Shown here: in pieces, positions 1 to 36,169 of the stretch
Layout of the letters: each line of letters opens with the position of its first letter
How positions within the stretch are numbered: the first letter of the stretch is position 1
IMG/VR virus record: IMGVR_UViG_3300017917_001678
Coordinates: 1-36,169 of that record
Strand: one strand, 5' to 3'
DNA length: 36,169 bases
DNA from: a virus
The notes under the pieces: model-generated
What the model saw: the letters and a program-made list of their open reading frames with translations, nothing else
What the model was told of the DNA's origin: nothing
Database searches by the model: none
Made by a program: the position numbers and the translations under genes

Positions 1-104
1 AATGGAAAAAAGGATTTGAAATGGGTCCTACAAAGAAAAAAACCTTAGGTGATTTAGTTAGTGAGTCAAAAAAGACCTCAAAATCAAAGAAGTCTAAGTC
101 TTGA
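1..104 (+). CDS. C-terminal end of a truncated rightward gene
   Basis: The frame is open from the left window edge and ends in TGA at 102-104. It leaves about 34 visible residues, whose last 20 are very rich in Lys and Ser (KKTSKSKKSKS at the end). The tail looks disordered and basic. An internal ATG at 21 could give a 27-residue peptide, but the frame stays open upstream of it, so a cut-off larger gene is more likely. Its end overlaps the convergent leftward gene by 21 bp. The function cannot be judged from this fragment. Confidence 0.5.
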   Translation, partial: WKKGFEMGPTKKKTLGDLVSESKKTSKSKKSKS

Positions 105-704
105 GTCGATAATATTTTTCAATTCAAGTAAACTTTTCTTATCCATTGAAGAAATAACTTTTGTTGTTTTCTTGAAATTGTTTTCTTGGATGTTTTCATT
201 AGATTCATGAACTGATTCAATGGCCCAACCACTCTCCTCATAATTGTCATACTGAGGTTCACTATATTGTGACCCTTCATAGGTATTCCAATAACCATCA
301 GATTCATCTCTTAAAATACTTATTCTAACCCACTCTTCATCGTAAGAGTCGACTTCTTGTTTAAGAAATTCCTCATAAGTACATGAACCCCAAGTGTTGT
401 AAAGCATCTCATAAGTTTTTGCGATAGGTATTACGAGTTTATCTATTAAACTTTTATCTTTAGTTTCAGATATTTCCGAAATAAGTCTTCTATTAATTTT
501 GATAAATTTTGTAAAAAATTGAATATCTATGTCATCCACCACATCGATATTAAACATACGCGATATGTTACTTAATATAGTCTGATTATTATCATAGGTA
601 TCGGCAGAATAGTCCTCATCAAAATCGTCAGAAATTAATTTTTGGGTGATTGTATATAAAATCTTTTTTGGTTGATTAGAAAATTGACTTTGGTCTGCAC
701 TCAT
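84..704 (-). CDS. Hypothetical acidic protein, 206 aa
   Basis: This is a soluble-looking protein with no signal peptide or membrane segment. The middle is helical (about residues 45-110). It is followed by a Tyr/Glu/Asp-rich stretch (about 120-165, with motifs such as SDGYWNTYEGSQYSEPQY) and a basic helical end. I do not recognise a family. It is the last gene of the leftward operon that starts at the promoter at 3018-3026, and begins 4 nt after the upstream gene. Its 3' end overlaps the convergent gene at the window edge. Asp/Glu-rich composition is common among small phage accessory proteins, but no function is implied. Confidence 0.7.
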   Translation of the reverse strand: MSADQSQFSNQPKKILYTITQKLISDDFDEDYSADTYDNNQTILSNISRMFNIDVVDDIDIQFFTKFIKINRRLISEISETKDKSLIDKLVIPIAKTYEMLYNTWGSCTYEEFLKQEVDSYDEEWVRISILRDESDGYWNTYEGSQYSEPQYDNYEESGWAIESVHESNENIQENNFKKTTKVISSMDKKSLLELKNIIDSRLRLL

Positions 705-708
705 ATTA

Positions 709-993
709 TTAAATATCCTCGCTTCTCAAATGATTAACTAAATTTTGTAATTTATCTGCATCTTCCGGATTAAATATAAATTCATCAAATGCACCATAAT
801 TACATTGTCTTCCCAAAATGTATTTAATCCCATACTTCACTCTTTCCCAAAATGGTCTTTTGTTTAGATGGATGTGAAAATAACACATAGGATGTTTAAC
901 ACCATTTGAGTCTTCGTCACTATCATATTGAATGATTAGTTGATGTTCCGGTGAATGACAATCACAAATAAGTATATCTTTTTTATTTTTCAT
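709..993 (-). CDS. Hypothetical small phage protein, 94 aa
   Basis: I chose the ATG at 993. The open frame extends further upstream, but that part lies inside the neighbouring cysteine-rich gene, and the ATG leaves an 11-nt gap. The protein starts MKNKKDILICDCHSPEH and contains C, H and paired acidic residues near the N terminus (CDCHSPEHQ), then MCYFHIHLN and a basic middle (KRPFWERVKYGIKYILG). The pattern (CDCHSPEHQ...QYD, HIHLN, RVKYGIKYILGRQCNYG) resembles a small conserved protein I associate with phage genomes, with no assigned function. The Cys/His residues could bind a metal. Same operon as its neighbours. Confidence 0.7.
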   Translation of the reverse strand: MKNKKDILICDCHSPEHQLIIQYDSDEDSNGVKHPMCYFHIHLNKRPFWERVKYGIKYILGRQCNYGAFDEFIFNPEDADKLQNLVNHLRSEDI

Positions 994-1003
994 ATGTTTT
1001 AAT

Positions 1004-1312
1004 TTATTCTGCTCCCCAACCATCTTCCTCATACCAAAATTCAGCACAAGGGTATTCTCTTCCATTTTCATCGATTCTACACCAATGGGTCTTTTCTTCA
1101 TCCACCCATTTCCAATCTTTTCCTTCTTCACCTTCAGGTAAATCCGGTTCACCCAAAGGTGGATGATATGCGTTCACATCGATATAACGATGATTACAAG
1201 AACATCCGCGAGGAACGCAATCATCACAAAAATCGGAATTAAATCCATTTATAAATCCCGGACCATAAGACCACACGGCAACCTTTCCGCAATCACATAA
1301 ATCTTTTTTCAT
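1004..1312 (-). CDS. Cysteine-rich putative zinc-binding phage protein, 102 aa
   Basis: The N-terminal half has three cysteine clusters: CDCG at residues 6-9, CDDC around 29-32, and CSC just after. These probably form a zinc-binding module. The second half is acidic and Trp-rich (DWKWVDEEKTHWCRID, ending FWYEEDGWGAE). The CDCG...CDDCVPRGCSC arrangement is one I recognise from uncharacterised small phage proteins; no activity is known to me. It lies 4 nt downstream of the phosphoesterase stop and is clearly co-transcribed. Partner and role are unknown. Confidence 0.8.
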   Translation of the reverse strand: MKKDLCDCGKVAVWSYGPGFINGFNSDFCDDCVPRGCSCNHRYIDVNAYHPPLGEPDLPEGEEGKDWKWVDEEKTHWCRIDENGREYPCAEFWYEEDGWGAE

Positions 1313-1316
1313 ATTC

Positions 1317-2015
1317 TTAATAATTTATAACTTCCCATTCATTGGTTTCAAAATCAAAATCAATTGTGAATGGTTTTTGGGTGTAAACATATTTCTCGTC
1401 TAAAACAGACGCATTGATATAAAGAGTTCCATCGTTAAAGATAATTCCTCTACCGGAATGGATGTGGCCGCAAACATGGATTTTTGGTTTGATGGTTTTA
1501 ATCCTATCTGCCAACATTTCACAACCAAGATTTTCGGAACGACCGATTACTTTATCAACAAAACCATATGCTGGCCCATGAGTGATTAAGATGTCGGTAT
1601 CCACAGGAACATCACTCCATTTTTGTCCTAACTCCCAACCATTCCTTGGTAAGTTAAATGCCCAATTGTGGAACTCAGGTTGCCAAGGACTACCATATAT
1701 CTTAATTGTTTTATCCGGTTTTCCAACCAAGATTGAACTATCTTGAAGATAATTAATATCACTATAATTCCCCAAAATTTCATTCACTTCTCCAACATTT
1801 TCTTGGAACCCCAAATCATGATTGCCGGCAATGAATATCTTTGAGGAATAACCTTCAATACTATCAAACCATTTACAGAAATCCTCAATTTCGTGATTAT
1901 GTCCCATCGAACTAATGTCTCCGGAATGAATCAGAATATCACCACCTAACAAATGAGACGTAATTTGTTTATGTTTGTTATGTGTGTCAGAAATAAATGT
2001 TATTCTCTTTTTCAT
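1317..2015 (-). CDS. Calcineurin-like metallophosphoesterase, MPPED2-like
   Basis: This is a two-metal phosphoesterase of the calcineurin superfamily. In order, the visible metal-site motifs are SDTH near residue 9, GD in HSGD near 31, GNHD near 66, a histidine in ITHGP, and GHIHSGRG near the C terminus. The segment GSPWQPEFHNWAFNLPR is typical of the MPPED1/MPPED2 class III enzymes, which cleave cyclic nucleotides or phosphodiesters in vitro. The substrate here is unknown. A TTG codon 9 nt upstream is possible, but the ATG at 2015 overlaps the stop of the tiny upstream gene (ATGA), which favours it. Length 232 aa, close to the usual size. A second, different phosphoesterase lies at 24783-25433. 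Confidence 0.9.
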   Translation of the reverse strand: MKKRITFISDTHNKHKQITSHLLGGDILIHSGDISSMGHNHEIEDFCKWFDSIEGYSSKIFIAGNHDLGFQENVGEVNEILGNYSDINYLQDSSILVGKPDKTIKIYGSPWQPEFHNWAFNLPRNGWELGQKWSDVPVDTDILITHGPAYGFVDKVIGRSENLGCEMLADRIKTIKPKIHVCGHIHSGRGIIFNDGTLYINASVLDEKYVYTQKPFTIDFDFETNEWEVINY

Positions 2016-2167
2016 AATATACAATTTTTATCATCTTCATCAAATTCTCCAAATAAATCGTTTCCTTTATAATCAGGATGATTTTCATTCATAAAATCAA
2101 TACCTGTGACCCATAATAAGGTCAAAGGTATAAGAATAATTAAAATAATCGGTATTACAACTATCAT
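2012..2167 (-). CDS. Tiny single-pass membrane protein, 51 aa
   Basis: The ATG at 2167 opens a frame starting MIVVIPIILIILIPLTLLWV, a single strong membrane helix at the very N terminus. The tail is soluble and acidic (GEFDEDDKN near the end). Its stop overlaps the phosphoesterase start by 4 nt (ATGA), a typical coupled arrangement that supports it being a real gene despite its size. It fills what would otherwise be a 160-nt gap. I do not recognise it. It may place a short acidic tail at the inner membrane. Confidence 0.6.
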   Translation of the reverse strand: MIVVIPIILIILIPLTLLWVTGIDFMNENHPDYKGNDLFGEFDEDDKNCIL

Positions 2168-2179
2168 ATTTTTACTTTT

Positions 2180-2743
2180 TTAATCCCACCAATATTTTAA
2201 TCCTGAACCATCAAATTGTTTATTCCAATCGTAATCTTTATCAAATTTTTTAACATCTTGACCTTTCAAAATTGAGAATAATTCATTCCATTCTTGTGAT
2301 TCAATCTCACGAGCTCTTTCGAAAACTTTTTTGTTATGTTCTTTTTCCTCCTGAGTTTCTTTATCAACCATCCTGTAAAGTTTTTCATTTTTTTCACCAA
2401 ACGGGTTATCTATTGTTTCACCAGTTTCTTCAAATTCCCAATCGTGTAATATCAATTCACCTAATTCGGATTCTGCTATTTCAATATATGAATCCTCAAC
2501 ATAATTTCGAATTAGTTCGGAGGCTCGTCTCATTCTATTAACTTTCTTAAGACGGGACTCATCAACTTCAATCCCATACTTCTCAATATTATCCGCCATA
2601 TGGGATAAAGATGTCTGTAAGAACTCTAAAGATGCTCGATTATCCCACCAATAGTGATTAGCGAGAGGCTTCCTAAATCTCCATATATTCTTAAAAAAAT
2701 TCAATGTGTCCTTAATCCTGGACTTTAATCTATAGTATAGCAT
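2180..2743 (-). CDS. Hypothetical conserved phage protein, 187 aa
   Basis: The ATG at 2743 (MLYYRLKSRIKD) was chosen because the frame further upstream runs inside the preceding gene; this choice leaves a 14-bp overlap. The protein has basic helices with aromatic residues (RRF/WRFRKPLANHYWWDNRASLEFL) and then a charged helical region rich in Glu (MRRASELIRNY, EWEFEETGE-like), ending in Trp-Trp-Asp. The WWDNR..LEFL....M...IE+YG pattern followed by K+..RMRRA.EL is one I recall from uncharacterised phage proteins. No catalytic motif is visible. It is in the middle of the operon from 3018-3026. Confidence 0.75.
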   Translation of the reverse strand: MLYYRLKSRIKDTLNFFKNIWRFRKPLANHYWWDNRASLEFLQTSLSHMADNIEKYGIEVDESRLKKVNRMRRASELIRNYVEDSYIEIAESELGELILHDWEFEETGETIDNPFGEKNEKLYRMVDKETQEEKEHNKKVFERAREIESQEWNELFSILKGQDVKKFDKDYDWNKQFDGSGLKYWWD

Positions 2744-2999
2744 AATTATAAGTTTCTTCTTCTTGTTCTTTAATTTTTTTGTCATACAACTCATAGATTT
2801 TATTATCAAGTTTTCTTTCAAGTTGCCAAATAATATTGGAACGAAAATCAAATTTTATTGACTTATCCTCAACCAACATTTTTCTGAATTGTATTATTAA
2901 CTTATAGATTGTGGGTTCTTGTTTAGGTGAATCACACGAATCTATGATTTTTTCAATCCATGTATTTACATCTCCATAATGATTACTAACTGCTGCCAT
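2730..2999 (-). CDS. Hypothetical protein, 89 aa, first gene of operon
   Basis: This is a short, mostly helical and charged protein with no membrane segment. Cysteine appears once (SCDSPKQEP). It is the first gene after the TATATTTGC promoter element at 3018-3026, which implies a leader of roughly 15 nt rich in A and no Shine-Dalgarno sequence, normal for Bacteroidota. Its end overlaps the next gene by 14 bp. No family is recognised. Confidence 0.65.
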   Translation of the reverse strand: MAAVSNHYGDVNTWIEKIIDSCDSPKQEPTIYKLIIQFRKMLVEDKSIKFDFRSNIIWQLERKLDNKIYELYDKKIKEQEEETYNYAIL

Positions 3000-3017
3000 A
3001 TTTTTAATTTTTATGAT

Positions 3018-3026
3018 GCAAATATA
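3018..3026 (-). promoter_or_regulatory. Bacteroidota-type -7 promoter element
   Basis: The minus strand reads TATATTTGC, matching the TAnnTTTG -7 box used by the Bacteroidota primary sigma factor. It lies 18 nt upstream of the ATG at 2999 and would drive the leftward run of seven genes to position 84. The upstream -33 region is only T-rich, without a clear TTG. Confidence 0.7.
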
Positions 3027-3051
3027 AACAAAAAAAAATAAATGGGATGAA

Positions 3052-3468
3052 TTAAGTGAAATATTTTTTCACTCTTTCTAATAATGAGGGTTCAAATTTA
3101 ACTCCATGACGATTTTTAAATTCTCTTAACAATACTTTAATGTCGTCAATGTAACCATATTTCTCTAATAAGATATAGGCACCCAAATCAGCATCTATTT
3201 CATCTTGTTCATCTCTTGGACCATCGTGACCCATAACAATATGAGAAATTTCATGTGCTTCAATGAATTTTAATAGATTATTACCTCTTGAGTCAAGTAA
3301 TTGTTCTCCATCAATAATAACTAAATTATTATTTGGGACCATAAATCCATATCCATATTCATCGAACAAAGGTTTCATATCTTTGTATTGGAAATCATCC
3401 TCAAATAGAACTGCGATTCCTACATTTGGTAAAAATTCACTATTATATATAACCGGTCCTTCTTGCAT
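3052..3468 (-). CDS. Small zincin-type metallopeptidase (HEISH), 138 aa
   Basis: The motif HEISH (H72, E73, H76) sits in a helix. It is followed by a Gly-His-Asp turn and then an acidic helix with E90, D92 and D94 that could supply the third zinc ligand. This layout resembles the ImmA/IrrE-like peptidase group. The N-terminal half forms likely strands (VGIAVLFEDDF, NNLVIIDGE). The start codon overlaps the endolysin stop by one base (TAATG), so the two are probably translationally coupled. The role could be cleavage of a host regulator or of a phage or cell-wall protein. Placement after the endolysin suggests late expression. Confidence 0.8.
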   Translation of the reverse strand: MQEGPVIYNSEFLPNVGIAVLFEDDFQYKDMKPLFDEYGYGFMVPNNNLVIIDGEQLLDSRGNNLLKFIEAHEISHIVMGHDGPRDEQDEIDADLGAYILLEKYGYIDDIKVLLREFKNRHGVKFEPSLLERVKKYFT

Positions 3469-4307
3469 TACGAAAGTAATTTGTAATATTCGTTGAAATG
3501 TTTAATTCTATCCGCCAATCCTATTGTCCCGCCGTTAACTCGTTTTGTGACTGCGGTAACAGTTGCATTGTCAGCACCTTTATCACAAATCGCCCAAAGT
3601 TTGTTTGAATCGAAGAAGAATGCCGCAGACGCCAAAGGATATTTGGTTGCAACTAAATCAGGATTAGCAACACAATCCTCACCGATAAATTTGGAAAATT
3701 GTGTATAATTGTTTTTTCCGGTTAATTGGATATATCCTCTACCACGGAATTTATATCCGTCTCCAGTTGATTCAGGGCCATTACCCATTCTTCCACCATA
3801 AACTCTACTTGCGATTTTTTGTGGTTGACGTGCATATGATTCCGCTAAATTACCTGGAAAGTATTTTCCAAAAATACCTTTAAGACCCGCAGCGGAATAG
3901 TTAACATTCTCAGTAACCGCTTTGAACCCACCTGACTCATGTCCACATTGAGCCAAAAAGTGTGCTAACCTTAAATTATTTGTGATATTAAATTTTGCTG
4001 CAGTATCAGGTATCTGTGAGATAACTGAATCGGGAATATGACCTCTTAACTTATCGATTTTTAATCCCCCAACTGAAGAAGTGGTGATTACCGGAGCAAC
4101 TATTTTATCTTCGTTAATTGTTTCACCTTCAAATAATTTACTCCAAGTACTCGGACCAACTATGCCATCGGCGGTCAATCCATTGGCCGCTTGCCATTTT
4201 TTTACTGAGGTTGCGGTTAACGCTCCATAATATCCGTCAGATACCAGACCTAATTTTGTTTGGAGTTTTTTTACGTCATCTCCTTTAGAACCAATTTTTA
4301 ATAACAT
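3468..4307 (-). CDS. Endolysin: PG-binding domain plus GH19 lysozyme/chitinase-like domain
   Basis: It would cut peptidoglycan glycan strands at lysis. Residues about 4-60 form a PG_binding_1 module (IGSKGDDVKKLQ...DGIVGPSTWSKLF). After a Thr/Ser linker comes a GH19-type domain with the hallmark AQCGHESGGF, whose Glu is the expected catalytic acid, then NVNYSA and GYKFRGRGYIQLTG, and a conserved VNGG...R end. No signal peptide is seen, so release should need a holin. The ATG at 4307 (MLLKIGSKGD) begins directly at the PG-binding module; a longer start at 4337 adds residues unlike the family. It is divergent from the export operon at 4382, sharing an inverted promoter-like repeat. Confidence 0.92.
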   Translation of the reverse strand: MLLKIGSKGDDVKKLQTKLGLVSDGYYGALTATSVKKWQAANGLTADGIVGPSTWSKLFEGETINEDKIVAPVITTSSVGGLKIDKLRGHIPDSVISQIPDTAAKFNITNNLRLAHFLAQCGHESGGFKAVTENVNYSAAGLKGIFGKYFPGNLAESYARQPQKIASRVYGGRMGNGPESTGDGYKFRGRGYIQLTGKNNYTQFSKFIGEDCVANPDLVATKYPLASAAFFFDSNKLWAICDKGADNATVTAVTKRVNGGTIGLADRIKHFNEYYKLLS

Positions 4308-4323
4308 ATCTCTATTTTTTATA

Positions 4324-4360
4324 ATAAATACTTTCAAAGCTCGTCTTTTGAAGTATTTAT
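4324..4360. promoter_or_regulatory. Divergent late-type promoter motifs as a 10-bp inverted repeat
   Basis: ATAAATACTT at 4324-4333 and its exact reverse complement AAGTATTTAT at 4351-4360 face away from each other, 17 nt apart. The same AAGTATTTAT occurs ahead of the gene at 26414. Each arm resembles the TATAAATA class of T4 late promoters and lies 16-21 nt from an ATG (4307 on minus, 4382 on plus). I infer coordinated late expression of the endolysin and export operons. Alternatively it could bind a dimeric regulator. No TAnnTTTG box is seen in this intergenic region. Confidence 0.5.
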
Positions 4361-4381
4361 GTATACCAAGATACTATTAAC

Positions 4382-4882
4382 ATGAAAAAAATGCTCACTT
4401 TGATGCTAGTGGCGTTGCTATTAACATCCTTCACAAATCAAGAACCCCCAAAAAAAGTTTTTATCCAATCAATTGAAAATAAAATTGAAATTGGGTCATT
4501 AACAAAAAACCGAAATTTAGTTTTCGGATTTAAAAACATTCTTTTAGAAAATTTACAGGCGTTAAACTATGATGTTACGGATTCGGCGAGTAATGCCGAC
4601 TATTACATTAAGGTTGAACTATTATATTTTGATGTGATAGAAACAAATTCCGGATTTTCAGTTTTTCACAAAAGTGATAATGAAACGATATTGAGAGTTA
4701 GGGGTTGTTTGTATAACAAAGAAGGTAAAAAACTAAAAGAAACTATTGTGAGCGGGGAGTCTTCAGAGATTTCCATGTCAACCTTGATAATATCAGAAAA
4801 TGGAGGAATTAATCAAACTTCAGTTTCGAATGTTATAAAAAAGTCCTCAGAGACATTAATCATTAATTTATTTAAAAGATGA
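4382..4882 (+). CDS. Secreted protein of unknown function, first gene of export operon
   Basis: The N terminus is a clear signal peptide (MKKMLTLMLVALLLTSFT). The mature part is about 145 residues of alternating strands. It has a segment NADYYIKVELLYFDV followed by a charged beta region and a Ser/Thr-rich end, ending in a helix. The 'residues predicted poorly hidden in strands, with a repeated two-layer pattern' resembles small periplasmic proteins paired with CsgG-like pores, but I cannot name a family. There is no lipobox Cys. Its stop overlaps the next start (ATGA), so it is coupled to the T9SS protein. Confidence 0.75.
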   Translation: MKKMLTLMLVALLLTSFTNQEPPKKVFIQSIENKIEIGSLTKNRNLVFGFKNILLENLQALNYDVTDSASNADYYIKVELLYFDVIETNSGFSVFHKSDNETILRVRGCLYNKEGKKLKETIVSGESSEISMSTLIISENGGINQTSVSNVIKKSSETLIINLFKR

Positions 4883-6783
4883 AAAAACTAATTTCCGTGG
4901 TGTTCATTACTCTTTTTAGTGTAATTGGATACTCACAAACACCGGAAATAGGTCATTTTCAACAATTAAAAACGGTCAGGAGGGGTGATACGATAGATGT
5001 CGCATGGTATTATAAACCAGCGTCAGGTGTCGATATTAGAACTTTTCAAATCGATTTTCAATTTAAGAAAACCCTATTTACGCACATTTCAACATCGGTT
5101 GATGCAATGTATTCAACCAACACTCCAACCTTGGATTACCAAGAATGGAACAACTACAAGTATAGTTCATATACATCCGCAACAGGGATTTATAATTATA
5201 CTTCAGACACTAACTGGAAAGTAGGTCGTAATTACCTAATATTCGCTTCAGGAAGTGCCGCGAATTTCTCGTCAAATGGGTATATTATCCATAACAAATT
5301 CATTATCAATAATGTTGAATCAAATTATGAGTCAGATTCAATTATTGTGAACTGGTCGAGAATGTTTAAAGTGGACGGAACTTCAATAGGTGATAACATT
5401 GCAAGTCTTAACCTTCAAAAACAAAGAGTTAAGTTGTTAGGTAATTTAACTATTTCAGGTAAAGTTTGGTTCCCAACAACAATGACCTCGGGACTTTTAC
5501 CGACAATCTATTGTTATGAAAAAAATACAGGGAATTTGGTGTCACAAACTAAACCAAATATCAATGGAACCTACACTTTAAATAACATTGATGAGAATAC
5601 TAAATATAAAATTCAAGTTAGATTCCCACAGGATAGTTTGAATTACATTAGAGACAACGCAGTAACCATTTCAGATGCAATTAAAGCGTATAATGAATAT
5701 GTTTATACCGATGTTAATCAAACTTACGCACATAACTACTTAAAACATGGTTTAGGGTTTTTAATTGGTGATATTAACTTAAACGCTAAATTAGATGGTG
5801 GTGACCCTTATGGGATATACGCATCAGTTTCAGGGTTAAGACCAATCGATACTTCAAAACTAATAAATGTCTTCACTAAAAATGAATATGATTCTCTTGT
5901 ATTGGGAAGTAATCAATGGACTGATTGGGTAAACTATTCGGACAGAGGAACTTTCATATACGATAGTGTTGGTTTAACAAATTTAAGTTTAGATATCAAA
6001 TATTTTGTTTTAGGTGATGTTGATAGAACACACTCTTCACCGGTATTTAACGGAACAACCGAAATATTCGCAGCAATTTACAAAGGACAATTTGATGTGA
6101 ATATTCCTGATGTTTATTCCGTTGGAGAACCAATGTATGTTCCATTTAACATCTCAACAAATGGTGAACTTACTAATGGATTGCAATTTGAGGTAAAATA
6201 TGATGTAAATAAAGTTTCATTCGATGAGATAGTATCGGATTTACAAGGTCCTTGGTTACAATATGTTACCAATGACGATGTAAATGGTATTGTTAGATTC
6301 GGAGCAATGAATAATCAAAAAAATGGGTCGCTACAAGGGTTAGCGACCCCTTTTAAATTAAAATTTTTAGCCAAAACATCAACGGATGATATTTCGACCG
6401 ATGTTGTTATCAGACAATTAATGGATGCTTCAGATAAAGAAGGAGACCATTTGAATATTGTGTTAACATCACAAAGAGTTGTGATGATGTATAAAATGAC
6501 ACAACCAACAAACAAAAATACAGAGCCAACAATTAGTATCTATCCTAACCCAAACAGAGGTAATTTTATCGTTGAATTTGATTTATTACCTAACACAAAC
6601 ATGAATGCGTCTATTTATGATTATCATGGTAAACTAATGATTGACTTAGGGAATGTTAATTCAGATGCGACTAATACAAAAATCACAAAGAATATAAGCC
6701 ACCCTGAACTATCCCAAGGAAACTATCTATTAGTATTATCAGGTGATAATAAACAAATAACTAAACCTTTTATTAAACTTTAA
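4879..6783 (+). CDS. Exported modular protein with cohesin/dockerin-like domains and T9SS sorting tail
   Basis: It begins with a signal peptide (to about residue 20, ..VIGYSQ). Residues about 25-185 and 400-530 look like cohesin-type beta sandwiches (for example VGEPMYVPFNISTNGELTN then LQFEVKYDVNKVSFDEI). Between them, from about 190, are an ISGKV-type beta domain and a dockerin-like segment (DNAVTISDAIKAYNEYV, then GDINLNAKLDGGDPYG). The last 85 residues (ISIYPNPNRGNFIVEF ... GNYLLVLSG ... PFIKL) match the type A T9SS C-terminal sorting domain, so the host T9SS should carry it across the outer membrane to the surface. Such a tail on a phage gene is unusual. It shares the ISG/dockerin-like region and a YxVLGDVD motif with the protein at 10011-11114. 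Confidence 0.85.
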   Translation: MKKLISVVFITLFSVIGYSQTPEIGHFQQLKTVRRGDTIDVAWYYKPASGVDIRTFQIDFQFKKTLFTHISTSVDAMYSTNTPTLDYQEWNNYKYSSYTSATGIYNYTSDTNWKVGRNYLIFASGSAANFSSNGYIIHNKFIINNVESNYESDSIIVNWSRMFKVDGTSIGDNIASLNLQKQRVKLLGNLTISGKVWFPTTMTSGLLPTIYCYEKNTGNLVSQTKPNINGTYTLNNIDENTKYKIQVRFPQDSLNYIRDNAVTISDAIKAYNEYVYTDVNQTYAHNYLKHGLGFLIGDINLNAKLDGGDPYGIYASVSGLRPIDTSKLINVFTKNEYDSLVLGSNQWTDWVNYSDRGTFIYDSVGLTNLSLDIKYFVLGDVDRTHSSPVFNGTTEIFAAIYKGQFDVNIPDVYSVGEPMYVPFNISTNGELTNGLQFEVKYDVNKVSFDEIVSDLQGPWLQYVTNDDVNGIVRFGAMNNQKNGSLQGLATPFKLKFLAKTSTDDISTDVVIRQLMDASDKEGDHLNIVLTSQRVVMMYKMTQPTNKNTEPTISIYPNPNRGNFIVEFDLLPNTNMNASIYDYHGKLMIDLGNVNSDATNTKITKNISHPELSQGNYLLVLSGDNKQITKPFIKL

Positions 6784-6787
6784 AAAA

Positions 6788-7117
6788 ATGTCAGAAGAAC
6801 AAAATGTAGAGACAAATGACGGAACTTGGTCAGGTCTTAAAAAAACAATCATTGGTGCGTTAACCACTCTTGTAACTGCGGGAGGAGTATGGTTAAGCAC
6901 TCAACTTTTTGGTGGAAAAGAAGAATCGTCAGAACCACACCCGGTTCAACAAGCGGCTCCGGTTATTAACATCAACAACACACAACAACAAACTGCAACC
7001 GCAGGTGGAACAACAACTATTATCAAAGAAAAAGTTGTTGAAAAATCAGCACCACAAGAAACAAAAAAAGCTGAACCTAAACAAGATGAATTAAAAACAA
7101 AAGAACCACAATGGTAA
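6788..7117 (+). CDS. Small single-pass membrane protein with disordered tail
   Basis: Residues about 18-42 form one membrane helix (KKTIIGALTTLVTAGGVWLS). The N terminus before it is short and polar. The remaining 65 residues are low in complexity, rich in Gln, Thr, Pro, Lys and Glu (NNTQQQTATAGGTTT, KKAEPKQDELKTKEPQW), so are likely disordered or coiled. It overlaps the next gene by 7 nt. Together with the following two-helix protein and the nearby endolysin, it could be a holin or holin partner. That is inference from size and context only. Confidence 0.7.
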   Translation: MSEEQNVETNDGTWSGLKKTIIGALTTLVTAGGVWLSTQLFGGKEESSEPHPVQQAAPVININNTQQQTATAGGTTTIIKEKVVEKSAPQETKKAEPKQDELKTKEPQW

Positions 7118-7698
7118 ACAATCAGCAAGCAACAGGGTTTAAAGAACTTCTAAATTCAATGATGAAAAGAAGGTGGTATATTACTGCCATGGTATTAGGT
7201 GGGTTTATCCTTATTATAGGAGGAATCTTCGGAGCCATAATGTGGAAAACACCAATGTCAACCGAGTGGAAAGAATTACTACTTCTTTTATTAGGTGCAT
7301 TTATTGGTTCTTATGGTAAAATTATCGATTACTGGTTCAGTGATACCGATAAGGATAAAATGTTAGTTCAAAAGATGGACGAAGAAGATGGCACATCTCT
7401 TTCAAACACGGCAGATATGCCAAGTAACCCAATCGTTCCAATGTCAATAGAACCATTAGTTTTACCGACAAGTGAAGAAGTTGGACAACCTGTCCAAGTA
7501 AATGACCAAGTTGAGAAAAAGGGTGTTGAAATCGATGAAGATGGAGATGGTGTTATGGACGGATTAGACTTCGACAATGATGGTGTTATTGACGAATATT
7601 TCCCACACAGAAATTGTCAACATGTTTGGGGTGATTCTGATGGTGATGGTGATGAGGAATGTTTGATTTGTGGGTTAATTAAACCAATTGAAGAATAA
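7111..7698 (+). CDS. Two-helix membrane protein, holin-like, with Asp-rich calcium-type and Cys tail
   Basis: Residues about 22-48 and 54-76 are hydrophobic. The second helix, ELLLLLLGAFIGSYGKIIDYWF, followed by a charged S-D-x-D-K-D-K segment, resembles phage membrane proteins often placed near lysis genes. A Pro/Val linker follows. Next is a motif rich in D-x-D-G-D (IDEDGDGVMDGLDFDNDG), like thrombospondin type 3 or EF-hand-like calcium loops. The end has NCQHVWGDSDGDGDEECLICG, where Cys-x-His and Cys-x2-Cys could hold a metal. Two overlapping neighbours show tight operon coupling. Candidate holin, or an envelope anchor for the exported proteins. Confidence 0.7.
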   Translation: MVNNQQATGFKELLNSMMKRRWYITAMVLGGFILIIGGIFGAIMWKTPMSTEWKELLLLLLGAFIGSYGKIIDYWFSDTDKDKMLVQKMDEEDGTSLSNTADMPSNPIVPMSIEPLVLPTSEEVGQPVQVNDQVEKKGVEIDEDGDGVMDGLDFDNDGVIDEYFPHRNCQHVWGDSDGDGDEECLICGLIKPIEE

Positions 7699-7699
7699 T

Positions 7700-8413
7700 A
7701 TGAAAAAAATAATATTGATTTTAATGAGTATGTTAAGTTTAGTAGCATACTCTCAAGTTGGGACCATTAAGACAGAACAATACCGAGCATCTTTTGAAAA
7801 TAATGCGTCAATGGACACATTACCTGAATACACCGGAAAACCGATACCGATTCAATTGTTAAACATTGGGGTAACTCCTGAATTATATGAGTCATATCCC
7901 GAGTTAAAGGATAAAAGGGTTGGATTAGGTTTAACAAACATTGTGGTCGAATATTTGGAATTTACCGACAGATTTATTTTTACTGAAGATAAGACAGAAA
8001 TTAAGAATCGTATGGTAAAACAATTTCAAGCGTCTCAAGCGGGAATTTCTCAAGACACATTAAATGGTAGAGGTAAGATTAGATTAGCTCACTATTTTGT
8101 TTATATTGAGGTTTATGATTTTAGTGTTAGTGAAGATGAAACTATAAAACTTAAAGGGAGTGTTAAGAATACCTTGACAACTCGTTTAGGACTTCAAGTT
8201 AAATTTGTTAATGCTGAAACCGGAGCATATTTTACCGCATCAGGATTAGGTGAAGCGTCAACAACAAGAGAAATGACCTTATTGAATGACGATAATTTGA
8301 CTGATGTGAAATTCAATCAATCAACAATTGGTATAACAACCAAAAAGTCATTGGAAAGTGCATGTTCTAAAATTGTGACAAGGATGATTAAAAAACAAAT
8401 CTTTACTCATTAA
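7700..8413 (+). CDS. CsgG/HfaB-like exported protein
   Basis: The ATG at 7700 gives a signal peptide MKKIILILMSMLSLVAYSQ; the preceding in-frame TTG at 7688 lies inside the upstream gene. The mature 218 residues include LGLTNIVVEYLEFTDRF followed by TEDKTEIKNRMVKQF, then strands ending TTKKSLESACSKIVTRMI. This order (strand, N-terminal 'ALTxxLxxTxRF', EDR/ExE helix, long amphipathic helices, C-terminal helix) matches the CsgG/HfaB family, which forms the curli export pore in the outer membrane. CsgG is normally a lipoprotein, but here there is no lipobox Cys after the signal, which is odd. The gene lies between membrane proteins and the repeat protein that might be its substrate. Confidence 0.7.
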   Translation: MKKIILILMSMLSLVAYSQVGTIKTEQYRASFENNASMDTLPEYTGKPIPIQLLNIGVTPELYESYPELKDKRVGLGLTNIVVEYLEFTDRFIFTEDKTEIKNRMVKQFQASQAGISQDTLNGRGKIRLAHYFVYIEVYDFSVSEDETIKLKGSVKNTLTTRLGLQVKFVNAETGAYFTASGLGEASTTREMTLLNDDNLTDVKFNQSTIGITTKKSLESACSKIVTRMIKKQIFTH

Positions 8414-8415
8414 AA

Positions 8416-10014
8416 ATGTTAAAAATATTACCAATCTTATTGATACTTTTATTTACAAATATCACTGCGATTGGTCAAACATTTACCTACACTTTTGTAG
8501 ACCCTTGTACTAAGGAAGTAACTCAGTTTAACTTACCAATTCAAAGTGGAAACGGGTCGTTGGTATCTTTTTTAGGACAACAAAAATATTTCACCGCAGA
8601 TGATGTTATCAGCGGTGATTTTGCCACTTGGATTAACCGAGTATATTCTGAATATAGAAAAGTTACCCCATGTTCAATTCAATCCACCACATTAATTAGG
8701 AACCAAATAACCTCCCAAATAATTGGAAACACAATCCAAAGTGTTGTAGGAAGTATTATGGGACAAGTTAATGCGGAATCAGGAATGTTAGTGAATACGG
8801 ATTTGAGTTCAAATTCAGATGAAAAAACATCGAAAAATGAGAAAAAAAGTAGTTCACAACCACCACCAACAATCTCAACATCCGGAGTCCCATTCCCATC
8901 AACATTTAACTCAAGCATCTTTTCATCAAACAATACTCCATCACCAACAAATACAACACAAAGCGGTGGAAATTCAACAACAAATACGACACAAACAGGT
9001 GGAAATTCAACAACAAATACGACACAAAGTCAAGGGAATACTACGACAAATACAACACAAACAGGTGGAAATTCAACAACAAAAACAAACCAAAGTCAAG
9101 GGAATACTGCAACAAATACAACACAAAGCGGTGGAAATTCAACAACAAATACGACACAAAGTCAAGGGAATACTACGACAAATACAACACAAACAGGTGG
9201 AAATTCAACAACAAATACGACACAAACAGGTGGACAAGGTAGTGAAAATAATACAACAAAAACTGAAGGGAATGAAGTTGGGACGACAATAACCATGACA
9301 ACTGATGTAAATAATGATAAGGGAAATGGAGGGTCTAATAGTAAAGGGGGAAAATCAAATGGTAAAACAAATCCAATCATAATTTCATCTGATTTAACAA
9401 GTGCCCAAAATTTGGACAGAAGTTTTACTCCGATTATTAATATCGGGACATCTCAAAGTTCGATGAGAGGAACCTCAAGTTGGGGATTAACTTCCATGAT
9501 TTGGTTAAACTTTAAACAATTTGCGGTTACCGGTAGATACACAAAAATGCACTTCAGTAAGAATAGGAAATTAAAATTAATCCATAATATGAATTTAACT
9601 GGTGTTTATTCATATGGTAATATTATGACTTTCTTGGGTTATAGTTTAATACTAAACGCAGGAAAATTTGGAATTACTGGAGTAAATGTCAGTGGTTCAA
9701 TGACTAAAAGTCCGGAAGACTTAAATTTATATTTGAGTCCAGCAGCAACCGCATTCTACACAAAACCGGTTAAAGTGGGAAAAAGAATGATAGTTTCCCC
9801 GGAATTATATGTCATTTCAACTCCATTAATATATTCATCGGTGGATAAAGTTAGTGTTTCAGATAGAACATTTAGTATGTTTATAGGGACAAGTGTTGAT
9901 TACCAATTTTCAAAAAGATTTAAAGTCAATATGAATTATAAACTAAACACGAGTACCAATCCCAATTTTCCGGTTCTTTCGTTTTTCCTAATTGGTTCAA
10001 AAATTAATTTATGA
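8416..10014 (+). CDS. Exported protein with 11-residue Q-x-G repeat and C-terminal outer-membrane beta-barrel-like domain
   Basis: A signal peptide (to about residue 21, ..TAIGQ) leads to a 120-residue N-terminal domain, then a Ser/Pro/Thr-rich linker. Next are about nine tandem units of N-T-T-Q-x-G-G-N-S-T-T (residues about 179-277), and an Asn/Gly/Lys linker. The last 180 residues are amphipathic strands ending in an aliphatic residue (..FFLIGSKINL), as in outer-membrane barrels. The Q-to-Q spacing of 11 and Q-x-G agree with half of a curlin repeat, so the repeat may form a beta-solenoid or amyloid-like fibre. It could be displayed at the surface through the CsgG-like neighbour. Asn/Thr/Gln-rich repeats might instead be just an extended linker. 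Confidence 0.75.
   Translation: MLKILPILLILLFTNITAIGQTFTYTFVDPCTKEVTQFNLPIQSGNGSLVSFLGQQKYFTADDVISGDFATWINRVYSEYRKVTPCSIQSTTLIRNQITSQIIGNTIQSVVGSIMGQVNAESGMLVNTDLSSNSDEKTSKNEKKSSSQPPPTISTSGVPFPSTFNSSIFSSNNTPSPTNTTQSGGNSTTNTTQTGGNSTTNTTQSQGNTTTNTTQTGGNSTTKTNQSQGNTATNTTQSGGNSTTNTTQSQGNTTTNTTQTGGNSTTNTTQTGGQGSENNTTKTEGNEVGTTITMTTDVNNDKGNGGSNSKGGKSNGKTNPIIISSDLTSAQNLDRSFTPIINIGTSQSSMRGTSSWGLTSMIWLNFKQFAVTGRYTKMHFSKNRKLKLIHNMNLTGVYSYGNIMTFLGYSLILNAGKFGITGVNVSGSMTKSPEDLNLYLSPAATAFYTKPVKVGKRMIVSPELYVISTPLIYSSVDKVSVSDRTFSMFIGTSVDYQFSKRFKVNMNYKLNTSTNPNFPVLSFFLIGSKINL
8950..9246 (+). repeat. Nine-copy 33-bp coding tandem repeat
   Basis: The unit begins AATACAACACAAA.C..GGTGG and encodes 11 residues of form N-T-T-Q-[ST]-[GQ]-G-N-[ST]-T-T. 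Units alternate mainly between Q-S-G-G, Q-T-G-G and Q-S-Q-G types. One unit is variant (K-T-N-Q) and the last is degenerate. Copies are nearly identical at DNA level, pointing to recent expansion by slippage or recombination and likely length variation between relatives. Confidence 0.9.
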
Positions 10015-11114
10015 TGAAATATTTGTTATTCATTTTATTATCGATAAGTAGTTTCGCATACTCTCAAACTTCACTATGTGCTAGTTACCCAACAACATTT
10101 TGTTGTGAGTATGTTTCCAGTGTTACGATAAACGGACAAACATATGCAGGTAGTAATGGATTTACCGCGGCATCCGGAGGAAACCCCGCAGGGTATTTCA
10201 ATTATACCAATGGAACCACAGTTCCAACCATTACCGCAGGTCAAACCATTTCAATATCATATACCGCAGTTACCAATGGTAATTACATGGAATACTTCAA
10301 ATTATGGATTGACTTCAATGGTAACGGAGTTTTAACAGATGCCGGAGAATTAGTCCATAGCACCAATGTTTCTTGGTTGGGAACAAGAACAATAACCTCA
10401 ACATTCGTTGTCCCAACAACAGTTTATAATGGGCCGGTTTTTATGAGATTTATTATGCAATATTCCGGTTCTCCTGTAATATGTGGAACTTATCCCTATG
10501 GTAATACTTTTGATTTTAAGACCACAATTGCTGGTGCCCAACCAAACCCAAATTTATCTCCAACCGAAACAATAAGTGGAAATCTTTCCATACCATCAGG
10601 TTTGGTTAATCGACCAAAATTAAAATTGTTCAAAATTAATGGTACGACTACCACATTAATTGATAGTAGTGATGTTGATATAAATGGAAATTACTCATTG
10701 AAACCAAACGAATATAGCACGACTTATCGTGTGATTCCATCATTCTCAACAACATTAACCAACAACGACTTATCTTTATTATTGAGCGAAGCGAGAAATG
10801 TTAGTGTTCCTCCGGTATTAAACCCGGGATTGGTATTGAATACCGGACCGAAAATGAAAGCTGGTGACATTAACAAAAATGGAAGAGTCTATATTGACGA
10901 CGGATATCTACTAGCAAGAAGTTTAACAGGGATGAACCCACTAACTGAAGTGTTATGGTTCACATCATCAACCTATTCAACCATAACATTGAATAATTAT
11001 AATATCATAAATTCATCATCTTTTTTCGATGTTAATTTTACAACATCACCAATTGTGTTAAATTTGAGGTATATTGTATTAGGTGATGTTGACTTATCAT
11101 CTTCTTCCCAATAA
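10011..11114 (+). CDS. Exported GEVED-domain protein with dockerin-like end
   Basis: A signal peptide (MKYLLFILLSISSFAYSQ after an extra Met) is followed by a Cys-containing region and a GEVED-type domain (EYFKLWIDFNGNGVLTDAGEL near residue 92). This fold is common in surface proteins of Bacteroidota. From residue about 190 an ISGNLSIP domain and dockerin-like repeats (TLTNNDLSLLLSEARNV, then AGDINKNGRVYIDDGYLLARSL) parallel the protein at 4879. It stops at GDVDLSSSSQ, just where that paralogue continues with another cohesin-like domain and the T9SS tail. So it is either a naturally short form lacking its own T9SS signal, or a truncation. Start overlaps the previous stop (ATGATG). Confidence 0.8.
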   Translation: MMKYLLFILLSISSFAYSQTSLCASYPTTFCCEYVSSVTINGQTYAGSNGFTAASGGNPAGYFNYTNGTTVPTITAGQTISISYTAVTNGNYMEYFKLWIDFNGNGVLTDAGELVHSTNVSWLGTRTITSTFVVPTTVYNGPVFMRFIMQYSGSPVICGTYPYGNTFDFKTTIAGAQPNPNLSPTETISGNLSIPSGLVNRPKLKLFKINGTTTTLIDSSDVDINGNYSLKPNEYSTTYRVIPSFSTTLTNNDLSLLLSEARNVSVPPVLNPGLVLNTGPKMKAGDINKNGRVYIDDGYLLARSLTGMNPLTEVLWFTSSTYSTITLNNYNIINSSSFFDVNFTTSPIVLNLRYIVLGDVDLSSSSQ

Positions 11115-11133
11115 AGATACATGTTAGTATATT

Positions 11134-11141
11134 TATAAATA
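11134..11141 (+). promoter_or_regulatory. T4-late-like TATAAATA motif
   Basis: TATAAATA, inside ATATTTATAAATAAAA, ends 12 nt before the ATG at 11154. It is identical to the T4 late promoter core. It precedes a gene whose product I read as virion-associated, in line with the same motif at 26399-26406 and 31771-31778. AT-rich DNA makes chance matches common, so the evidence is the repeated placement. Confidence 0.45.
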
Positions 11142-11153
11142 AAATAAAATGTG

Positions 11154-11777
11154 ATGAATTTACGTAAACTAATTAGAGAAACATTAGAAGAACAATTAAA
11201 TAGAACTTTAGTATTAACTGAAAATGTTAAAGTTTCGGACGCTCTACAATATCATATAGATAATGGTTTAACATTAACTGATAATGTTTTTAGAGTTTAC
11301 TCTGAAAGCTATTTTGATTTAGTTAATGAGGTGAGAAAATTATATACCGAAGGAAGTATAAAATTAAATGAAGAAGATACTATGATGATAGAATCCGATT
11401 TAGGTAAGAAAGTGAAAATAGGTAAGGAGTATATATACTTGGACGCACCATTTATTTATGAGGTTGAGACTGAAGAAGATATTTTATCTGAAGCCAAACA
11501 TCGTGGAAAGAATGTTAAATTAAACAAACCGTTCAGAACACCTGGTGGACCTAAAAAGTTTGCGGTTTATGTAAAATCACCGGGTGGTGGAATTAAAAAA
11601 GTCACTTTTGGTGACCCTGGATTAAGAGTTAAAAATGCCAATAAAAAAGCTGCAAAATCTTTTAGGGCTCGTCATAAATGTGACCAAAAGAAAGATAGAA
11701 CAACGGCAGGATATTGGAGTTGTTCGGTTGGTCGTTACGCTAAACAATTAGGACTATCGTCTTCAAATTCTTGGTAA
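11154..11777 (+). CDS. Putative virion-associated protein with N-terminal leader and C-terminal FRARH...WSC domain
   Basis: I chose the ATG at 11154 over a GTG three bases earlier. The N terminus, MNLRKLIRETLEEQLNRT, is a basic-amphipathic helix with a L-E-E-Q site, similar to other leader-bearing proteins here. The middle is acidic and helical. The last 90 residues have KKFAVYVKSPGG, KKVTFGDPGLRVKN, then SFRARHKCDQKKDR and YWSCSVGRY. I recognise this FRARH.C...YWSC arrangement from phage virion or head-assembly proteins of marine T4-like phages, without a firm function. Conserved Cys and His may bind metal. Late-type motif is directly upstream. Confidence 0.7.
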   Translation: MNLRKLIRETLEEQLNRTLVLTENVKVSDALQYHIDNGLTLTDNVFRVYSESYFDLVNEVRKLYTEGSIKLNEEDTMMIESDLGKKVKIGKEYIYLDAPFIYEVETEEDILSEAKHRGKNVKLNKPFRTPGGPKKFAVYVKSPGGGIKKVTFGDPGLRVKNANKKAAKSFRARHKCDQKKDRTTAGYWSCSVGRYAKQLGLSSSNSW

Positions 11778-11801
11778 ACTATATTGTCATTAAAATCTAT
11801 C

Positions 11802-12071
11802 ATGGAGTTTCCGTTTGAACAAGTTGAAATTGACAATAAAAAAATCAGGACATTTAGTCCCGATGTTGATGATTATGAATTAAAATGGCACCAAGACCTT
11901 AACGACCGAAAAGTTACAATTCTTGAAGGTGGTGGATGGCAATTTCAAATGGAAAATGAATTACCCATTAAATTGGACGATACCAAACAAATCGTTATTC
12001 CAAAACTTGCTTGGCATCGTGTATTAAAGGGGGTTAGTAATTTAGTTGTTGAGATTGAAGAATTTGATTAA
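11802..12071 (+). CDS. Small cupin-like protein, 89 aa
   Basis: I chose the ATG at 11802 (MEFPFEQVEID); a TTG at 11784 would add six residues. The sequence has the pattern of a small double-stranded beta fold: WHQDLNDRKVTILEGGGWQFQMENELPIKL, then IVIPKLAWHRVLKG and VEIEE. The IPKxxxHRVxKG motif resembles the second histidine motif of cupins, but classical first-motif metal residues are not obvious, so it may be non-catalytic. Small proteins like this occur in phage genomes, with unknown roles. Its stop interlocks with the convergent gene's stop in a shared TTAA. Confidence 0.7.
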   Translation: MEFPFEQVEIDNKKIRTFSPDVDDYELKWHQDLNDRKVTILEGGGWQFQMENELPIKLDDTKQIVIPKLAWHRVLKGVSNLVVEIEEFD

Positions 12072-13066
12072 CTTCTAATCGGCGGGGACGCATCATTTGA
12101 GTTTTCATGCGGTATGGGTGGAACAATTCTAATTCTATTAGGGATAACGACATCTTCGAGGTCAGCCTCCTCCACATAGTCCTCAATAACCCTTCCATTA
12201 ATGGTAAGTCTCATGGGTTCTTCTATCCCCGATTTTTCGTATGAGTTTCGTTGAATCCATAGTAATTGGGTATTTGCCTCATCTTCGGATAATAAGTCCC
12301 AGTTAGTTTTTTTCACATTAATGAACTCATTCTTAATGATTTCCATAATTTCATTAGGTAACCCACTTTCAATTGAGTCAATTCTGGTGTCGGACATATC
12401 CCAAAAAGATGTTTCACGATTTTCGTGAATGGAAAGGGCTTTATATGCAGCAACCTTATCACCAGTTTTTTTATTTAAACAATAAATTAAAATTCCATTT
12501 CTTGAGTATTTCAAATAATAATCAGGATTATGTTCCATAGTGGTACACCATCTTGTACTTGACCCATATTTTTTAGATGCTAAAAAAGACATAGGTTTAA
12601 TAACTAACCATTCATCATTTTCATATAATTTAATGGTTTGTCTCTCTAAATCTTTATTTAGTGATTTTAATTCGGCTAAAGATACCTCCAATTCCAACTC
12701 CTCAAAAGTTTTAAATCTGGTTAAATCATTATTAATTATTAAATTTCTTTCGTTTAATTCCTCAAATTTTCTAATCAAACGAAAATTATTATACCCAAAG
12801 TATTCGGTTAATACAAAATGAAGATTAAGTATTTCTTCATTGGATTTTGGGTTTATAAAATCTTCATCTAAATTAAATTCATGGATTAATTCTAACTTTA
12901 AACCATCAATTCTATTATAATTATTCTGTTTATTCTCTCGATAGTTTTTAATCAAATTGACTGATAATTCGGTATATTTACTTTTATTAAATAAACTATT
13001 GATAATTTCAATAGCATTAATGACTAATGATGGGTTGTTGAGTGTTAATTCGTGGATTCTTGACAT
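12068..13066 (-). CDS. Phage protein with YGSxTxWCTT motif, paralogue A (332 aa)
   Basis: An N-terminal helical region of about 140 residues leads to the conserved core: KLYENDEWLVIKP, then ASKKYGSSTRWCTT near residue 170. After that come strands (GILIYCLNKKTGDKVA) and a FWDMSDTRIDSIE segment. A paralogue at 23297-24178 shares the core and the MS+I..L...NP.L N-terminal start. The GxxTxWCT motif is widespread in uncharacterised phage proteins; its Cys and Trp could be catalytic or structural, but no activity is known to me. No membrane segment. The upstream sequence has no clear TAnnTTTG box. The end is acidic to polar with Pro. Confidence 0.75.
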   Translation of the reverse strand: MSRIHELTLNNPSLVINAIEIINSLFNKSKYTELSVNLIKNYRENKQNNYNRIDGLKLELIHEFNLDEDFINPKSNEEILNLHFVLTEYFGYNNFRLIRKFEELNERNLIINNDLTRFKTFEELELEVSLAELKSLNKDLERQTIKLYENDEWLVIKPMSFLASKKYGSSTRWCTTMEHNPDYYLKYSRNGILIYCLNKKTGDKVAAYKALSIHENRETSFWDMSDTRIDSIESGLPNEIMEIIKNEFINVKKTNWDLLSEDEANTQLLWIQRNSYEKSGIEEPMRLTINGRVIEDYVEEADLEDVVIPNRIRIVPPIPHENSNDASPPIRS

Positions 13067-13127
13067 TGATTTGAAATTTTGTTTTAAAAGTATAAAATAA
13101 ACTTCTCGTTAAATCAAATTTTTTATG

Positions 13128-13136
13128 TATATTTGC
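13128..13136 (+). promoter_or_regulatory. Bacteroidota-type -7 promoter element
   Basis: TATATTTGC lies 18 nt upstream of the ATG at 13155. The spacing gives a leader of about 15 nt. It would drive the small exported protein and perhaps read into the gene at 13594. Confidence 0.7.
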
Positions 13137-13154
13137 AACATAAAATAGTTAGAT

Positions 13155-13577
13155 ATGAAAAAAATAATAACATTAGTTTTCTTAGCGGTAACATTATCTG
13201 TAAAATCACAACAATCCGATATTTTATATATCCCAGACCAAAATTCATTAGTTGCGTCTTATAACTTTAAACAAGTGGGTTTATACTTCGGAGGATTTTA
13301 CACCACAACATTACCTCAACCTTACACTTACACCACACCATATTCTATAATGAATAGAATTGGAATATCATATGTTAGTAAAAATAACACATTCAGTATT
13401 ATGGGAGGCACATTTTTAGAGCATTATACGGTAAATGTTGAAATGTCTCCGGATGTTTGGATTAAAGTATATCCAATAAGATTAATCACAAAAAACCCGA
13501 GAACTTTGGATTTTTCTTTGGGATTAAACTACTCAAAAGGGTTTAGATATGGTATAGGGTTATCAATACCATTTTAA
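13155..13577 (+). CDS. Small exported beta-barrel-like protein, 140 aa
   Basis: A signal peptide (MKKIITLVFLAVTLSVKSQ) is followed by about 120 residues of short amphipathic strands rich in Tyr, Thr and Phe. It ends in RYGIGLSIPF; the final Phe is typical of proteins recognised by the outer-membrane assembly machinery. It is small for a barrel (enough for about 8 strands). It could change the host surface during infection, for example by blocking entry of another phage, but that is inference. It has its own host-type promoter, unlike the neighbouring leader-bearing genes. Confidence 0.75.
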   Translation: MKKIITLVFLAVTLSVKSQQSDILYIPDQNSLVASYNFKQVGLYFGGFYTTTLPQPYTYTTPYSIMNRIGISYVSKNNTFSIMGGTFLEHYTVNVEMSPDVWIKVYPIRLITKNPRTLDFSLGLNYSKGFRYGIGLSIPF

Positions 13578-13593
13578 GTGATATTTATAAAAT

Positions 13594-14562
13594 ATGGAAC
13601 CAATAAACTTCCCAATAGACCGAATTAATAATTTTCTTAAAGTCCACAATTTTACGATAGAGTCTCCTTACTATGAAGAGGAAGTGATTAATTATAAAAT
13701 TAAACTTACAGGAACCCGTAGATTGATAGTTGTTGGTGATTGGCATGATGTTGTCGAATATACATTATATCTTGAGAGTGCGGGCGGAGTTAGTTCTAAA
13801 ATCCTAAGTTATGTTTTTGAGTCAATCGGAGCAAATGAAAAAACATTAACAACTACCGATACCACACTTTATCAAGTGATTTCACGAGTAAATAATAATT
13901 TATATAATCTACTAAATTATTTTAACATCGAAAATTACATTTTTTGCAATAAAGTAGTTAATAATTTAAAGAACGAAATTAATGAAAGTATTATTAACGA
14001 AGGAAGATACGACAATATCGTAAGAGAAGTAGTTAAGGATATCATGTCTGTGGTTAAATACCAAAAAGAAGGAGAATTCTCATTACCGGAGGATATTGGA
14101 GATGAAATGATGTATTCAACACCTAAACTCAATAATCCATTTACAATTGAGTTAAACTTGGAAGTTAATGAAGATGTCGATACCATTGATGTCGACGGTG
14201 AATATTATCCTGATGAAGATATCATCTCAATAACTATAATCTCCAACCCAAATCTTGACCGAGAAATTTTGGAAGAATTACATTTTGAACTTAATGAGTT
14301 AATTAGACATGAGATTGAACATATATCACAAATGGATAGGGGTGAGGAATTTCCGGAAGATGAACCGAAAAAATCTTTAGATTACTACACACAAAGGCAT
14401 GAGTTAGAGGCACAAATTGCGGGGTTTAAACGAAGAGCCCAAAAAGAAAGAAAGCCAATTGAAGATGTGATTAGGAGATGGTTTACAAAGAACTACTCAA
14501 AACATAACTTATCACCAAAAGATGTTGAGATAGTTATTAATCGAATTCTTGAATTATCTTAG
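13594..14562 (+). CDS. Putative HEIEH zinc metallopeptidase, 322 aa
   Basis: H239, E240 and H243 form a HExxH motif, followed about 30 residues later by HELEAQIAGFKRRAQKE, where E270 or E272 may be the third ligand (gluzincin-like). The N-terminal 120 residues look like a separate alpha/beta region. A site SIINE-GRYD at residues 132-139 resembles prohead-protease cleavage sites seen in other proteins of this window, so the peptidase part could be released on processing. It could be a capsid-associated or injected protease. A TATAAAAT sequence abuts the ATG, but is too close for a normal leader. Stop interlocks with the convergent gene (TTAG). Confidence 0.75.
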   Translation: MEPINFPIDRINNFLKVHNFTIESPYYEEEVINYKIKLTGTRRLIVVGDWHDVVEYTLYLESAGGVSSKILSYVFESIGANEKTLTTTDTTLYQVISRVNNNLYNLLNYFNIENYIFCNKVVNNLKNEINESIINEGRYDNIVREVVKDIMSVVKYQKEGEFSLPEDIGDEMMYSTPKLNNPFTIELNLEVNEDVDTIDVDGEYYPDEDIISITIISNPNLDREILEELHFELNELIRHEIEHISQMDRGEEFPEDEPKKSLDYYTQRHELEAQIAGFKRRAQKERKPIEDVIRRWFTKNYSKHNLSPKDVEIVINRILELS

Positions 14563-15179
14563 TAAAATTTCTTAATAATTTTTTTTATAATTTCAGTTAA
14601 AACTAACTGACCCACCAAGACAACACCCGAAGCGACCAATCTTTTGGCTACTTTCATTGATACTGTTTGGATATCTTCCCCGGAAGTCATTAAAGACTGG
14701 ATGTCCGTTACTATTGGAATCAAAAACGCATATGTTACGATATCCAAAGTTGAATTTATGGTGACTTTAGAAGATTTAATGAATTTGGTAAATGAATCCT
14801 TAAGATTTTTACCTTTTAATAGAACTTCTTTAAAAATATCCTCAAGACCCTCTTCTTTTATTTTCGATGAAATTCTTTTTAGTGTGTTTACATTGTCATA
14901 AAAATATGTGCAAGCAACCCCAACTAAAAGTAAAGCCACTTGTTCGTCCGTAATATCAAACCTACCACTTCTGATAAAATTATCTAATGGCATTACTAAA
15001 CCACCAACCGATGCACCCCAAGTTAATAACAACTTCAAATTTAATCCGTATGTTTTTCTGGCTTTATTTACAATATCACTAGTGAATGAATATAATTCTC
15101 TCATATAGTCAGTCATTTTTGACTGGTCTTGTTCCTGTAAGATAACTCTCAATTGAGATTCGTTAATTAAAAATTCCAT
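14559..15179 (-). CDS. Multi-helix membrane protein with leader-like N terminus
   Basis: The start MEFLINESQLRVILQEQDQS carries the L-Q-E-Q motif seen at the leader end of other putative virion proteins. After it come about four hydrophobic segments (LLLTWGASVGGLVMPL, ALLLVGVACTYFY, IVTYAFLIPIV and VASGVVLVGQLVL), separated by charged helices. If packaged and processed, it might act as a membrane protein ejected with the DNA. Otherwise it is simply an inner-membrane protein. The ATG is almost adjacent to the palindromic TATTTATAAATA at 15181-15192, which also faces the gene at 15212. Confidence 0.65.
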   Translation of the reverse strand: MEFLINESQLRVILQEQDQSKMTDYMRELYSFTSDIVNKARKTYGLNLKLLLTWGASVGGLVMPLDNFIRSGRFDITDEQVALLLVGVACTYFYDNVNTLKRISSKIKEEGLEDIFKEVLLKGKNLKDSFTKFIKSSKVTINSTLDIVTYAFLIPIVTDIQSLMTSGEDIQTVSMKVAKRLVASGVVLVGQLVLTEIIKKIIKKFY

Positions 15180-15180
15180 A

Positions 15181-15192
15181 TATTTATAAATA
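15181..15192. promoter_or_regulatory. Palindromic late-type motif TATTTATAAATA
   Basis: The 12-mer reads TATAAATA on both strands and lies between divergent genes at 15179 (-) and 15212 (+). For the plus gene its distance (19 nt) suits a promoter. For the minus gene it leaves only one base before the ATG, so transcription would be leaderless or start elsewhere. It matches the motif before other putative virion genes. Confidence 0.4.
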
Positions 15193-15211
15193 TATTGAAT
15201 AATTTATTTAT

Positions 15212-15814
15212 ATGTCAAAAAAAGAATTAAATCCTGAATTAGTTAAAGGTGATAGAGTAATGTGTCTTCATATGGATGGAGAGACCGGAGTTCCAATGGG
15301 AGTTGAGGGAGTCGTTACTAAAATAGGTCGTGACCCATTTGAAGAAGATGGAAAAATTATTGAAGTTAATTGGGATAATGGCTCAAGACTCGCATTAATT
15401 AGTGTAACCGATAGTTGGGTTAAAGTGGGTGATAGTCAAATTAAAGAATCTTTAAAACACGAACCTCACGAATATTTTAAGGAAAATCCGGAAATATTTG
15501 AAAATTTTGATTATAGATTCTTAAAAAAATTTTTAGACAAAATAAGAGAATCAAATTGTGTTAATATGTTACAAACTGACCCATTTTTATACTCAGGTAG
15601 AGAATGGATTGACAGGTATTATGGTGAAAACCGAGAGGATAACGAGTCTTTCCAAGATGTTTTGGAAATGGCGGATGAGGCTAAAGACAAGATGATACAG
15701 GGAGTTTTAAGTTATATTGATTCCCAAGATATGGATGTTGATTTGGATAAAGTTAATCGTATAATGAAAAAGTTTGCAACCAAAATTAAATCATTTTACA
15801 TTTCTTTTTCTTAA
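15212..15814 (+). CDS. Phage protein with SH3/KOW-like N-terminal domain
   Basis: Residues 10-70 (VKGDRVMCLHMDGETG, GVEGVVTKIGRDPFE, IIEVNWDNGSRLAL) form a small all-beta domain of the KOW/SH3 kind that I recall from phage proteins of unknown role. The rest is charged and helical with acidic patches (EHYFKENPE-like, REWIDRYYGENRED). The end is basic. No leader with a hydrophobic-x-E-Q site is seen. Its stop overlaps the convergent lipoprotein gene by 29 bp. Possibly a virion protein because of the upstream late-type motif, but this is weak. Confidence 0.7.
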   Translation: MSKKELNPELVKGDRVMCLHMDGETGVPMGVEGVVTKIGRDPFEEDGKIIEVNWDNGSRLALISVTDSWVKVGDSQIKESLKHEPHEYFKENPEIFENFDYRFLKKFLDKIRESNCVNMLQTDPFLYSGREWIDRYYGENREDNESFQDVLEMADEAKDKMIQGVLSYIDSQDMDVDLDKVNRIMKKFATKIKSFYISFS

Positions 15815-15968
15815 ATAATTTAAATTTTTTCTTTTTTGGTCTCGATTTAATTGTTGAATCGGGTTTTGTCGAATTAATTTTACTGACAATTTTATTAGGT
15901 ATGAGTTCGTCTTTTGAACACGAACCCATAACAAATAAAAAAGATAATACCAATAATTTATTAAACAT
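15786..15968 (-). CDS. Small basic lipoprotein, 60 aa
   Basis: The N terminus MFNKLLVLSFLFVMGSC is a lipoprotein signal with lipobox M-G-S-C. The mature part has about 43 residues, starting CSKDEL, with a strongly basic end (KKKKFKLFKKKKCKM). It is the last gene of the operon from 20373 and overlaps the preceding gene by 8 nt. The lipid anchor with a positive tail suggests binding to an envelope surface such as LPS or DNA. Lipoproteins of this size in phages can serve as superinfection barriers, but that is a guess. Confidence 0.6.
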   Translation of the reverse strand: MFNKLLVLSFLFVMGSCSKDELIPNKIVSKINSTKPDSTIKSRPKKKKFKLFKKKKCKMI

Positions 15969-16146
15969 TTTCAGGATGTTCTAATTGGTCTTCATTGAAG
16001 ATGTGGAGTAATCCAAACTCATCCATTTCACCAACCACTCTTATTTTTCCTTCGATTGTTTTAAAAACTGATACGATTGTGCAAGGGAATTTGTATCCTT
16101 TGACTTTAACGGCTTTATCGCCAACTTTGAATTTTGTGTTTTCCAT
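15961..16146 (-). CDS. Small KOW/SH3-like phage protein, 61 aa
   Basis: The sequence pattern KFKVGDKAVKVKGYKFPCTIVSVF... KIRVVGE...GLLHIFNEDQLE is a compact five-strand barrel-like module seen in small phage and bacterial proteins. The G-K-F/K-G-Y pattern and LLHIFN-x-x-QL end are strongly suggestive. The function is unknown; such domains bind nucleic acid or protein. It lies between two small neighbours in the long leftward operon. Confidence 0.75.
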   Translation of the reverse strand: MENTKFKVGDKAVKVKGYKFPCTIVSVFKTIEGKIRVVGEMDEFGLLHIFNEDQLEHPENV

Positions 16147-16159
16147 ATAATGATTTAAT

Positions 16160-16390
16160 TTATAATGTTGGTGTAATTACTATTTTATATTTTAATTTAT
16201 TTTCATTATTCATTACACCAAAAACAACGGACGAGTTTTCGGGATTGATTAAAATAGGTGTGACAAAATGTTCTTCTAATTTATCTAGTGATTCTTTAAT
16301 ATGTGTCACCAAATAATTAGGTATTTTGGTTTCGATTTCTGTTTTTTCAAATGTTTCAGGGTTATAATAATCTCCTTTGTAATTTTCCAT
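16160..16390 (-). CDS. Hypothetical protein, 76 aa
   Basis: Short, soluble and mixed alpha/beta (VTPILINPENSSVVFGVM near residues 43-60). It has no Cys and no membrane helix. It starts 13 nt after the thymidylate synthase stop, in the same operon. No family recognised. Confidence 0.6.
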   Translation of the reverse strand: MENYKGDYYNPETFEKTEIETKIPNYLVTHIKESLDKLEEHFVTPILINPENSSVVFGVMNNENKLKYKIVITPTL

Positions 16391-16402
16391 ATTTTTTATT
16401 TT

Positions 16403-17530
16403 TTAATTTGACAGTGGCGCTTTAATTACTGGATGCGATTGGTAGTTTTCAATAATAAAATCCGTATTATCCAAATGTGTTATTAGACTTAAATCATCTC
16501 CGAGTGATTTATAGAATTCATCAGTCTTTAGATGTCTTAGTGTCGGTAATTTATAAGGTTTTCTTGTTAATTGTTCTTTTGCCTGTTCAATGTGGTTTGA
16601 ATATAAATGAACATCACCTAAATTCCCAATCAATTCATCAGGAACCATATTAACTGAAATAGCAATGATTTCTAATAATAAACCATAAGATGCAATGTTA
16701 AATGGTAAACCTAAGAATGTATCCACTGAACGTTGATTCCACATTAAGGAGATTGCTCTAGTTGGTATTTTGTAAGGTGTGTTATCTACATTAGTAAGAA
16801 CCATCATATCAGCTAAAGGACCATATTTTTCTTTCCATATTGGAAGAGCTATTTGATGTCTTTCTTCCAAACTCAACTCTCTTGTATAAACTTGGAATCC
16901 ATAATGACAAGGAGGAAGCGTCATTTGGTCTAATTCTCCAACATTCCAAGCATTAACCATTAAACGTCTTGAGTCTGGGTTTGTTTTAAGGTCGTTGATT
17001 AGGGTTTGGATTTGGTCATAAGTATGTGGTAAGAATTCTTTAGATTTATCAAAATACATATTCCAACTTCTCCATTGCTTACCATACACAGGACCTAACT
17101 CACCCCACTTCTTAGCAAACTTATCATCTGTTTTGATTTTGTTAATAAATTCTTCTTGTGTTGTTACTTGTTCATACCACTCAATATACTCTCTTAATTT
17201 ATCTTCCGATGCAGGTGGTTTTAACATTAACATAGATTTTCTAATTTGAGAAAACCTCTTATAAGCATCACCATCCCAAATATGACAATTATTATCAACC
17301 AAATACTTAATATTAGTATCACCACGTAAGAACCATAACAATTCAGTTACCATTGTCTTAAACGCCATTTTCTTGGTAGTTAACAATGGAAACCCATCTT
17401 TCATGTTATGTCTTATTTGTCTACCAAAGACACTTATAGTCCCAGTTCCTGTTCTATCTGTTTTCTTTACACCTTGTTCTAAAATATCTTCTAATAAATG
17501 AAGATATTGTGTTTCTATCCAATTACTCAT
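16403..17530 (-). CDS. thyA: Thymidylate synthase (ThyA), with insertion
   Basis: It methylates dUMP to dTMP using methylenetetrahydrofolate, supporting phage DNA synthesis. Visible signatures: DRTGTGT and FPLLTTK near residues 25-53, ELLWFLRGDTN at 63-73, catalytic Cys208 in LPPCHY, phosphate-binding R188/R189, and RSVDTFLGLPFNIASYG. At 375 residues it is about 110 longer than the E. coli enzyme. Most of the extra length lies between residues about 92 and 140, after the DAYKRF segment, with a smaller stretch after TRELS. Such insertions are known in other long ThyA enzymes. Active-site residues look intact. It overlaps the upstream small gene by 8 nt. Confidence 0.97.
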   Translation of the reverse strand: MSNWIETQYLHLLEDILEQGVKKTDRTGTGTISVFGRQIRHNMKDGFPLLTTKKMAFKTMVTELLWFLRGDTNIKYLVDNNCHIWDGDAYKRFSQIRKSMLMLKPPASEDKLREYIEWYEQVTTQEEFINKIKTDDKFAKKWGELGPVYGKQWRSWNMYFDKSKEFLPHTYDQIQTLINDLKTNPDSRRLMVNAWNVGELDQMTLPPCHYGFQVYTRELSLEERHQIALPIWKEKYGPLADMMVLTNVDNTPYKIPTRAISLMWNQRSVDTFLGLPFNIASYGLLLEIIAISVNMVPDELIGNLGDVHLYSNHIEQAKEQLTRKPYKLPTLRHLKTDEFYKSLGDDLSLITHLDNTDFIIENYQSHPVIKAPLSN

Positions 17531-17735
17531 ATTCTTTTAAATTTATTGTTGATGTTCCATTTTTTTGTGCTTCCTTAGCCTTTTCCATCATTTTATTCCA
17601 TCCTATTTTATTTGCTATTCTTTTAGCTCTATCAGATACTAATGGATATTTAGTTATTTTATAAAAATTAACAAATGGTCCCTTAGGTCCTAAAACAAAT
17701 ACATCAAGTAATCCTATTAAAATCTTTTTTATCAT
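17523..17735 (-). CDS. Hypothetical small basic protein, 70 aa
   Basis: The N terminus MIKKILIGLLDVFVLGPKGPF has a short hydrophobic stretch, perhaps membrane-peripheral. It is followed by a basic helix (RAKRIANKIGWNKMMEKAKEAQ). It overlaps both neighbours by 4-8 nt. No known family. Confidence 0.55.
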   Translation of the reverse strand: MIKKILIGLLDVFVLGPKGPFVNFYKITKYPLVSDRAKRIANKIGWNKMMEKAKEAQKNGTSTINLKEYE

Positions 17736-18151
17736 TTTATTTTTAAATTCATTATTGGGTGAATTTCTGTGATACCATGTGTTTTATCAAAAACATAAGG
17801 TCCTTCCATTTCAATACTATCACCTTTTTTAGGGATAGTTATTTTATTTTTATAAAACCAACAAATTGGAAATATTGATGGGACAGAACATACAATTTCT
17901 CCCACAATACACCCATTTTCGTCTTTATGATTATTTTTGGATAGTAAAACACTATCATGTATTCTCAATTGAATGTGAATGTCACCATCCATGTCCGATT
18001 CAACTTTTTCAACTCTCCCTGATAAAGTTTCGGAAGAATCTAATAGAATTAATCTTTTTGGATGATGAACCCTATTACAAGGACAATCTTCCACAGAGAT
18101 TAGATGTAATAATGCTATTAAGATGAAAGTTACTAAAATTGTTAGTTTCAT
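17732..18151 (-). CDS. Exported or anchored OB-fold-like protein, 139 aa
   Basis: The ATG at 18151 gives an N-terminal hydrophobic segment (MKLTILVTFILIALLHLISV), a signal or anchor. Then come CPCNR...HPKRL and a beta-rich domain: LSGRVEKVESDMDGDIHIQLRI, KGDSIEMEGPYV and HGITEIHPIMNLKI. The (D)xxHG-xxEIHP ending is familiar from small exported OB-fold-like proteins, which may bind nucleic acid or sugars outside the cytoplasm. It overlaps the next gene by 4 nt and starts 1 nt after the upstream stop. Confidence 0.65.
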   Translation of the reverse strand: MKLTILVTFILIALLHLISVEDCPCNRVHHPKRLILLDSSETLSGRVEKVESDMDGDIHIQLRIHDSVLLSKNNHKDENGCIVGEIVCSVPSIFPICWFYKNKITIPKKGDSIEMEGPYVFDKTHGITEIHPIMNLKIK

Positions 18152-18152
18152 A

Positions 18153-18443
18153 TTAAAATTTAATTTTTTTCCATCGATAAACCTCAACCTTAATATGTTT
18201 GTTTATTGGAACTACATATAATTTTAAACCTTCTTTTTCTTCTATAAACCCATCTTCAGTTTGGATAATGGTTACATATGTTCTATCACCATTTCTATCG
18301 GACACTATCCCATGTTCAAGAACCACGCCATCAATAACTTTCTTTTCTCTAAAATATAGTGTTCCTGCAATTGAAGTTAATAGTAGTATAAATAACAAAC
18401 CAATAAGGAGTTCTCCAAATCTTTCTCTTATAAAATTAATCAT
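18153..18443 (-). CDS. Single-pass membrane protein, 96 aa
   Basis: Residues about 10-31 (LLIGLLFILLLTSIAGTLYF) form a membrane helix. The remaining part is beta-rich (VIDGVVLEHGIV, TYVTIIQTEDGF, KHIKVEVYRWKKIKF), likely facing the periplasm. Its position between two other membrane or exported genes suggests a small envelope module. No family recognised. Confidence 0.65.
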   Translation of the reverse strand: MINFIRERFGELLIGLLFILLLTSIAGTLYFREKKVIDGVVLEHGIVSDRNGDRTYVTIIQTEDGFIEEKEGLKLYVVPINKHIKVEVYRWKKIKF

Positions 18444-18445
18444 GA

Positions 18446-18619
18446 CTACTCTTTAATTAAAATTTTCAATATTGTTTCTAACTCATTTTCTAACGAGGTA
18501 AGGTTTTCTTCTAATTTTGTGGTGTCAACACCATAACCACTTTTATCAATTTCCCAATGAATTGAGTTTATTTCAGCAATTAACTGACAATAACGTTTAA
18601 TTTCTTTTCTATTTTTCAT
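18446..18619 (-). CDS. Tiny coiled-coil-like protein, 57 aa
   Basis: ATG at 18619, stop at 18446-18448, exactly filling the space between neighbours (11-bp overlap upstream, 2-nt gap downstream). The sequence is helical throughout: MKNRKEIKRYCQLIAEINS, a short GYGVDTTK turn, then TSLENELETILKILIKE, whose heptad spacing suggests coiled-coil pairing. No known family. Confidence 0.6.
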   Translation of the reverse strand: MKNRKEIKRYCQLIAEINSIHWEIDKSGYGVDTTKLEENLTSLENELETILKILIKE

Positions 18620-18923
18620 ATTCAAATTCTTTTTTAAGTTTCAAATAATTTTGTCTTCTCTCTTCCTTTAATTTCACTTCATAATCCTCATCCAATAATC
18701 TTCTCAAATTATCTTTCATATGAGACACATAACCTGTGTCATAGGCGTTCTTACCATCATGGACGATATACATACCTTTGTATACTTTTTCTTGACAACC
18801 ATTGACTATAACATAATTATAAGTATAGAATTCGGGTTCGCCAAAAGCCCCATGACCATCATATTCAGAACCTTGTCTAACTAAAGAACAAGTTTCCATT
18901 TTTTCAATAGTAATTTTATCCAT
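18609..18923 (-). CDS. Hypothetical protein with RQNYLKLKKEF tail, 104 aa
   Basis: The first 65 residues are beta-rich with aromatic residues (YTYNYVIVNGCQEKVYKGMYIVHDGK). The rest is a charged helix ending KEERRQNYLKLKKEFEYEK. That tail closely resembles the end of the protein at 22746-23063 (RYERYLKLKEEFENE), so the two may share a docking helix. Function unknown. Confidence 0.65.
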   Translation of the reverse strand: MDKITIEKMETCSLVRQGSEYDGHGAFGEPEFYTYNYVIVNGCQEKVYKGMYIVHDGKNAYDTGYVSHMKDNLRRLLDEDYEVKLKEERRQNYLKLKKEFEYEK

Positions 18924-18924
18924 T

Positions 18925-19098
18925 TTATTTATTATTTTCGTTATTTTTTATTGCTCTTAATGCGGTTTCATATACATCAACCCGTTCTTTAGTTTTGATA
19001 TCCTTGGATAACACTTTAACTAAATCAAATAGGGAATCTTTAACACCTAATCTATGTGCCTCAAAAATTATTTCTTCAATTCTTTCCTCGTTTGTCAT
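18925..19098 (-). CDS. Tiny helical protein, 57 aa
   Basis: ATG at 19098 overlaps the upstream stop by 4 nt (ATGA) and the stop is 1 nt from the next ATG. The sequence contains EEIIFEAHRLGVKDSLFDLV. It resembles the neighbouring 68-residue product, which has MEDAYNLGITDVFKWL: both carry E-A-x-x-L-G-[IV]-x-D-x-[LF]. They look like duplicated short helical proteins. Function unknown. Confidence 0.6.
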   Translation of the reverse strand: MTNEERIEEIIFEAHRLGVKDSLFDLVKVLSKDIKTKERVDVYETALRAIKNNENNK

Positions 19099-19301
19099 AT
19101 TTTGGTGTTATTTTGACTATTCCATTCATCAATTATGTATTGTATGTTGTCCGTTAGATAATCCATGTTTGATAACCATTTAAAAACATCAGTGATACCT
19201 AAATTATAAGCATCTTCCATCGATTTGACAACTCCTTCCTTATCGATAACATAAGTTTCACTTATATTTTTTTTATAAATTTCATTTAATTTCTTATTCA
19301 T
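19095..19301 (-). CDS. Small helical protein, 68 aa
   Basis: It lies directly after the RNA ligase stop (4-nt gap). The core EDAYNLGITDVFKWLSNM resembles the next gene's product. The protein is acidic and helical with no membrane segment. Its position beside the ligase may be incidental. No family recognised. Confidence 0.6.
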   Translation of the reverse strand: MNKKLNEIYKKNISETYVIDKEGVVKSMEDAYNLGITDVFKWLSNMDYLTDNIQYIIDEWNSQNNTKI

Positions 19302-19305
19302 AATA

Positions 19306-20373
19306 TTAAAGTTTTGAAAATTCCGGTTTTAATGCGTTCCAAATTATTTTGTCATAATTTTTTTTATCCCACATCGCAAATAATATTGGATGATATTTTG
19401 AATCATAATTACGAAATATATATTGAGCATATTCTTTTTTGGTTGGTTCAACTTCAACATCATTATATTTTCCATAACGGAATTGGTCGTGAATTTTTCC
19501 ACAATATTCCGAAATTTGATAATGGTTGTATCTTAAATTTCCCACATAATCTTTGATTTTTTTGTAAAACTCATCCGGAACATCTTTTAATAATTCATTA
19601 ACATCATCACCATTGGATAACATTTCCCATATTCCTGTAGTTGAAACATTGGTCATTATTTTGTGGAGTCTCAAATATTCTTCACCCTTAATTTTCATTC
19701 TATCACCATTTGAGAATCGAATAACAAATCCTTCAGCATTATCCACCACCATATGTTTTAGTTTGGTATAATCCTCAATTCCGTCATATTGTTTAACAAC
19801 TTTGAATTCAAGATTATGTATTAAGTTTTTCAACCTCATGTCGTTTCCTTCGTGATGTAAATCAACTTCATATCCTGTTTCAGTGTTTATCATTCCGAGT
19901 AATACCAAGTCCTCAAATAGGTATTTTACCACTATACGATTCTCATTGTATATGATTTCAAACAGGTAGGTATAGTCCTTGTGAAGTTTTTGATAGTCAT
20001 ACTTCTGTAACATCTCAAATCCTTTAACTGATTGTTCTGAAGTGAATGAACCACGAGTTGCAAACACCCATACACCTTCGTAGTTGAATAGTATCCCCAA
20101 AGAGCCATCCATTTTCTCATAAACTTCAAATTCTGATGTTGGAGTGTGTTTACCTTCCTCAATATTAAAGAATTTTTTGAATGGTCTTGCGACAACATTT
20201 CCGTTGTCGTCGGTAACCATCCCACGACATTGTAAAGTTATTTCATCCCAAATGTTTTCGTATTGAACTTTTGGAGTGTAATTCCATATGGTTAATGGTA
20301 ATGTCGGATGTGTTTGTTTATATAACAAACCATCTTCATAATATTTCTCTAAAGTTTCTATTAAATTTTTCAT
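19306..20373 (-). CDS. RNA ligase, T4 Rnl1-like
   Basis: It would seal 5'-phosphate and 3'-hydroxyl RNA ends with ATP. The nucleotidyltransferase motifs are clear: lysine K87 in KMDGS (motif I), QCRGMVTDD and ARPFKKFFNIEE, FEIIY near 139 (motif IIIa), EGFVIRF near 214 (motif IV), and K227-x-K229 (motif V). At 355 residues it is close to T4 Rnl1 (374). T4 Rnl1 repairs tRNA cut by the host anticodon nuclease. The start is at 20373, because the promoter TATATTTGC ends 4 nt before it. First gene of a 12-gene leftward operon. A P-loop kinase lies at 21831-22232 and a cREC-like protein at 35868. Confidence 0.92.
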   Translation of the reverse strand: MKNLIETLEKYYEDGLLYKQTHPTLPLTIWNYTPKVQYENIWDEITLQCRGMVTDDNGNVVARPFKKFFNIEEGKHTPTSEFEVYEKMDGSLGILFNYEGVWVFATRGSFTSEQSVKGFEMLQKYDYQKLHKDYTYLFEIIYNENRIVVKYLFEDLVLLGMINTETGYEVDLHHEGNDMRLKNLIHNLEFKVVKQYDGIEDYTKLKHMVVDNAEGFVIRFSNGDRMKIKGEEYLRLHKIMTNVSTTGIWEMLSNGDDVNELLKDVPDEFYKKIKDYVGNLRYNHYQISEYCGKIHDQFRYGKYNDVEVEPTKKEYAQYIFRNYDSKYHPILFAMWDKKNYDKIIWNALKPEFSKL

Positions 20374-20376
20374 AGT

Positions 20377-20385
20377 GCAAATATA
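20377..20385 (-). promoter_or_regulatory. Bacteroidota-type promoter element, 4 nt from ATG
   Basis: The minus strand reads TATATTTG-CACT-ATG. With the -7 box ending 4 nt from the ATG, the transcript would begin at or next to the start codon (leaderless). Drives the RNA-ligase operon through to 15786. Confidence 0.75.
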
Positions 20386-20408
20386 ATGAAATTTATTTAA
20401 ATACATAA

Positions 20409-20441
20409 AAAAATCCTCATCAAAGGATGAGGATTTTTTTT
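20409..20441 (-). terminator. Rho-independent terminator after the SPFH gene
   Basis: The stem AATCCTCATC (20412-20421) pairs with GATGAGGATT (20426-20435) around the loop AAAG, a perfect 10-bp stem. The minus strand continues into T residues, so it should stop the SPFH transcript. It also ends in T's on the plus strand, so it may work both ways. It separates the SPFH unit from the RNA-ligase promoter. Confidence 0.9.
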
Positions 20442-20463
20442 TTCATAAGTATTTTAGGTTGGA

Positions 20464-21312
20464 TTATTTTACATTATACATCGTGTTGGTTCCGGAGCCA
20501 AGTTGAGTTGTTGGTAATGCCCCATCCCATTTCTCAATCCACATTTGTTGTAATAACATTGGAGTTAGGGTCGATTGTTTTAATTTGTTTGACTCGGCTT
20601 CTGCCTTTGCGGTTGCCAACATTGCTTGAGCGTCACCTTCAGCGGCTGCGACTTTGATTTTTGCCTGTGCTTCAGCGGTCTTAACTTGATTTTCCGCCGT
20701 AAGGGCTGTTTGAACCGCGTTGTTCTTAGCCTCAATCGCTTTCTTAAATGTTTCAGGATAACCTAAATTTGAGGTTAATTGGTTGATAATGAACCCTTCT
20801 TTAAGTAAATCCGATTCCAACTTCGCTCTAACTTTATTTTCAAATATTTGACGATTTGAAATTAGTTCTTCCGCAGTATAGGCATTTGCGGTCATACGGA
20901 ATGCGTCATAGATAGTTGTCTTTAGGAATCCTTCCTCAATTGATGAAAGTTCTCGTCTATACTTTGAAAAGATAAATGGAACTTTTTCTCGTTTAACTGA
21001 GTAATTCACGATTGGTGCAACATGGAACTCACTACCATCTTTTGAGTTAACCACAAATGAGTTGTCCGCATCCTCAGTTTTAATATACTCCTTGTGTTGG
21101 ATAAATGTTGGGAATTCGTAGATACGAGTTGTAACCGGATTATAGAATACCATCCCTGTGCATTCTGTGACATCACCGACACCTTTACCTGACCCATAAA
21201 GATTTACTTTAACACCGACATGACCTGCGTCAATACGCTCACAAGAATTGGACAACAGGATAAATACGAATAATGAAATTACTCCGTAGAAAATTAATTT
21301 GGTTTTTAACAT
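20464..21312 (-). CDS. SPFH/prohibitin-like membrane protein
   Basis: An N-terminal hydrophobic anchor (KLIFYGVISLFVFILLSNSC) precedes ERIDAGHVGVKVNLYG, the start of an SPFH domain. A long Ala/Glu/Lys-rich coiled coil (AENQVKTAEAQAKIKVAAAEGDA) and a Pro-Met-Leu-rich end follow, as in bacterial prohibitin/stomatin proteins that form large inner-membrane assemblies. The Cys at residue 24 sits after a hydrophobic run but without a strong lipobox. Several large phages carry SPFH proteins with unknown roles, perhaps membrane protection or interfering with host proteolysis. It has its own promoter at 21346-21353 and its own terminator, so is a single-gene unit. Confidence 0.88.
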   Translation of the reverse strand: MLKTKLIFYGVISLFVFILLSNSCERIDAGHVGVKVNLYGSGKGVGDVTECTGMVFYNPVTTRIYEFPTFIQHKEYIKTEDADNSFVVNSKDGSEFHVAPIVNYSVKREKVPFIFSKYRRELSSIEEGFLKTTIYDAFRMTANAYTAEELISNRQIFENKVRAKLESDLLKEGFIINQLTSNLGYPETFKKAIEAKNNAVQTALTAENQVKTAEAQAKIKVAAAEGDAQAMLATAKAEAESNKLKQSTLTPMLLQQMWIEKWDGALPTTQLGSGTNTMYNVK

Positions 21313-21345
21313 AACTTTTTTTTTTATTTAGTTTAAAATTGAATA

Positions 21346-21353
21346 CAAAGATA
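21346..21353 (-). promoter_or_regulatory. Bacteroidota-type -7 promoter element
   Basis: TATCTTTG on the minus strand, with about 33 nt to the ATG at 21312. The leader is A-rich with runs of A. It is paired with the terminator at 20409-20441 to define a monocistronic SPFH unit. Confidence 0.7.
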
Positions 21354-21366
21354 AGGGATTTTTTTT

Positions 21367-21597
21367 TTATTCGGTATCTTTTTTTTCCGAATCGTCCTCT
21401 TTAGATGAGAAAATATTTTTTAATGTTCTAATTACCAACCATCCACCAGCAAAACTTTCACTTAAAATTATTAATAATCCTAAGTAAAACACATAGGTAT
21501 CGGGTTGATTCATTAAGGTAAATGCGAAATTAGTTAATTCCACAATAGCGATTACAACTATAATTGTAATAAAGTAGTTTAATAATGTATTTTTCAT
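21367..21597 (-). CDS. Two-helix membrane protein, 76 aa
   Basis: The ATG at 21597 starts MKNTLLNYFITIIVVIAIV (first helix) and a second helix follows at about 37-60 (YVFYLGLLIILSES FAGGWLVI). The end is charged (SSKEDDSEKKDTE). The alternative ATG at 21606 would overlap the upstream gene by 8 nt. No known family; could be a holin-like or envelope protein by topology alone. Confidence 0.65.
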   Translation of the reverse strand: MKNTLLNYFITIIVVIAIVELTNFAFTLMNQPDTYVFYLGLLIILSESFAGGWLVIRTLKNIFSSKEDDSEKKDTE

Positions 21598-21598
21598 A

Positions 21599-21820
21599 TT
21601 ATTCATTTTCAATTATCATGTTAGTGTTAGATATCGGAACTCTTAAAACCGGTATTGGGTTTAGATGTTCTTCAAGTGGTGTTTGAATGGCTTCATAACA
21701 ACTCACTAAAAGCTTTACCGTTTTTATTCGCTCGAAAGTTTCTATTTCTTTAGAATTACCTCGAGGACCATCTAGTAATCGAATTGTTTTTTTATTCGTG
21801 TTAAAAATTAGTGTCTGCAT
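21599..21820 (-). CDS. Hypothetical small protein, 73 aa
   Basis: The N terminus MQTLIFNTNKKTIRLLDG and VKLLVSCYEAIQ look like a small alpha/beta protein. The QTLIFNT..K...L......S+.I..FE.I.TVK pattern is one I loosely associate with small uncharacterised phage proteins. It follows the kinase in the same operon. Function unknown. Confidence 0.6.
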   Translation of the reverse strand: MQTLIFNTNKKTIRLLDGPRGNSKEIETFERIKTVKLLVSCYEAIQTPLEEHLNPIPVLRVPISNTNMIIENE

Positions 21821-21830
21821 ATTTTTTTTT

Positions 21831-22232
21831 TTAATTTAGTTTAATATTAAATCTATCAACCATTTGGGTTAATTTATCTTCAGGAACTCCATGTTGATTC
21901 TCTCCTCCATGTCTATTCTCAACAATTATTGAATGGGTTCTATATCCATATTTTTTCGCTAATTCAAAATATGGTTCCATTTCCCACTCTTGGGTAAAAG
22001 TGTTTGAAACAACGATTTTTCCGTAAGCTTTAGACATATAATTCTCAACATTTTCTCTACACCAATTGTGAGCATCTTTCAGTTTAGACACATCAAAATG
22101 ATATTCATTATTTTCATTTAAGAAAAACATATCAGCCTCAATTTGTATATCTAAAATACTGGATGCAATTAATTTTGATAAGGTCGATTTTCCTGACCCG
22201 GGAATTCCTCTAACAAGTACTAGTTCTTTCAT
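21831..22232 (-). CDS. P-loop kinase, polynucleotide-kinase-like
   Basis: The Walker A motif RGIPGSGKST (residues 8-17) opens a 133-residue P-loop protein. It continues with EADMFF, AHNWCRENV, VVSNTFTQEWEMEPYFELA, and a C-terminal HGVPEDKLTQMVDR segment. This arrangement matches the AAA_33/N4BP2-like kinase group, related to the 5'-kinase domain of T4 Pnk. It lacks a 3'-phosphatase domain. With the RNA ligase 2 kb away, it may supply the 5'-phosphate needed for ligation. Other small-molecule kinases share this fold, so the substrate is not proved. Part of the operon from 23082. Confidence 0.85.
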   Translation of the reverse strand: MKELVLVRGIPGSGKSTLSKLIASSILDIQIEADMFFLNENNEYHFDVSKLKDAHNWCRENVENYMSKAYGKIVVSNTFTQEWEMEPYFELAKKYGYRTHSIIVENRHGGENQHGVPEDKLTQMVDRFNIKLN

Positions 22233-22236
22233 TATT

Positions 22237-22737
22237 TTATATAAGTTTAGTTATTATACATTTATTATCTTCAAATTCAACATCAACATCAAAAATTTTA
22301 GGTTTACAACACGATGAAATTATTTCATCAAAGGAATATCTCGGTGTCGTGTTGTAATTCCTAATCCTAGACATAAGGACAATTTTCTTTATGTCATCAA
22401 AATCTAACAAAAATTTATCTTTATTCATAACCCTGGTCTTGGAATGACCCGAAGTTAGACAGAGTCTTGATACTTTTTTGATTAGTTCATCATTGAGATT
22501 ATTCGATGTTTCCTCAACCCATTCATTATCAATCCAACCAATACGAACACATTCACCGGTAGTTAATTTGGATAAATCCAATCTTGGTAGTTGAGGCAAT
22601 CCAAATCCCGATACAATCACATTAGGGTTATTACTAAAATCAGAATAATCAAAATTATTCCAATCATATTCTTTATAATCATCATTTTGGTCGTTAATGA
22701 CTATAGGTGAACTTAACATGATTAACTTATGTGACAT
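22237..22737 (-). CDS. Hypothetical protein, 166 aa
   Basis: The N terminus is beta-rich (HKLIMLSSPIVIN), followed by a Tyr/Asp-rich stretch (YKEYDWNNFDYSDF), then a small motif VIVSGFGLPQLPRLDL. The C terminus has CIITKL. Two Cys near the end (SCCKPK) could bind metal. I do not recognise a family. Kinase lies 4 nt downstream. Confidence 0.65.
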   Translation of the reverse strand: MSHKLIMLSSPIVINDQNDDYKEYDWNNFDYSDFSNNPNVIVSGFGLPQLPRLDLSKLTTGECVRIGWIDNEWVEETSNNLNDELIKKVSRLCLTSGHSKTRVMNKDKFLLDFDDIKKIVLMSRIRNYNTTPRYSFDEIISSCCKPKIFDVDVEFEDNKCIITKLI

Positions 22738-22745
22738 ATTTTTTT

Positions 22746-23063
22746 TTATTTTAATTCTGTTGGAATACCTTCATTTTCAAATTCTTCCTTCAATTTTAGA
22801 TATCTTTCATATCTTTGTTTCTTTGAATCCTCCAAGAATCTTTCGTGACGTTTCATTCTCTGACTATATTCTTCATCACTTTCTATTCTTTCTCTTTCAA
22901 CTGATATAATCCACTCACCATCATTACCATATTCATCTTCCTCATATCCGATATGAATTAAATCATCGTCTTGATATTCAGAATGTTTAAGGTCTTTCCA
23001 TCTTGGTTGTTTTTTACCGACATACCTTTGGTCAATCTGTTGTCTTATTATTTTACGTTCCAT
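22746..23063 (-). CDS. Hypothetical charged protein with RYLKLKEEF tail, 105 aa
   Basis: Very rich in Arg, Glu and Tyr. The middle has LIHIGYEEDEYGNDGEW. The end, KKQRYERYLKLKEEFENEG, parallels the tail of the protein at 18609-18923. Otherwise dissimilar. First gene of the operon from 23082-23089 that includes the kinase. No known family. Confidence 0.65.
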   Translation of the reverse strand: MERKIIRQQIDQRYVGKKQPRWKDLKHSEYQDDDLIHIGYEEDEYGNDGEWIISVERERIESDEEYSQRMKRHERFLEDSKKQRYERYLKLKEEFENEGIPTELK

Positions 23064-23081
23064 ATCATTTCTAATTTTCTA

Positions 23082-23089
23082 CAAAGATA
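23082..23089 (-). promoter_or_regulatory. Bacteroidota-type -7 promoter element
   Basis: TATCTTTG on the minus strand, 18 nt from the ATG at 23063. It would drive five genes including the P-loop kinase. Confidence 0.65.
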
Positions 23090-23095
23090 ATAATT

Positions 23096-23293
23096 TTAAA
23101 TTAAATGACTATTTTTTTTTTCATAATTTAATCTTCCACGACATTTTGTTTTCTCATCAACCTCCCATAATTTTTCACCACCATTTTTTGTCATATGACA
23201 ATTATGTGCTTTATCGGTTCTTTTTGAAAATTCAACAATTGTTTCGTTGTGTTTGTTTATTACCCTCCAAGGACATTCTTTACATTCTTTCAT
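23096..23293 (-). CDS. Cysteine-rich small protein, CPWR type, 65 aa
   Basis: The N terminus MKECKECPWRV, then HNCHMT and KCRGRL, gives the C-x2-CPWR ... CH ... C-x-G pattern typical of a small family found in phages and actinobacteria (DUF6283-like, from memory). The cysteines and histidines probably bind one zinc. Function unknown. Last gene of the operon that begins with the phosphoesterase at 25433. Confidence 0.75.
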   Translation of the reverse strand: MKECKECPWRVINKHNETIVEFSKRTDKAHNCHMTKNGGEKLWEVDEKTKCRGRLNYEKKNSHLI

Positions 23294-23296
23294 AAT

Positions 23297-24178
23297 TTAT
23301 CTTGTTCTTCTTAAATCTGGATAATCTGGATATTCATAATAATTTCCATTATCGTAATAAGTTCTATAGTTATTGGAGTCAATCGTTGCCGGGTCAATTC
23401 CCATAATATATTGATTCATTAGTTGTGAGATAGTATCTCGAGATATATAACTTTTATAACCGGATTCGGGTTTATTTATTTCTGAATGAATTTTTTTATA
23501 CTCATCTAATTCCATAATAGTTTCATCTTTTTTAATTTCAGAAATAATTATGTTAATAATATCAGTAGATATTGGAAGAGTTAAAGGGCTAACTTCTTTA
23601 TCGTTAGATAACCAACCTTGAATTCTACTTGAGTTACCTTTTTTAATTGAGACTGCGTATTTGTCATTATTGATTCTATCGATAATGTAAATTAATTTAT
23701 ATTCATCAATATAAGTAAGCCAGTGAGTTTCTTGAGTTGTGCACCACTTAGTATTTGAACCATACATTTTGGAAGCTTCATAACTTAATGGAATAACAAC
23801 ACAATATTCATCATTATCAAGTAATTTTATGACTTGTTTTTCAAGTTCTTTTTGTTTTAAGATTTCTTCGGCGTCATTAACAGAATCAAGCATTTCATCC
23901 CAACTTTTATATTGAGAAATGTCATTTTTCTTAACTCTATTCGCATTACAATGTTTGTCGAACTCATTCAGTAATTCAACTTTGTCTGGTCCTAAAATTT
24001 CCGTAATAAGATATAATCCAATATCATCACCCTCATTATAGTCGTATTCACCCTTCAATCTGTTAATTAAGAAGTGAAGATACTTATTTGTATTTGAAGG
24101 GTCAATCTTCGCCAACAAATCAATAATACTAACATTAAGATTAGGATGTTGTTCCTTTAATTTATCTATTTTAGACAT
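23297..24178 (-). CDS. Phage protein with YGSxTxWCTT motif, paralogue B (293 aa)
   Basis: The N-terminal 115 residues are helical. The core LLDNDEYCVVIPLSYEASK and MYGSNTKWCTTQETHW (about residues 145-160) matches the protein at 12068-13066. Strands follow (YKLIYIIDRINNDKYAVSIKKG) and a SRIQGWLSND segment. The C terminus is Tyr-rich (NNYRTYYDNGNYYEYPDYPDL). The WCT family is common in phages, with no known activity. Two copies in one genome suggest diversified roles or distinct targets. Confidence 0.75.
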   Translation of the reverse strand: MSKIDKLKEQHPNLNVSIIDLLAKIDPSNTNKYLHFLINRLKGEYDYNEGDDIGLYLITEILGPDKVELLNEFDKHCNANRVKKNDISQYKSWDEMLDSVNDAEEILKQKELEKQVIKLLDNDEYCVVIPLSYEASKMYGSNTKWCTTQETHWLTYIDEYKLIYIIDRINNDKYAVSIKKGNSSRIQGWLSNDKEVSPLTLPISTDIINIIISEIKKDETIMELDEYKKIHSEINKPESGYKSYISRDTISQLMNQYIMGIDPATIDSNNYRTYYDNGNYYEYPDYPDLRRTR

Positions 24179-24185
24179 ATTCTTT

Positions 24186-24461
24186 TTATTTTAAATGTAA
24201 TACTTTCCAAGAAATTTCAAACCACATTTTTACCCAAATAAAATTAATCCCAACCATATACGATGGTCTAAGATTATTCTTATCAAACATTTTTTTACCT
24301 TTTTTACCGGTTCCAACACATAAACTTTTTTCAAAGAAAATACCAATTTTTTTTCTTTTCCATTCAATCCTATGATATATTCTATCGGATTCAAGATTAT
24401 CCCATTGATGTCTGAAAACACCTTTAATTGTAAAATTACCTATTTTTATCGAGCTGACCAT
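24186..24461 (-). CDS. Hypothetical basic beta-rich protein, 91 aa
   Basis: The ATG at 24461 (MVSSIKIGNFTIKGVF) was chosen to limit overlap; the longer frame lies within the preceding gene. The product is basic and rich in Trp, Phe and Lys (RIEWKRKKIGIFFEKSLCVGTGKKGKKMF). The final 25 residues are hydrophobic-aromatic (INFIWVKMWFEISWKVL), so it may associate with membranes. No known family. Confidence 0.55.
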   Translation of the reverse strand: MVSSIKIGNFTIKGVFRHQWDNLESDRIYHRIEWKRKKIGIFFEKSLCVGTGKKGKKMFDKNNLRPSYMVGINFIWVKMWFEISWKVLHLK

Positions 24462-24783
24462 ATTTTTCTTTTGCTTTATTTTTTCCCCAAATATTAAAAA
24501 AATCCGTTTCCAAGTTATGACCCCCATCTTCCAACCTCATACTAATGTCATTTCTTGTTTCTAATGATATTATTTCCGCAACCACTTCCCACGCCAATGG
24601 ATGAAACATTTTTACCATCGTCATAAAATTACCACCAACATTCTCCAACGATTCCAATGTTTTGATTTTTCCATCCGCATAACCAAAATCATTGTCGAAT
24701 GTTTTCCAATATCGAATACATGCGGACTTCAAATCGTCGAAGTGTTCTTGTTTCGGTGGTTTGTAATAAATTTTTGTTTCCAT
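24436..24783 (-). CDS. Hypothetical phage protein, 115 aa
   Basis: Helical, soluble, with PPKQEHFDDLKSACIRYW and MVKMFHPLAWEVVAEI. The start overlaps the phosphoesterase stop by one base (TAATG), implying translational coupling. A conserved-looking K-x-L-E-S-L-E-N-V-G-G segment is seen. No family recognised. Confidence 0.65.
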   Translation of the reverse strand: METKIYYKPPKQEHFDDLKSACIRYWKTFDNDFGYADGKIKTLESLENVGGNFMTMVKMFHPLAWEVVAEIISLETRNDISMRLEDGGHNLETDFFNIWGKNKAKEKYGQLDKNR

Positions 24784-25433
24784 TATCCTACAATCCCCTT
24801 TAACTCGTCCGTATGGTGGTCAAATAACATATCTGACGCAACCTCACGACCATCCATAATCCTTATAATATCATCCATGTCATATACTCCAAACGTTGGG
24901 TGTCCATCCACGCCAACATCCATTTTCTTACCTTTACCGAATCTTAAATTTGTCGGTAAATGACAGTGCCCATGGAGTTGGATATGACCTTTATTTAACC
25001 CATCCCAACTTTGTATTGGATAATGTGATAATACAAATGTCTTATATTTGTATGTTAATTTGTTGTAGTGAGAAACACTTGCAAATAATCCTTGACAACC
25101 TTCTTTATTGTTTTCTATGTGGTGGTCATGATTCCCAAGAATCAAATGAATTTCTTTACATTTAATTTGGTCTCTAAACATTTGAATGTTTTCGAAACCA
25201 CCAAAAGACCAGTCTCCCAAGTGAATTAATACATCATCTTCACCAACAACCATATTGATGTTGTTAACAATTGAAGTGTTCATTTCCTCAATGGTCTCAA
25301 AATCTCTTGTCTTGTCTTTAGGAACACTTCCATCCGGAAGTCTCCAATCAGTAGTCCCCCTACAAATGTTTTTGTGTCCGTAGTGAGTATCTGAAGTAAT
25401 AAAAACTTTTCTATTTTTCTCTATCTTAATCAT
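24783..25433 (-). CDS. Calcineurin-like metallophosphoesterase, second
   Basis: The ATG at 25433 (MIKIEKNRKVFITSD) was chosen because a TAnnTTTG box ends 4 nt before it. Metal-binding motifs appear in order: SDTHYGHKN, HLGDWSFGG, LGNHDHH, SHYP and GHCH, followed by DVGVDGHP. This arrangement matches single-domain phage and bacterial phosphoesterases. The substrate is unknown. It is not similar enough to the protein at 1317-2015 to be a recent duplicate (no GSPWQP segment). First gene of an operon running to 23096. Confidence 0.9.
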   Translation of the reverse strand: MIKIEKNRKVFITSDTHYGHKNICRGTTDWRLPDGSVPKDKTRDFETIEEMNTSIVNNINMVVGEDDVLIHLGDWSFGGFENIQMFRDQIKCKEIHLILGNHDHHIENNKEGCQGLFASVSHYNKLTYKYKTFVLSHYPIQSWDGLNKGHIQLHGHCHLPTNLRFGKGKKMDVGVDGHPTFGVYDMDDIIRIMDGREVASDMLFDHHTDELKGIVG

Positions 25434-25944
25434 ACTGCAAATGTAATACTTTTTTTTCAAACCAGTCAGGTTTTTTTCTATTTTTCCAAACCGCTAAATC
25501 AGATTTCTCTCCAATATAGTAATTTCTATAGGATTCAACAACACATTCTACCTTATATTCGTCAGGCATTGCTTTCGCTGGTGTGGTAAACCCAATATCC
25601 GGAATATTTGGTAGGTTGGTAACACACCATTCAATCACATCTTGAGATTTATGTCTTTTCCCGTATCGATAAGTGTATTCTTTAGATAATTCCAAACCTA
25701 ATTCACACAAATACAAATAATTTGTTAAACTTTCACGAGCCCAAATAGAACACGGGTGATTTTTGTGGGATAATTTATAAGGGACTTCCAAAGTCGATGT
25801 TGGTAATTTATATGGTTGTAATAAAGACATATGATGAACACCACATAAAAGTTGGGCCGTTTCTAATATCATTTTTACAACATGTTTGTCCACATGATAT
25901 TGAGCACATTTTTCAACATCGTAATCTAAAAAGAAAATATTCAT
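25426..25944 (-). CDS. Conserved phage protein with QYHxDKHVVKM motif
   Basis: The N terminus MNIFFLDYDVEKCAQYHVDKHVVKMILE is typical of a conserved group of phage proteins. Some are annotated as pyrimidine-dimer DNA glycosylases (Pyr_excise type) on weak similarity. Later segments KLSHKNHPCSIWAR, ELSKEYTYRYGKRHK, PAKAMPDEYKVECVVESYRNYY are also familiar. The conserved His, Lys, and Asp could be functional, but the glycosylase assignment is not established here. Its 3' end overlaps the promoter of the downstream phosphoesterase. Own promoter at 25961-25968. Confidence 0.8.
   Translation of the reverse strand: MNIFFLDYDVEKCAQYHVDKHVVKMILETAQLLCGVHHMSLLQPYKLPTSTLEVPYKLSHKNHPCSIWARESLTNYLYLCELGLELSKEYTYRYGKRHKSQDVIEWCVTNLPNIPDIGFTTPAKAMPDEYKVECVVESYRNYYIGEKSDLAVWKNRKKPDWFEKKVLHLQYD
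25437..25445 (-). promoter_or_regulatory. Bacteroidota-type promoter element, 4 nt from ATG
   Basis: The minus strand reads TACATTTG-CAGT-ATG, with the same 4-nt gap as at 20377. It lies inside the end of the upstream gene and predicts a leaderless phosphoesterase transcript. Confidence 0.7.
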
Positions 25945-25960
25945 ATTCGTTAATTTTCGA

Positions 25961-25968
25961 CAAATATA
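25961..25968 (-). promoter_or_regulatory. Bacteroidota-type -7 promoter element
   Basis: TATATTTG on the minus strand, 16 nt upstream of the ATG at 25944, with an AT-rich leader. It drives the QYHxDKHVVKM protein. Confidence 0.7.
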
Positions 25969-25980
25969 ATGAATATTTTT

Positions 25981-26235
25981 TTATTCCGTAATTAAAAAAA
26001 CAGGATTTTGTTCTCCGGCATAAAGTCCTAAAATATTGTAACCATAAAATTCTTCGGCTTCAAACTGGGTCATACCATCTCTCTCGGATAGAATTTCTAT
26101 GATTTTATTTTTTGAATATAAAATTCGATTATCCCTACCAAATTCTTCAATGACACCAATAATTGCGTCATCTAAACCATCTAATATTATTGCTCCTTCA
26201 GCAATTTCATCGATATCGTAATCTTTAATATTCAT
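25981..26235 (-). CDS. Conserved acidic small phage protein, 84 aa
   Basis: Sequence features LDGLDDAIIGVIEEFG, ILYSKNKIIEIL, RDGMTQFEAEEFYGYNILG and a hydrophobic end form a pattern I recognise from many phage genomes. The family is uncharacterised; it looks like a compact alpha/beta fold. No membrane segment. The promoter is not obvious; upstream is the 178-nt intergenic region with a long inverted repeat. Confidence 0.75.
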   Translation of the reverse strand: MNIKDYDIDEIAEGAIILDGLDDAIIGVIEEFGRDNRILYSKNKIIEILSERDGMTQFEAEEFYGYNILGLYAGEQNPVFLITE

Positions 26236-26261
26236 TTTAATAGGAAAAAGTGTGATAAAAA

Positions 26262-26336
26262 AATCAGGAGAGTCCTTAAATTCGGCGAGAGTAAGTTACC
26301 AAGATACTATCAAAATATTCTGAGAACTCTCCCTGA
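26262..26336. other. Long inverted repeat in an intergenic region; possible structured RNA
   Basis: ATCAGGAGAGTCC near 26268 and GAACTCTCCCTGA near 26324 form a stem of about 12 pairs with one bulge and a wobble, closing a loop of about 45 nt. On the minus strand the second arm is followed by seven T's, so the transcript could be a small RNA with an intrinsic stop. On the plus strand no T-run follows. The rest of the 178-nt gap holds the late-type motif for 26414. It is not a tRNA (no T-arm consensus). The GGAGAGT arm recurs in the terminator at 33686-33716. Confidence 0.4.
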
Positions 26337-26391
26337 CAAAACAATTATAAAATTAAGTTTTACGATTGTCAACTAAAATTTGATAAATTAG

Positions 26392-26406
26392 AAGTATTTA
26401 TAAATA
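26392..26406 (+). promoter_or_regulatory. Late-type promoter motif AAGTATTTATAAATA
   Basis: The motif contains both AAGTATTTAT (as in the divergent repeat at 4324-4360) and TATAAATA (26399-26406), and ends 7 nt before the ATG at 26414. It is the clearest example of the T4-late-like class in the window. Confidence 0.5.
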
Positions 26407-26413
26407 AAAAAAT

Positions 26414-27775
26414 ATGAGAGGTTATTTTGGATTAGGTCAATTGTCTGCATCAGAAAAGTCAGATATTTTGAATCAACATAAAAGTTTATATAACGGATAC
26501 CAAACGATGCAACCGCAAGTATCAAACACTCAACCATTGCATGTTTATGATTTTGCTGGTGACAAAGATGGTATGGTTGTTAATAATAAGGGTGAGGTTA
26601 AGAAATACACAAACATGGGAATCAACGAACAAGCTGAAAAAAATGAAGTTTGTGATGAATGTGGTGCAATGATTATGGATGGTATGTGTAATGAATGTGG
26701 TTATGGTCACATGGAAGAATCAGAACTTGAAGAAGGTAATATGTGTGAACAATGTGGTGGTACCATGAAAGAAGATGTTTGTGAACAATGTGGTTCAGGA
26801 AAAATGGAAGAAGGGACAGGACATTTGGATGACATTTATAATGTGCATGATTTGAACTTAACAAAAGGTGATTTTGATTATGTTGAAGGTGGTGGAAACG
26901 ACTACGGGACATTTGAAAAGGCTCATCACATGAAAAAAATGAAAAACGAACAAGTTGAAGATGATGATGACTATTTGGATTATGAATCATCATATACTGA
27001 AGATGGTATGGATGACCCGGATAATGAAGATGACGGATTTGAAGATATGAATCTTGATGAAATCGAAGTTGATAAATTAAGTAAAGGTGGAAAATACAAA
27101 TATCATCCAAAATATAAACCGGAGGCTGAGGATGAGGTTGAATTTATGGATAGAATTGACTATGAAGACAATTCAAAACCTCATTACCAATTCTCAGGTA
27201 AAAAATCAAATTATTTGTTCCCTGATAGAGAAATTGAAGATTTTATCTCTAGTTTGGACGAACAGGGTGGAAATGTTGACGATATGGATGTTGACGATGT
27301 GGAGGACGCATATGACTTTGTTTCTAATGGTCCGGGAGGTGTATATCCGGTAAATGAAGATGACATGTATGGATATGAACCGGAGATGACATATGAAACA
27401 ATGGAATCGGCATGGGCGGACGAAGAAATAGACGAACAAGATGTATCAGGTTCTCAAGGAATATATGGTGATATGAAAAGGGCATATGATTTCGATAGTG
27501 GAGGGCCAGGTAAAGGTGGGCCTTACCAAGAATTTTCATATGAAAGTGAATTAGATGAAGAAGACGAATTTGGATTTGCAACACATAGTGGAGATTTTGA
27601 AGGAGACGACTCTGAAGAAGAAGATTTCGGATTTGCAACACATAGTGGAGATTTTGAAGGAGACGACTCTGAAGATGATGAGTGGGAAGAAATTGATGTC
27701 GATATGAAAGAATCATTTATCACTCAAAAGAATAAAATTACTGAAATGTTCAATAGAATTGGTAAATTTAATTAA
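26414..27775 (+). CDS. Large acidic protein with twin zinc-ribbon-like motifs and leader; putative virion protein
   Basis: The N terminus ASEKSDILNQHKSL resembles leaders of the proteins at 31786 and 32328. A site GINE-Q follows at residues 69-73. Two C-x2-C-x8-C-x2-C motifs (C80, C83, C92, C95 and C111, C114, C123, C126) likely bind two zinc ions. The rest is extremely acidic, with further L-D-E-Q and I-D-E-Q sites, and a near-identical 19-residue repeat (GFATHSGDFEGDDSEEED) near the end, then a basic helix. Such acidity with protease-like sites is reminiscent of capsid scaffold or core proteins, but sequence identity with a known scaffold is not seen. Late-type promoter and terminator bracket it as a single unit. 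Confidence 0.7.
   Translation: MRGYFGLGQLSASEKSDILNQHKSLYNGYQTMQPQVSNTQPLHVYDFAGDKDGMVVNNKGEVKKYTNMGINEQAEKNEVCDECGAMIMDGMCNECGYGHMEESELEEGNMCEQCGGTMKEDVCEQCGSGKMEEGTGHLDDIYNVHDLNLTKGDFDYVEGGGNDYGTFEKAHHMKKMKNEQVEDDDDYLDYESSYTEDGMDDPDNEDDGFEDMNLDEIEVDKLSKGGKYKYHPKYKPEAEDEVEFMDRIDYEDNSKPHYQFSGKKSNYLFPDREIEDFISSLDEQGGNVDDMDVDDVEDAYDFVSNGPGGVYPVNEDDMYGYEPEMTYETMESAWADEEIDEQDVSGSQGIYGDMKRAYDFDSGGPGKGGPYQEFSYESELDEEDEFGFATHSGDFEGDDSEEEDFGFATHSGDFEGDDSEDDEWEEIDVDMKESFITQKNKITEMFNRIGKFN
27572..27685 (+). repeat. Two-copy 57-bp coding repeat
   Basis: Copies begin at 27572 and 27629 and share 47 identical bases (GGATTTGCAACACATAGTGG onward). They encode G-F-A-T-H-S-G-D-F-E-G-D-D-S-E, about 19 residues per unit. 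The near-perfect DNA identity indicates recent duplication. Confidence 0.9.
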
Positions 27776-27776
27776 G

Positions 27777-27805
27777 AAAAAACCCTCATTATTGGGGGTT
27801 TTTTT
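27777..27805 (+). terminator. Rho-independent terminator after the acidic protein gene
   Basis: AACCCTC (27781-27787) pairs with GGGGGTT (27794-27800) around the loop ATTATT (7 pairs including one G-U) and is followed by TTTTT. It lies 4 nt after the stop at 27773-27775 and ends the transcript from 26392-26406. Confidence 0.9.
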
Positions 27806-27861
27806 ATGCCAAATTGGATTTTGATAAATTCGCACATATTTTATAGTAAAAACATTTAACC

Positions 27862-28161
27862 ATGGAAATTAAAGAAATTGTATCATACTTTTTAAACCCA
27901 AACTCAAACATCTTAGAAGTTACATTTAGAACTATTGATGATGGAGATGATTCCATTAGGACTGATAATATCGATTACTCAATAGTTAAAGAATATGGGT
28001 TTTCAGTTGAAGTAGAGTATGACATTACTGAAGAGATGGACGAAGATGAACTTTGGGAAAAAAATTACATCGTTGAATTAGATGAAGATGAACTTACTTC
28101 ATTTTTGAATGAGTATTATGAGGTTAATCCAACATCATTACCAAAATCTGAATTATATTAA
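27862..28161 (+). CDS. Conserved acidic small phage protein, 99 aa
   Basis: MEIKEIVSYFLNPNSNILEV and TFRTIDDGDDSIRTDNIDYS start a beta-rich domain; the second half is strongly acidic (EEMDEDELWEKN, ELDEDELTSFLNEYYEVNP). I recall closely similar small proteins in Bacteroidota phages with no known function. Its stop interlocks with the convergent lipoprotein gene (TTAA). Confidence 0.7.
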   Translation: MEIKEIVSYFLNPNSNILEVTFRTIDDGDDSIRTDNIDYSIVKEYGFSVEVEYDITEEMDEDELWEKNYIVELDEDELTSFLNEYYEVNPTSLPKSELY

Positions 28162-28691
28162 GGACCGACTCTTGTAAGATACAAAGTCATCACTTGTTTT
28201 TCCCCCATTTTACCTTTAAACCACGCTCCAGCACTTTTTAACTGAAGAGATTCAAATCCGTCATCCTCAATTAAAAAAGTTAAAGTTCTTACGGACTTAT
28301 CGGATGCAACATAATCAAATTGAACGAATCCGCTATTATATGAATTGTTCCCCAAAATTCGATAGAATATTTCATTTGGGGAAACACCATATTCCCAAAT
28401 ATCTCTTCCCGTGGGACTAACTCCCAACTGATTCATCCTTATTGTTGAATAATCAAAATGAAGATAAAATCTATTAATGACGATAGAGTCAAACGGGTCG
28501 GCCATTGATTTGTTAACATAAGTTGAACCAACAAGATATAAAGAATCCCTTGATTGGTTTTGGTCAACACTGGTAATGTCAAGTTTTGAAACAACATATT
28601 TACCGCTTAAGGTAACATCACTAGTCTCAAGGACAAATTTTTCACAAGAAGTGAACAAAAATAAGATTAATAATAGATATAAATTTCTCAT
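28158..28691 (-). CDS. Exported lipoprotein, 177 aa
   Basis: The N terminus MRNLYLLLILFLFTSC has a lipobox (F-T-S-C), so the mature lipoprotein starts CEKFVLET. The remaining residues form strands (GKYVVSKLDI, FYLHFDYSTIRMNQL, FVQFDYVAS, RTLTFLIEDDGF, QVMTLYLTRVG), consistent with a lipocalin-like or beta-sandwich fold. No enzyme motif is seen. It may be surface-exposed and block superinfection, but that is inference. Own promoter with the 4-nt gap. Stop shares TTAA with the convergent gene. Confidence 0.7.
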   Translation of the reverse strand: MRNLYLLLILFLFTSCEKFVLETSDVTLSGKYVVSKLDITSVDQNQSRDSLYLVGSTYVNKSMADPFDSIVINRFYLHFDYSTIRMNQLGVSPTGRDIWEYGVSPNEIFYRILGNNSYNSGFVQFDYVASDKSVRTLTFLIEDDGFESLQLKSAGAWFKGKMGEKQVMTLYLTRVGP

Positions 28692-28694
28692 GGT

Positions 28695-28703
28695 GCAAAT
28701 ATA
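28695..28703 (-). promoter_or_regulatory. Bacteroidota-type promoter element, 4 nt from ATG
   Basis: The minus strand reads TATATTTG-CACC-ATG, the same geometry as at 20377 and 25437, predicting a leaderless lipoprotein transcript. Confidence 0.75.
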
Positions 28704-28727
28704 ATAAAACTTTTTTAATTCCTAAAA

Positions 28728-28735
28728 TATTTATT
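28728..28735 (+). promoter_or_regulatory. Late-type motif TATTTATT
   Basis: TATTTATT ends 3 nt before the ATG at 28739. It fits the class seen before other putative virion genes, although very close to the start. Confidence 0.3.
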
Positions 28736-28738
28736 ACT

Positions 28739-28993
28739 ATGAATTTAGATGTAGATTTTTTAATAGATTTTTTTAATAAACATTCCGGTAGTGAATTTAA
28801 AGATGAGATTGATGAACAAGATGCCGGGGCTACAACAACCGCACCTTCGGGAGGAGGTGGAGGCGGAGGAGGAAGTGTTCCAAAATGGGCAGATTCTTAT
28901 CCCTTAAAACGTGGTAAATCAAATCCATTAATGAAATCAGGAGAGAAATGGAATACGGGGTTAACTCGAGGTTCCGCAAATCAAATTTGGTAA
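28739..28993 (+). CDS. Small putative virion protein with IDE-Q site, 84 aa
   Basis: The N terminus (MNLDVDFLIDFFNKHSGS) is an amphipathic helix. A site EIDE-QDAG follows near residue 25, matching the hydrophobic-x-E-Q pattern. Then come a Thr/Ala stretch, a run of eight Gly, and a conserved-looking end (YPLKRGKSN, GEKWNTGLTRGSANQIW). The Gly linker separates leader and body. The G-x-x-R-G-x-A-N-x-I end is reminiscent of small phage structural proteins, but I cannot name a family. Confidence 0.6.
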   Translation: MNLDVDFLIDFFNKHSGSEFKDEIDEQDAGATTTAPSGGGGGGGGSVPKWADSYPLKRGKSNPLMKSGEKWNTGLTRGSANQIW

Positions 28994-29001
28994 TAACGAT
29001 A

Positions 29002-29009
29002 TATTTATA
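29002..29009 (+). promoter_or_regulatory. Late-type motif TATTTATA
   Basis: TATTTATA ends 6 nt before the ATG at 29016, first gene of a six-gene run to 33599. Confidence 0.35.
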
Positions 29010-29015
29010 GACTAG

Positions 29016-30080
29016 ATGAAGCAAAACTATACCTTAATTGAAGGAAATGACGCATTAAATAAGACTCTTCTTATGATGAGATATGATGTGTCAAAAACTT
29101 TAAATGAAAATTTAGTTAATGAACAAACTCAAAATAATAAAAATTCATTTTTTTTACAAAACCAACCAACAAATAAAAAACCTTCAAATAAAAAAGGTAT
29201 AATACCCGGAGCCGAACCACTACCATATACAAAGCTTGGGGATTATGTGTCTATACAATCTTCTACAATTTCGGATGGACTGCTAAAGGCTAGAGAATAT
29301 TTGTTCACCACTCAAGGTATGACTGTACAAATTGTGTTATCTATTTTGGGTGCGGAAATAGGAGCACCAATCGCATTTGCGATTTTAGATATTGCAATAA
29401 TAATTAATGATTTCTCAATTATGGTGAAAAATTGGAAGGATACTGAATACACACCATGGACATGGGAATGGTTTACATTTCATTGGGAGAATAACAAAGG
29501 ATTTCAAATGGTTATTGAAGATTTAGGATTATTGTTAGGTATGGGACTAACAAGGCTTGTTGGTAAAGGTTCAAAATATGCTTGGAAACATTTAAAGTCA
29601 ATGTCTAAAAATACTGAAAAATTAGTTTTATTAGCCGAAAAGGAGATAATAAAAAAAGAACCTTTTATTAAAAAATTACCTAAAAAACTTGCAAATTTTT
29701 CAGAAAGAAAATTAGGAGAATTAAAACAAGGTCTTGAATTATTGAAGTCTCCAAAACAAGCAACAAAAAGTGTTGTTAGAAATGTTCCAAAGGCAATTAC
29801 AATGGGAGCTTTAAATGTTGGATTTTTAACATTTTTTGATAAATATATTTTACCGAAATTAAGCGGAAAAGACAATGAAATTACTGAATTAAAGAAAAAT
29901 ATTAATGATGATGGGTTAATTGATGAAATCATATATCAAAATCCAAAATTATTTCCAAACGGGATTAAAAATTTTCAAATTGTAACTAATAAACAGAAAA
30001 AATTTGTCAAATTTATAATTGACGGACAAAATTACGGTATCAAACAAAAAGATACTTATACATTAACAAAACTATCATAA
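29016..30080 (+). CDS. Putative capsid-internal protein with membrane-active segments
   Basis: The leader has ENLVNE-QTQN at residues 31-39, fitting the hydrophobic-x-E-Q site. A Lys/Asn/Pro-rich linker follows, then hydrophobic stretches (VQIVLSILGAEIGAPIAFAILDIAIII near 104-130, LLLGMGLTRL). A long Lys-rich middle (KKEPFIKKLPKKL, SERKLGELKQGLELLKSPKQ) and a hydrophobic strand (MGALNVGFLTFF) come next, then a charged end. The combination of basic, DNA-friendly and membrane-active regions with a late-type promoter fits a protein packaged in the head and ejected with DNA. No known family. Confidence 0.65.
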   Translation: MKQNYTLIEGNDALNKTLLMMRYDVSKTLNENLVNEQTQNNKNSFFLQNQPTNKKPSNKKGIIPGAEPLPYTKLGDYVSIQSSTISDGLLKAREYLFTTQGMTVQIVLSILGAEIGAPIAFAILDIAIIINDFSIMVKNWKDTEYTPWTWEWFTFHWENNKGFQMVIEDLGLLLGMGLTRLVGKGSKYAWKHLKSMSKNTEKLVLLAEKEIIKKEPFIKKLPKKLANFSERKLGELKQGLELLKSPKQATKSVVRNVPKAITMGALNVGFLTFFDKYILPKLSGKDNEITELKKNINDDGLIDEIIYQNPKLFPNGIKNFQIVTNKQKKFVKFIIDGQNYGIKQKDTYTLTKLS

Positions 30081-30081
30081 T

Positions 30082-30933
30082 ATGAAAAAAGAATTATTAA
30101 ATGAAATTAACAACATAAGAATTAAAATGGGGTTGAGGGTAGTAAATGAAGGTTCGATATTAATTACAGAATCAGGTGTTATATCGTCATTTATTAGTAA
30201 GGTTTTACCAAAATCACTAATAACTAATACCGAAAAAAAGTTGATTACAAAATTCCTTAAAGGGGGGTTGAACGAACTTGAACAAGAGTCTTTATCTAAA
30301 TTCTTTAAAAGTGTTGAAGGTAAATCATTTGTGACTGAGTTGAGGAAACAAATTGCAAAGGAAGAAGATGAAGCAGTAAAAATGAGATTAGATGCGTGGT
30401 TAACACAAACTGAGAGAAAATTTAATAAAATAGAGAAAGGAAAAGGGTTTAAAGGCCTTATGCCAGACCCAAACCCGCTTCATATTCCAAACCCTACTGA
30501 AATAACTCGTTCGAGTATTGATGATATAATTAATACGAACATGAAAAATCCAAGATTCAAAGAATATATGGTTATGTTAGATAATTTAAATCTTGAAGAC
30601 GAAGTTAAAAATTTAACTATTCTTGCATATTCTAAAGTTGGTAATGACCCTGTTGCCGCAATTAAATATGCTGCCGAGTTATCCAAGCAATTAAATGAAA
30701 AAAAATATGGTTGGATAAAAAGAGCGGTTTATGGGGCAATGAAAAACCCGTCTAAAACAATTTCAATTGGTGGAAAAACAATTGCTGCTGGTACTTTTTG
30801 GTATGTAGTAGTAGTTGCAGTATTAACATTAGGTGCAGCAGCACTTAGTTGGATTAATTACGCAAAATCCGTATTACCAAAAGCACCTGAAAATAAATCA
30901 TTGGAAGATGAAGTGGAAGATTTTAAAATATAA
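30082..30933 (+). CDS. Putative capsid-internal protein with C-terminal membrane helix
   Basis: The leader MKKELLNEINNIRIKMGLRV has VVNE-G and LITE-S sites at residues 20-31, similar to the neighbouring leaders. The middle is basic and helical (KLITKFLKGGLNELEQ). Near the end is a hydrophobic helix (YVVVVAVLTLGAAALSWINY) followed by an acidic tail (SLEDEVEDFKI). It starts 1 nt after the previous stop. The layout resembles the preceding gene; possibly a membrane-inserting ejection protein. No known family. Confidence 0.65.
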   Translation: MKKELLNEINNIRIKMGLRVVNEGSILITESGVISSFISKVLPKSLITNTEKKLITKFLKGGLNELEQESLSKFFKSVEGKSFVTELRKQIAKEEDEAVKMRLDAWLTQTERKFNKIEKGKGFKGLMPDPNPLHIPNPTEITRSSIDDIINTNMKNPRFKEYMVMLDNLNLEDEVKNLTILAYSKVGNDPVAAIKYAAELSKQLNEKKYGWIKRAVYGAMKNPSKTISIGGKTIAAGTFWYVVVVAVLTLGAAALSWINYAKSVLPKAPENKSLEDEVEDFKI

Positions 30934-30939
30934 TGATAT

Positions 30940-31767
30940 ATGTTAGAAAACAGAGAAAAACTATTTGAAACATTAAAAAAACAAAAACTATCAGCATCAG
31001 TTGATTCAAACGCATTTATTAATAGATTCTTTAATAATGAAAAAAATGTGTTGGGTTTGTATACTGCATTAAAGGGTAAAAAATATACTCAAGGTAAATA
31101 TAAAGGACAACCTTTAATTGATTATAATGAAAATGAATTTTTTAAAAAATATGCTTGTGATTTGGCGTGGGCAAAAACTACTAACTATTGTTCATCCCAA
31201 CAAACACCTAAACAAACAACGGCGGATTGGTCATCATATCCTTGTGTTGTGAGTTTAGCAAATTCGAAAGGTGTTAAAATTGATATAAATGGAGCTTACT
31301 TAATTGGTAACTTTAGATATTTTGCAAATGGAAGAAAAGGAGATTTAACAACAGGAAAAGTATTAAATTATACTTGTAATGACCCCGAGTTTAAAACACA
31401 ACAAACTCCTGATAAAACACAAAAATTAAATACCCAATTAAAATATAGTGGATGTCCTGAGGTTCACCCGGTGAAATATGGATGTAAAAATAATTTAGTT
31501 AAAACTTTTCAGAGATGTTTAGGTGTTAAAGATGATGGTAAGTTTGGACCAATAACCCGCCAAAAAATGAAGGACTTAGGATTAGGGGGTGATGTAATCA
31601 CCGCAAAAGAAAGAATTGCGGTTTGTTCTCGATTAGACCCAGTTACTCCTGAAACTCAAAATTTAGGTTATGAAGATTATACAAATGACGAATATGAAGA
31701 TTCAAGTGAAAAACCTGAACAAGAGTTTTCAACAGGTTATGAAGATTATACATTAGAAGAAAATTAA
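30940..31767 (+). CDS. Cysteine-rich putative virion protein with PG-binding-like domain
   Basis: The start is an amphipathic helix (ENREKLFETLKKQKL). The body has Cys pairs (CDLAWAKTTNYCS, YPCVVSL, NYTCND, GCPEVH, YGCKN, QRCLGV, AVCSRL), suggesting disulphide-stabilised or metal-bound domains. Around residues 187-215, LVKTFQRCLGVKDDGKFGP and ITRQKMKDLG match the peptidoglycan-binding type 1 pattern. The end has two GYEDYT repeats. It might help the tail or ejected proteins pass the cell wall. It lacks a clear hydrophobic-x-E-Q site. Confidence 0.65.
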   Translation: MLENREKLFETLKKQKLSASVDSNAFINRFFNNEKNVLGLYTALKGKKYTQGKYKGQPLIDYNENEFFKKYACDLAWAKTTNYCSSQQTPKQTTADWSSYPCVVSLANSKGVKIDINGAYLIGNFRYFANGRKGDLTTGKVLNYTCNDPEFKTQQTPDKTQKLNTQLKYSGCPEVHPVKYGCKNNLVKTFQRCLGVKDDGKFGPITRQKMKDLGLGGDVITAKERIAVCSRLDPVTPETQNLGYEDYTNDEYEDSSEKPEQEFSTGYEDYTLEEN

Positions 31768-31770
31768 ACA

Positions 31771-31778
31771 TATAAATA
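31771..31778 (+). promoter_or_regulatory. Late-type motif TATAAATA
   Basis: TATAAATA exactly matches the T4 late core and ends 7 nt before the ATG at 31786, inside the run of virion-like genes. Confidence 0.45.
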
Positions 31779-31785
31779 ATATAAA

Positions 31786-32319
31786 ATGAAATCAGCATTG
31801 AAAATTAGTGGTGAAGAGAAAAAACAAATTCTTGAGCAACACGATTCATTTAAGAGTAAAATACAATCAAAAGTTAAAAGACTTATGATTAATGAACAAA
31901 CTCAAACCGATAATACAAAAGTAAGAGATTTCTTAGAGAAAGCCAGACAATATTGTAAAATTGCAAAAAACGGAAAATTTATGAGTGCTCCTGGCAAACC
32001 AAGTGTTCTATTTAAAATTGCAGATTATAATTCAGAGGCAGGACATTTCAAAGAAGGTGATAAATTATATATTAAATCGGATTTTACATTTGATGTTATT
32101 AGTAAAGATGAAAAGGGTAAAGAATTCAAATCGGCGTCTAATAAAATGTGGAAATGTGACCAATTAACTAATATGTTAAATAAAGATTCTCAAAATTCTT
32201 CAAAAGAAACTCCTAAACCAATGGGGACACCGGCACAAACTCAAAATACGGGAACACCAGCACAAACTCAACTTCAAAGAGCCGATGCTGAAGAATCAAC
32301 AGAATTACTTAATCAATAA
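31786..32319 (+). CDS. Putative capsid-internal protein with leader and MINE-Q site
   Basis: The leader ISGEEKKQILEQHDSFKS is closely similar to that of the protein at 26414. The likely processing site MINE-QTQTD is at residues 34-42; the following QTQ recurs in the protein at 29016. The body (about residues 45-130) is a mixed alpha/beta domain with two Cys (YCKIAKN, WKCDQLT) and ends in a Pro/Thr/Gln-rich tail with a twice-repeated GTPAQTQ. It resembles the next gene's body and they may be paralogues. Confidence 0.65.
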   Translation: MKSALKISGEEKKQILEQHDSFKSKIQSKVKRLMINEQTQTDNTKVRDFLEKARQYCKIAKNGKFMSAPGKPSVLFKIADYNSEAGHFKEGDKLYIKSDFTFDVISKDEKGKEFKSASNKMWKCDQLTNMLNKDSQNSSKETPKPMGTPAQTQNTGTPAQTQLQRADAEESTELLNQ

Positions 32320-32327
32320 AATATAAT

Positions 32328-32930
32328 ATGATGAAATCTATAATTGACGAAAATGAGGTAAAACGAATTCTTATGATGCACAAAGCATTAAAAGAACAAG
32401 AAACACCAACATCAACGGAGCCAAGCCCTGAGGATGATTATAAAAAATTAAAAGCCGCGGAAAGTGTTAAATGTTTGTTCAATGGTGCGATATATAAAAA
32501 CCACCCAAAGAAAAAGACATATTTTTATAGAGGTGTCAGTCAAAAATCAAAAAAAGAAATAGATTTTTTTGGTGACATGACATATGAATTTGTAGATGGT
32601 AGTAAAAGTGGGACATGGACATGTAGTAGATTTAAGGACTCAAGTTATTCAGATGATTTCCAATCATCAGTATCACTTCAAACTCCTGAAAAAAATAAAT
32701 GTAGAGATAAAATTAATCGATTTTATGATAGTTGGGAAAATAAAGTTGATATTGATGATAATACATTTAACCGTATGAAACAAGAAGTTCAGACTTGTGT
32801 TAATCATTATAGAAAAGATTGGGGTGGGTTATTAAACTTAGGCCCTTTGAAAAAGAAAGTTGACTTATTAAGAGGAGGAATTGGAGGAACATCAAGTTAT
32901 GGTGATGATTCTAAATGGAGAATAAATTAA
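32328..32930 (+). CDS. Putative capsid-internal protein with LKE-Q site
   Basis: The leader IDENEVKRILMMHKALKEQE ends with L-K-E-Q and resembles those of the proteins at 26414 and 31786 (E-[KV]-x2-I-L-x2-H). The body has a Cys/Trp domain (VKCLFNGAIYK, GTWTCSRF) that parallels the previous gene's (YCKIAKNGKF, MWKCDQL). It continues into a second Cys part (KNKCRDKINRF, VQTCVNHY) and a basic Gly-rich end. A second ATG is 3 nt downstream. Confidence 0.65.
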   Translation: MMKSIIDENEVKRILMMHKALKEQETPTSTEPSPEDDYKKLKAAESVKCLFNGAIYKNHPKKKTYFYRGVSQKSKKEIDFFGDMTYEFVDGSKSGTWTCSRFKDSSYSDDFQSSVSLQTPEKNKCRDKINRFYDSWENKVDIDDNTFNRMKQEVQTCVNHYRKDWGGLLNLGPLKKKVDLLRGGIGGTSSYGDDSKWRIN

Positions 32931-32936
32931 GATATT

Positions 32937-33599
32937 ATGTTAGAGAAAAAAATTAAAAAAACTTTAATTGAATCTAAAGAGAAGAAAGAAAAACTTTTGA
33001 TTGAAGAAAAGATTGTTAAGGACAGGTTATTGTTTTTATTCGAAGGTATTAATTCTGAAAAAGAATTTAAAAAATTACCTAAAAATAAACAACTTAAAAT
33101 GAGTCTCAAGTTTCTTCAAGAAATGTCTTATCTACAAAAAACTGGGTTAATTAAAGAAGACCTTGATTGGGGAGGATTTCTAAAGAAAATTTTTGGTCAG
33201 ACTTTTGGGTCGGTTGCTCAAACAATGGTTGAACCATATATTGATAGTGTTCTTTCTGCGTTAGGTATAAGCGGATTTATTAAAAATTTTGTTGTTTCTT
33301 ATTTAACCTCAAGACCAAGTGAAGTTATCGAATCTTTCTCGGATTGTAAAATAATGACTAAATTAGTTTCTAGAAGTATTGTGGAAGGTATGGTCAAATC
33401 ATTACAAGAAAAAACAGGAACTGGAGGATTTGCGTATAATTTAATTAGAAATCAATTAGGTAATATGATAGAATCAACTGAATTTGTATCTTCAATTGAG
33501 TCGGGATTACAAACTACGATTTGTTCTATTTCGAATAAATTAGGAAGTAACACTAAAAATGTATTAGGAAAATTACAAGGTGGTTTAAGTAGTATTTAA
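32937..33599 (+). CDS. Putative capsid-internal amphipathic protein
   Basis: The first 50 residues are a Lys/Glu coiled-coil-like helix (KKIKKTLIESKEKKEKLLIEEK) with FLFE-G at about 34-37 as a possible cleavage site. Further on are basic helices and long amphipathic or weakly hydrophobic segments (FGQTFGSVAQTMVEPYIDSVLSALGIS, IKNFVVSYLTS) and a Gly/Ser-rich end. No enzyme motif. Last gene of the run that begins at 29016; followed by a structured intergenic region and terminator. Confidence 0.6.
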   Translation: MLEKKIKKTLIESKEKKEKLLIEEKIVKDRLLFLFEGINSEKEFKKLPKNKQLKMSLKFLQEMSYLQKTGLIKEDLDWGGFLKKIFGQTFGSVAQTMVEPYIDSVLSALGISGFIKNFVVSYLTSRPSEVIESFSDCKIMTKLVSRSIVEGMVKSLQEKTGTGGFAYNLIRNQLGNMIESTEFVSSIESGLQTTICSISNKLGSNTKNVLGKLQGGLSSI

Positions 33600-33629
33600 T
33601 TACTTGCTAACCTTAAAGAAATTCAAAGA

Positions 33630-33685
33630 GTTAGATACTTTTTGAGTATAAATGGATTAAACTAAGGGGGTATTCCACATCTAAC
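33630..33685 (+). ncRNA. Possible small structured RNA, last part of a virion transcript
   Basis: GTTAGAT (33630-33636) pairs with ATCTAAC (33679-33685), closing a 42-nt interior that includes a small hairpin (ATACT-loop-AGTAT, 33635-33649; alternative to the outer pairs at its first bases). A strong terminator follows directly. This could be a processed 3'-end RNA, a cis element, or chance; only 141 nt separate the adjoining genes. No known riboswitch consensus is recognised. Confidence 0.3.
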
Positions 33686-33716
33686 AAAAAAGGAGAGTCT
33701 ATGACTCTCCTTTTTT
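33686..33716 (+). terminator. Bidirectional Rho-independent terminator
   Basis: GGAGAGTC (33692-33699) and GACTCTCC (33703-33710) form a perfect 8-bp stem with loop TAT, flanked by A-run and T-run. It ends the virion-type run from the left and the ClpP operon from the right. Confidence 0.92.
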
Positions 33717-33740
33717 GTTTTCCGGGGAATAGTAAGTTTT

Positions 33741-34430
33741 TTACAACTTATCTATTTTTTTAGATTTTGGTTTAACGATTTCATCGATAATACCATATTC
33801 TAATGCTTCTTGGGCATCCAACCACAAATCTCGAGTTGCGTCATTCATGACTTGTTCTGCTGACTTACCACAATAAGAACCTAATAATTCAAAAAGAATG
33901 TTATTGGTTTTTTCCCACTCAATCATATTGATACGAGCGTCTTGGATATTTCCACCGGCACCTCCCGATGATTGATGTAACATTGTTTTGGAAAATCTCA
34001 ATGATGAACGTTTTCCTTTGGTTCCTGCCCCTAACAATACTGAACCCATCGATGCCGCCATTCCGGTATTCACGGTTCTAATATCACAAGAGATGTATTC
34101 CATCACATCTACCATAGATAAACCAGATTTTACACTTCCTCCCGGACTATCAATGTGCATTGTAATGTCCGATTTATCCGAAGAATCCAAGAACATTAAT
34201 TGAGCTTGAACTATAGTTGACATTCTGTCATCAACAGGCCCTGCAACCCATAATACTCGGTCTCTCATTAATCTTGAGAAGATATCCATTTGAGTTGCTC
34301 TCATCTCTCTTTCTTCCAAGATATATGGTGTCATTGAGGATTCGATTTGTTTGGTAAAGTAATCCAAATGGGATGATGGTTTACCTAAATGTTTCGTGTA
34401 ATACGATTGAAATTCTTGTCCGTAATTCAT
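33741..34430 (-). CDS. clpP: ClpP-like serine protease
   Basis: Catalytic residues are all present: Ser127 in GMAASMGS, His152 in MLHQ, and Asp201 in TRDLWL, with the HIDSPGGSV oxyanion-binding segment near 92-100 and EALEYGIIDEI near the end. The N-terminal 50 residues are longer than in E. coli ClpP, which has a 14-residue propeptide; the extension may be phage-specific. Host-type ClpP needs a ClpX/A partner, none of which is in this window. It could replace or modify host ClpP in degrading host proteins; ClpP-like proteins also serve as head-maturation proteases in some phages. Own promoter upstream. Confidence 0.93.
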   Translation of the reverse strand: MNYGQEFQSYYTKHLGKPSSHLDYFTKQIESSMTPYILEEREMRATQMDIFSRLMRDRVLWVAGPVDDRMSTIVQAQLMFLDSSDKSDITMHIDSPGGSVKSGLSMVDVMEYISCDIRTVNTGMAASMGSVLLGAGTKGKRSSLRFSKTMLHQSSGGAGGNIQDARINMIEWEKTNNILFELLGSYCGKSAEQVMNDATRDLWLDAQEALEYGIIDEIVKPKSKKIDKL

Positions 34431-34449
34431 GTTCTTAAAATTTATTTAT

Positions 34450-34458
34450 GCAAATGTA
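34450..34458 (-). promoter_or_regulatory. Bacteroidota-type -7 promoter element
   Basis: The minus strand reads TACATTTGC, 19 nt upstream of the clpP ATG at 34430. A CATAAATA sequence follows directly, so either promoter class could act here. Confidence 0.6.
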
Positions 34459-34487
34459 GGTGAAAAAATTTAAACTAATGAAAAAAA

Positions 34488-34799
34488 TTAATTTTCAGTG
34501 GTTTCCGTTTCTTGAGTTGGGACATCATCAGGATTTGGTCCCAAATTTACCGCCATACCTTCTTCGATATCTTCGTCACATCTGAAGATATGAATTTGGT
34601 CGTTTTGTTTGAAAACGATAACTTTTTTGGCATCATCACCTAAGTTTATTCCGTCCACAACATTTACGACAATACCTTCATTATCTTGAAAGATTAGTCC
34701 CAATGCTCTAGCGAATAACATTGATGCGTTTAATAATTCTTGTGGGTTTTGTCCCATTTGTTCTGTCCCTGATTGTTCAGGATTTGTTTGATTTTCCAT
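34488..34799 (-). CDS. Hypothetical acidic protein, 103 aa
   Basis: Disordered, Gln/Glu-rich ends flank a folded middle of strands (GIVVNVVDGINLG, KVIVFKQNDQIHIFRCDEDI). Late residues GMAVNLGPNPDD are a loop. It lies 58 nt from the clpP start, on the same strand and upstream of it, so is possibly in the same operon, but has its own spacing. A poly-A leader precedes the ATG. No family recognised. Confidence 0.6.
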   Translation of the reverse strand: MENQTNPEQSGTEQMGQNPQELLNASMLFARALGLIFQDNEGIVVNVVDGINLGDDAKKVIVFKQNDQIHIFRCDEDIEEGMAVNLGPNPDDVPTQETETTEN

Positions 34800-34837
34800 T
34801 TTTTTTTTAATTTGGTTTTTTTATTAAATAAAAACTT

Positions 34838-35326
34838 TTAATAACTGAAGGACATTTTATATTCTTCCCACAATTTATTCAAAAGACTATTTTCCGTTAA
34901 TATTGTCGGTGTATGAGGTTTAGTTCTCATCACCATTTTTGCTTCGTCCGGAGTTCTATTTCCCTTCCTAAGATTACAACTAAAACAACAAGTTACCAAG
35001 TTATTCCAATCATTCCCCCCACCCCGAGATTTCGGGATTACGTGGTCTAAGGTCAATTGTTTTGATGAACCACAATAAACGCACTCATTATTATCACGTT
35101 TATAGATTCTCACTCTATTTGGTCTAATGTGTCTAACCTTATGTTTAATATAATGTAACAATCTTATAATTACAGGCCTAATATAAGTCTTATAACCCCC
35201 AACTATAGGATTATCATCCGACTTTATAATTTCGGCTTTACCCTTATCAACTAATACAAATCCTCTTCTCATTGTAGTAATATTCAATGGGGTATAGTCG
35301 TAATTTAATACTAATACTCCGTTCAT
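34838..35326 (-). CDS. HNH endonuclease domain protein
   Basis: After an N-terminal beta region, ECVYCGSSKQLTLDHVIPKSRGG (residues about 80-103) and LVTCCFSCNLRKGNRTPDEA give the HNH_5 pattern: two C-x2-C zinc pairs flanking D-H and N. This is the standalone bacterial type, common in phage genomes; it could be a DNA nuclease, a homing-type enzyme or a packaging factor. No intron is visible nearby. The start is 30 nt from a TATAAATA sequence (35358-35365, minus). Confidence 0.88.
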   Translation of the reverse strand: MNGVLVLNYDYTPLNITTMRRGFVLVDKGKAEIIKSDDNPIVGGYKTYIRPVIIRLLHYIKHKVRHIRPNRVRIYKRDNNECVYCGSSKQLTLDHVIPKSRGGGNDWNNLVTCCFSCNLRKGNRTPDEAKMVMRTKPHTPTILTENSLLNKLWEEYKMSFSY

Positions 35327-35357
35327 TTCATTGGTTTTTTGTAAATTATAAGTGTTT

Positions 35358-35365
35358 TATTTATA
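35358..35365 (-). promoter_or_regulatory. Late-type motif TATAAATA upstream of the HNH gene
   Basis: The minus strand reads TTTATAAATAAAA at this place, with TATAAATA about 31 nt from the ATG at 35326. Position suits a promoter with a short leader. The surroundings are very AT-rich, so it is weak on its own. Confidence 0.4.
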
Positions 35366-35401
35366 AATCCAAAAAAAAAATAACACATAAAAAAAATAAT
35401 G

Positions 35402-35410
35402 TATCTTTGC
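35402..35410 (+). promoter_or_regulatory. Bacteroidota-type -7 promoter element
   Basis: TATCTTTGC is 18 nt before the ATG at 35429, with a short leader lacking a Shine-Dalgarno sequence. Confidence 0.7.
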
Positions 35411-35428
35411 AACACAAATAAGAAAATT

Positions 35429-35830
35429 ATGAAAAAATTAACTATAATATCTTTATTGTTAAGTATGGTAACAATAGGTGCTTTATATTTTTTTAATATA
35501 ATTGAAATAACGGAAAAAAATTGGCCATTTCTTCCGCTATTATATGGTTCATTATGTTTATTATATTGGTGGTTTGGTGGTTTGATTGACATATGGTTTT
35601 TTGATTTTGACCCACGTCCGGTAGAGAAATCCTCAAAAGAAGATGACTCTTATTATTTTACAAGTTATTTAAGTTATCATAAAAAAGAAAAGTCTGATGA
35701 CGATGGAGATTTTACCAACTCCTTTGCGATAGGTTATCTAACAGACAATCCTTCACTTGGAGGTGTTCTTGGTGGTAATATGGCTGGTGGGTTATTGGGG
35801 TCATCGTTAGATGGTGATTTGTTTAATTAA
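35429..35830 (+). CDS. Two-helix membrane protein with Gly-rich end, 133 aa
   Basis: The N-terminal helix (LTIISLLLSMVTIGALYFF) and a second (FLPLLYGSLCLLYWWFGGLIDIWFF, about 33-57) cross the membrane. Then comes a cytoplasmic-like stretch with acidic runs (KSDDDGDFTNS). A Gly-rich hydrophobic end follows (GGVLGGNMAGGLLGSSL). No known family. ATG at 35429 is chosen because the promoter lies upstream; an upstream ATG at 35399 would be inside the promoter. Possibly an early phage envelope protein. Confidence 0.65.
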   Translation: MKKLTIISLLLSMVTIGALYFFNIIEITEKNWPFLPLLYGSLCLLYWWFGGLIDIWFFDFDPRPVEKSSKEDDSYYFTSYLSYHKKEKSDDDGDFTNSFAIGYLTDNPSLGGVLGGNMAGGLLGSSLDGDLFN

Positions 35831-35855
35831 AAATTTGATTTTAGAAAAAATATAT

Positions 35856-35863
35856 TATCTTTG
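35856..35863 (+). promoter_or_regulatory. Bacteroidota-type promoter element, 4 nt from ATG
   Basis: TATCTTTG-TGGT-ATG, the fourth case of a 4-nt gap between the -7 box and start codon. It predicts a leaderless transcript for the last gene. Confidence 0.7.
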
Positions 35864-35867
35864 TGGT

Positions 35868-36169
35868 ATGAAAAAAGTAAAAATTTATTTGGATGATGTA
35901 AGAACACCTGTTGCAAAAGATGAATGGGTTGTTGTTAGAAATTACGAGGAATTCGTTGATAAAGTAAGCGAAATAGGGTTGGAGAACATTGAGTTGATTT
36001 CTCTTGACCACGACTTGGGTGATAGTGCGATGCAAGAATGGTATAACAATGTCTATAACAACTATGAGTTGAATTATGACAATATCACCGAGAAAACGGG
36101 TTATGATTGTGCAAAATGGTTGGTTGAGAAATGGATGGATGGTGCTCCGGTTGTGGATGTTTTCACTCA
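35868..36169 (+). CDS. Truncated cyclic-phosphate-processing receiver-like (cREC) protein
   Basis: The start MKKVKIYLDDVRTP, then WVVVRNYEEFVDKV and ELISLDHDLGD, matches the receiver-like cREC_REC family: LDD-x-R-x-P then SLDHDLG. The later part has GYDCAKWLVEKWMDG. The family has been predicted to act on cyclic phosphates at RNA ends or nucleotides in RNA-repair or defence contexts. The frame runs off the window edge after about 100 residues, probably nearly complete. It fits the RNA ligase and kinase encoded elsewhere in the window, but the connection is inference. Confidence 0.75.
   Translation, partial: MKKVKIYLDDVRTPVAKDEWVVVRNYEEFVDKVSEIGLENIELISLDHDLGDSAMQEWYNNVYNNYELNYDNITEKTGYDCAKWLVEKWMDGAPVVDVFT

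Follow-up and report, generated by a model that had tools for sequence, protein, structure and literature searches.

A lysis-linked, phage-borne gene block with a CsgG-fold protein and a T9SS-tailed scaffold that may remodel the surface of infected Bacteroidota

Pelagimyophages, HTVC023P-type podophages and the OM43 phage Melnitz carry curli modules (PMC7029224, PMC9599517, PMC9004378), in which a CsgG-fold pore is encoded within a conserved phage operon without host counterpart. CsgG pores in SAR11 and OM43 phages are an open puzzle, and amyloid-based capture, uptake and lysis timing have all been proposed. Phages T5 and T1 act on the envelope by other means: their lipoproteins Llp and Cor are said to stop superinfection and adsorption to fragments of lysed cells (PMC9586334, PMC13164509). 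Finally, 'Cryophage' encodes T9SS cargo, namely variable enzymes and a PA14 protein with sorting tails (PMC7468147).

This study revealed what appears to be a second, independent and much more widespread case of a phage CsgG-fold pore, in a family of Bacteroidota phages. Here the pore gene is in firm linkage with genes for holin-like proteins and an endolysin, and its other partners are a T9SS-exported scaffold and an exchangeable lectin; an amyloid subunit is absent. The window, which is the whole 36,169-nucleotide stretch of IMG/VR virus record IMGVR_UViG_3300017917_001678, contains at positions 4382-11114 a block of seven ORFs, all on the + strand and with gaps of -11 to +4 bp (Table 1). 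Their coordinates, the signal peptides on A, B, E, F and G, the transmembrane (TM) segments in C (one) and D (two) and the GH19 match of the neighbouring gene agree with an earlier note on this DNA, which had described packed genes for five exported and two membrane proteins beside an endolysin. Purifying selection acts on the block, with dN/dS values of 0.02-0.31. The endolysin probably starts at the ATG at 4307, and the region between it and orfA, with one GAA(A)GTATTTAT element ahead of each gene, is a candidate shared promoter of the two. An anti-phage defence reading was dropped, as PADLOC matched no known defence system model.

Table 1. Features of the block and its divergent neighbour in the window
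Feature	Position	Strand	Description
endolysin	3468..4337	-	divergent neighbour; PG_binding_1 + GH19; GH19 8.9e-10, phrog_181 8.8e-70
intergenic, divergent, 74 bp	4308..4381	.	two outward-facing GAA(A)GTATTTAT elements
orfA	4382..4882	+	166 aa; signal peptide; without lipobox; putative periplasmic paralogue of orfE
orfB	4879..6783	+	634 aa; signal peptide; beta-sandwich scaffold, cohesin-like domain, T9SS tail
orfC	6788..7117	+	109 aa; one TM; P/Q/N-rich tail; acidic end, C-terminal Trp
orfD	7111..7698	+	195 aa; two TM helices; holin-like topology
orfE	7688..8413	+	241 aa; signal peptide; without lipobox; predicted CsgG-fold outer-membrane pore protein
orfF	8416..10014	+	532 aa; signal peptide; N-domain, helix, linker, 12-strand barrel
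orfG	10011..11114	+	367 aa; signal peptide; GEVED domain + C-terminal module common to orfB

In IMG/VR, at least 514 contigs carry a relative of orfE, and so does Flavobacterium phage immuto, an isolate on Flavobacterium sp. LMO8, which makes the question open to bench testing. Only one of 84,980 species genomes contained an orfE relative, on a 12.6-kb contig with the same cassette, and a profile search of 396 sampled Bacteroidota genomes was negative for 395, the one marginal match being a genuine CsgG. No near-identical operon was found in bacterial chromosomes of either set. The codon usage of the block correlates at 0.94 with that of the other phage genes (GC 0.338 vs 0.312). These results bear on a reading without phage function, in which the genes were recently captured from a host, as the earlier note had raised, or the contig is a chimera or a host chromosome segment. 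The T9SS tail, the GEVED domain and the cohesin-like domain are typical of Bacteroidota surfaces and would fit such an origin, but the conserved gene order recurs on hundreds of phage contigs as well as in an isolate, codon use and GC are phage-like, and the block is practically absent from the species genomes at the sensitivity used, as from the Bacteroidota genomes by profile. Host capture or chimerism is accordingly very improbable; the synteny search speaks for a phage gene set, and the codon correlation and near-absence from bacterial genomes contradict a recent acquisition.

The most conserved member of the block is orfE. Although it has no Pfam match and sequence-family searches miss the relation, its 18 best Foldseek matches in the PDB were all CsgG (E=5e-8), from a structure model of moderate confidence (pLDDT 63), and HHalign against Bacteroidota CsgG gave 1.3e-4 (z 6.5 without the signal peptide). 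Fold and profile-profile comparison thus bear out the 'CsgG-like' assignment made previously: on its modelled structure, orfE has the fold of the CsgG curli pore, and a pore function is predicted. Its alignment shows no cysteine at the end of the signal peptide, and a loose lipobox expression matched only 15/163 sequences. No Pfam match above cut-off was obtained for orfA, and neither its profile nor that of E retrieved anything in a sequence search of the PDB. Comparison of orfA with orfE by HHalign was significant (1.5e-5, z 9.1 against column shuffles), and both contain the motifs NRNL.FG.KNI..E.L and FNQTS....KKS; judging from these sequence similarities, orfA is a paralogue of orfE. As a direct CsgG homologue, in contrast, orfA was rejected (z 0.1, not significant).

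With regard to orfF, a folded N-domain (residues 22-86) with conserved DPC and PC motifs is followed by a helix, a disordered linker rich in S/G/N/T (127-315) and a 12-strand outer-membrane beta-barrel (321-531). A PDB profile search with F returned only low-complexity chance matches. Its earlier description as a Q-x-G repeat outer-membrane protein holds for the barrel but not for the repeat, which is local to the disordered linker and not conserved (six copies in the window only, 0 or 1 in 73 of 150 homologues). A reading of this repeat as a curlin-like amyloid was dropped, given its lack of conservation among the 150 homologues. The TM segment of orfC precedes a P/Q/N-rich tail of about 70 residues with an acidic end, which is probably flexible and long enough to cross the periplasm, and its C-terminal Trp is invariant (157/157 homologues). 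The variable member of the block is orfD, in which the two TM helices are followed by D-x-D-G-D repeats and an H/C-rich motif. No annotated relatives of the holin-like genes, D or A were found with PHROGs and tblastn, so that the label 'holin-like' refers to topology and position.

The C-terminus of orfB (about residues 551-634) matches T9SS sorting domains above both curated cut-offs (PF18962, 1.7e-9, 38.3 bits, cut-off 27; TIGR04183, 40.3 bits, cut-off 23), and together with the signal peptide this gives orfB the features of a T9SS substrate, as had been claimed from the sequence. The cohesin/dockerin-like character noted at the same time is apparent across the B family (cohesin in 21/40, dockerin in 4/40), whereas in the window cohesin remained sub-threshold in B (0.021) and dockerin was not detected in any protein. 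Two types of block were distinguished. In one, B carries the T9SS tail and surface protein G is present; in the other, B is tail-less, G is missing and a separate lipoprotein is encoded. Tail, lipoprotein or both occur in 127, 28 and 0 loci, respectively (two fragments have neither), tail-type B and a G-slot gene occur together in 96/96 loci, and 18/18 lipoprotein-type loci are without G; these counts, like those for the lectin below, come from related genomes and reflect few independent switches, of which at least 2-3 can be placed on the orfE tree. The tail and the lipoprotein are homologous (HHalign 3.8e-8, z 18.5). Given that they are also mutually exclusive, they are likely to anchor B by alternative routes. 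This exchange on the same domain bears on roles of the T9SS C-terminal domain besides that of secretion signal. All 12 tail-type genomes have exactly one T9SS tail, always in B. The block shares such tails with 'Cryophage', but each genome here encodes a single conserved scaffold, and does so within a fixed operon.

The G slot proved to be exchangeable. The orfG of the window contains the GEVED domain that the earlier note had recognised (1.1e-11), in place of Lectin_C. A C-type lectin is the usual occupant in 41 relatives (Lectin_C 30/41, LamG-like 7, GEVED 4, PA14 2). All 12 tail-type phages of 131-317 kb have exactly one Lectin_C, and none was found in 12/12 lipoprotein-type records. A lectin shared with the tail fibre was not seen at Pfam level, the sole Lectin_C per genome being located at the block. 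Variation of G by a diversity-generating retroelement was dropped as a reading, as no reverse transcriptase (PF00078) was found in 12 phage records.

The pore protein, the T9SS-tailed protein and the surface modules are consistent with the envelope or export operon proposed earlier, and alteration of the infected-cell surface is still the best reading. We propose, with a probability of roughly 45%, that the block is a lysis-linked, envelope-spanning export and display module which places a scaffold and a glycan-binding protein onto infected cells. With regard to complex formation, localisation, timing and benefit, orfE would oligomerise into a CsgG-type outer-membrane pore with orfA as its periplasmic partner, and the N-domain of the barrel protein orfF would face the periplasm or the pore. 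From the inner membrane, orfC would span outwards by its flexible tail and dock through its invariant, acidic C-terminal Trp. The surface scaffold orfB would be exported by the host T9SS or, in the second type, held by the separate lipoprotein, and the exchangeable, mostly glycan-binding orfG would be displayed together with it. Expressed along with the lysis genes, such a lectin-bearing layer could cover the infected cell and lysis debris and so block further phage adsorption, or hold cells together. The purpose would be the same as for Llp of T5 and Cor of T1, but these are small lipoproteins on the periplasmic side which act on one receptor, without pore, scaffold or lectin, and no sequence relation to them is claimed. 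Since lipoprotein-type phages retain A, B, C, E and F without a lectin, the conserved part must have a core function other than lectin display. Export of B by the T9SS would also leave the E pore without an assigned cargo, which counts against the display reading.

A comparison with curli (type VIII) systems shows a likeness in the CsgG fold of orfE and in the adjacency of the pore gene and the F gene. The phage block differs in that orfE has no lipobox and F has an outer-membrane barrel, and it adds the T9SS scaffold, the lectin slot, the inner-membrane protein C and the lysis genes. Curlin (PF07012), CsgE (PF10627) and CsgF (PF10614) were not detected in 15 relatives, with E. coli as the positive control, and the block is therefore not a curli system. 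The mature N-terminus of orfF (QTFTYTFVDPC) shows weak similarity to the start of CsgF (GTMTFQFRNPN), below significance (z 2.8). Pelagimyophages, HTVC023P-type phages and Melnitz, for which lysis timing or surface roles have likewise been proposed, have recognisable CsgG and CsgF, some also CsgA/B, FecR and adenylate cyclase. Their hosts are Proteobacteria, and their modules all lack the T9SS scaffold, the lectin slot, C and A as well as a GH19 endolysin. For the pelagimyophage module, 'sibling capture' was proposed (PMC7029224), in which sticky infected cells would let progeny meet nearby new hosts. This precedent, the glycan-binding domains at the surface and the CsgG fold could be taken to extend the idea to the present block, which we nevertheless consider doubtful given the lack of detectable curlin repeats, CsgE and CsgF in the 15 relatives, the lectin-free lipoprotein type, the late action suggested by the lysis-gene linkage and the fact that no clumping was seen for Melnitz (PMC9004378).

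The linkage to lysis genes, of which the earlier note had recorded the endolysin next door, is stable across the family; this, the lectin slot and the tail-for-lipoprotein swap had been missed. Across 163 loci, the block is accompanied by genes for endolysins and holin-like proteins, and 26 gene orders that include the endolysin were counted. An endolysin homologue lies within 1.5 kb in 74 of the 106 loci with 3-kb flanks, and an endolysin or a holin-like gene in 90/106 (both in 12). Only the endolysin adjoins in the window, where D is holin-like by topology. All holin-like genes (99/99) encode two TM segments; several clades have them inside the block, with C on one side and E on the other, while in others they immediately precede the endolysin, and locus L082 has the order A-B-lipoprotein-C-D-holin-E-small OMP-endolysin. 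A shared envelope gene set beside lysis genes points to an undescribed way in which phages remodel the host surface around lysis. The same arrangement is the basis of the main alternative, in which the core A, B, C, E and F with a holin-like D or HOL performs an outer-membrane lysis step: a CsgG-type pore complex tethered by C would rupture or permeabilise the outer membrane after the endolysin, replacing or acting beside spanins, with G as an accessory. The persistence of the adjacent endolysin through many rearrangements, the holin-like genes inside the block or just before the endolysin, the holin and endolysin around E in L082, the tether-like C and the retention of the core in the lectin-free type are in line with it, and a lysis role has been proposed before for the CsgG of Melnitz (PMC9004378). 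However, a T9SS-exported scaffold of 630 residues and a lectin are of no obvious use for membrane rupture, the 3 kb around sixteen loci of the immuto group and L186 contain neither an endolysin nor a holin-like gene, and the spanin-like element could instead be c10, a TM and periplasmic protein beside the endolysin in many loci. A lysis step by itself is thus possible but rather unlikely.

Somewhat less likely still is that both are true, that is, that a dedicated envelope machine acting at lysis breaches the outer membrane, replacing or assisting spanins, and also loads a surface lectin. It would consist of the C tether, the CsgG-fold pore with its paralogue and the barrel, and the scaffold anchored by the T9SS or by the tail-derived lipoprotein. 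The block resembles spanin and holin-endolysin cassettes in the linkage of holin-like and endolysin genes and in having a protein that is anchored in the inner membrane and extends a long tail into the periplasm. The block is much larger, no o-spanin partner was recognised, and a CsgG-fold pore and a barrel are not spanin parts. The gene for c10 is also found 6 bp before an M15 peptidase gene in an unrelated podovirus.

The seven genes of the block, orfA to orfG (A to G), are most simply read as encoding one complex that spans the envelope. As an earlier note had described, the ORFs are collinear with next to no gaps and encode five exported products (signal peptides on A, B, E, F and G) and two membrane proteins (one hydrophobic segment in C, two in D). 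The adjoining endolysin was likewise confirmed, and two domain calls, the T9SS tail in B and GEVED in G, scored above their curated cut-offs. The block genes are kept under purifying selection, and their GC content and codon use agree with those of the phage, which elsewhere in this 36,169-base IMG/VR virus record encodes an RnlA-type RNA ligase/tail-fibre attachment catalyst and a head-maturation-protease-like ClpP. Beyond its two TM helices, D carries D-x-D-G-D repeats; it also has a conserved H-x3-C-x-H ... E-C-L-x-C-G motif, which looks metal-binding.

The synteny in other phages that the earlier note had proposed to seek was found, both in IMG/VR contigs and in the Flavobacterium phage immuto. 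A single-sequence scan with E matched 514 IMG/VR contigs, and the immuto homologue matched 113; the two sets possibly overlap, and the best 80 of each were retained. The conserved-locus set comprises these 160 best matches and two others, and rarer architectures are under-sampled in it. Among 50,697 phage records, E was found in only four, all of immuto. A pattern search of 84,980 bacterial and archaeal species genomes, which reaches close relatives of E and leaves distant chromosomal CsgG outside the count, matched one contig. This 12.6-kb contig of a Flavobacterium MAG carries the same cassette, including a holin-like gene and the endolysin, and is therefore most likely phage DNA. The E profile matched only this MAG among 396 Bacteroidota genomes, apart from one marginal match to a genuine CsgG relative; true CsgG (PF03783) is present in 35 of 99 sampled genomes. 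The alternative that these are host genes captured recently is thus unlikely, given their near-absence from species genomes and their phage-like composition. The hosts are assigned to the Bacteroidota on three grounds: phage immuto, the contig from the MAG, and the T9SS tail.

The proposed CsgG-like pore component is supported by the predicted fold of E and by profile comparison. The AlphaFold2 model is of moderate confidence (pLDDT 63); its top PDB matches are all CsgG, and among viral predicted structures a phage protein annotated as CsgG ranks first. In HHalign, E matched 17 CsgG sequences at 1.3e-4 over 153 columns, and without signal peptides the score was 6.5 s.d. above column-shuffled controls. 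Since A matches E (1.5e-5, z 9.1) but gave no match in direct comparison with CsgG, it is a paralogue of E. The block resembles the pore part of curli secretion and would work like it. Nevertheless, it does not qualify as a curli system, because lipidation, a curlin and CsgE were tested for and not found; no lipobox was seen in E. The model of F comprises a confident N-domain with two Cys motifs conserved in 150/150 sequences, then a disordered linker, and finally a 12-strand barrel, also confident, that resembles those of KdgM, NanC, PcoB and FapF; the resemblance of its mature N-terminus to the start of CsgF is not significant. CsgG modules have been reported in SAR11 and OM43 phages, with lysis timing or sibling capture as hypothesised roles (PMC7029224, PMC9599517, PMC9004378), and Cryophage provides a precedent for T9SS cargo encoded by a phage (PMC7468147). 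Our search of open-access journal literature found no paper describing the cassette.

The loci fall into two types. In the first, with 127 loci, B bears a T9SS tail; in the second, with 28, a lipoprotein is encoded separately, between B and C. The two features never occur together, and both are missing from only two loci, which are fragmentary or broken. HHalign shows this lipoprotein to be a homologue of the T9SS-tail domain (3.8e-8, z 18.5), and the Pfam tail model matches it weakly in two genomes. A lipobox is present in 26 of 27 distinct sequences, and in most of them acidic residues directly follow the Cys, a pattern with some likeness to the signals for surface export reported in Bacteroidetes lipoproteins (PMC5080379); the lipoprotein is putatively surface-exposed. 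About three changes of type are needed on the tree. Where flanks are complete, a G-slot gene is present in 96/96 tail-type and 0/18 lipoprotein-type loci. The slot encodes glycan-binding domains in most relatives (n = 41: Lectin_C in 30, LamG-like in 7, GEVED in 4, PA14 in 2). Genome-wide, each of twelve tail-type records has exactly one Lectin_C and one T9SS tail, both at the block; no Lectin_C was found in twelve lipoprotein-type records, several of which are fragments.

In the proposed complex, C would extend from the inner membrane; its tail past the TM segment has a median of 70 residues, and a C-terminal Trp after an acidic stretch is found in 157/157 homologues. A would be periplasmic, E and F would be outer-membrane proteins, and B would be at the surface, having left through the host T9SS or being held by the lipoprotein. 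G would be displayed on or beside B and, because it has no T9SS tail, is a candidate cargo of the E pore.

Of the 106 loci flanked by 3 kb or more on each side, 74 have an endolysin homologue within 1.5 kb of the block and 90 an endolysin or holin-like gene; these loci are mutually related and non-randomly sampled, and the counts are descriptive. The remainder belong mostly to the immuto group, in which holin and endolysin genes do immediately follow A in the close relatives L118, L131 and L132. Distinct gene orders that include the endolysin number 26: it may precede A, follow G, diverge from the block as in the window, or stand behind A with a holin-like gene ahead of it. This variety speaks for repeated re-association with the block. 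Holin-like genes, so labelled from size, position and two TM segments (99/99), gave no family match; such genes are found within the block, too, lying between C and E. Two GAA(A)GTATTTAT elements, facing outward, lie in the 74 bp that separate endolysin and A in the window.

Owing to this linkage, the cassette would act around lysis. It could then contribute directly to breaching the outer membrane, for which the lipoprotein type, with its core and no lectin, is a real argument. We favour surface display, the likeliest benefit being that phages are kept from adsorbing to infected cells and to debris; the two readings are mutually compatible.

Coordinates of the block, its neighbours and recurrent elements
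Feature	Position	Placement	Match
Block A–G	4382-11114 (+)	window
Endolysin	3468-4337	window; divergent to block
orfD	7111-7698	window
OMP-like protein	13155-13577	window; 3' of block
Five collinear genes	29016-33599	window
TATTTAT(A)	4324(-), 4354(+), 11130, 13582, 15181, 15186(-), 26395, 28728, 29002, 35358	window
OMP-like small protein, ~140 aa	L082:10658-11077	replaces orfF
Class-3 lipase gene	L041:11577-12356	between orfF and endolysin	PF01764, 6e-23
c10 (example)	L047:3461-4093	directly before endolysin
Secreted DNA/RNA non-specific endonuclease	L041, L040, L078, L160-L162, L186, L190-L195, L001 (immuto26A_12)	within or beside block, recurrent	PF01223, 6.5e-42

The c10 gene, found in 27 loci, encodes one TM segment and ~180 periplasmic residues. 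A similar gene (36% identity) lies 6 bp 5' of an M15 peptidase gene in an unrelated podovirus (MW202828), and c10 is a candidate spanin-like lysis protein of Bacteroidota phages. The window's OMP-like protein is similar in size and type to that of L082. The five collinear genes have no assigned function, and two of them have no PHROG match. The TATTTAT(A) element, absent before the leftward gene run 16403-25944, stands, in matching orientation, 7-41 bp 5' of some ten gene starts and may be a late promoter or a start-region motif; T4 late promoters read TATAAATA.

Follow-up and report, generated by a model that had tools for sequence, protein, structure and literature searches.

Putative cleavable capsid-loading tags shared by unrelated proteins of a large phage, probably of Bacteroidetes hosts, and its relatives

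In phage T4, the internal proteins IPI, IPII and IPIII and the protein Alt carry a short N-terminal capsid-targeting sequence (CTS) that ends in hydrophobic-x-Glu and is used on different proteins. The first ten residues of IPIII suffice for packaging, and the prohead protease gp21 (Pfam PF03420, S77) cuts after L/I-x-E (PMC9026906). T4 has four such cargo proteins (PMC7411985), and it has been suggested that the targeting sequence may be a general device by which T4-like phages take on new head proteins (PMC9026906). In the giant phages phiKZ, 201phi2-1 and SPN3US, many head proteins, several of them ejected, lose N-terminal propeptides cut after x-x-Glu by the prohead protease gp175 or gp245, and some propeptides contain several sites (PMC9026906, PMC5694885). 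Here we analyzed a 36,169-nt viral sequence (IMG/VR record IMGVR_UViG_3300017917_001678, positions 1 to 36,169; hereafter the window) together with its relatives. The original prediction, made from the sequence alone, was that at least eight otherwise different proteins share N-terminal leaders ending in [ILV]-x-E, usually followed by Gln, and that these proteins are packaged in the head and ejected.

Every motif of the original prediction is present in the window. To test whether this exceeds chance, we compared the motif counts with those in within-protein shuffles, which keep composition. [ILV]xEQ in residues 6-48 occurs in 9 of 58 window genes, compared to 1.1±1.0 after shuffling, and in 39 of 388 and 25 of 380 genes of two relatives of ~320 kb, compared to 10.6±3.4 and 9.1±3.0, respectively. 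The rate in residues 6-32 is 10.8 times the interior rate in the window and 6.7, 4.9, 4.2 and 3.8 times in four relatives, with a sharp peak at residues 10-20, whereas T4, P-SSM4, crAss001 and RM378 show no significant Q enrichment. Notably, [ILV]xE without Gln is not informative, as 54% of proteins without a leader have one in residues 10-48. Three window hits of the plain motif scan (709, 16403 and 23297) look like chance, and some other members of the scanned list (an SNF2 helicase, a dUTPase) entered by the plain motif and are probably not tagged. The helix E-[KV]-x2-I-L-x2-H, which the original prediction noted in three proteins, is found in 26414, 31786 and 32328; over all loci it occurs 89 times in the N-terminal 48 residues and once elsewhere, although many of the copies are orthologues.

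Most of the leader-bearing genes lie on the plus strand between positions 26414 and 33599; the slash in the motifs below marks the expected cut. The gene at 26414..27775 encodes a very acidic protein of 453 aa with a Cys-rich (zinc-ribbon-like) part, a leader with the helix EKSDILNQH, the site INE/Q at residue 72 (26621-26632) and further xEQ sites at 112, 124, 283 and 341. INE is kept in 90% and Q in 86% of 41 orthologues. There are 2.43 [ILVM]xEQ per protein compared to 0.33 after shuffling, and the protein is probably a prohead core component cut at several places rather than cargo. The 84-aa protein encoded at 28739..28993 has the site IDE/Q at residue 26 (28808-28819), with E26 conserved in 43/43 orthologues and Q27 in 95% within a variable linker.

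The next three genes lie in an exchangeable slot. The 354-aa protein (29016..30080) has the leader ...LLMMRYDVSKTLNEN-LVNE/Q with the site at residue 36 (29115-29126); its leader type is shared with 26 slot genes, with a median identity of 71% in the leader and 8% in the body. The 283-aa protein (30082..30933) has the leader MKKELLNEINNIRIKMGLRVVNE/G with the site at residue 23 (30142-30153) and a second site, ITE/S, at residue 30; these two motifs alone say little because they lack Gln, but the same leader type is found on other bodies at the same place in relatives. The 275-aa protein (30940..31767) has a weak PG-binding match and no convincing site in this copy, although homologues of its C-terminal part carry leaders.

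Downstream of these genes, the 177-aa protein (31786..32319) has a leader with the helix EKKQILEQH and the sites ILE/Q at residue 17 and INE/Q at residue 37 (31888-31899), and the 200-aa protein (32328..32930) has a leader with the helix EVKRILMMH and the site LKE/Q at residue 23 (32388-32399); for both, homologues in relatives keep the helix and an xEQ-type site. The 220-aa helical protein encoded at 32937..33599 was missed by the original prediction. It has the site IKE/D at residue 74 (33150-33161), where [ILV]xE is present in 38/38 orthologues and followed by Gln in 23/38, and an earlier LIE site lies at residue 23 in relatives. In the AlphaFold model of this protein (pLDDT 75.8), which has no fold match in the PDB, the site at residue 74 lies in the coil between helices 49-68 and 78-86.

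Two of the remaining cases are less convincing. The 206-aa protein encoded on the minus strand at 14559..15179 has the leader MEFLINESQLRVILQE/Q with the site at residue 16 (15129-15140), but the site is only partly conserved, with [ILVM]xE in 7/12 and Q in 4/12 orthologues. The structural model of this protein is poor (pLDDT 57). Its leader type (class B, MKYIITESQL...) occurs on unrelated proteins of relatives, and 18 of 26 class B leaders have a later [ILV]xE site. The 207-aa protein encoded on the plus strand at 11154..11777, which matches phrog_7595 of unknown function, has LEE/Q at residue 13 (11184-11195), but the site is not conserved in its 5 orthologues (LETQ, LEEQ, LEEH, LNAE and LEKL). 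Thus, two of the eight proteins of the original prediction are weak examples. Finally, the 322-aa protein encoded on the plus strand at 13594..14562 has INE/G at residue 136 (13993-14004), at the border where relatives start the C-terminal part as a separate protein; orthologues in the genomes designated G002 and L083 start near this point, but this is a single observation.

We then asked how the leaders are distributed in the two ~320-kb relatives. In those two genomes, 54 proteins carry five recurrent leader types on 45 unrelated bodies, gathered in one region per genome (P 2e-10 and 9e-9). A leader profile finds 30 proteins with E down to 6e-21, compared to a best interior match of E 0.02. 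The bodies include PG-binding, C39, M23-lysozyme and L,D-transpeptidase domains, and some domains begin right after the site, with PG-binding starting at residue 20 or 21 and C39 at residue 29. In contrast, Pfam and PHROG scans of the window cargo gave no confident function.

The predicted protease exists in the phage group (E 1e-22 to 1e-25). Seven of eight IMG/VR relatives tested encode a T4 gp21-type (S77) prohead protease (E 1e-22 to 4e-24 or better), whereas the eighth is a 72-kb fragment; the window itself has no S77 gene, as may be expected of a fragment. The protease matches the solved structure of T4 gp21 (5JBL, E 3.7e-13, residues 53-196), with the Ser of GISSRG aligned with the Ser of GVASRG and ELNHP aligned with ELNAP of the crystal chain. 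The gene lies in a T4-type head module next to gp23-, gp20- and TerL-like genes, and the gp23-like capsid protein (PF07068, E 4e-71) reads HLINE/ASS or FLINE/ASS near residue 60, the expected place, in 4/4 genomes. A gp22-like acidic protein beside the capsid gene holds a segment similar to the leaders, KEEINQLVKESLSEQ, but the profile match is only E 0.02-0.03.

Taken together, these data support the interpretation that the leaders are capsid-targeting propeptides of the T4 kind, to which we assign a probability of roughly 0.77. In this model, inferred from the protease gene and the sites in the absence of any virion proteomics or N-terminal data that we could find for this group, a short amphipathic N-terminal segment would bind the prohead core, such that the protein is enclosed as the head forms. 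The S77 protease would then cut after [ILV]-x-E, here usually before Gln, and free the mature protein inside the head in the same step that trims the capsid protein at LINE/A. By analogy with T4 and the giant phages, the freed proteins would leave with the DNA into the host. The phage group uses several leader types and moves them between unrelated bodies, and the cargo probably includes cell-wall-active domains and many proteins of unknown function.

Other explanations appear less likely. The leaders could be real shared tags that address something other than the head, e.g. the host membrane, a replication compartment, or a chaperone or ClpP partner, with the E-Q being part of a binding face that is not cut. 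The lack of cleavage data, the position of the block next to a ClpP gene (33741-34430) and the absence of a later site in some class B leaders leave room for this view, which we nevertheless consider unlikely: the conserved core is exactly the gp21 rule, is shared with the capsid protein and is kept in variable linkers and in a coil between helices, as a cut site would be, and the ClpP is an ordinary PF00574 ClpP that does not explain a Glu-specific site. Alternatively, the leaders could be conserved mainly as DNA, as anchors for recombination that swap gene bodies, with no role for the peptide. This would fit a slot with constant leaders and changing bodies, and identical codons at identical residues are somewhat above the codon-usage expectation (0.57 against 0.46 and 0.55 against 0.44). 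However, leader copies within one genome share only 50-59% of residues and most synonymous sites are near expectation, indicating that selection acts mainly on the protein, which makes this explanation very unlikely, although recombination at leaders may still be how bodies are exchanged. Chance motifs in Glu- and Gln-rich phage proteins are excluded for the set as a whole by the shuffles, the lack of significant Q enrichment in the four other phages and the conservation between orthologues, but may account for single proteins such as 11154.

If the main interpretation is correct, dozens of hypothetical proteins per genome would become predicted virion cargo delivered at the start of infection, readable from the first 20-40 residues. 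This would give a simple sequence rule for finding early-acting proteins (possibly anti-defence or cell-wall-acting) in uncultured jumbo phages, and candidate tags for loading proteins into phage heads in Bacteroidetes. A broader hypothesis, which we consider about as likely as not, is that jumbo and mega-phages use an open-ended head-loading code, in which several interchangeable, lineage-specific address peptides, with a lineage-specific residue after the cut (Gln in this Bacteroidetes group, Ser in a 634-kb uncultured phage, Ala in T4 internal proteins), load some 25-50 different proteins per virion, such that much of the unannotated small-gene content of these phages is cargo. Our literature search, limited to open-access papers, returned no report of such leaders in this phage group.

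Compared to T4, the phage group has about 25-30 leader proteins per 320-kb genome and several unrelated leader types; some propeptides are longer (36-74 residues), and the cut would be followed by Gln, which is not known from T4, where the listed internal proteins have Ala. By eye, the leaders do not resemble the T4 leader beyond the final motif. In phiKZ, 201phi2-1 and SPN3US the motif is S/A-x-E or A-x-E and the propeptides often exceed 100 residues, whereas the conserved sites here have I, L, V or M three residues before the cut, the leaders are short and reusable, and the protease is S77 by Pfam score, not the phiKZ family S80. The bS21-encoding Bacteroidetes jumbo phages (PMC9723584) have the same gene order, with S21 on the opposite strand among terminase, portal, prohead protease and capsid genes, a genome size of about 320 kb and low GC, but leaders or cargo are not described in the passages of that work we consulted. 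The 634-kb uncultured phage LR745206.1 has its own leader family, MKYLKxFNE/S, in 52 proteins compared to 2.7±1.7 after shuffling and on 49 unrelated bodies, likewise with hydrophobic-x-Glu before a fixed residue, but with a different leader sequence, Ser instead of Gln after the cut and only a weak S77 match (E 1e-4).

The window contains no S77 gene of its own. The ClpP gene of the window is 65% identical to one in a 634-kb uncultured phage (LR745206.1) and 80–98% identical to genes in 80 IMG/VR contigs. Two relatives of ~320 kb, here G002 and G003, were read whole, together with two of 182 and 166 kb. The head module, annotated in G002, holds a gp23-like capsid protein (PF07068, E 4e-71), a gp20 portal (E 3.5e-76), an S77 prohead protease (E 1e-21), a T4-type terminase and, on the opposite strand, a ribosomal protein S21. 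A Bacteroidetes host is supported by a protein of 634 aa (4879-6783, + strand) that ends in a T9SS type A sorting domain (TIGR04183, E 2.4e-10; PF18962, E 1.7e-9), a bacterial secretion signal of Bacteroidetes that is unexpected on a phage contig. Next to it, a protein at 10011-11114 (+) carries a GEVED domain (PF20009, E 1.1e-11), and both look like host-type surface proteins. The protein at 8416-10014 (+) contains a long run of NTTQ(S/T)(G/Q)GN-type tandem repeats.

The original prediction held that otherwise different proteins share N-terminal leaders ending in [ILV]xE, usually followed by Gln, and the motifs it listed are all present. To test whether they exceed chance, we compared the occurrence of [ILV]xEQ in residues 6-48, using mechanical gene calls, with that in within-protein shuffles. 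The motif was found in 9/58 window genes (expected 1.1±1.0), in 39/388 genes of G002 (10.6±3.4) and in 25/380 genes of G003 (9.1±3.0), with the rate peaking at residues 10-20. By contrast, a bare [ILV]xE is uninformative. Among the residues following [ILVF]xE, Gln is the one strongly enriched near N termini in this group (78 hits, 4.0-fold, P 5e-19), followed by Ala (2.0-fold, P 8e-5), whereas in the 634-kb phage the enriched residue is Ser (89 hits, 2.4-fold, P 3e-10). The Bacteroides phage crAss001, which has no S77 match, shows nothing at P below 0.1.

An iterated profile built from 11 seeds recovered 30 proteins with the leader MKKIIRLTESDLTRLVKRVIKEQ and its variants, with E values down to 6e-21, while the best interior match in the same genomes has E 0.02. 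A segment of the gp22-like protein resembles the leader, but at E 0.02-0.03 this similarity is suggestive only. Five leader types together, of which those other than the profile-based one were defined by eye after looking at the data, cover 54 proteins in G002 and G003 with 45 unrelated bodies, gathered in one region of each genome (25 of 29 and 20 of 25; P 2e-10 and 9e-9). The bodies include PG-binding domains starting at residue 20 or 21, a C39 peptidase starting at residue 29, an M23 plus lysozyme protein and an L,D-transpeptidase. Some leader-bearing bodies, at L102:7757-8368 (-; L102 is one of the loci compared) and G003:233904-234581, hold hydrophobic Gly/Pro-rich stretches (VLIPVIGPFISSMVGL) that could be membrane-active. 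A YGSxT[KR]WC[TV]T motif is shared by two untagged window proteins (12068-13066 and 23297-24178, both - strand) and by a leader-bearing protein of G003 (235352-235834), so that the same domain, for which there was no Pfam match, seems to occur with and without the tag. Leader residues are shared at the protein level, with codons only slightly more alike than codon usage predicts.

In the window, the genes from 26414 to 33599 form a block ending at ClpP that is kept in order in relatives. Between the orthologues of the genes starting at 28739 and 32937, 40 distinct loci carry one to five genes whose leaders belong to a few types while the bodies differ. For 26 genes with the first leader type, the median identity is 71% for the leader and 8% for the body, although the leader value is biased upward because these genes were picked by their leader. 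The sites are conserved between orthologues, which do not, however, represent independent samples: in the 28739 family E26 is present in 43/43 and Q27 in 95%, in the 26414 family INE is present in 90% and Q in 86%, and in the 32937 family [ILV]xE occurs at residue 74 in 38/38, with Q in 23/38, in a coil between two helices of the AlphaFold model. The 26414 family has 2.43 xEQ sites per protein against 0.33 after shuffling and is very acidic, like a prohead core protein cut into pieces, the last step being inferred from T4 gp22. Outside the block, at 13594-14562 (+), N- and C-terminal parts are fused, whereas in G002 and the locus L083 the C-terminal part starts a separate protein; INE↓G (the arrow marks the putative cut) lies at the join, and the C-terminal part has a RHEIEH zincin-like motif.

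These features can be compared with those of T4, where the first ten residues of IPIII suffice for packaging and gp21 cuts after L/I-x-E (PMC9026906). In the relatives of the window the same protease family is present and matches solved T4 gp21 (5JBL, E 3.7e-13), and the capsid protein reads LINE↓A in 4/4 genomes. The same scan run on T4 lists what appear to be known gp21 substrates with this anatomy, such as the internal proteins with FIAE↓A and gp22. Given the motif enrichment, modular reuse and orthologue conservation, we therefore take the leaders as capsid-targeting propeptides, with core binding, cleavage, packaging, ejection and any function in the host being inferred. LR745206.1 carries another leader, MKYLKxFNE↓S, on 52 proteins (2.7±1.7 after shuffling) with 49 unrelated bodies. 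The cultured Flavobacterium phage immuto has S77 (E 7e-36), a capsid site IVSE↓A and two proteins, at 25061-25456 and 111675-112139, that share the leader MKKQILSEQF[KR]RMQ[FK]LAGIITES.
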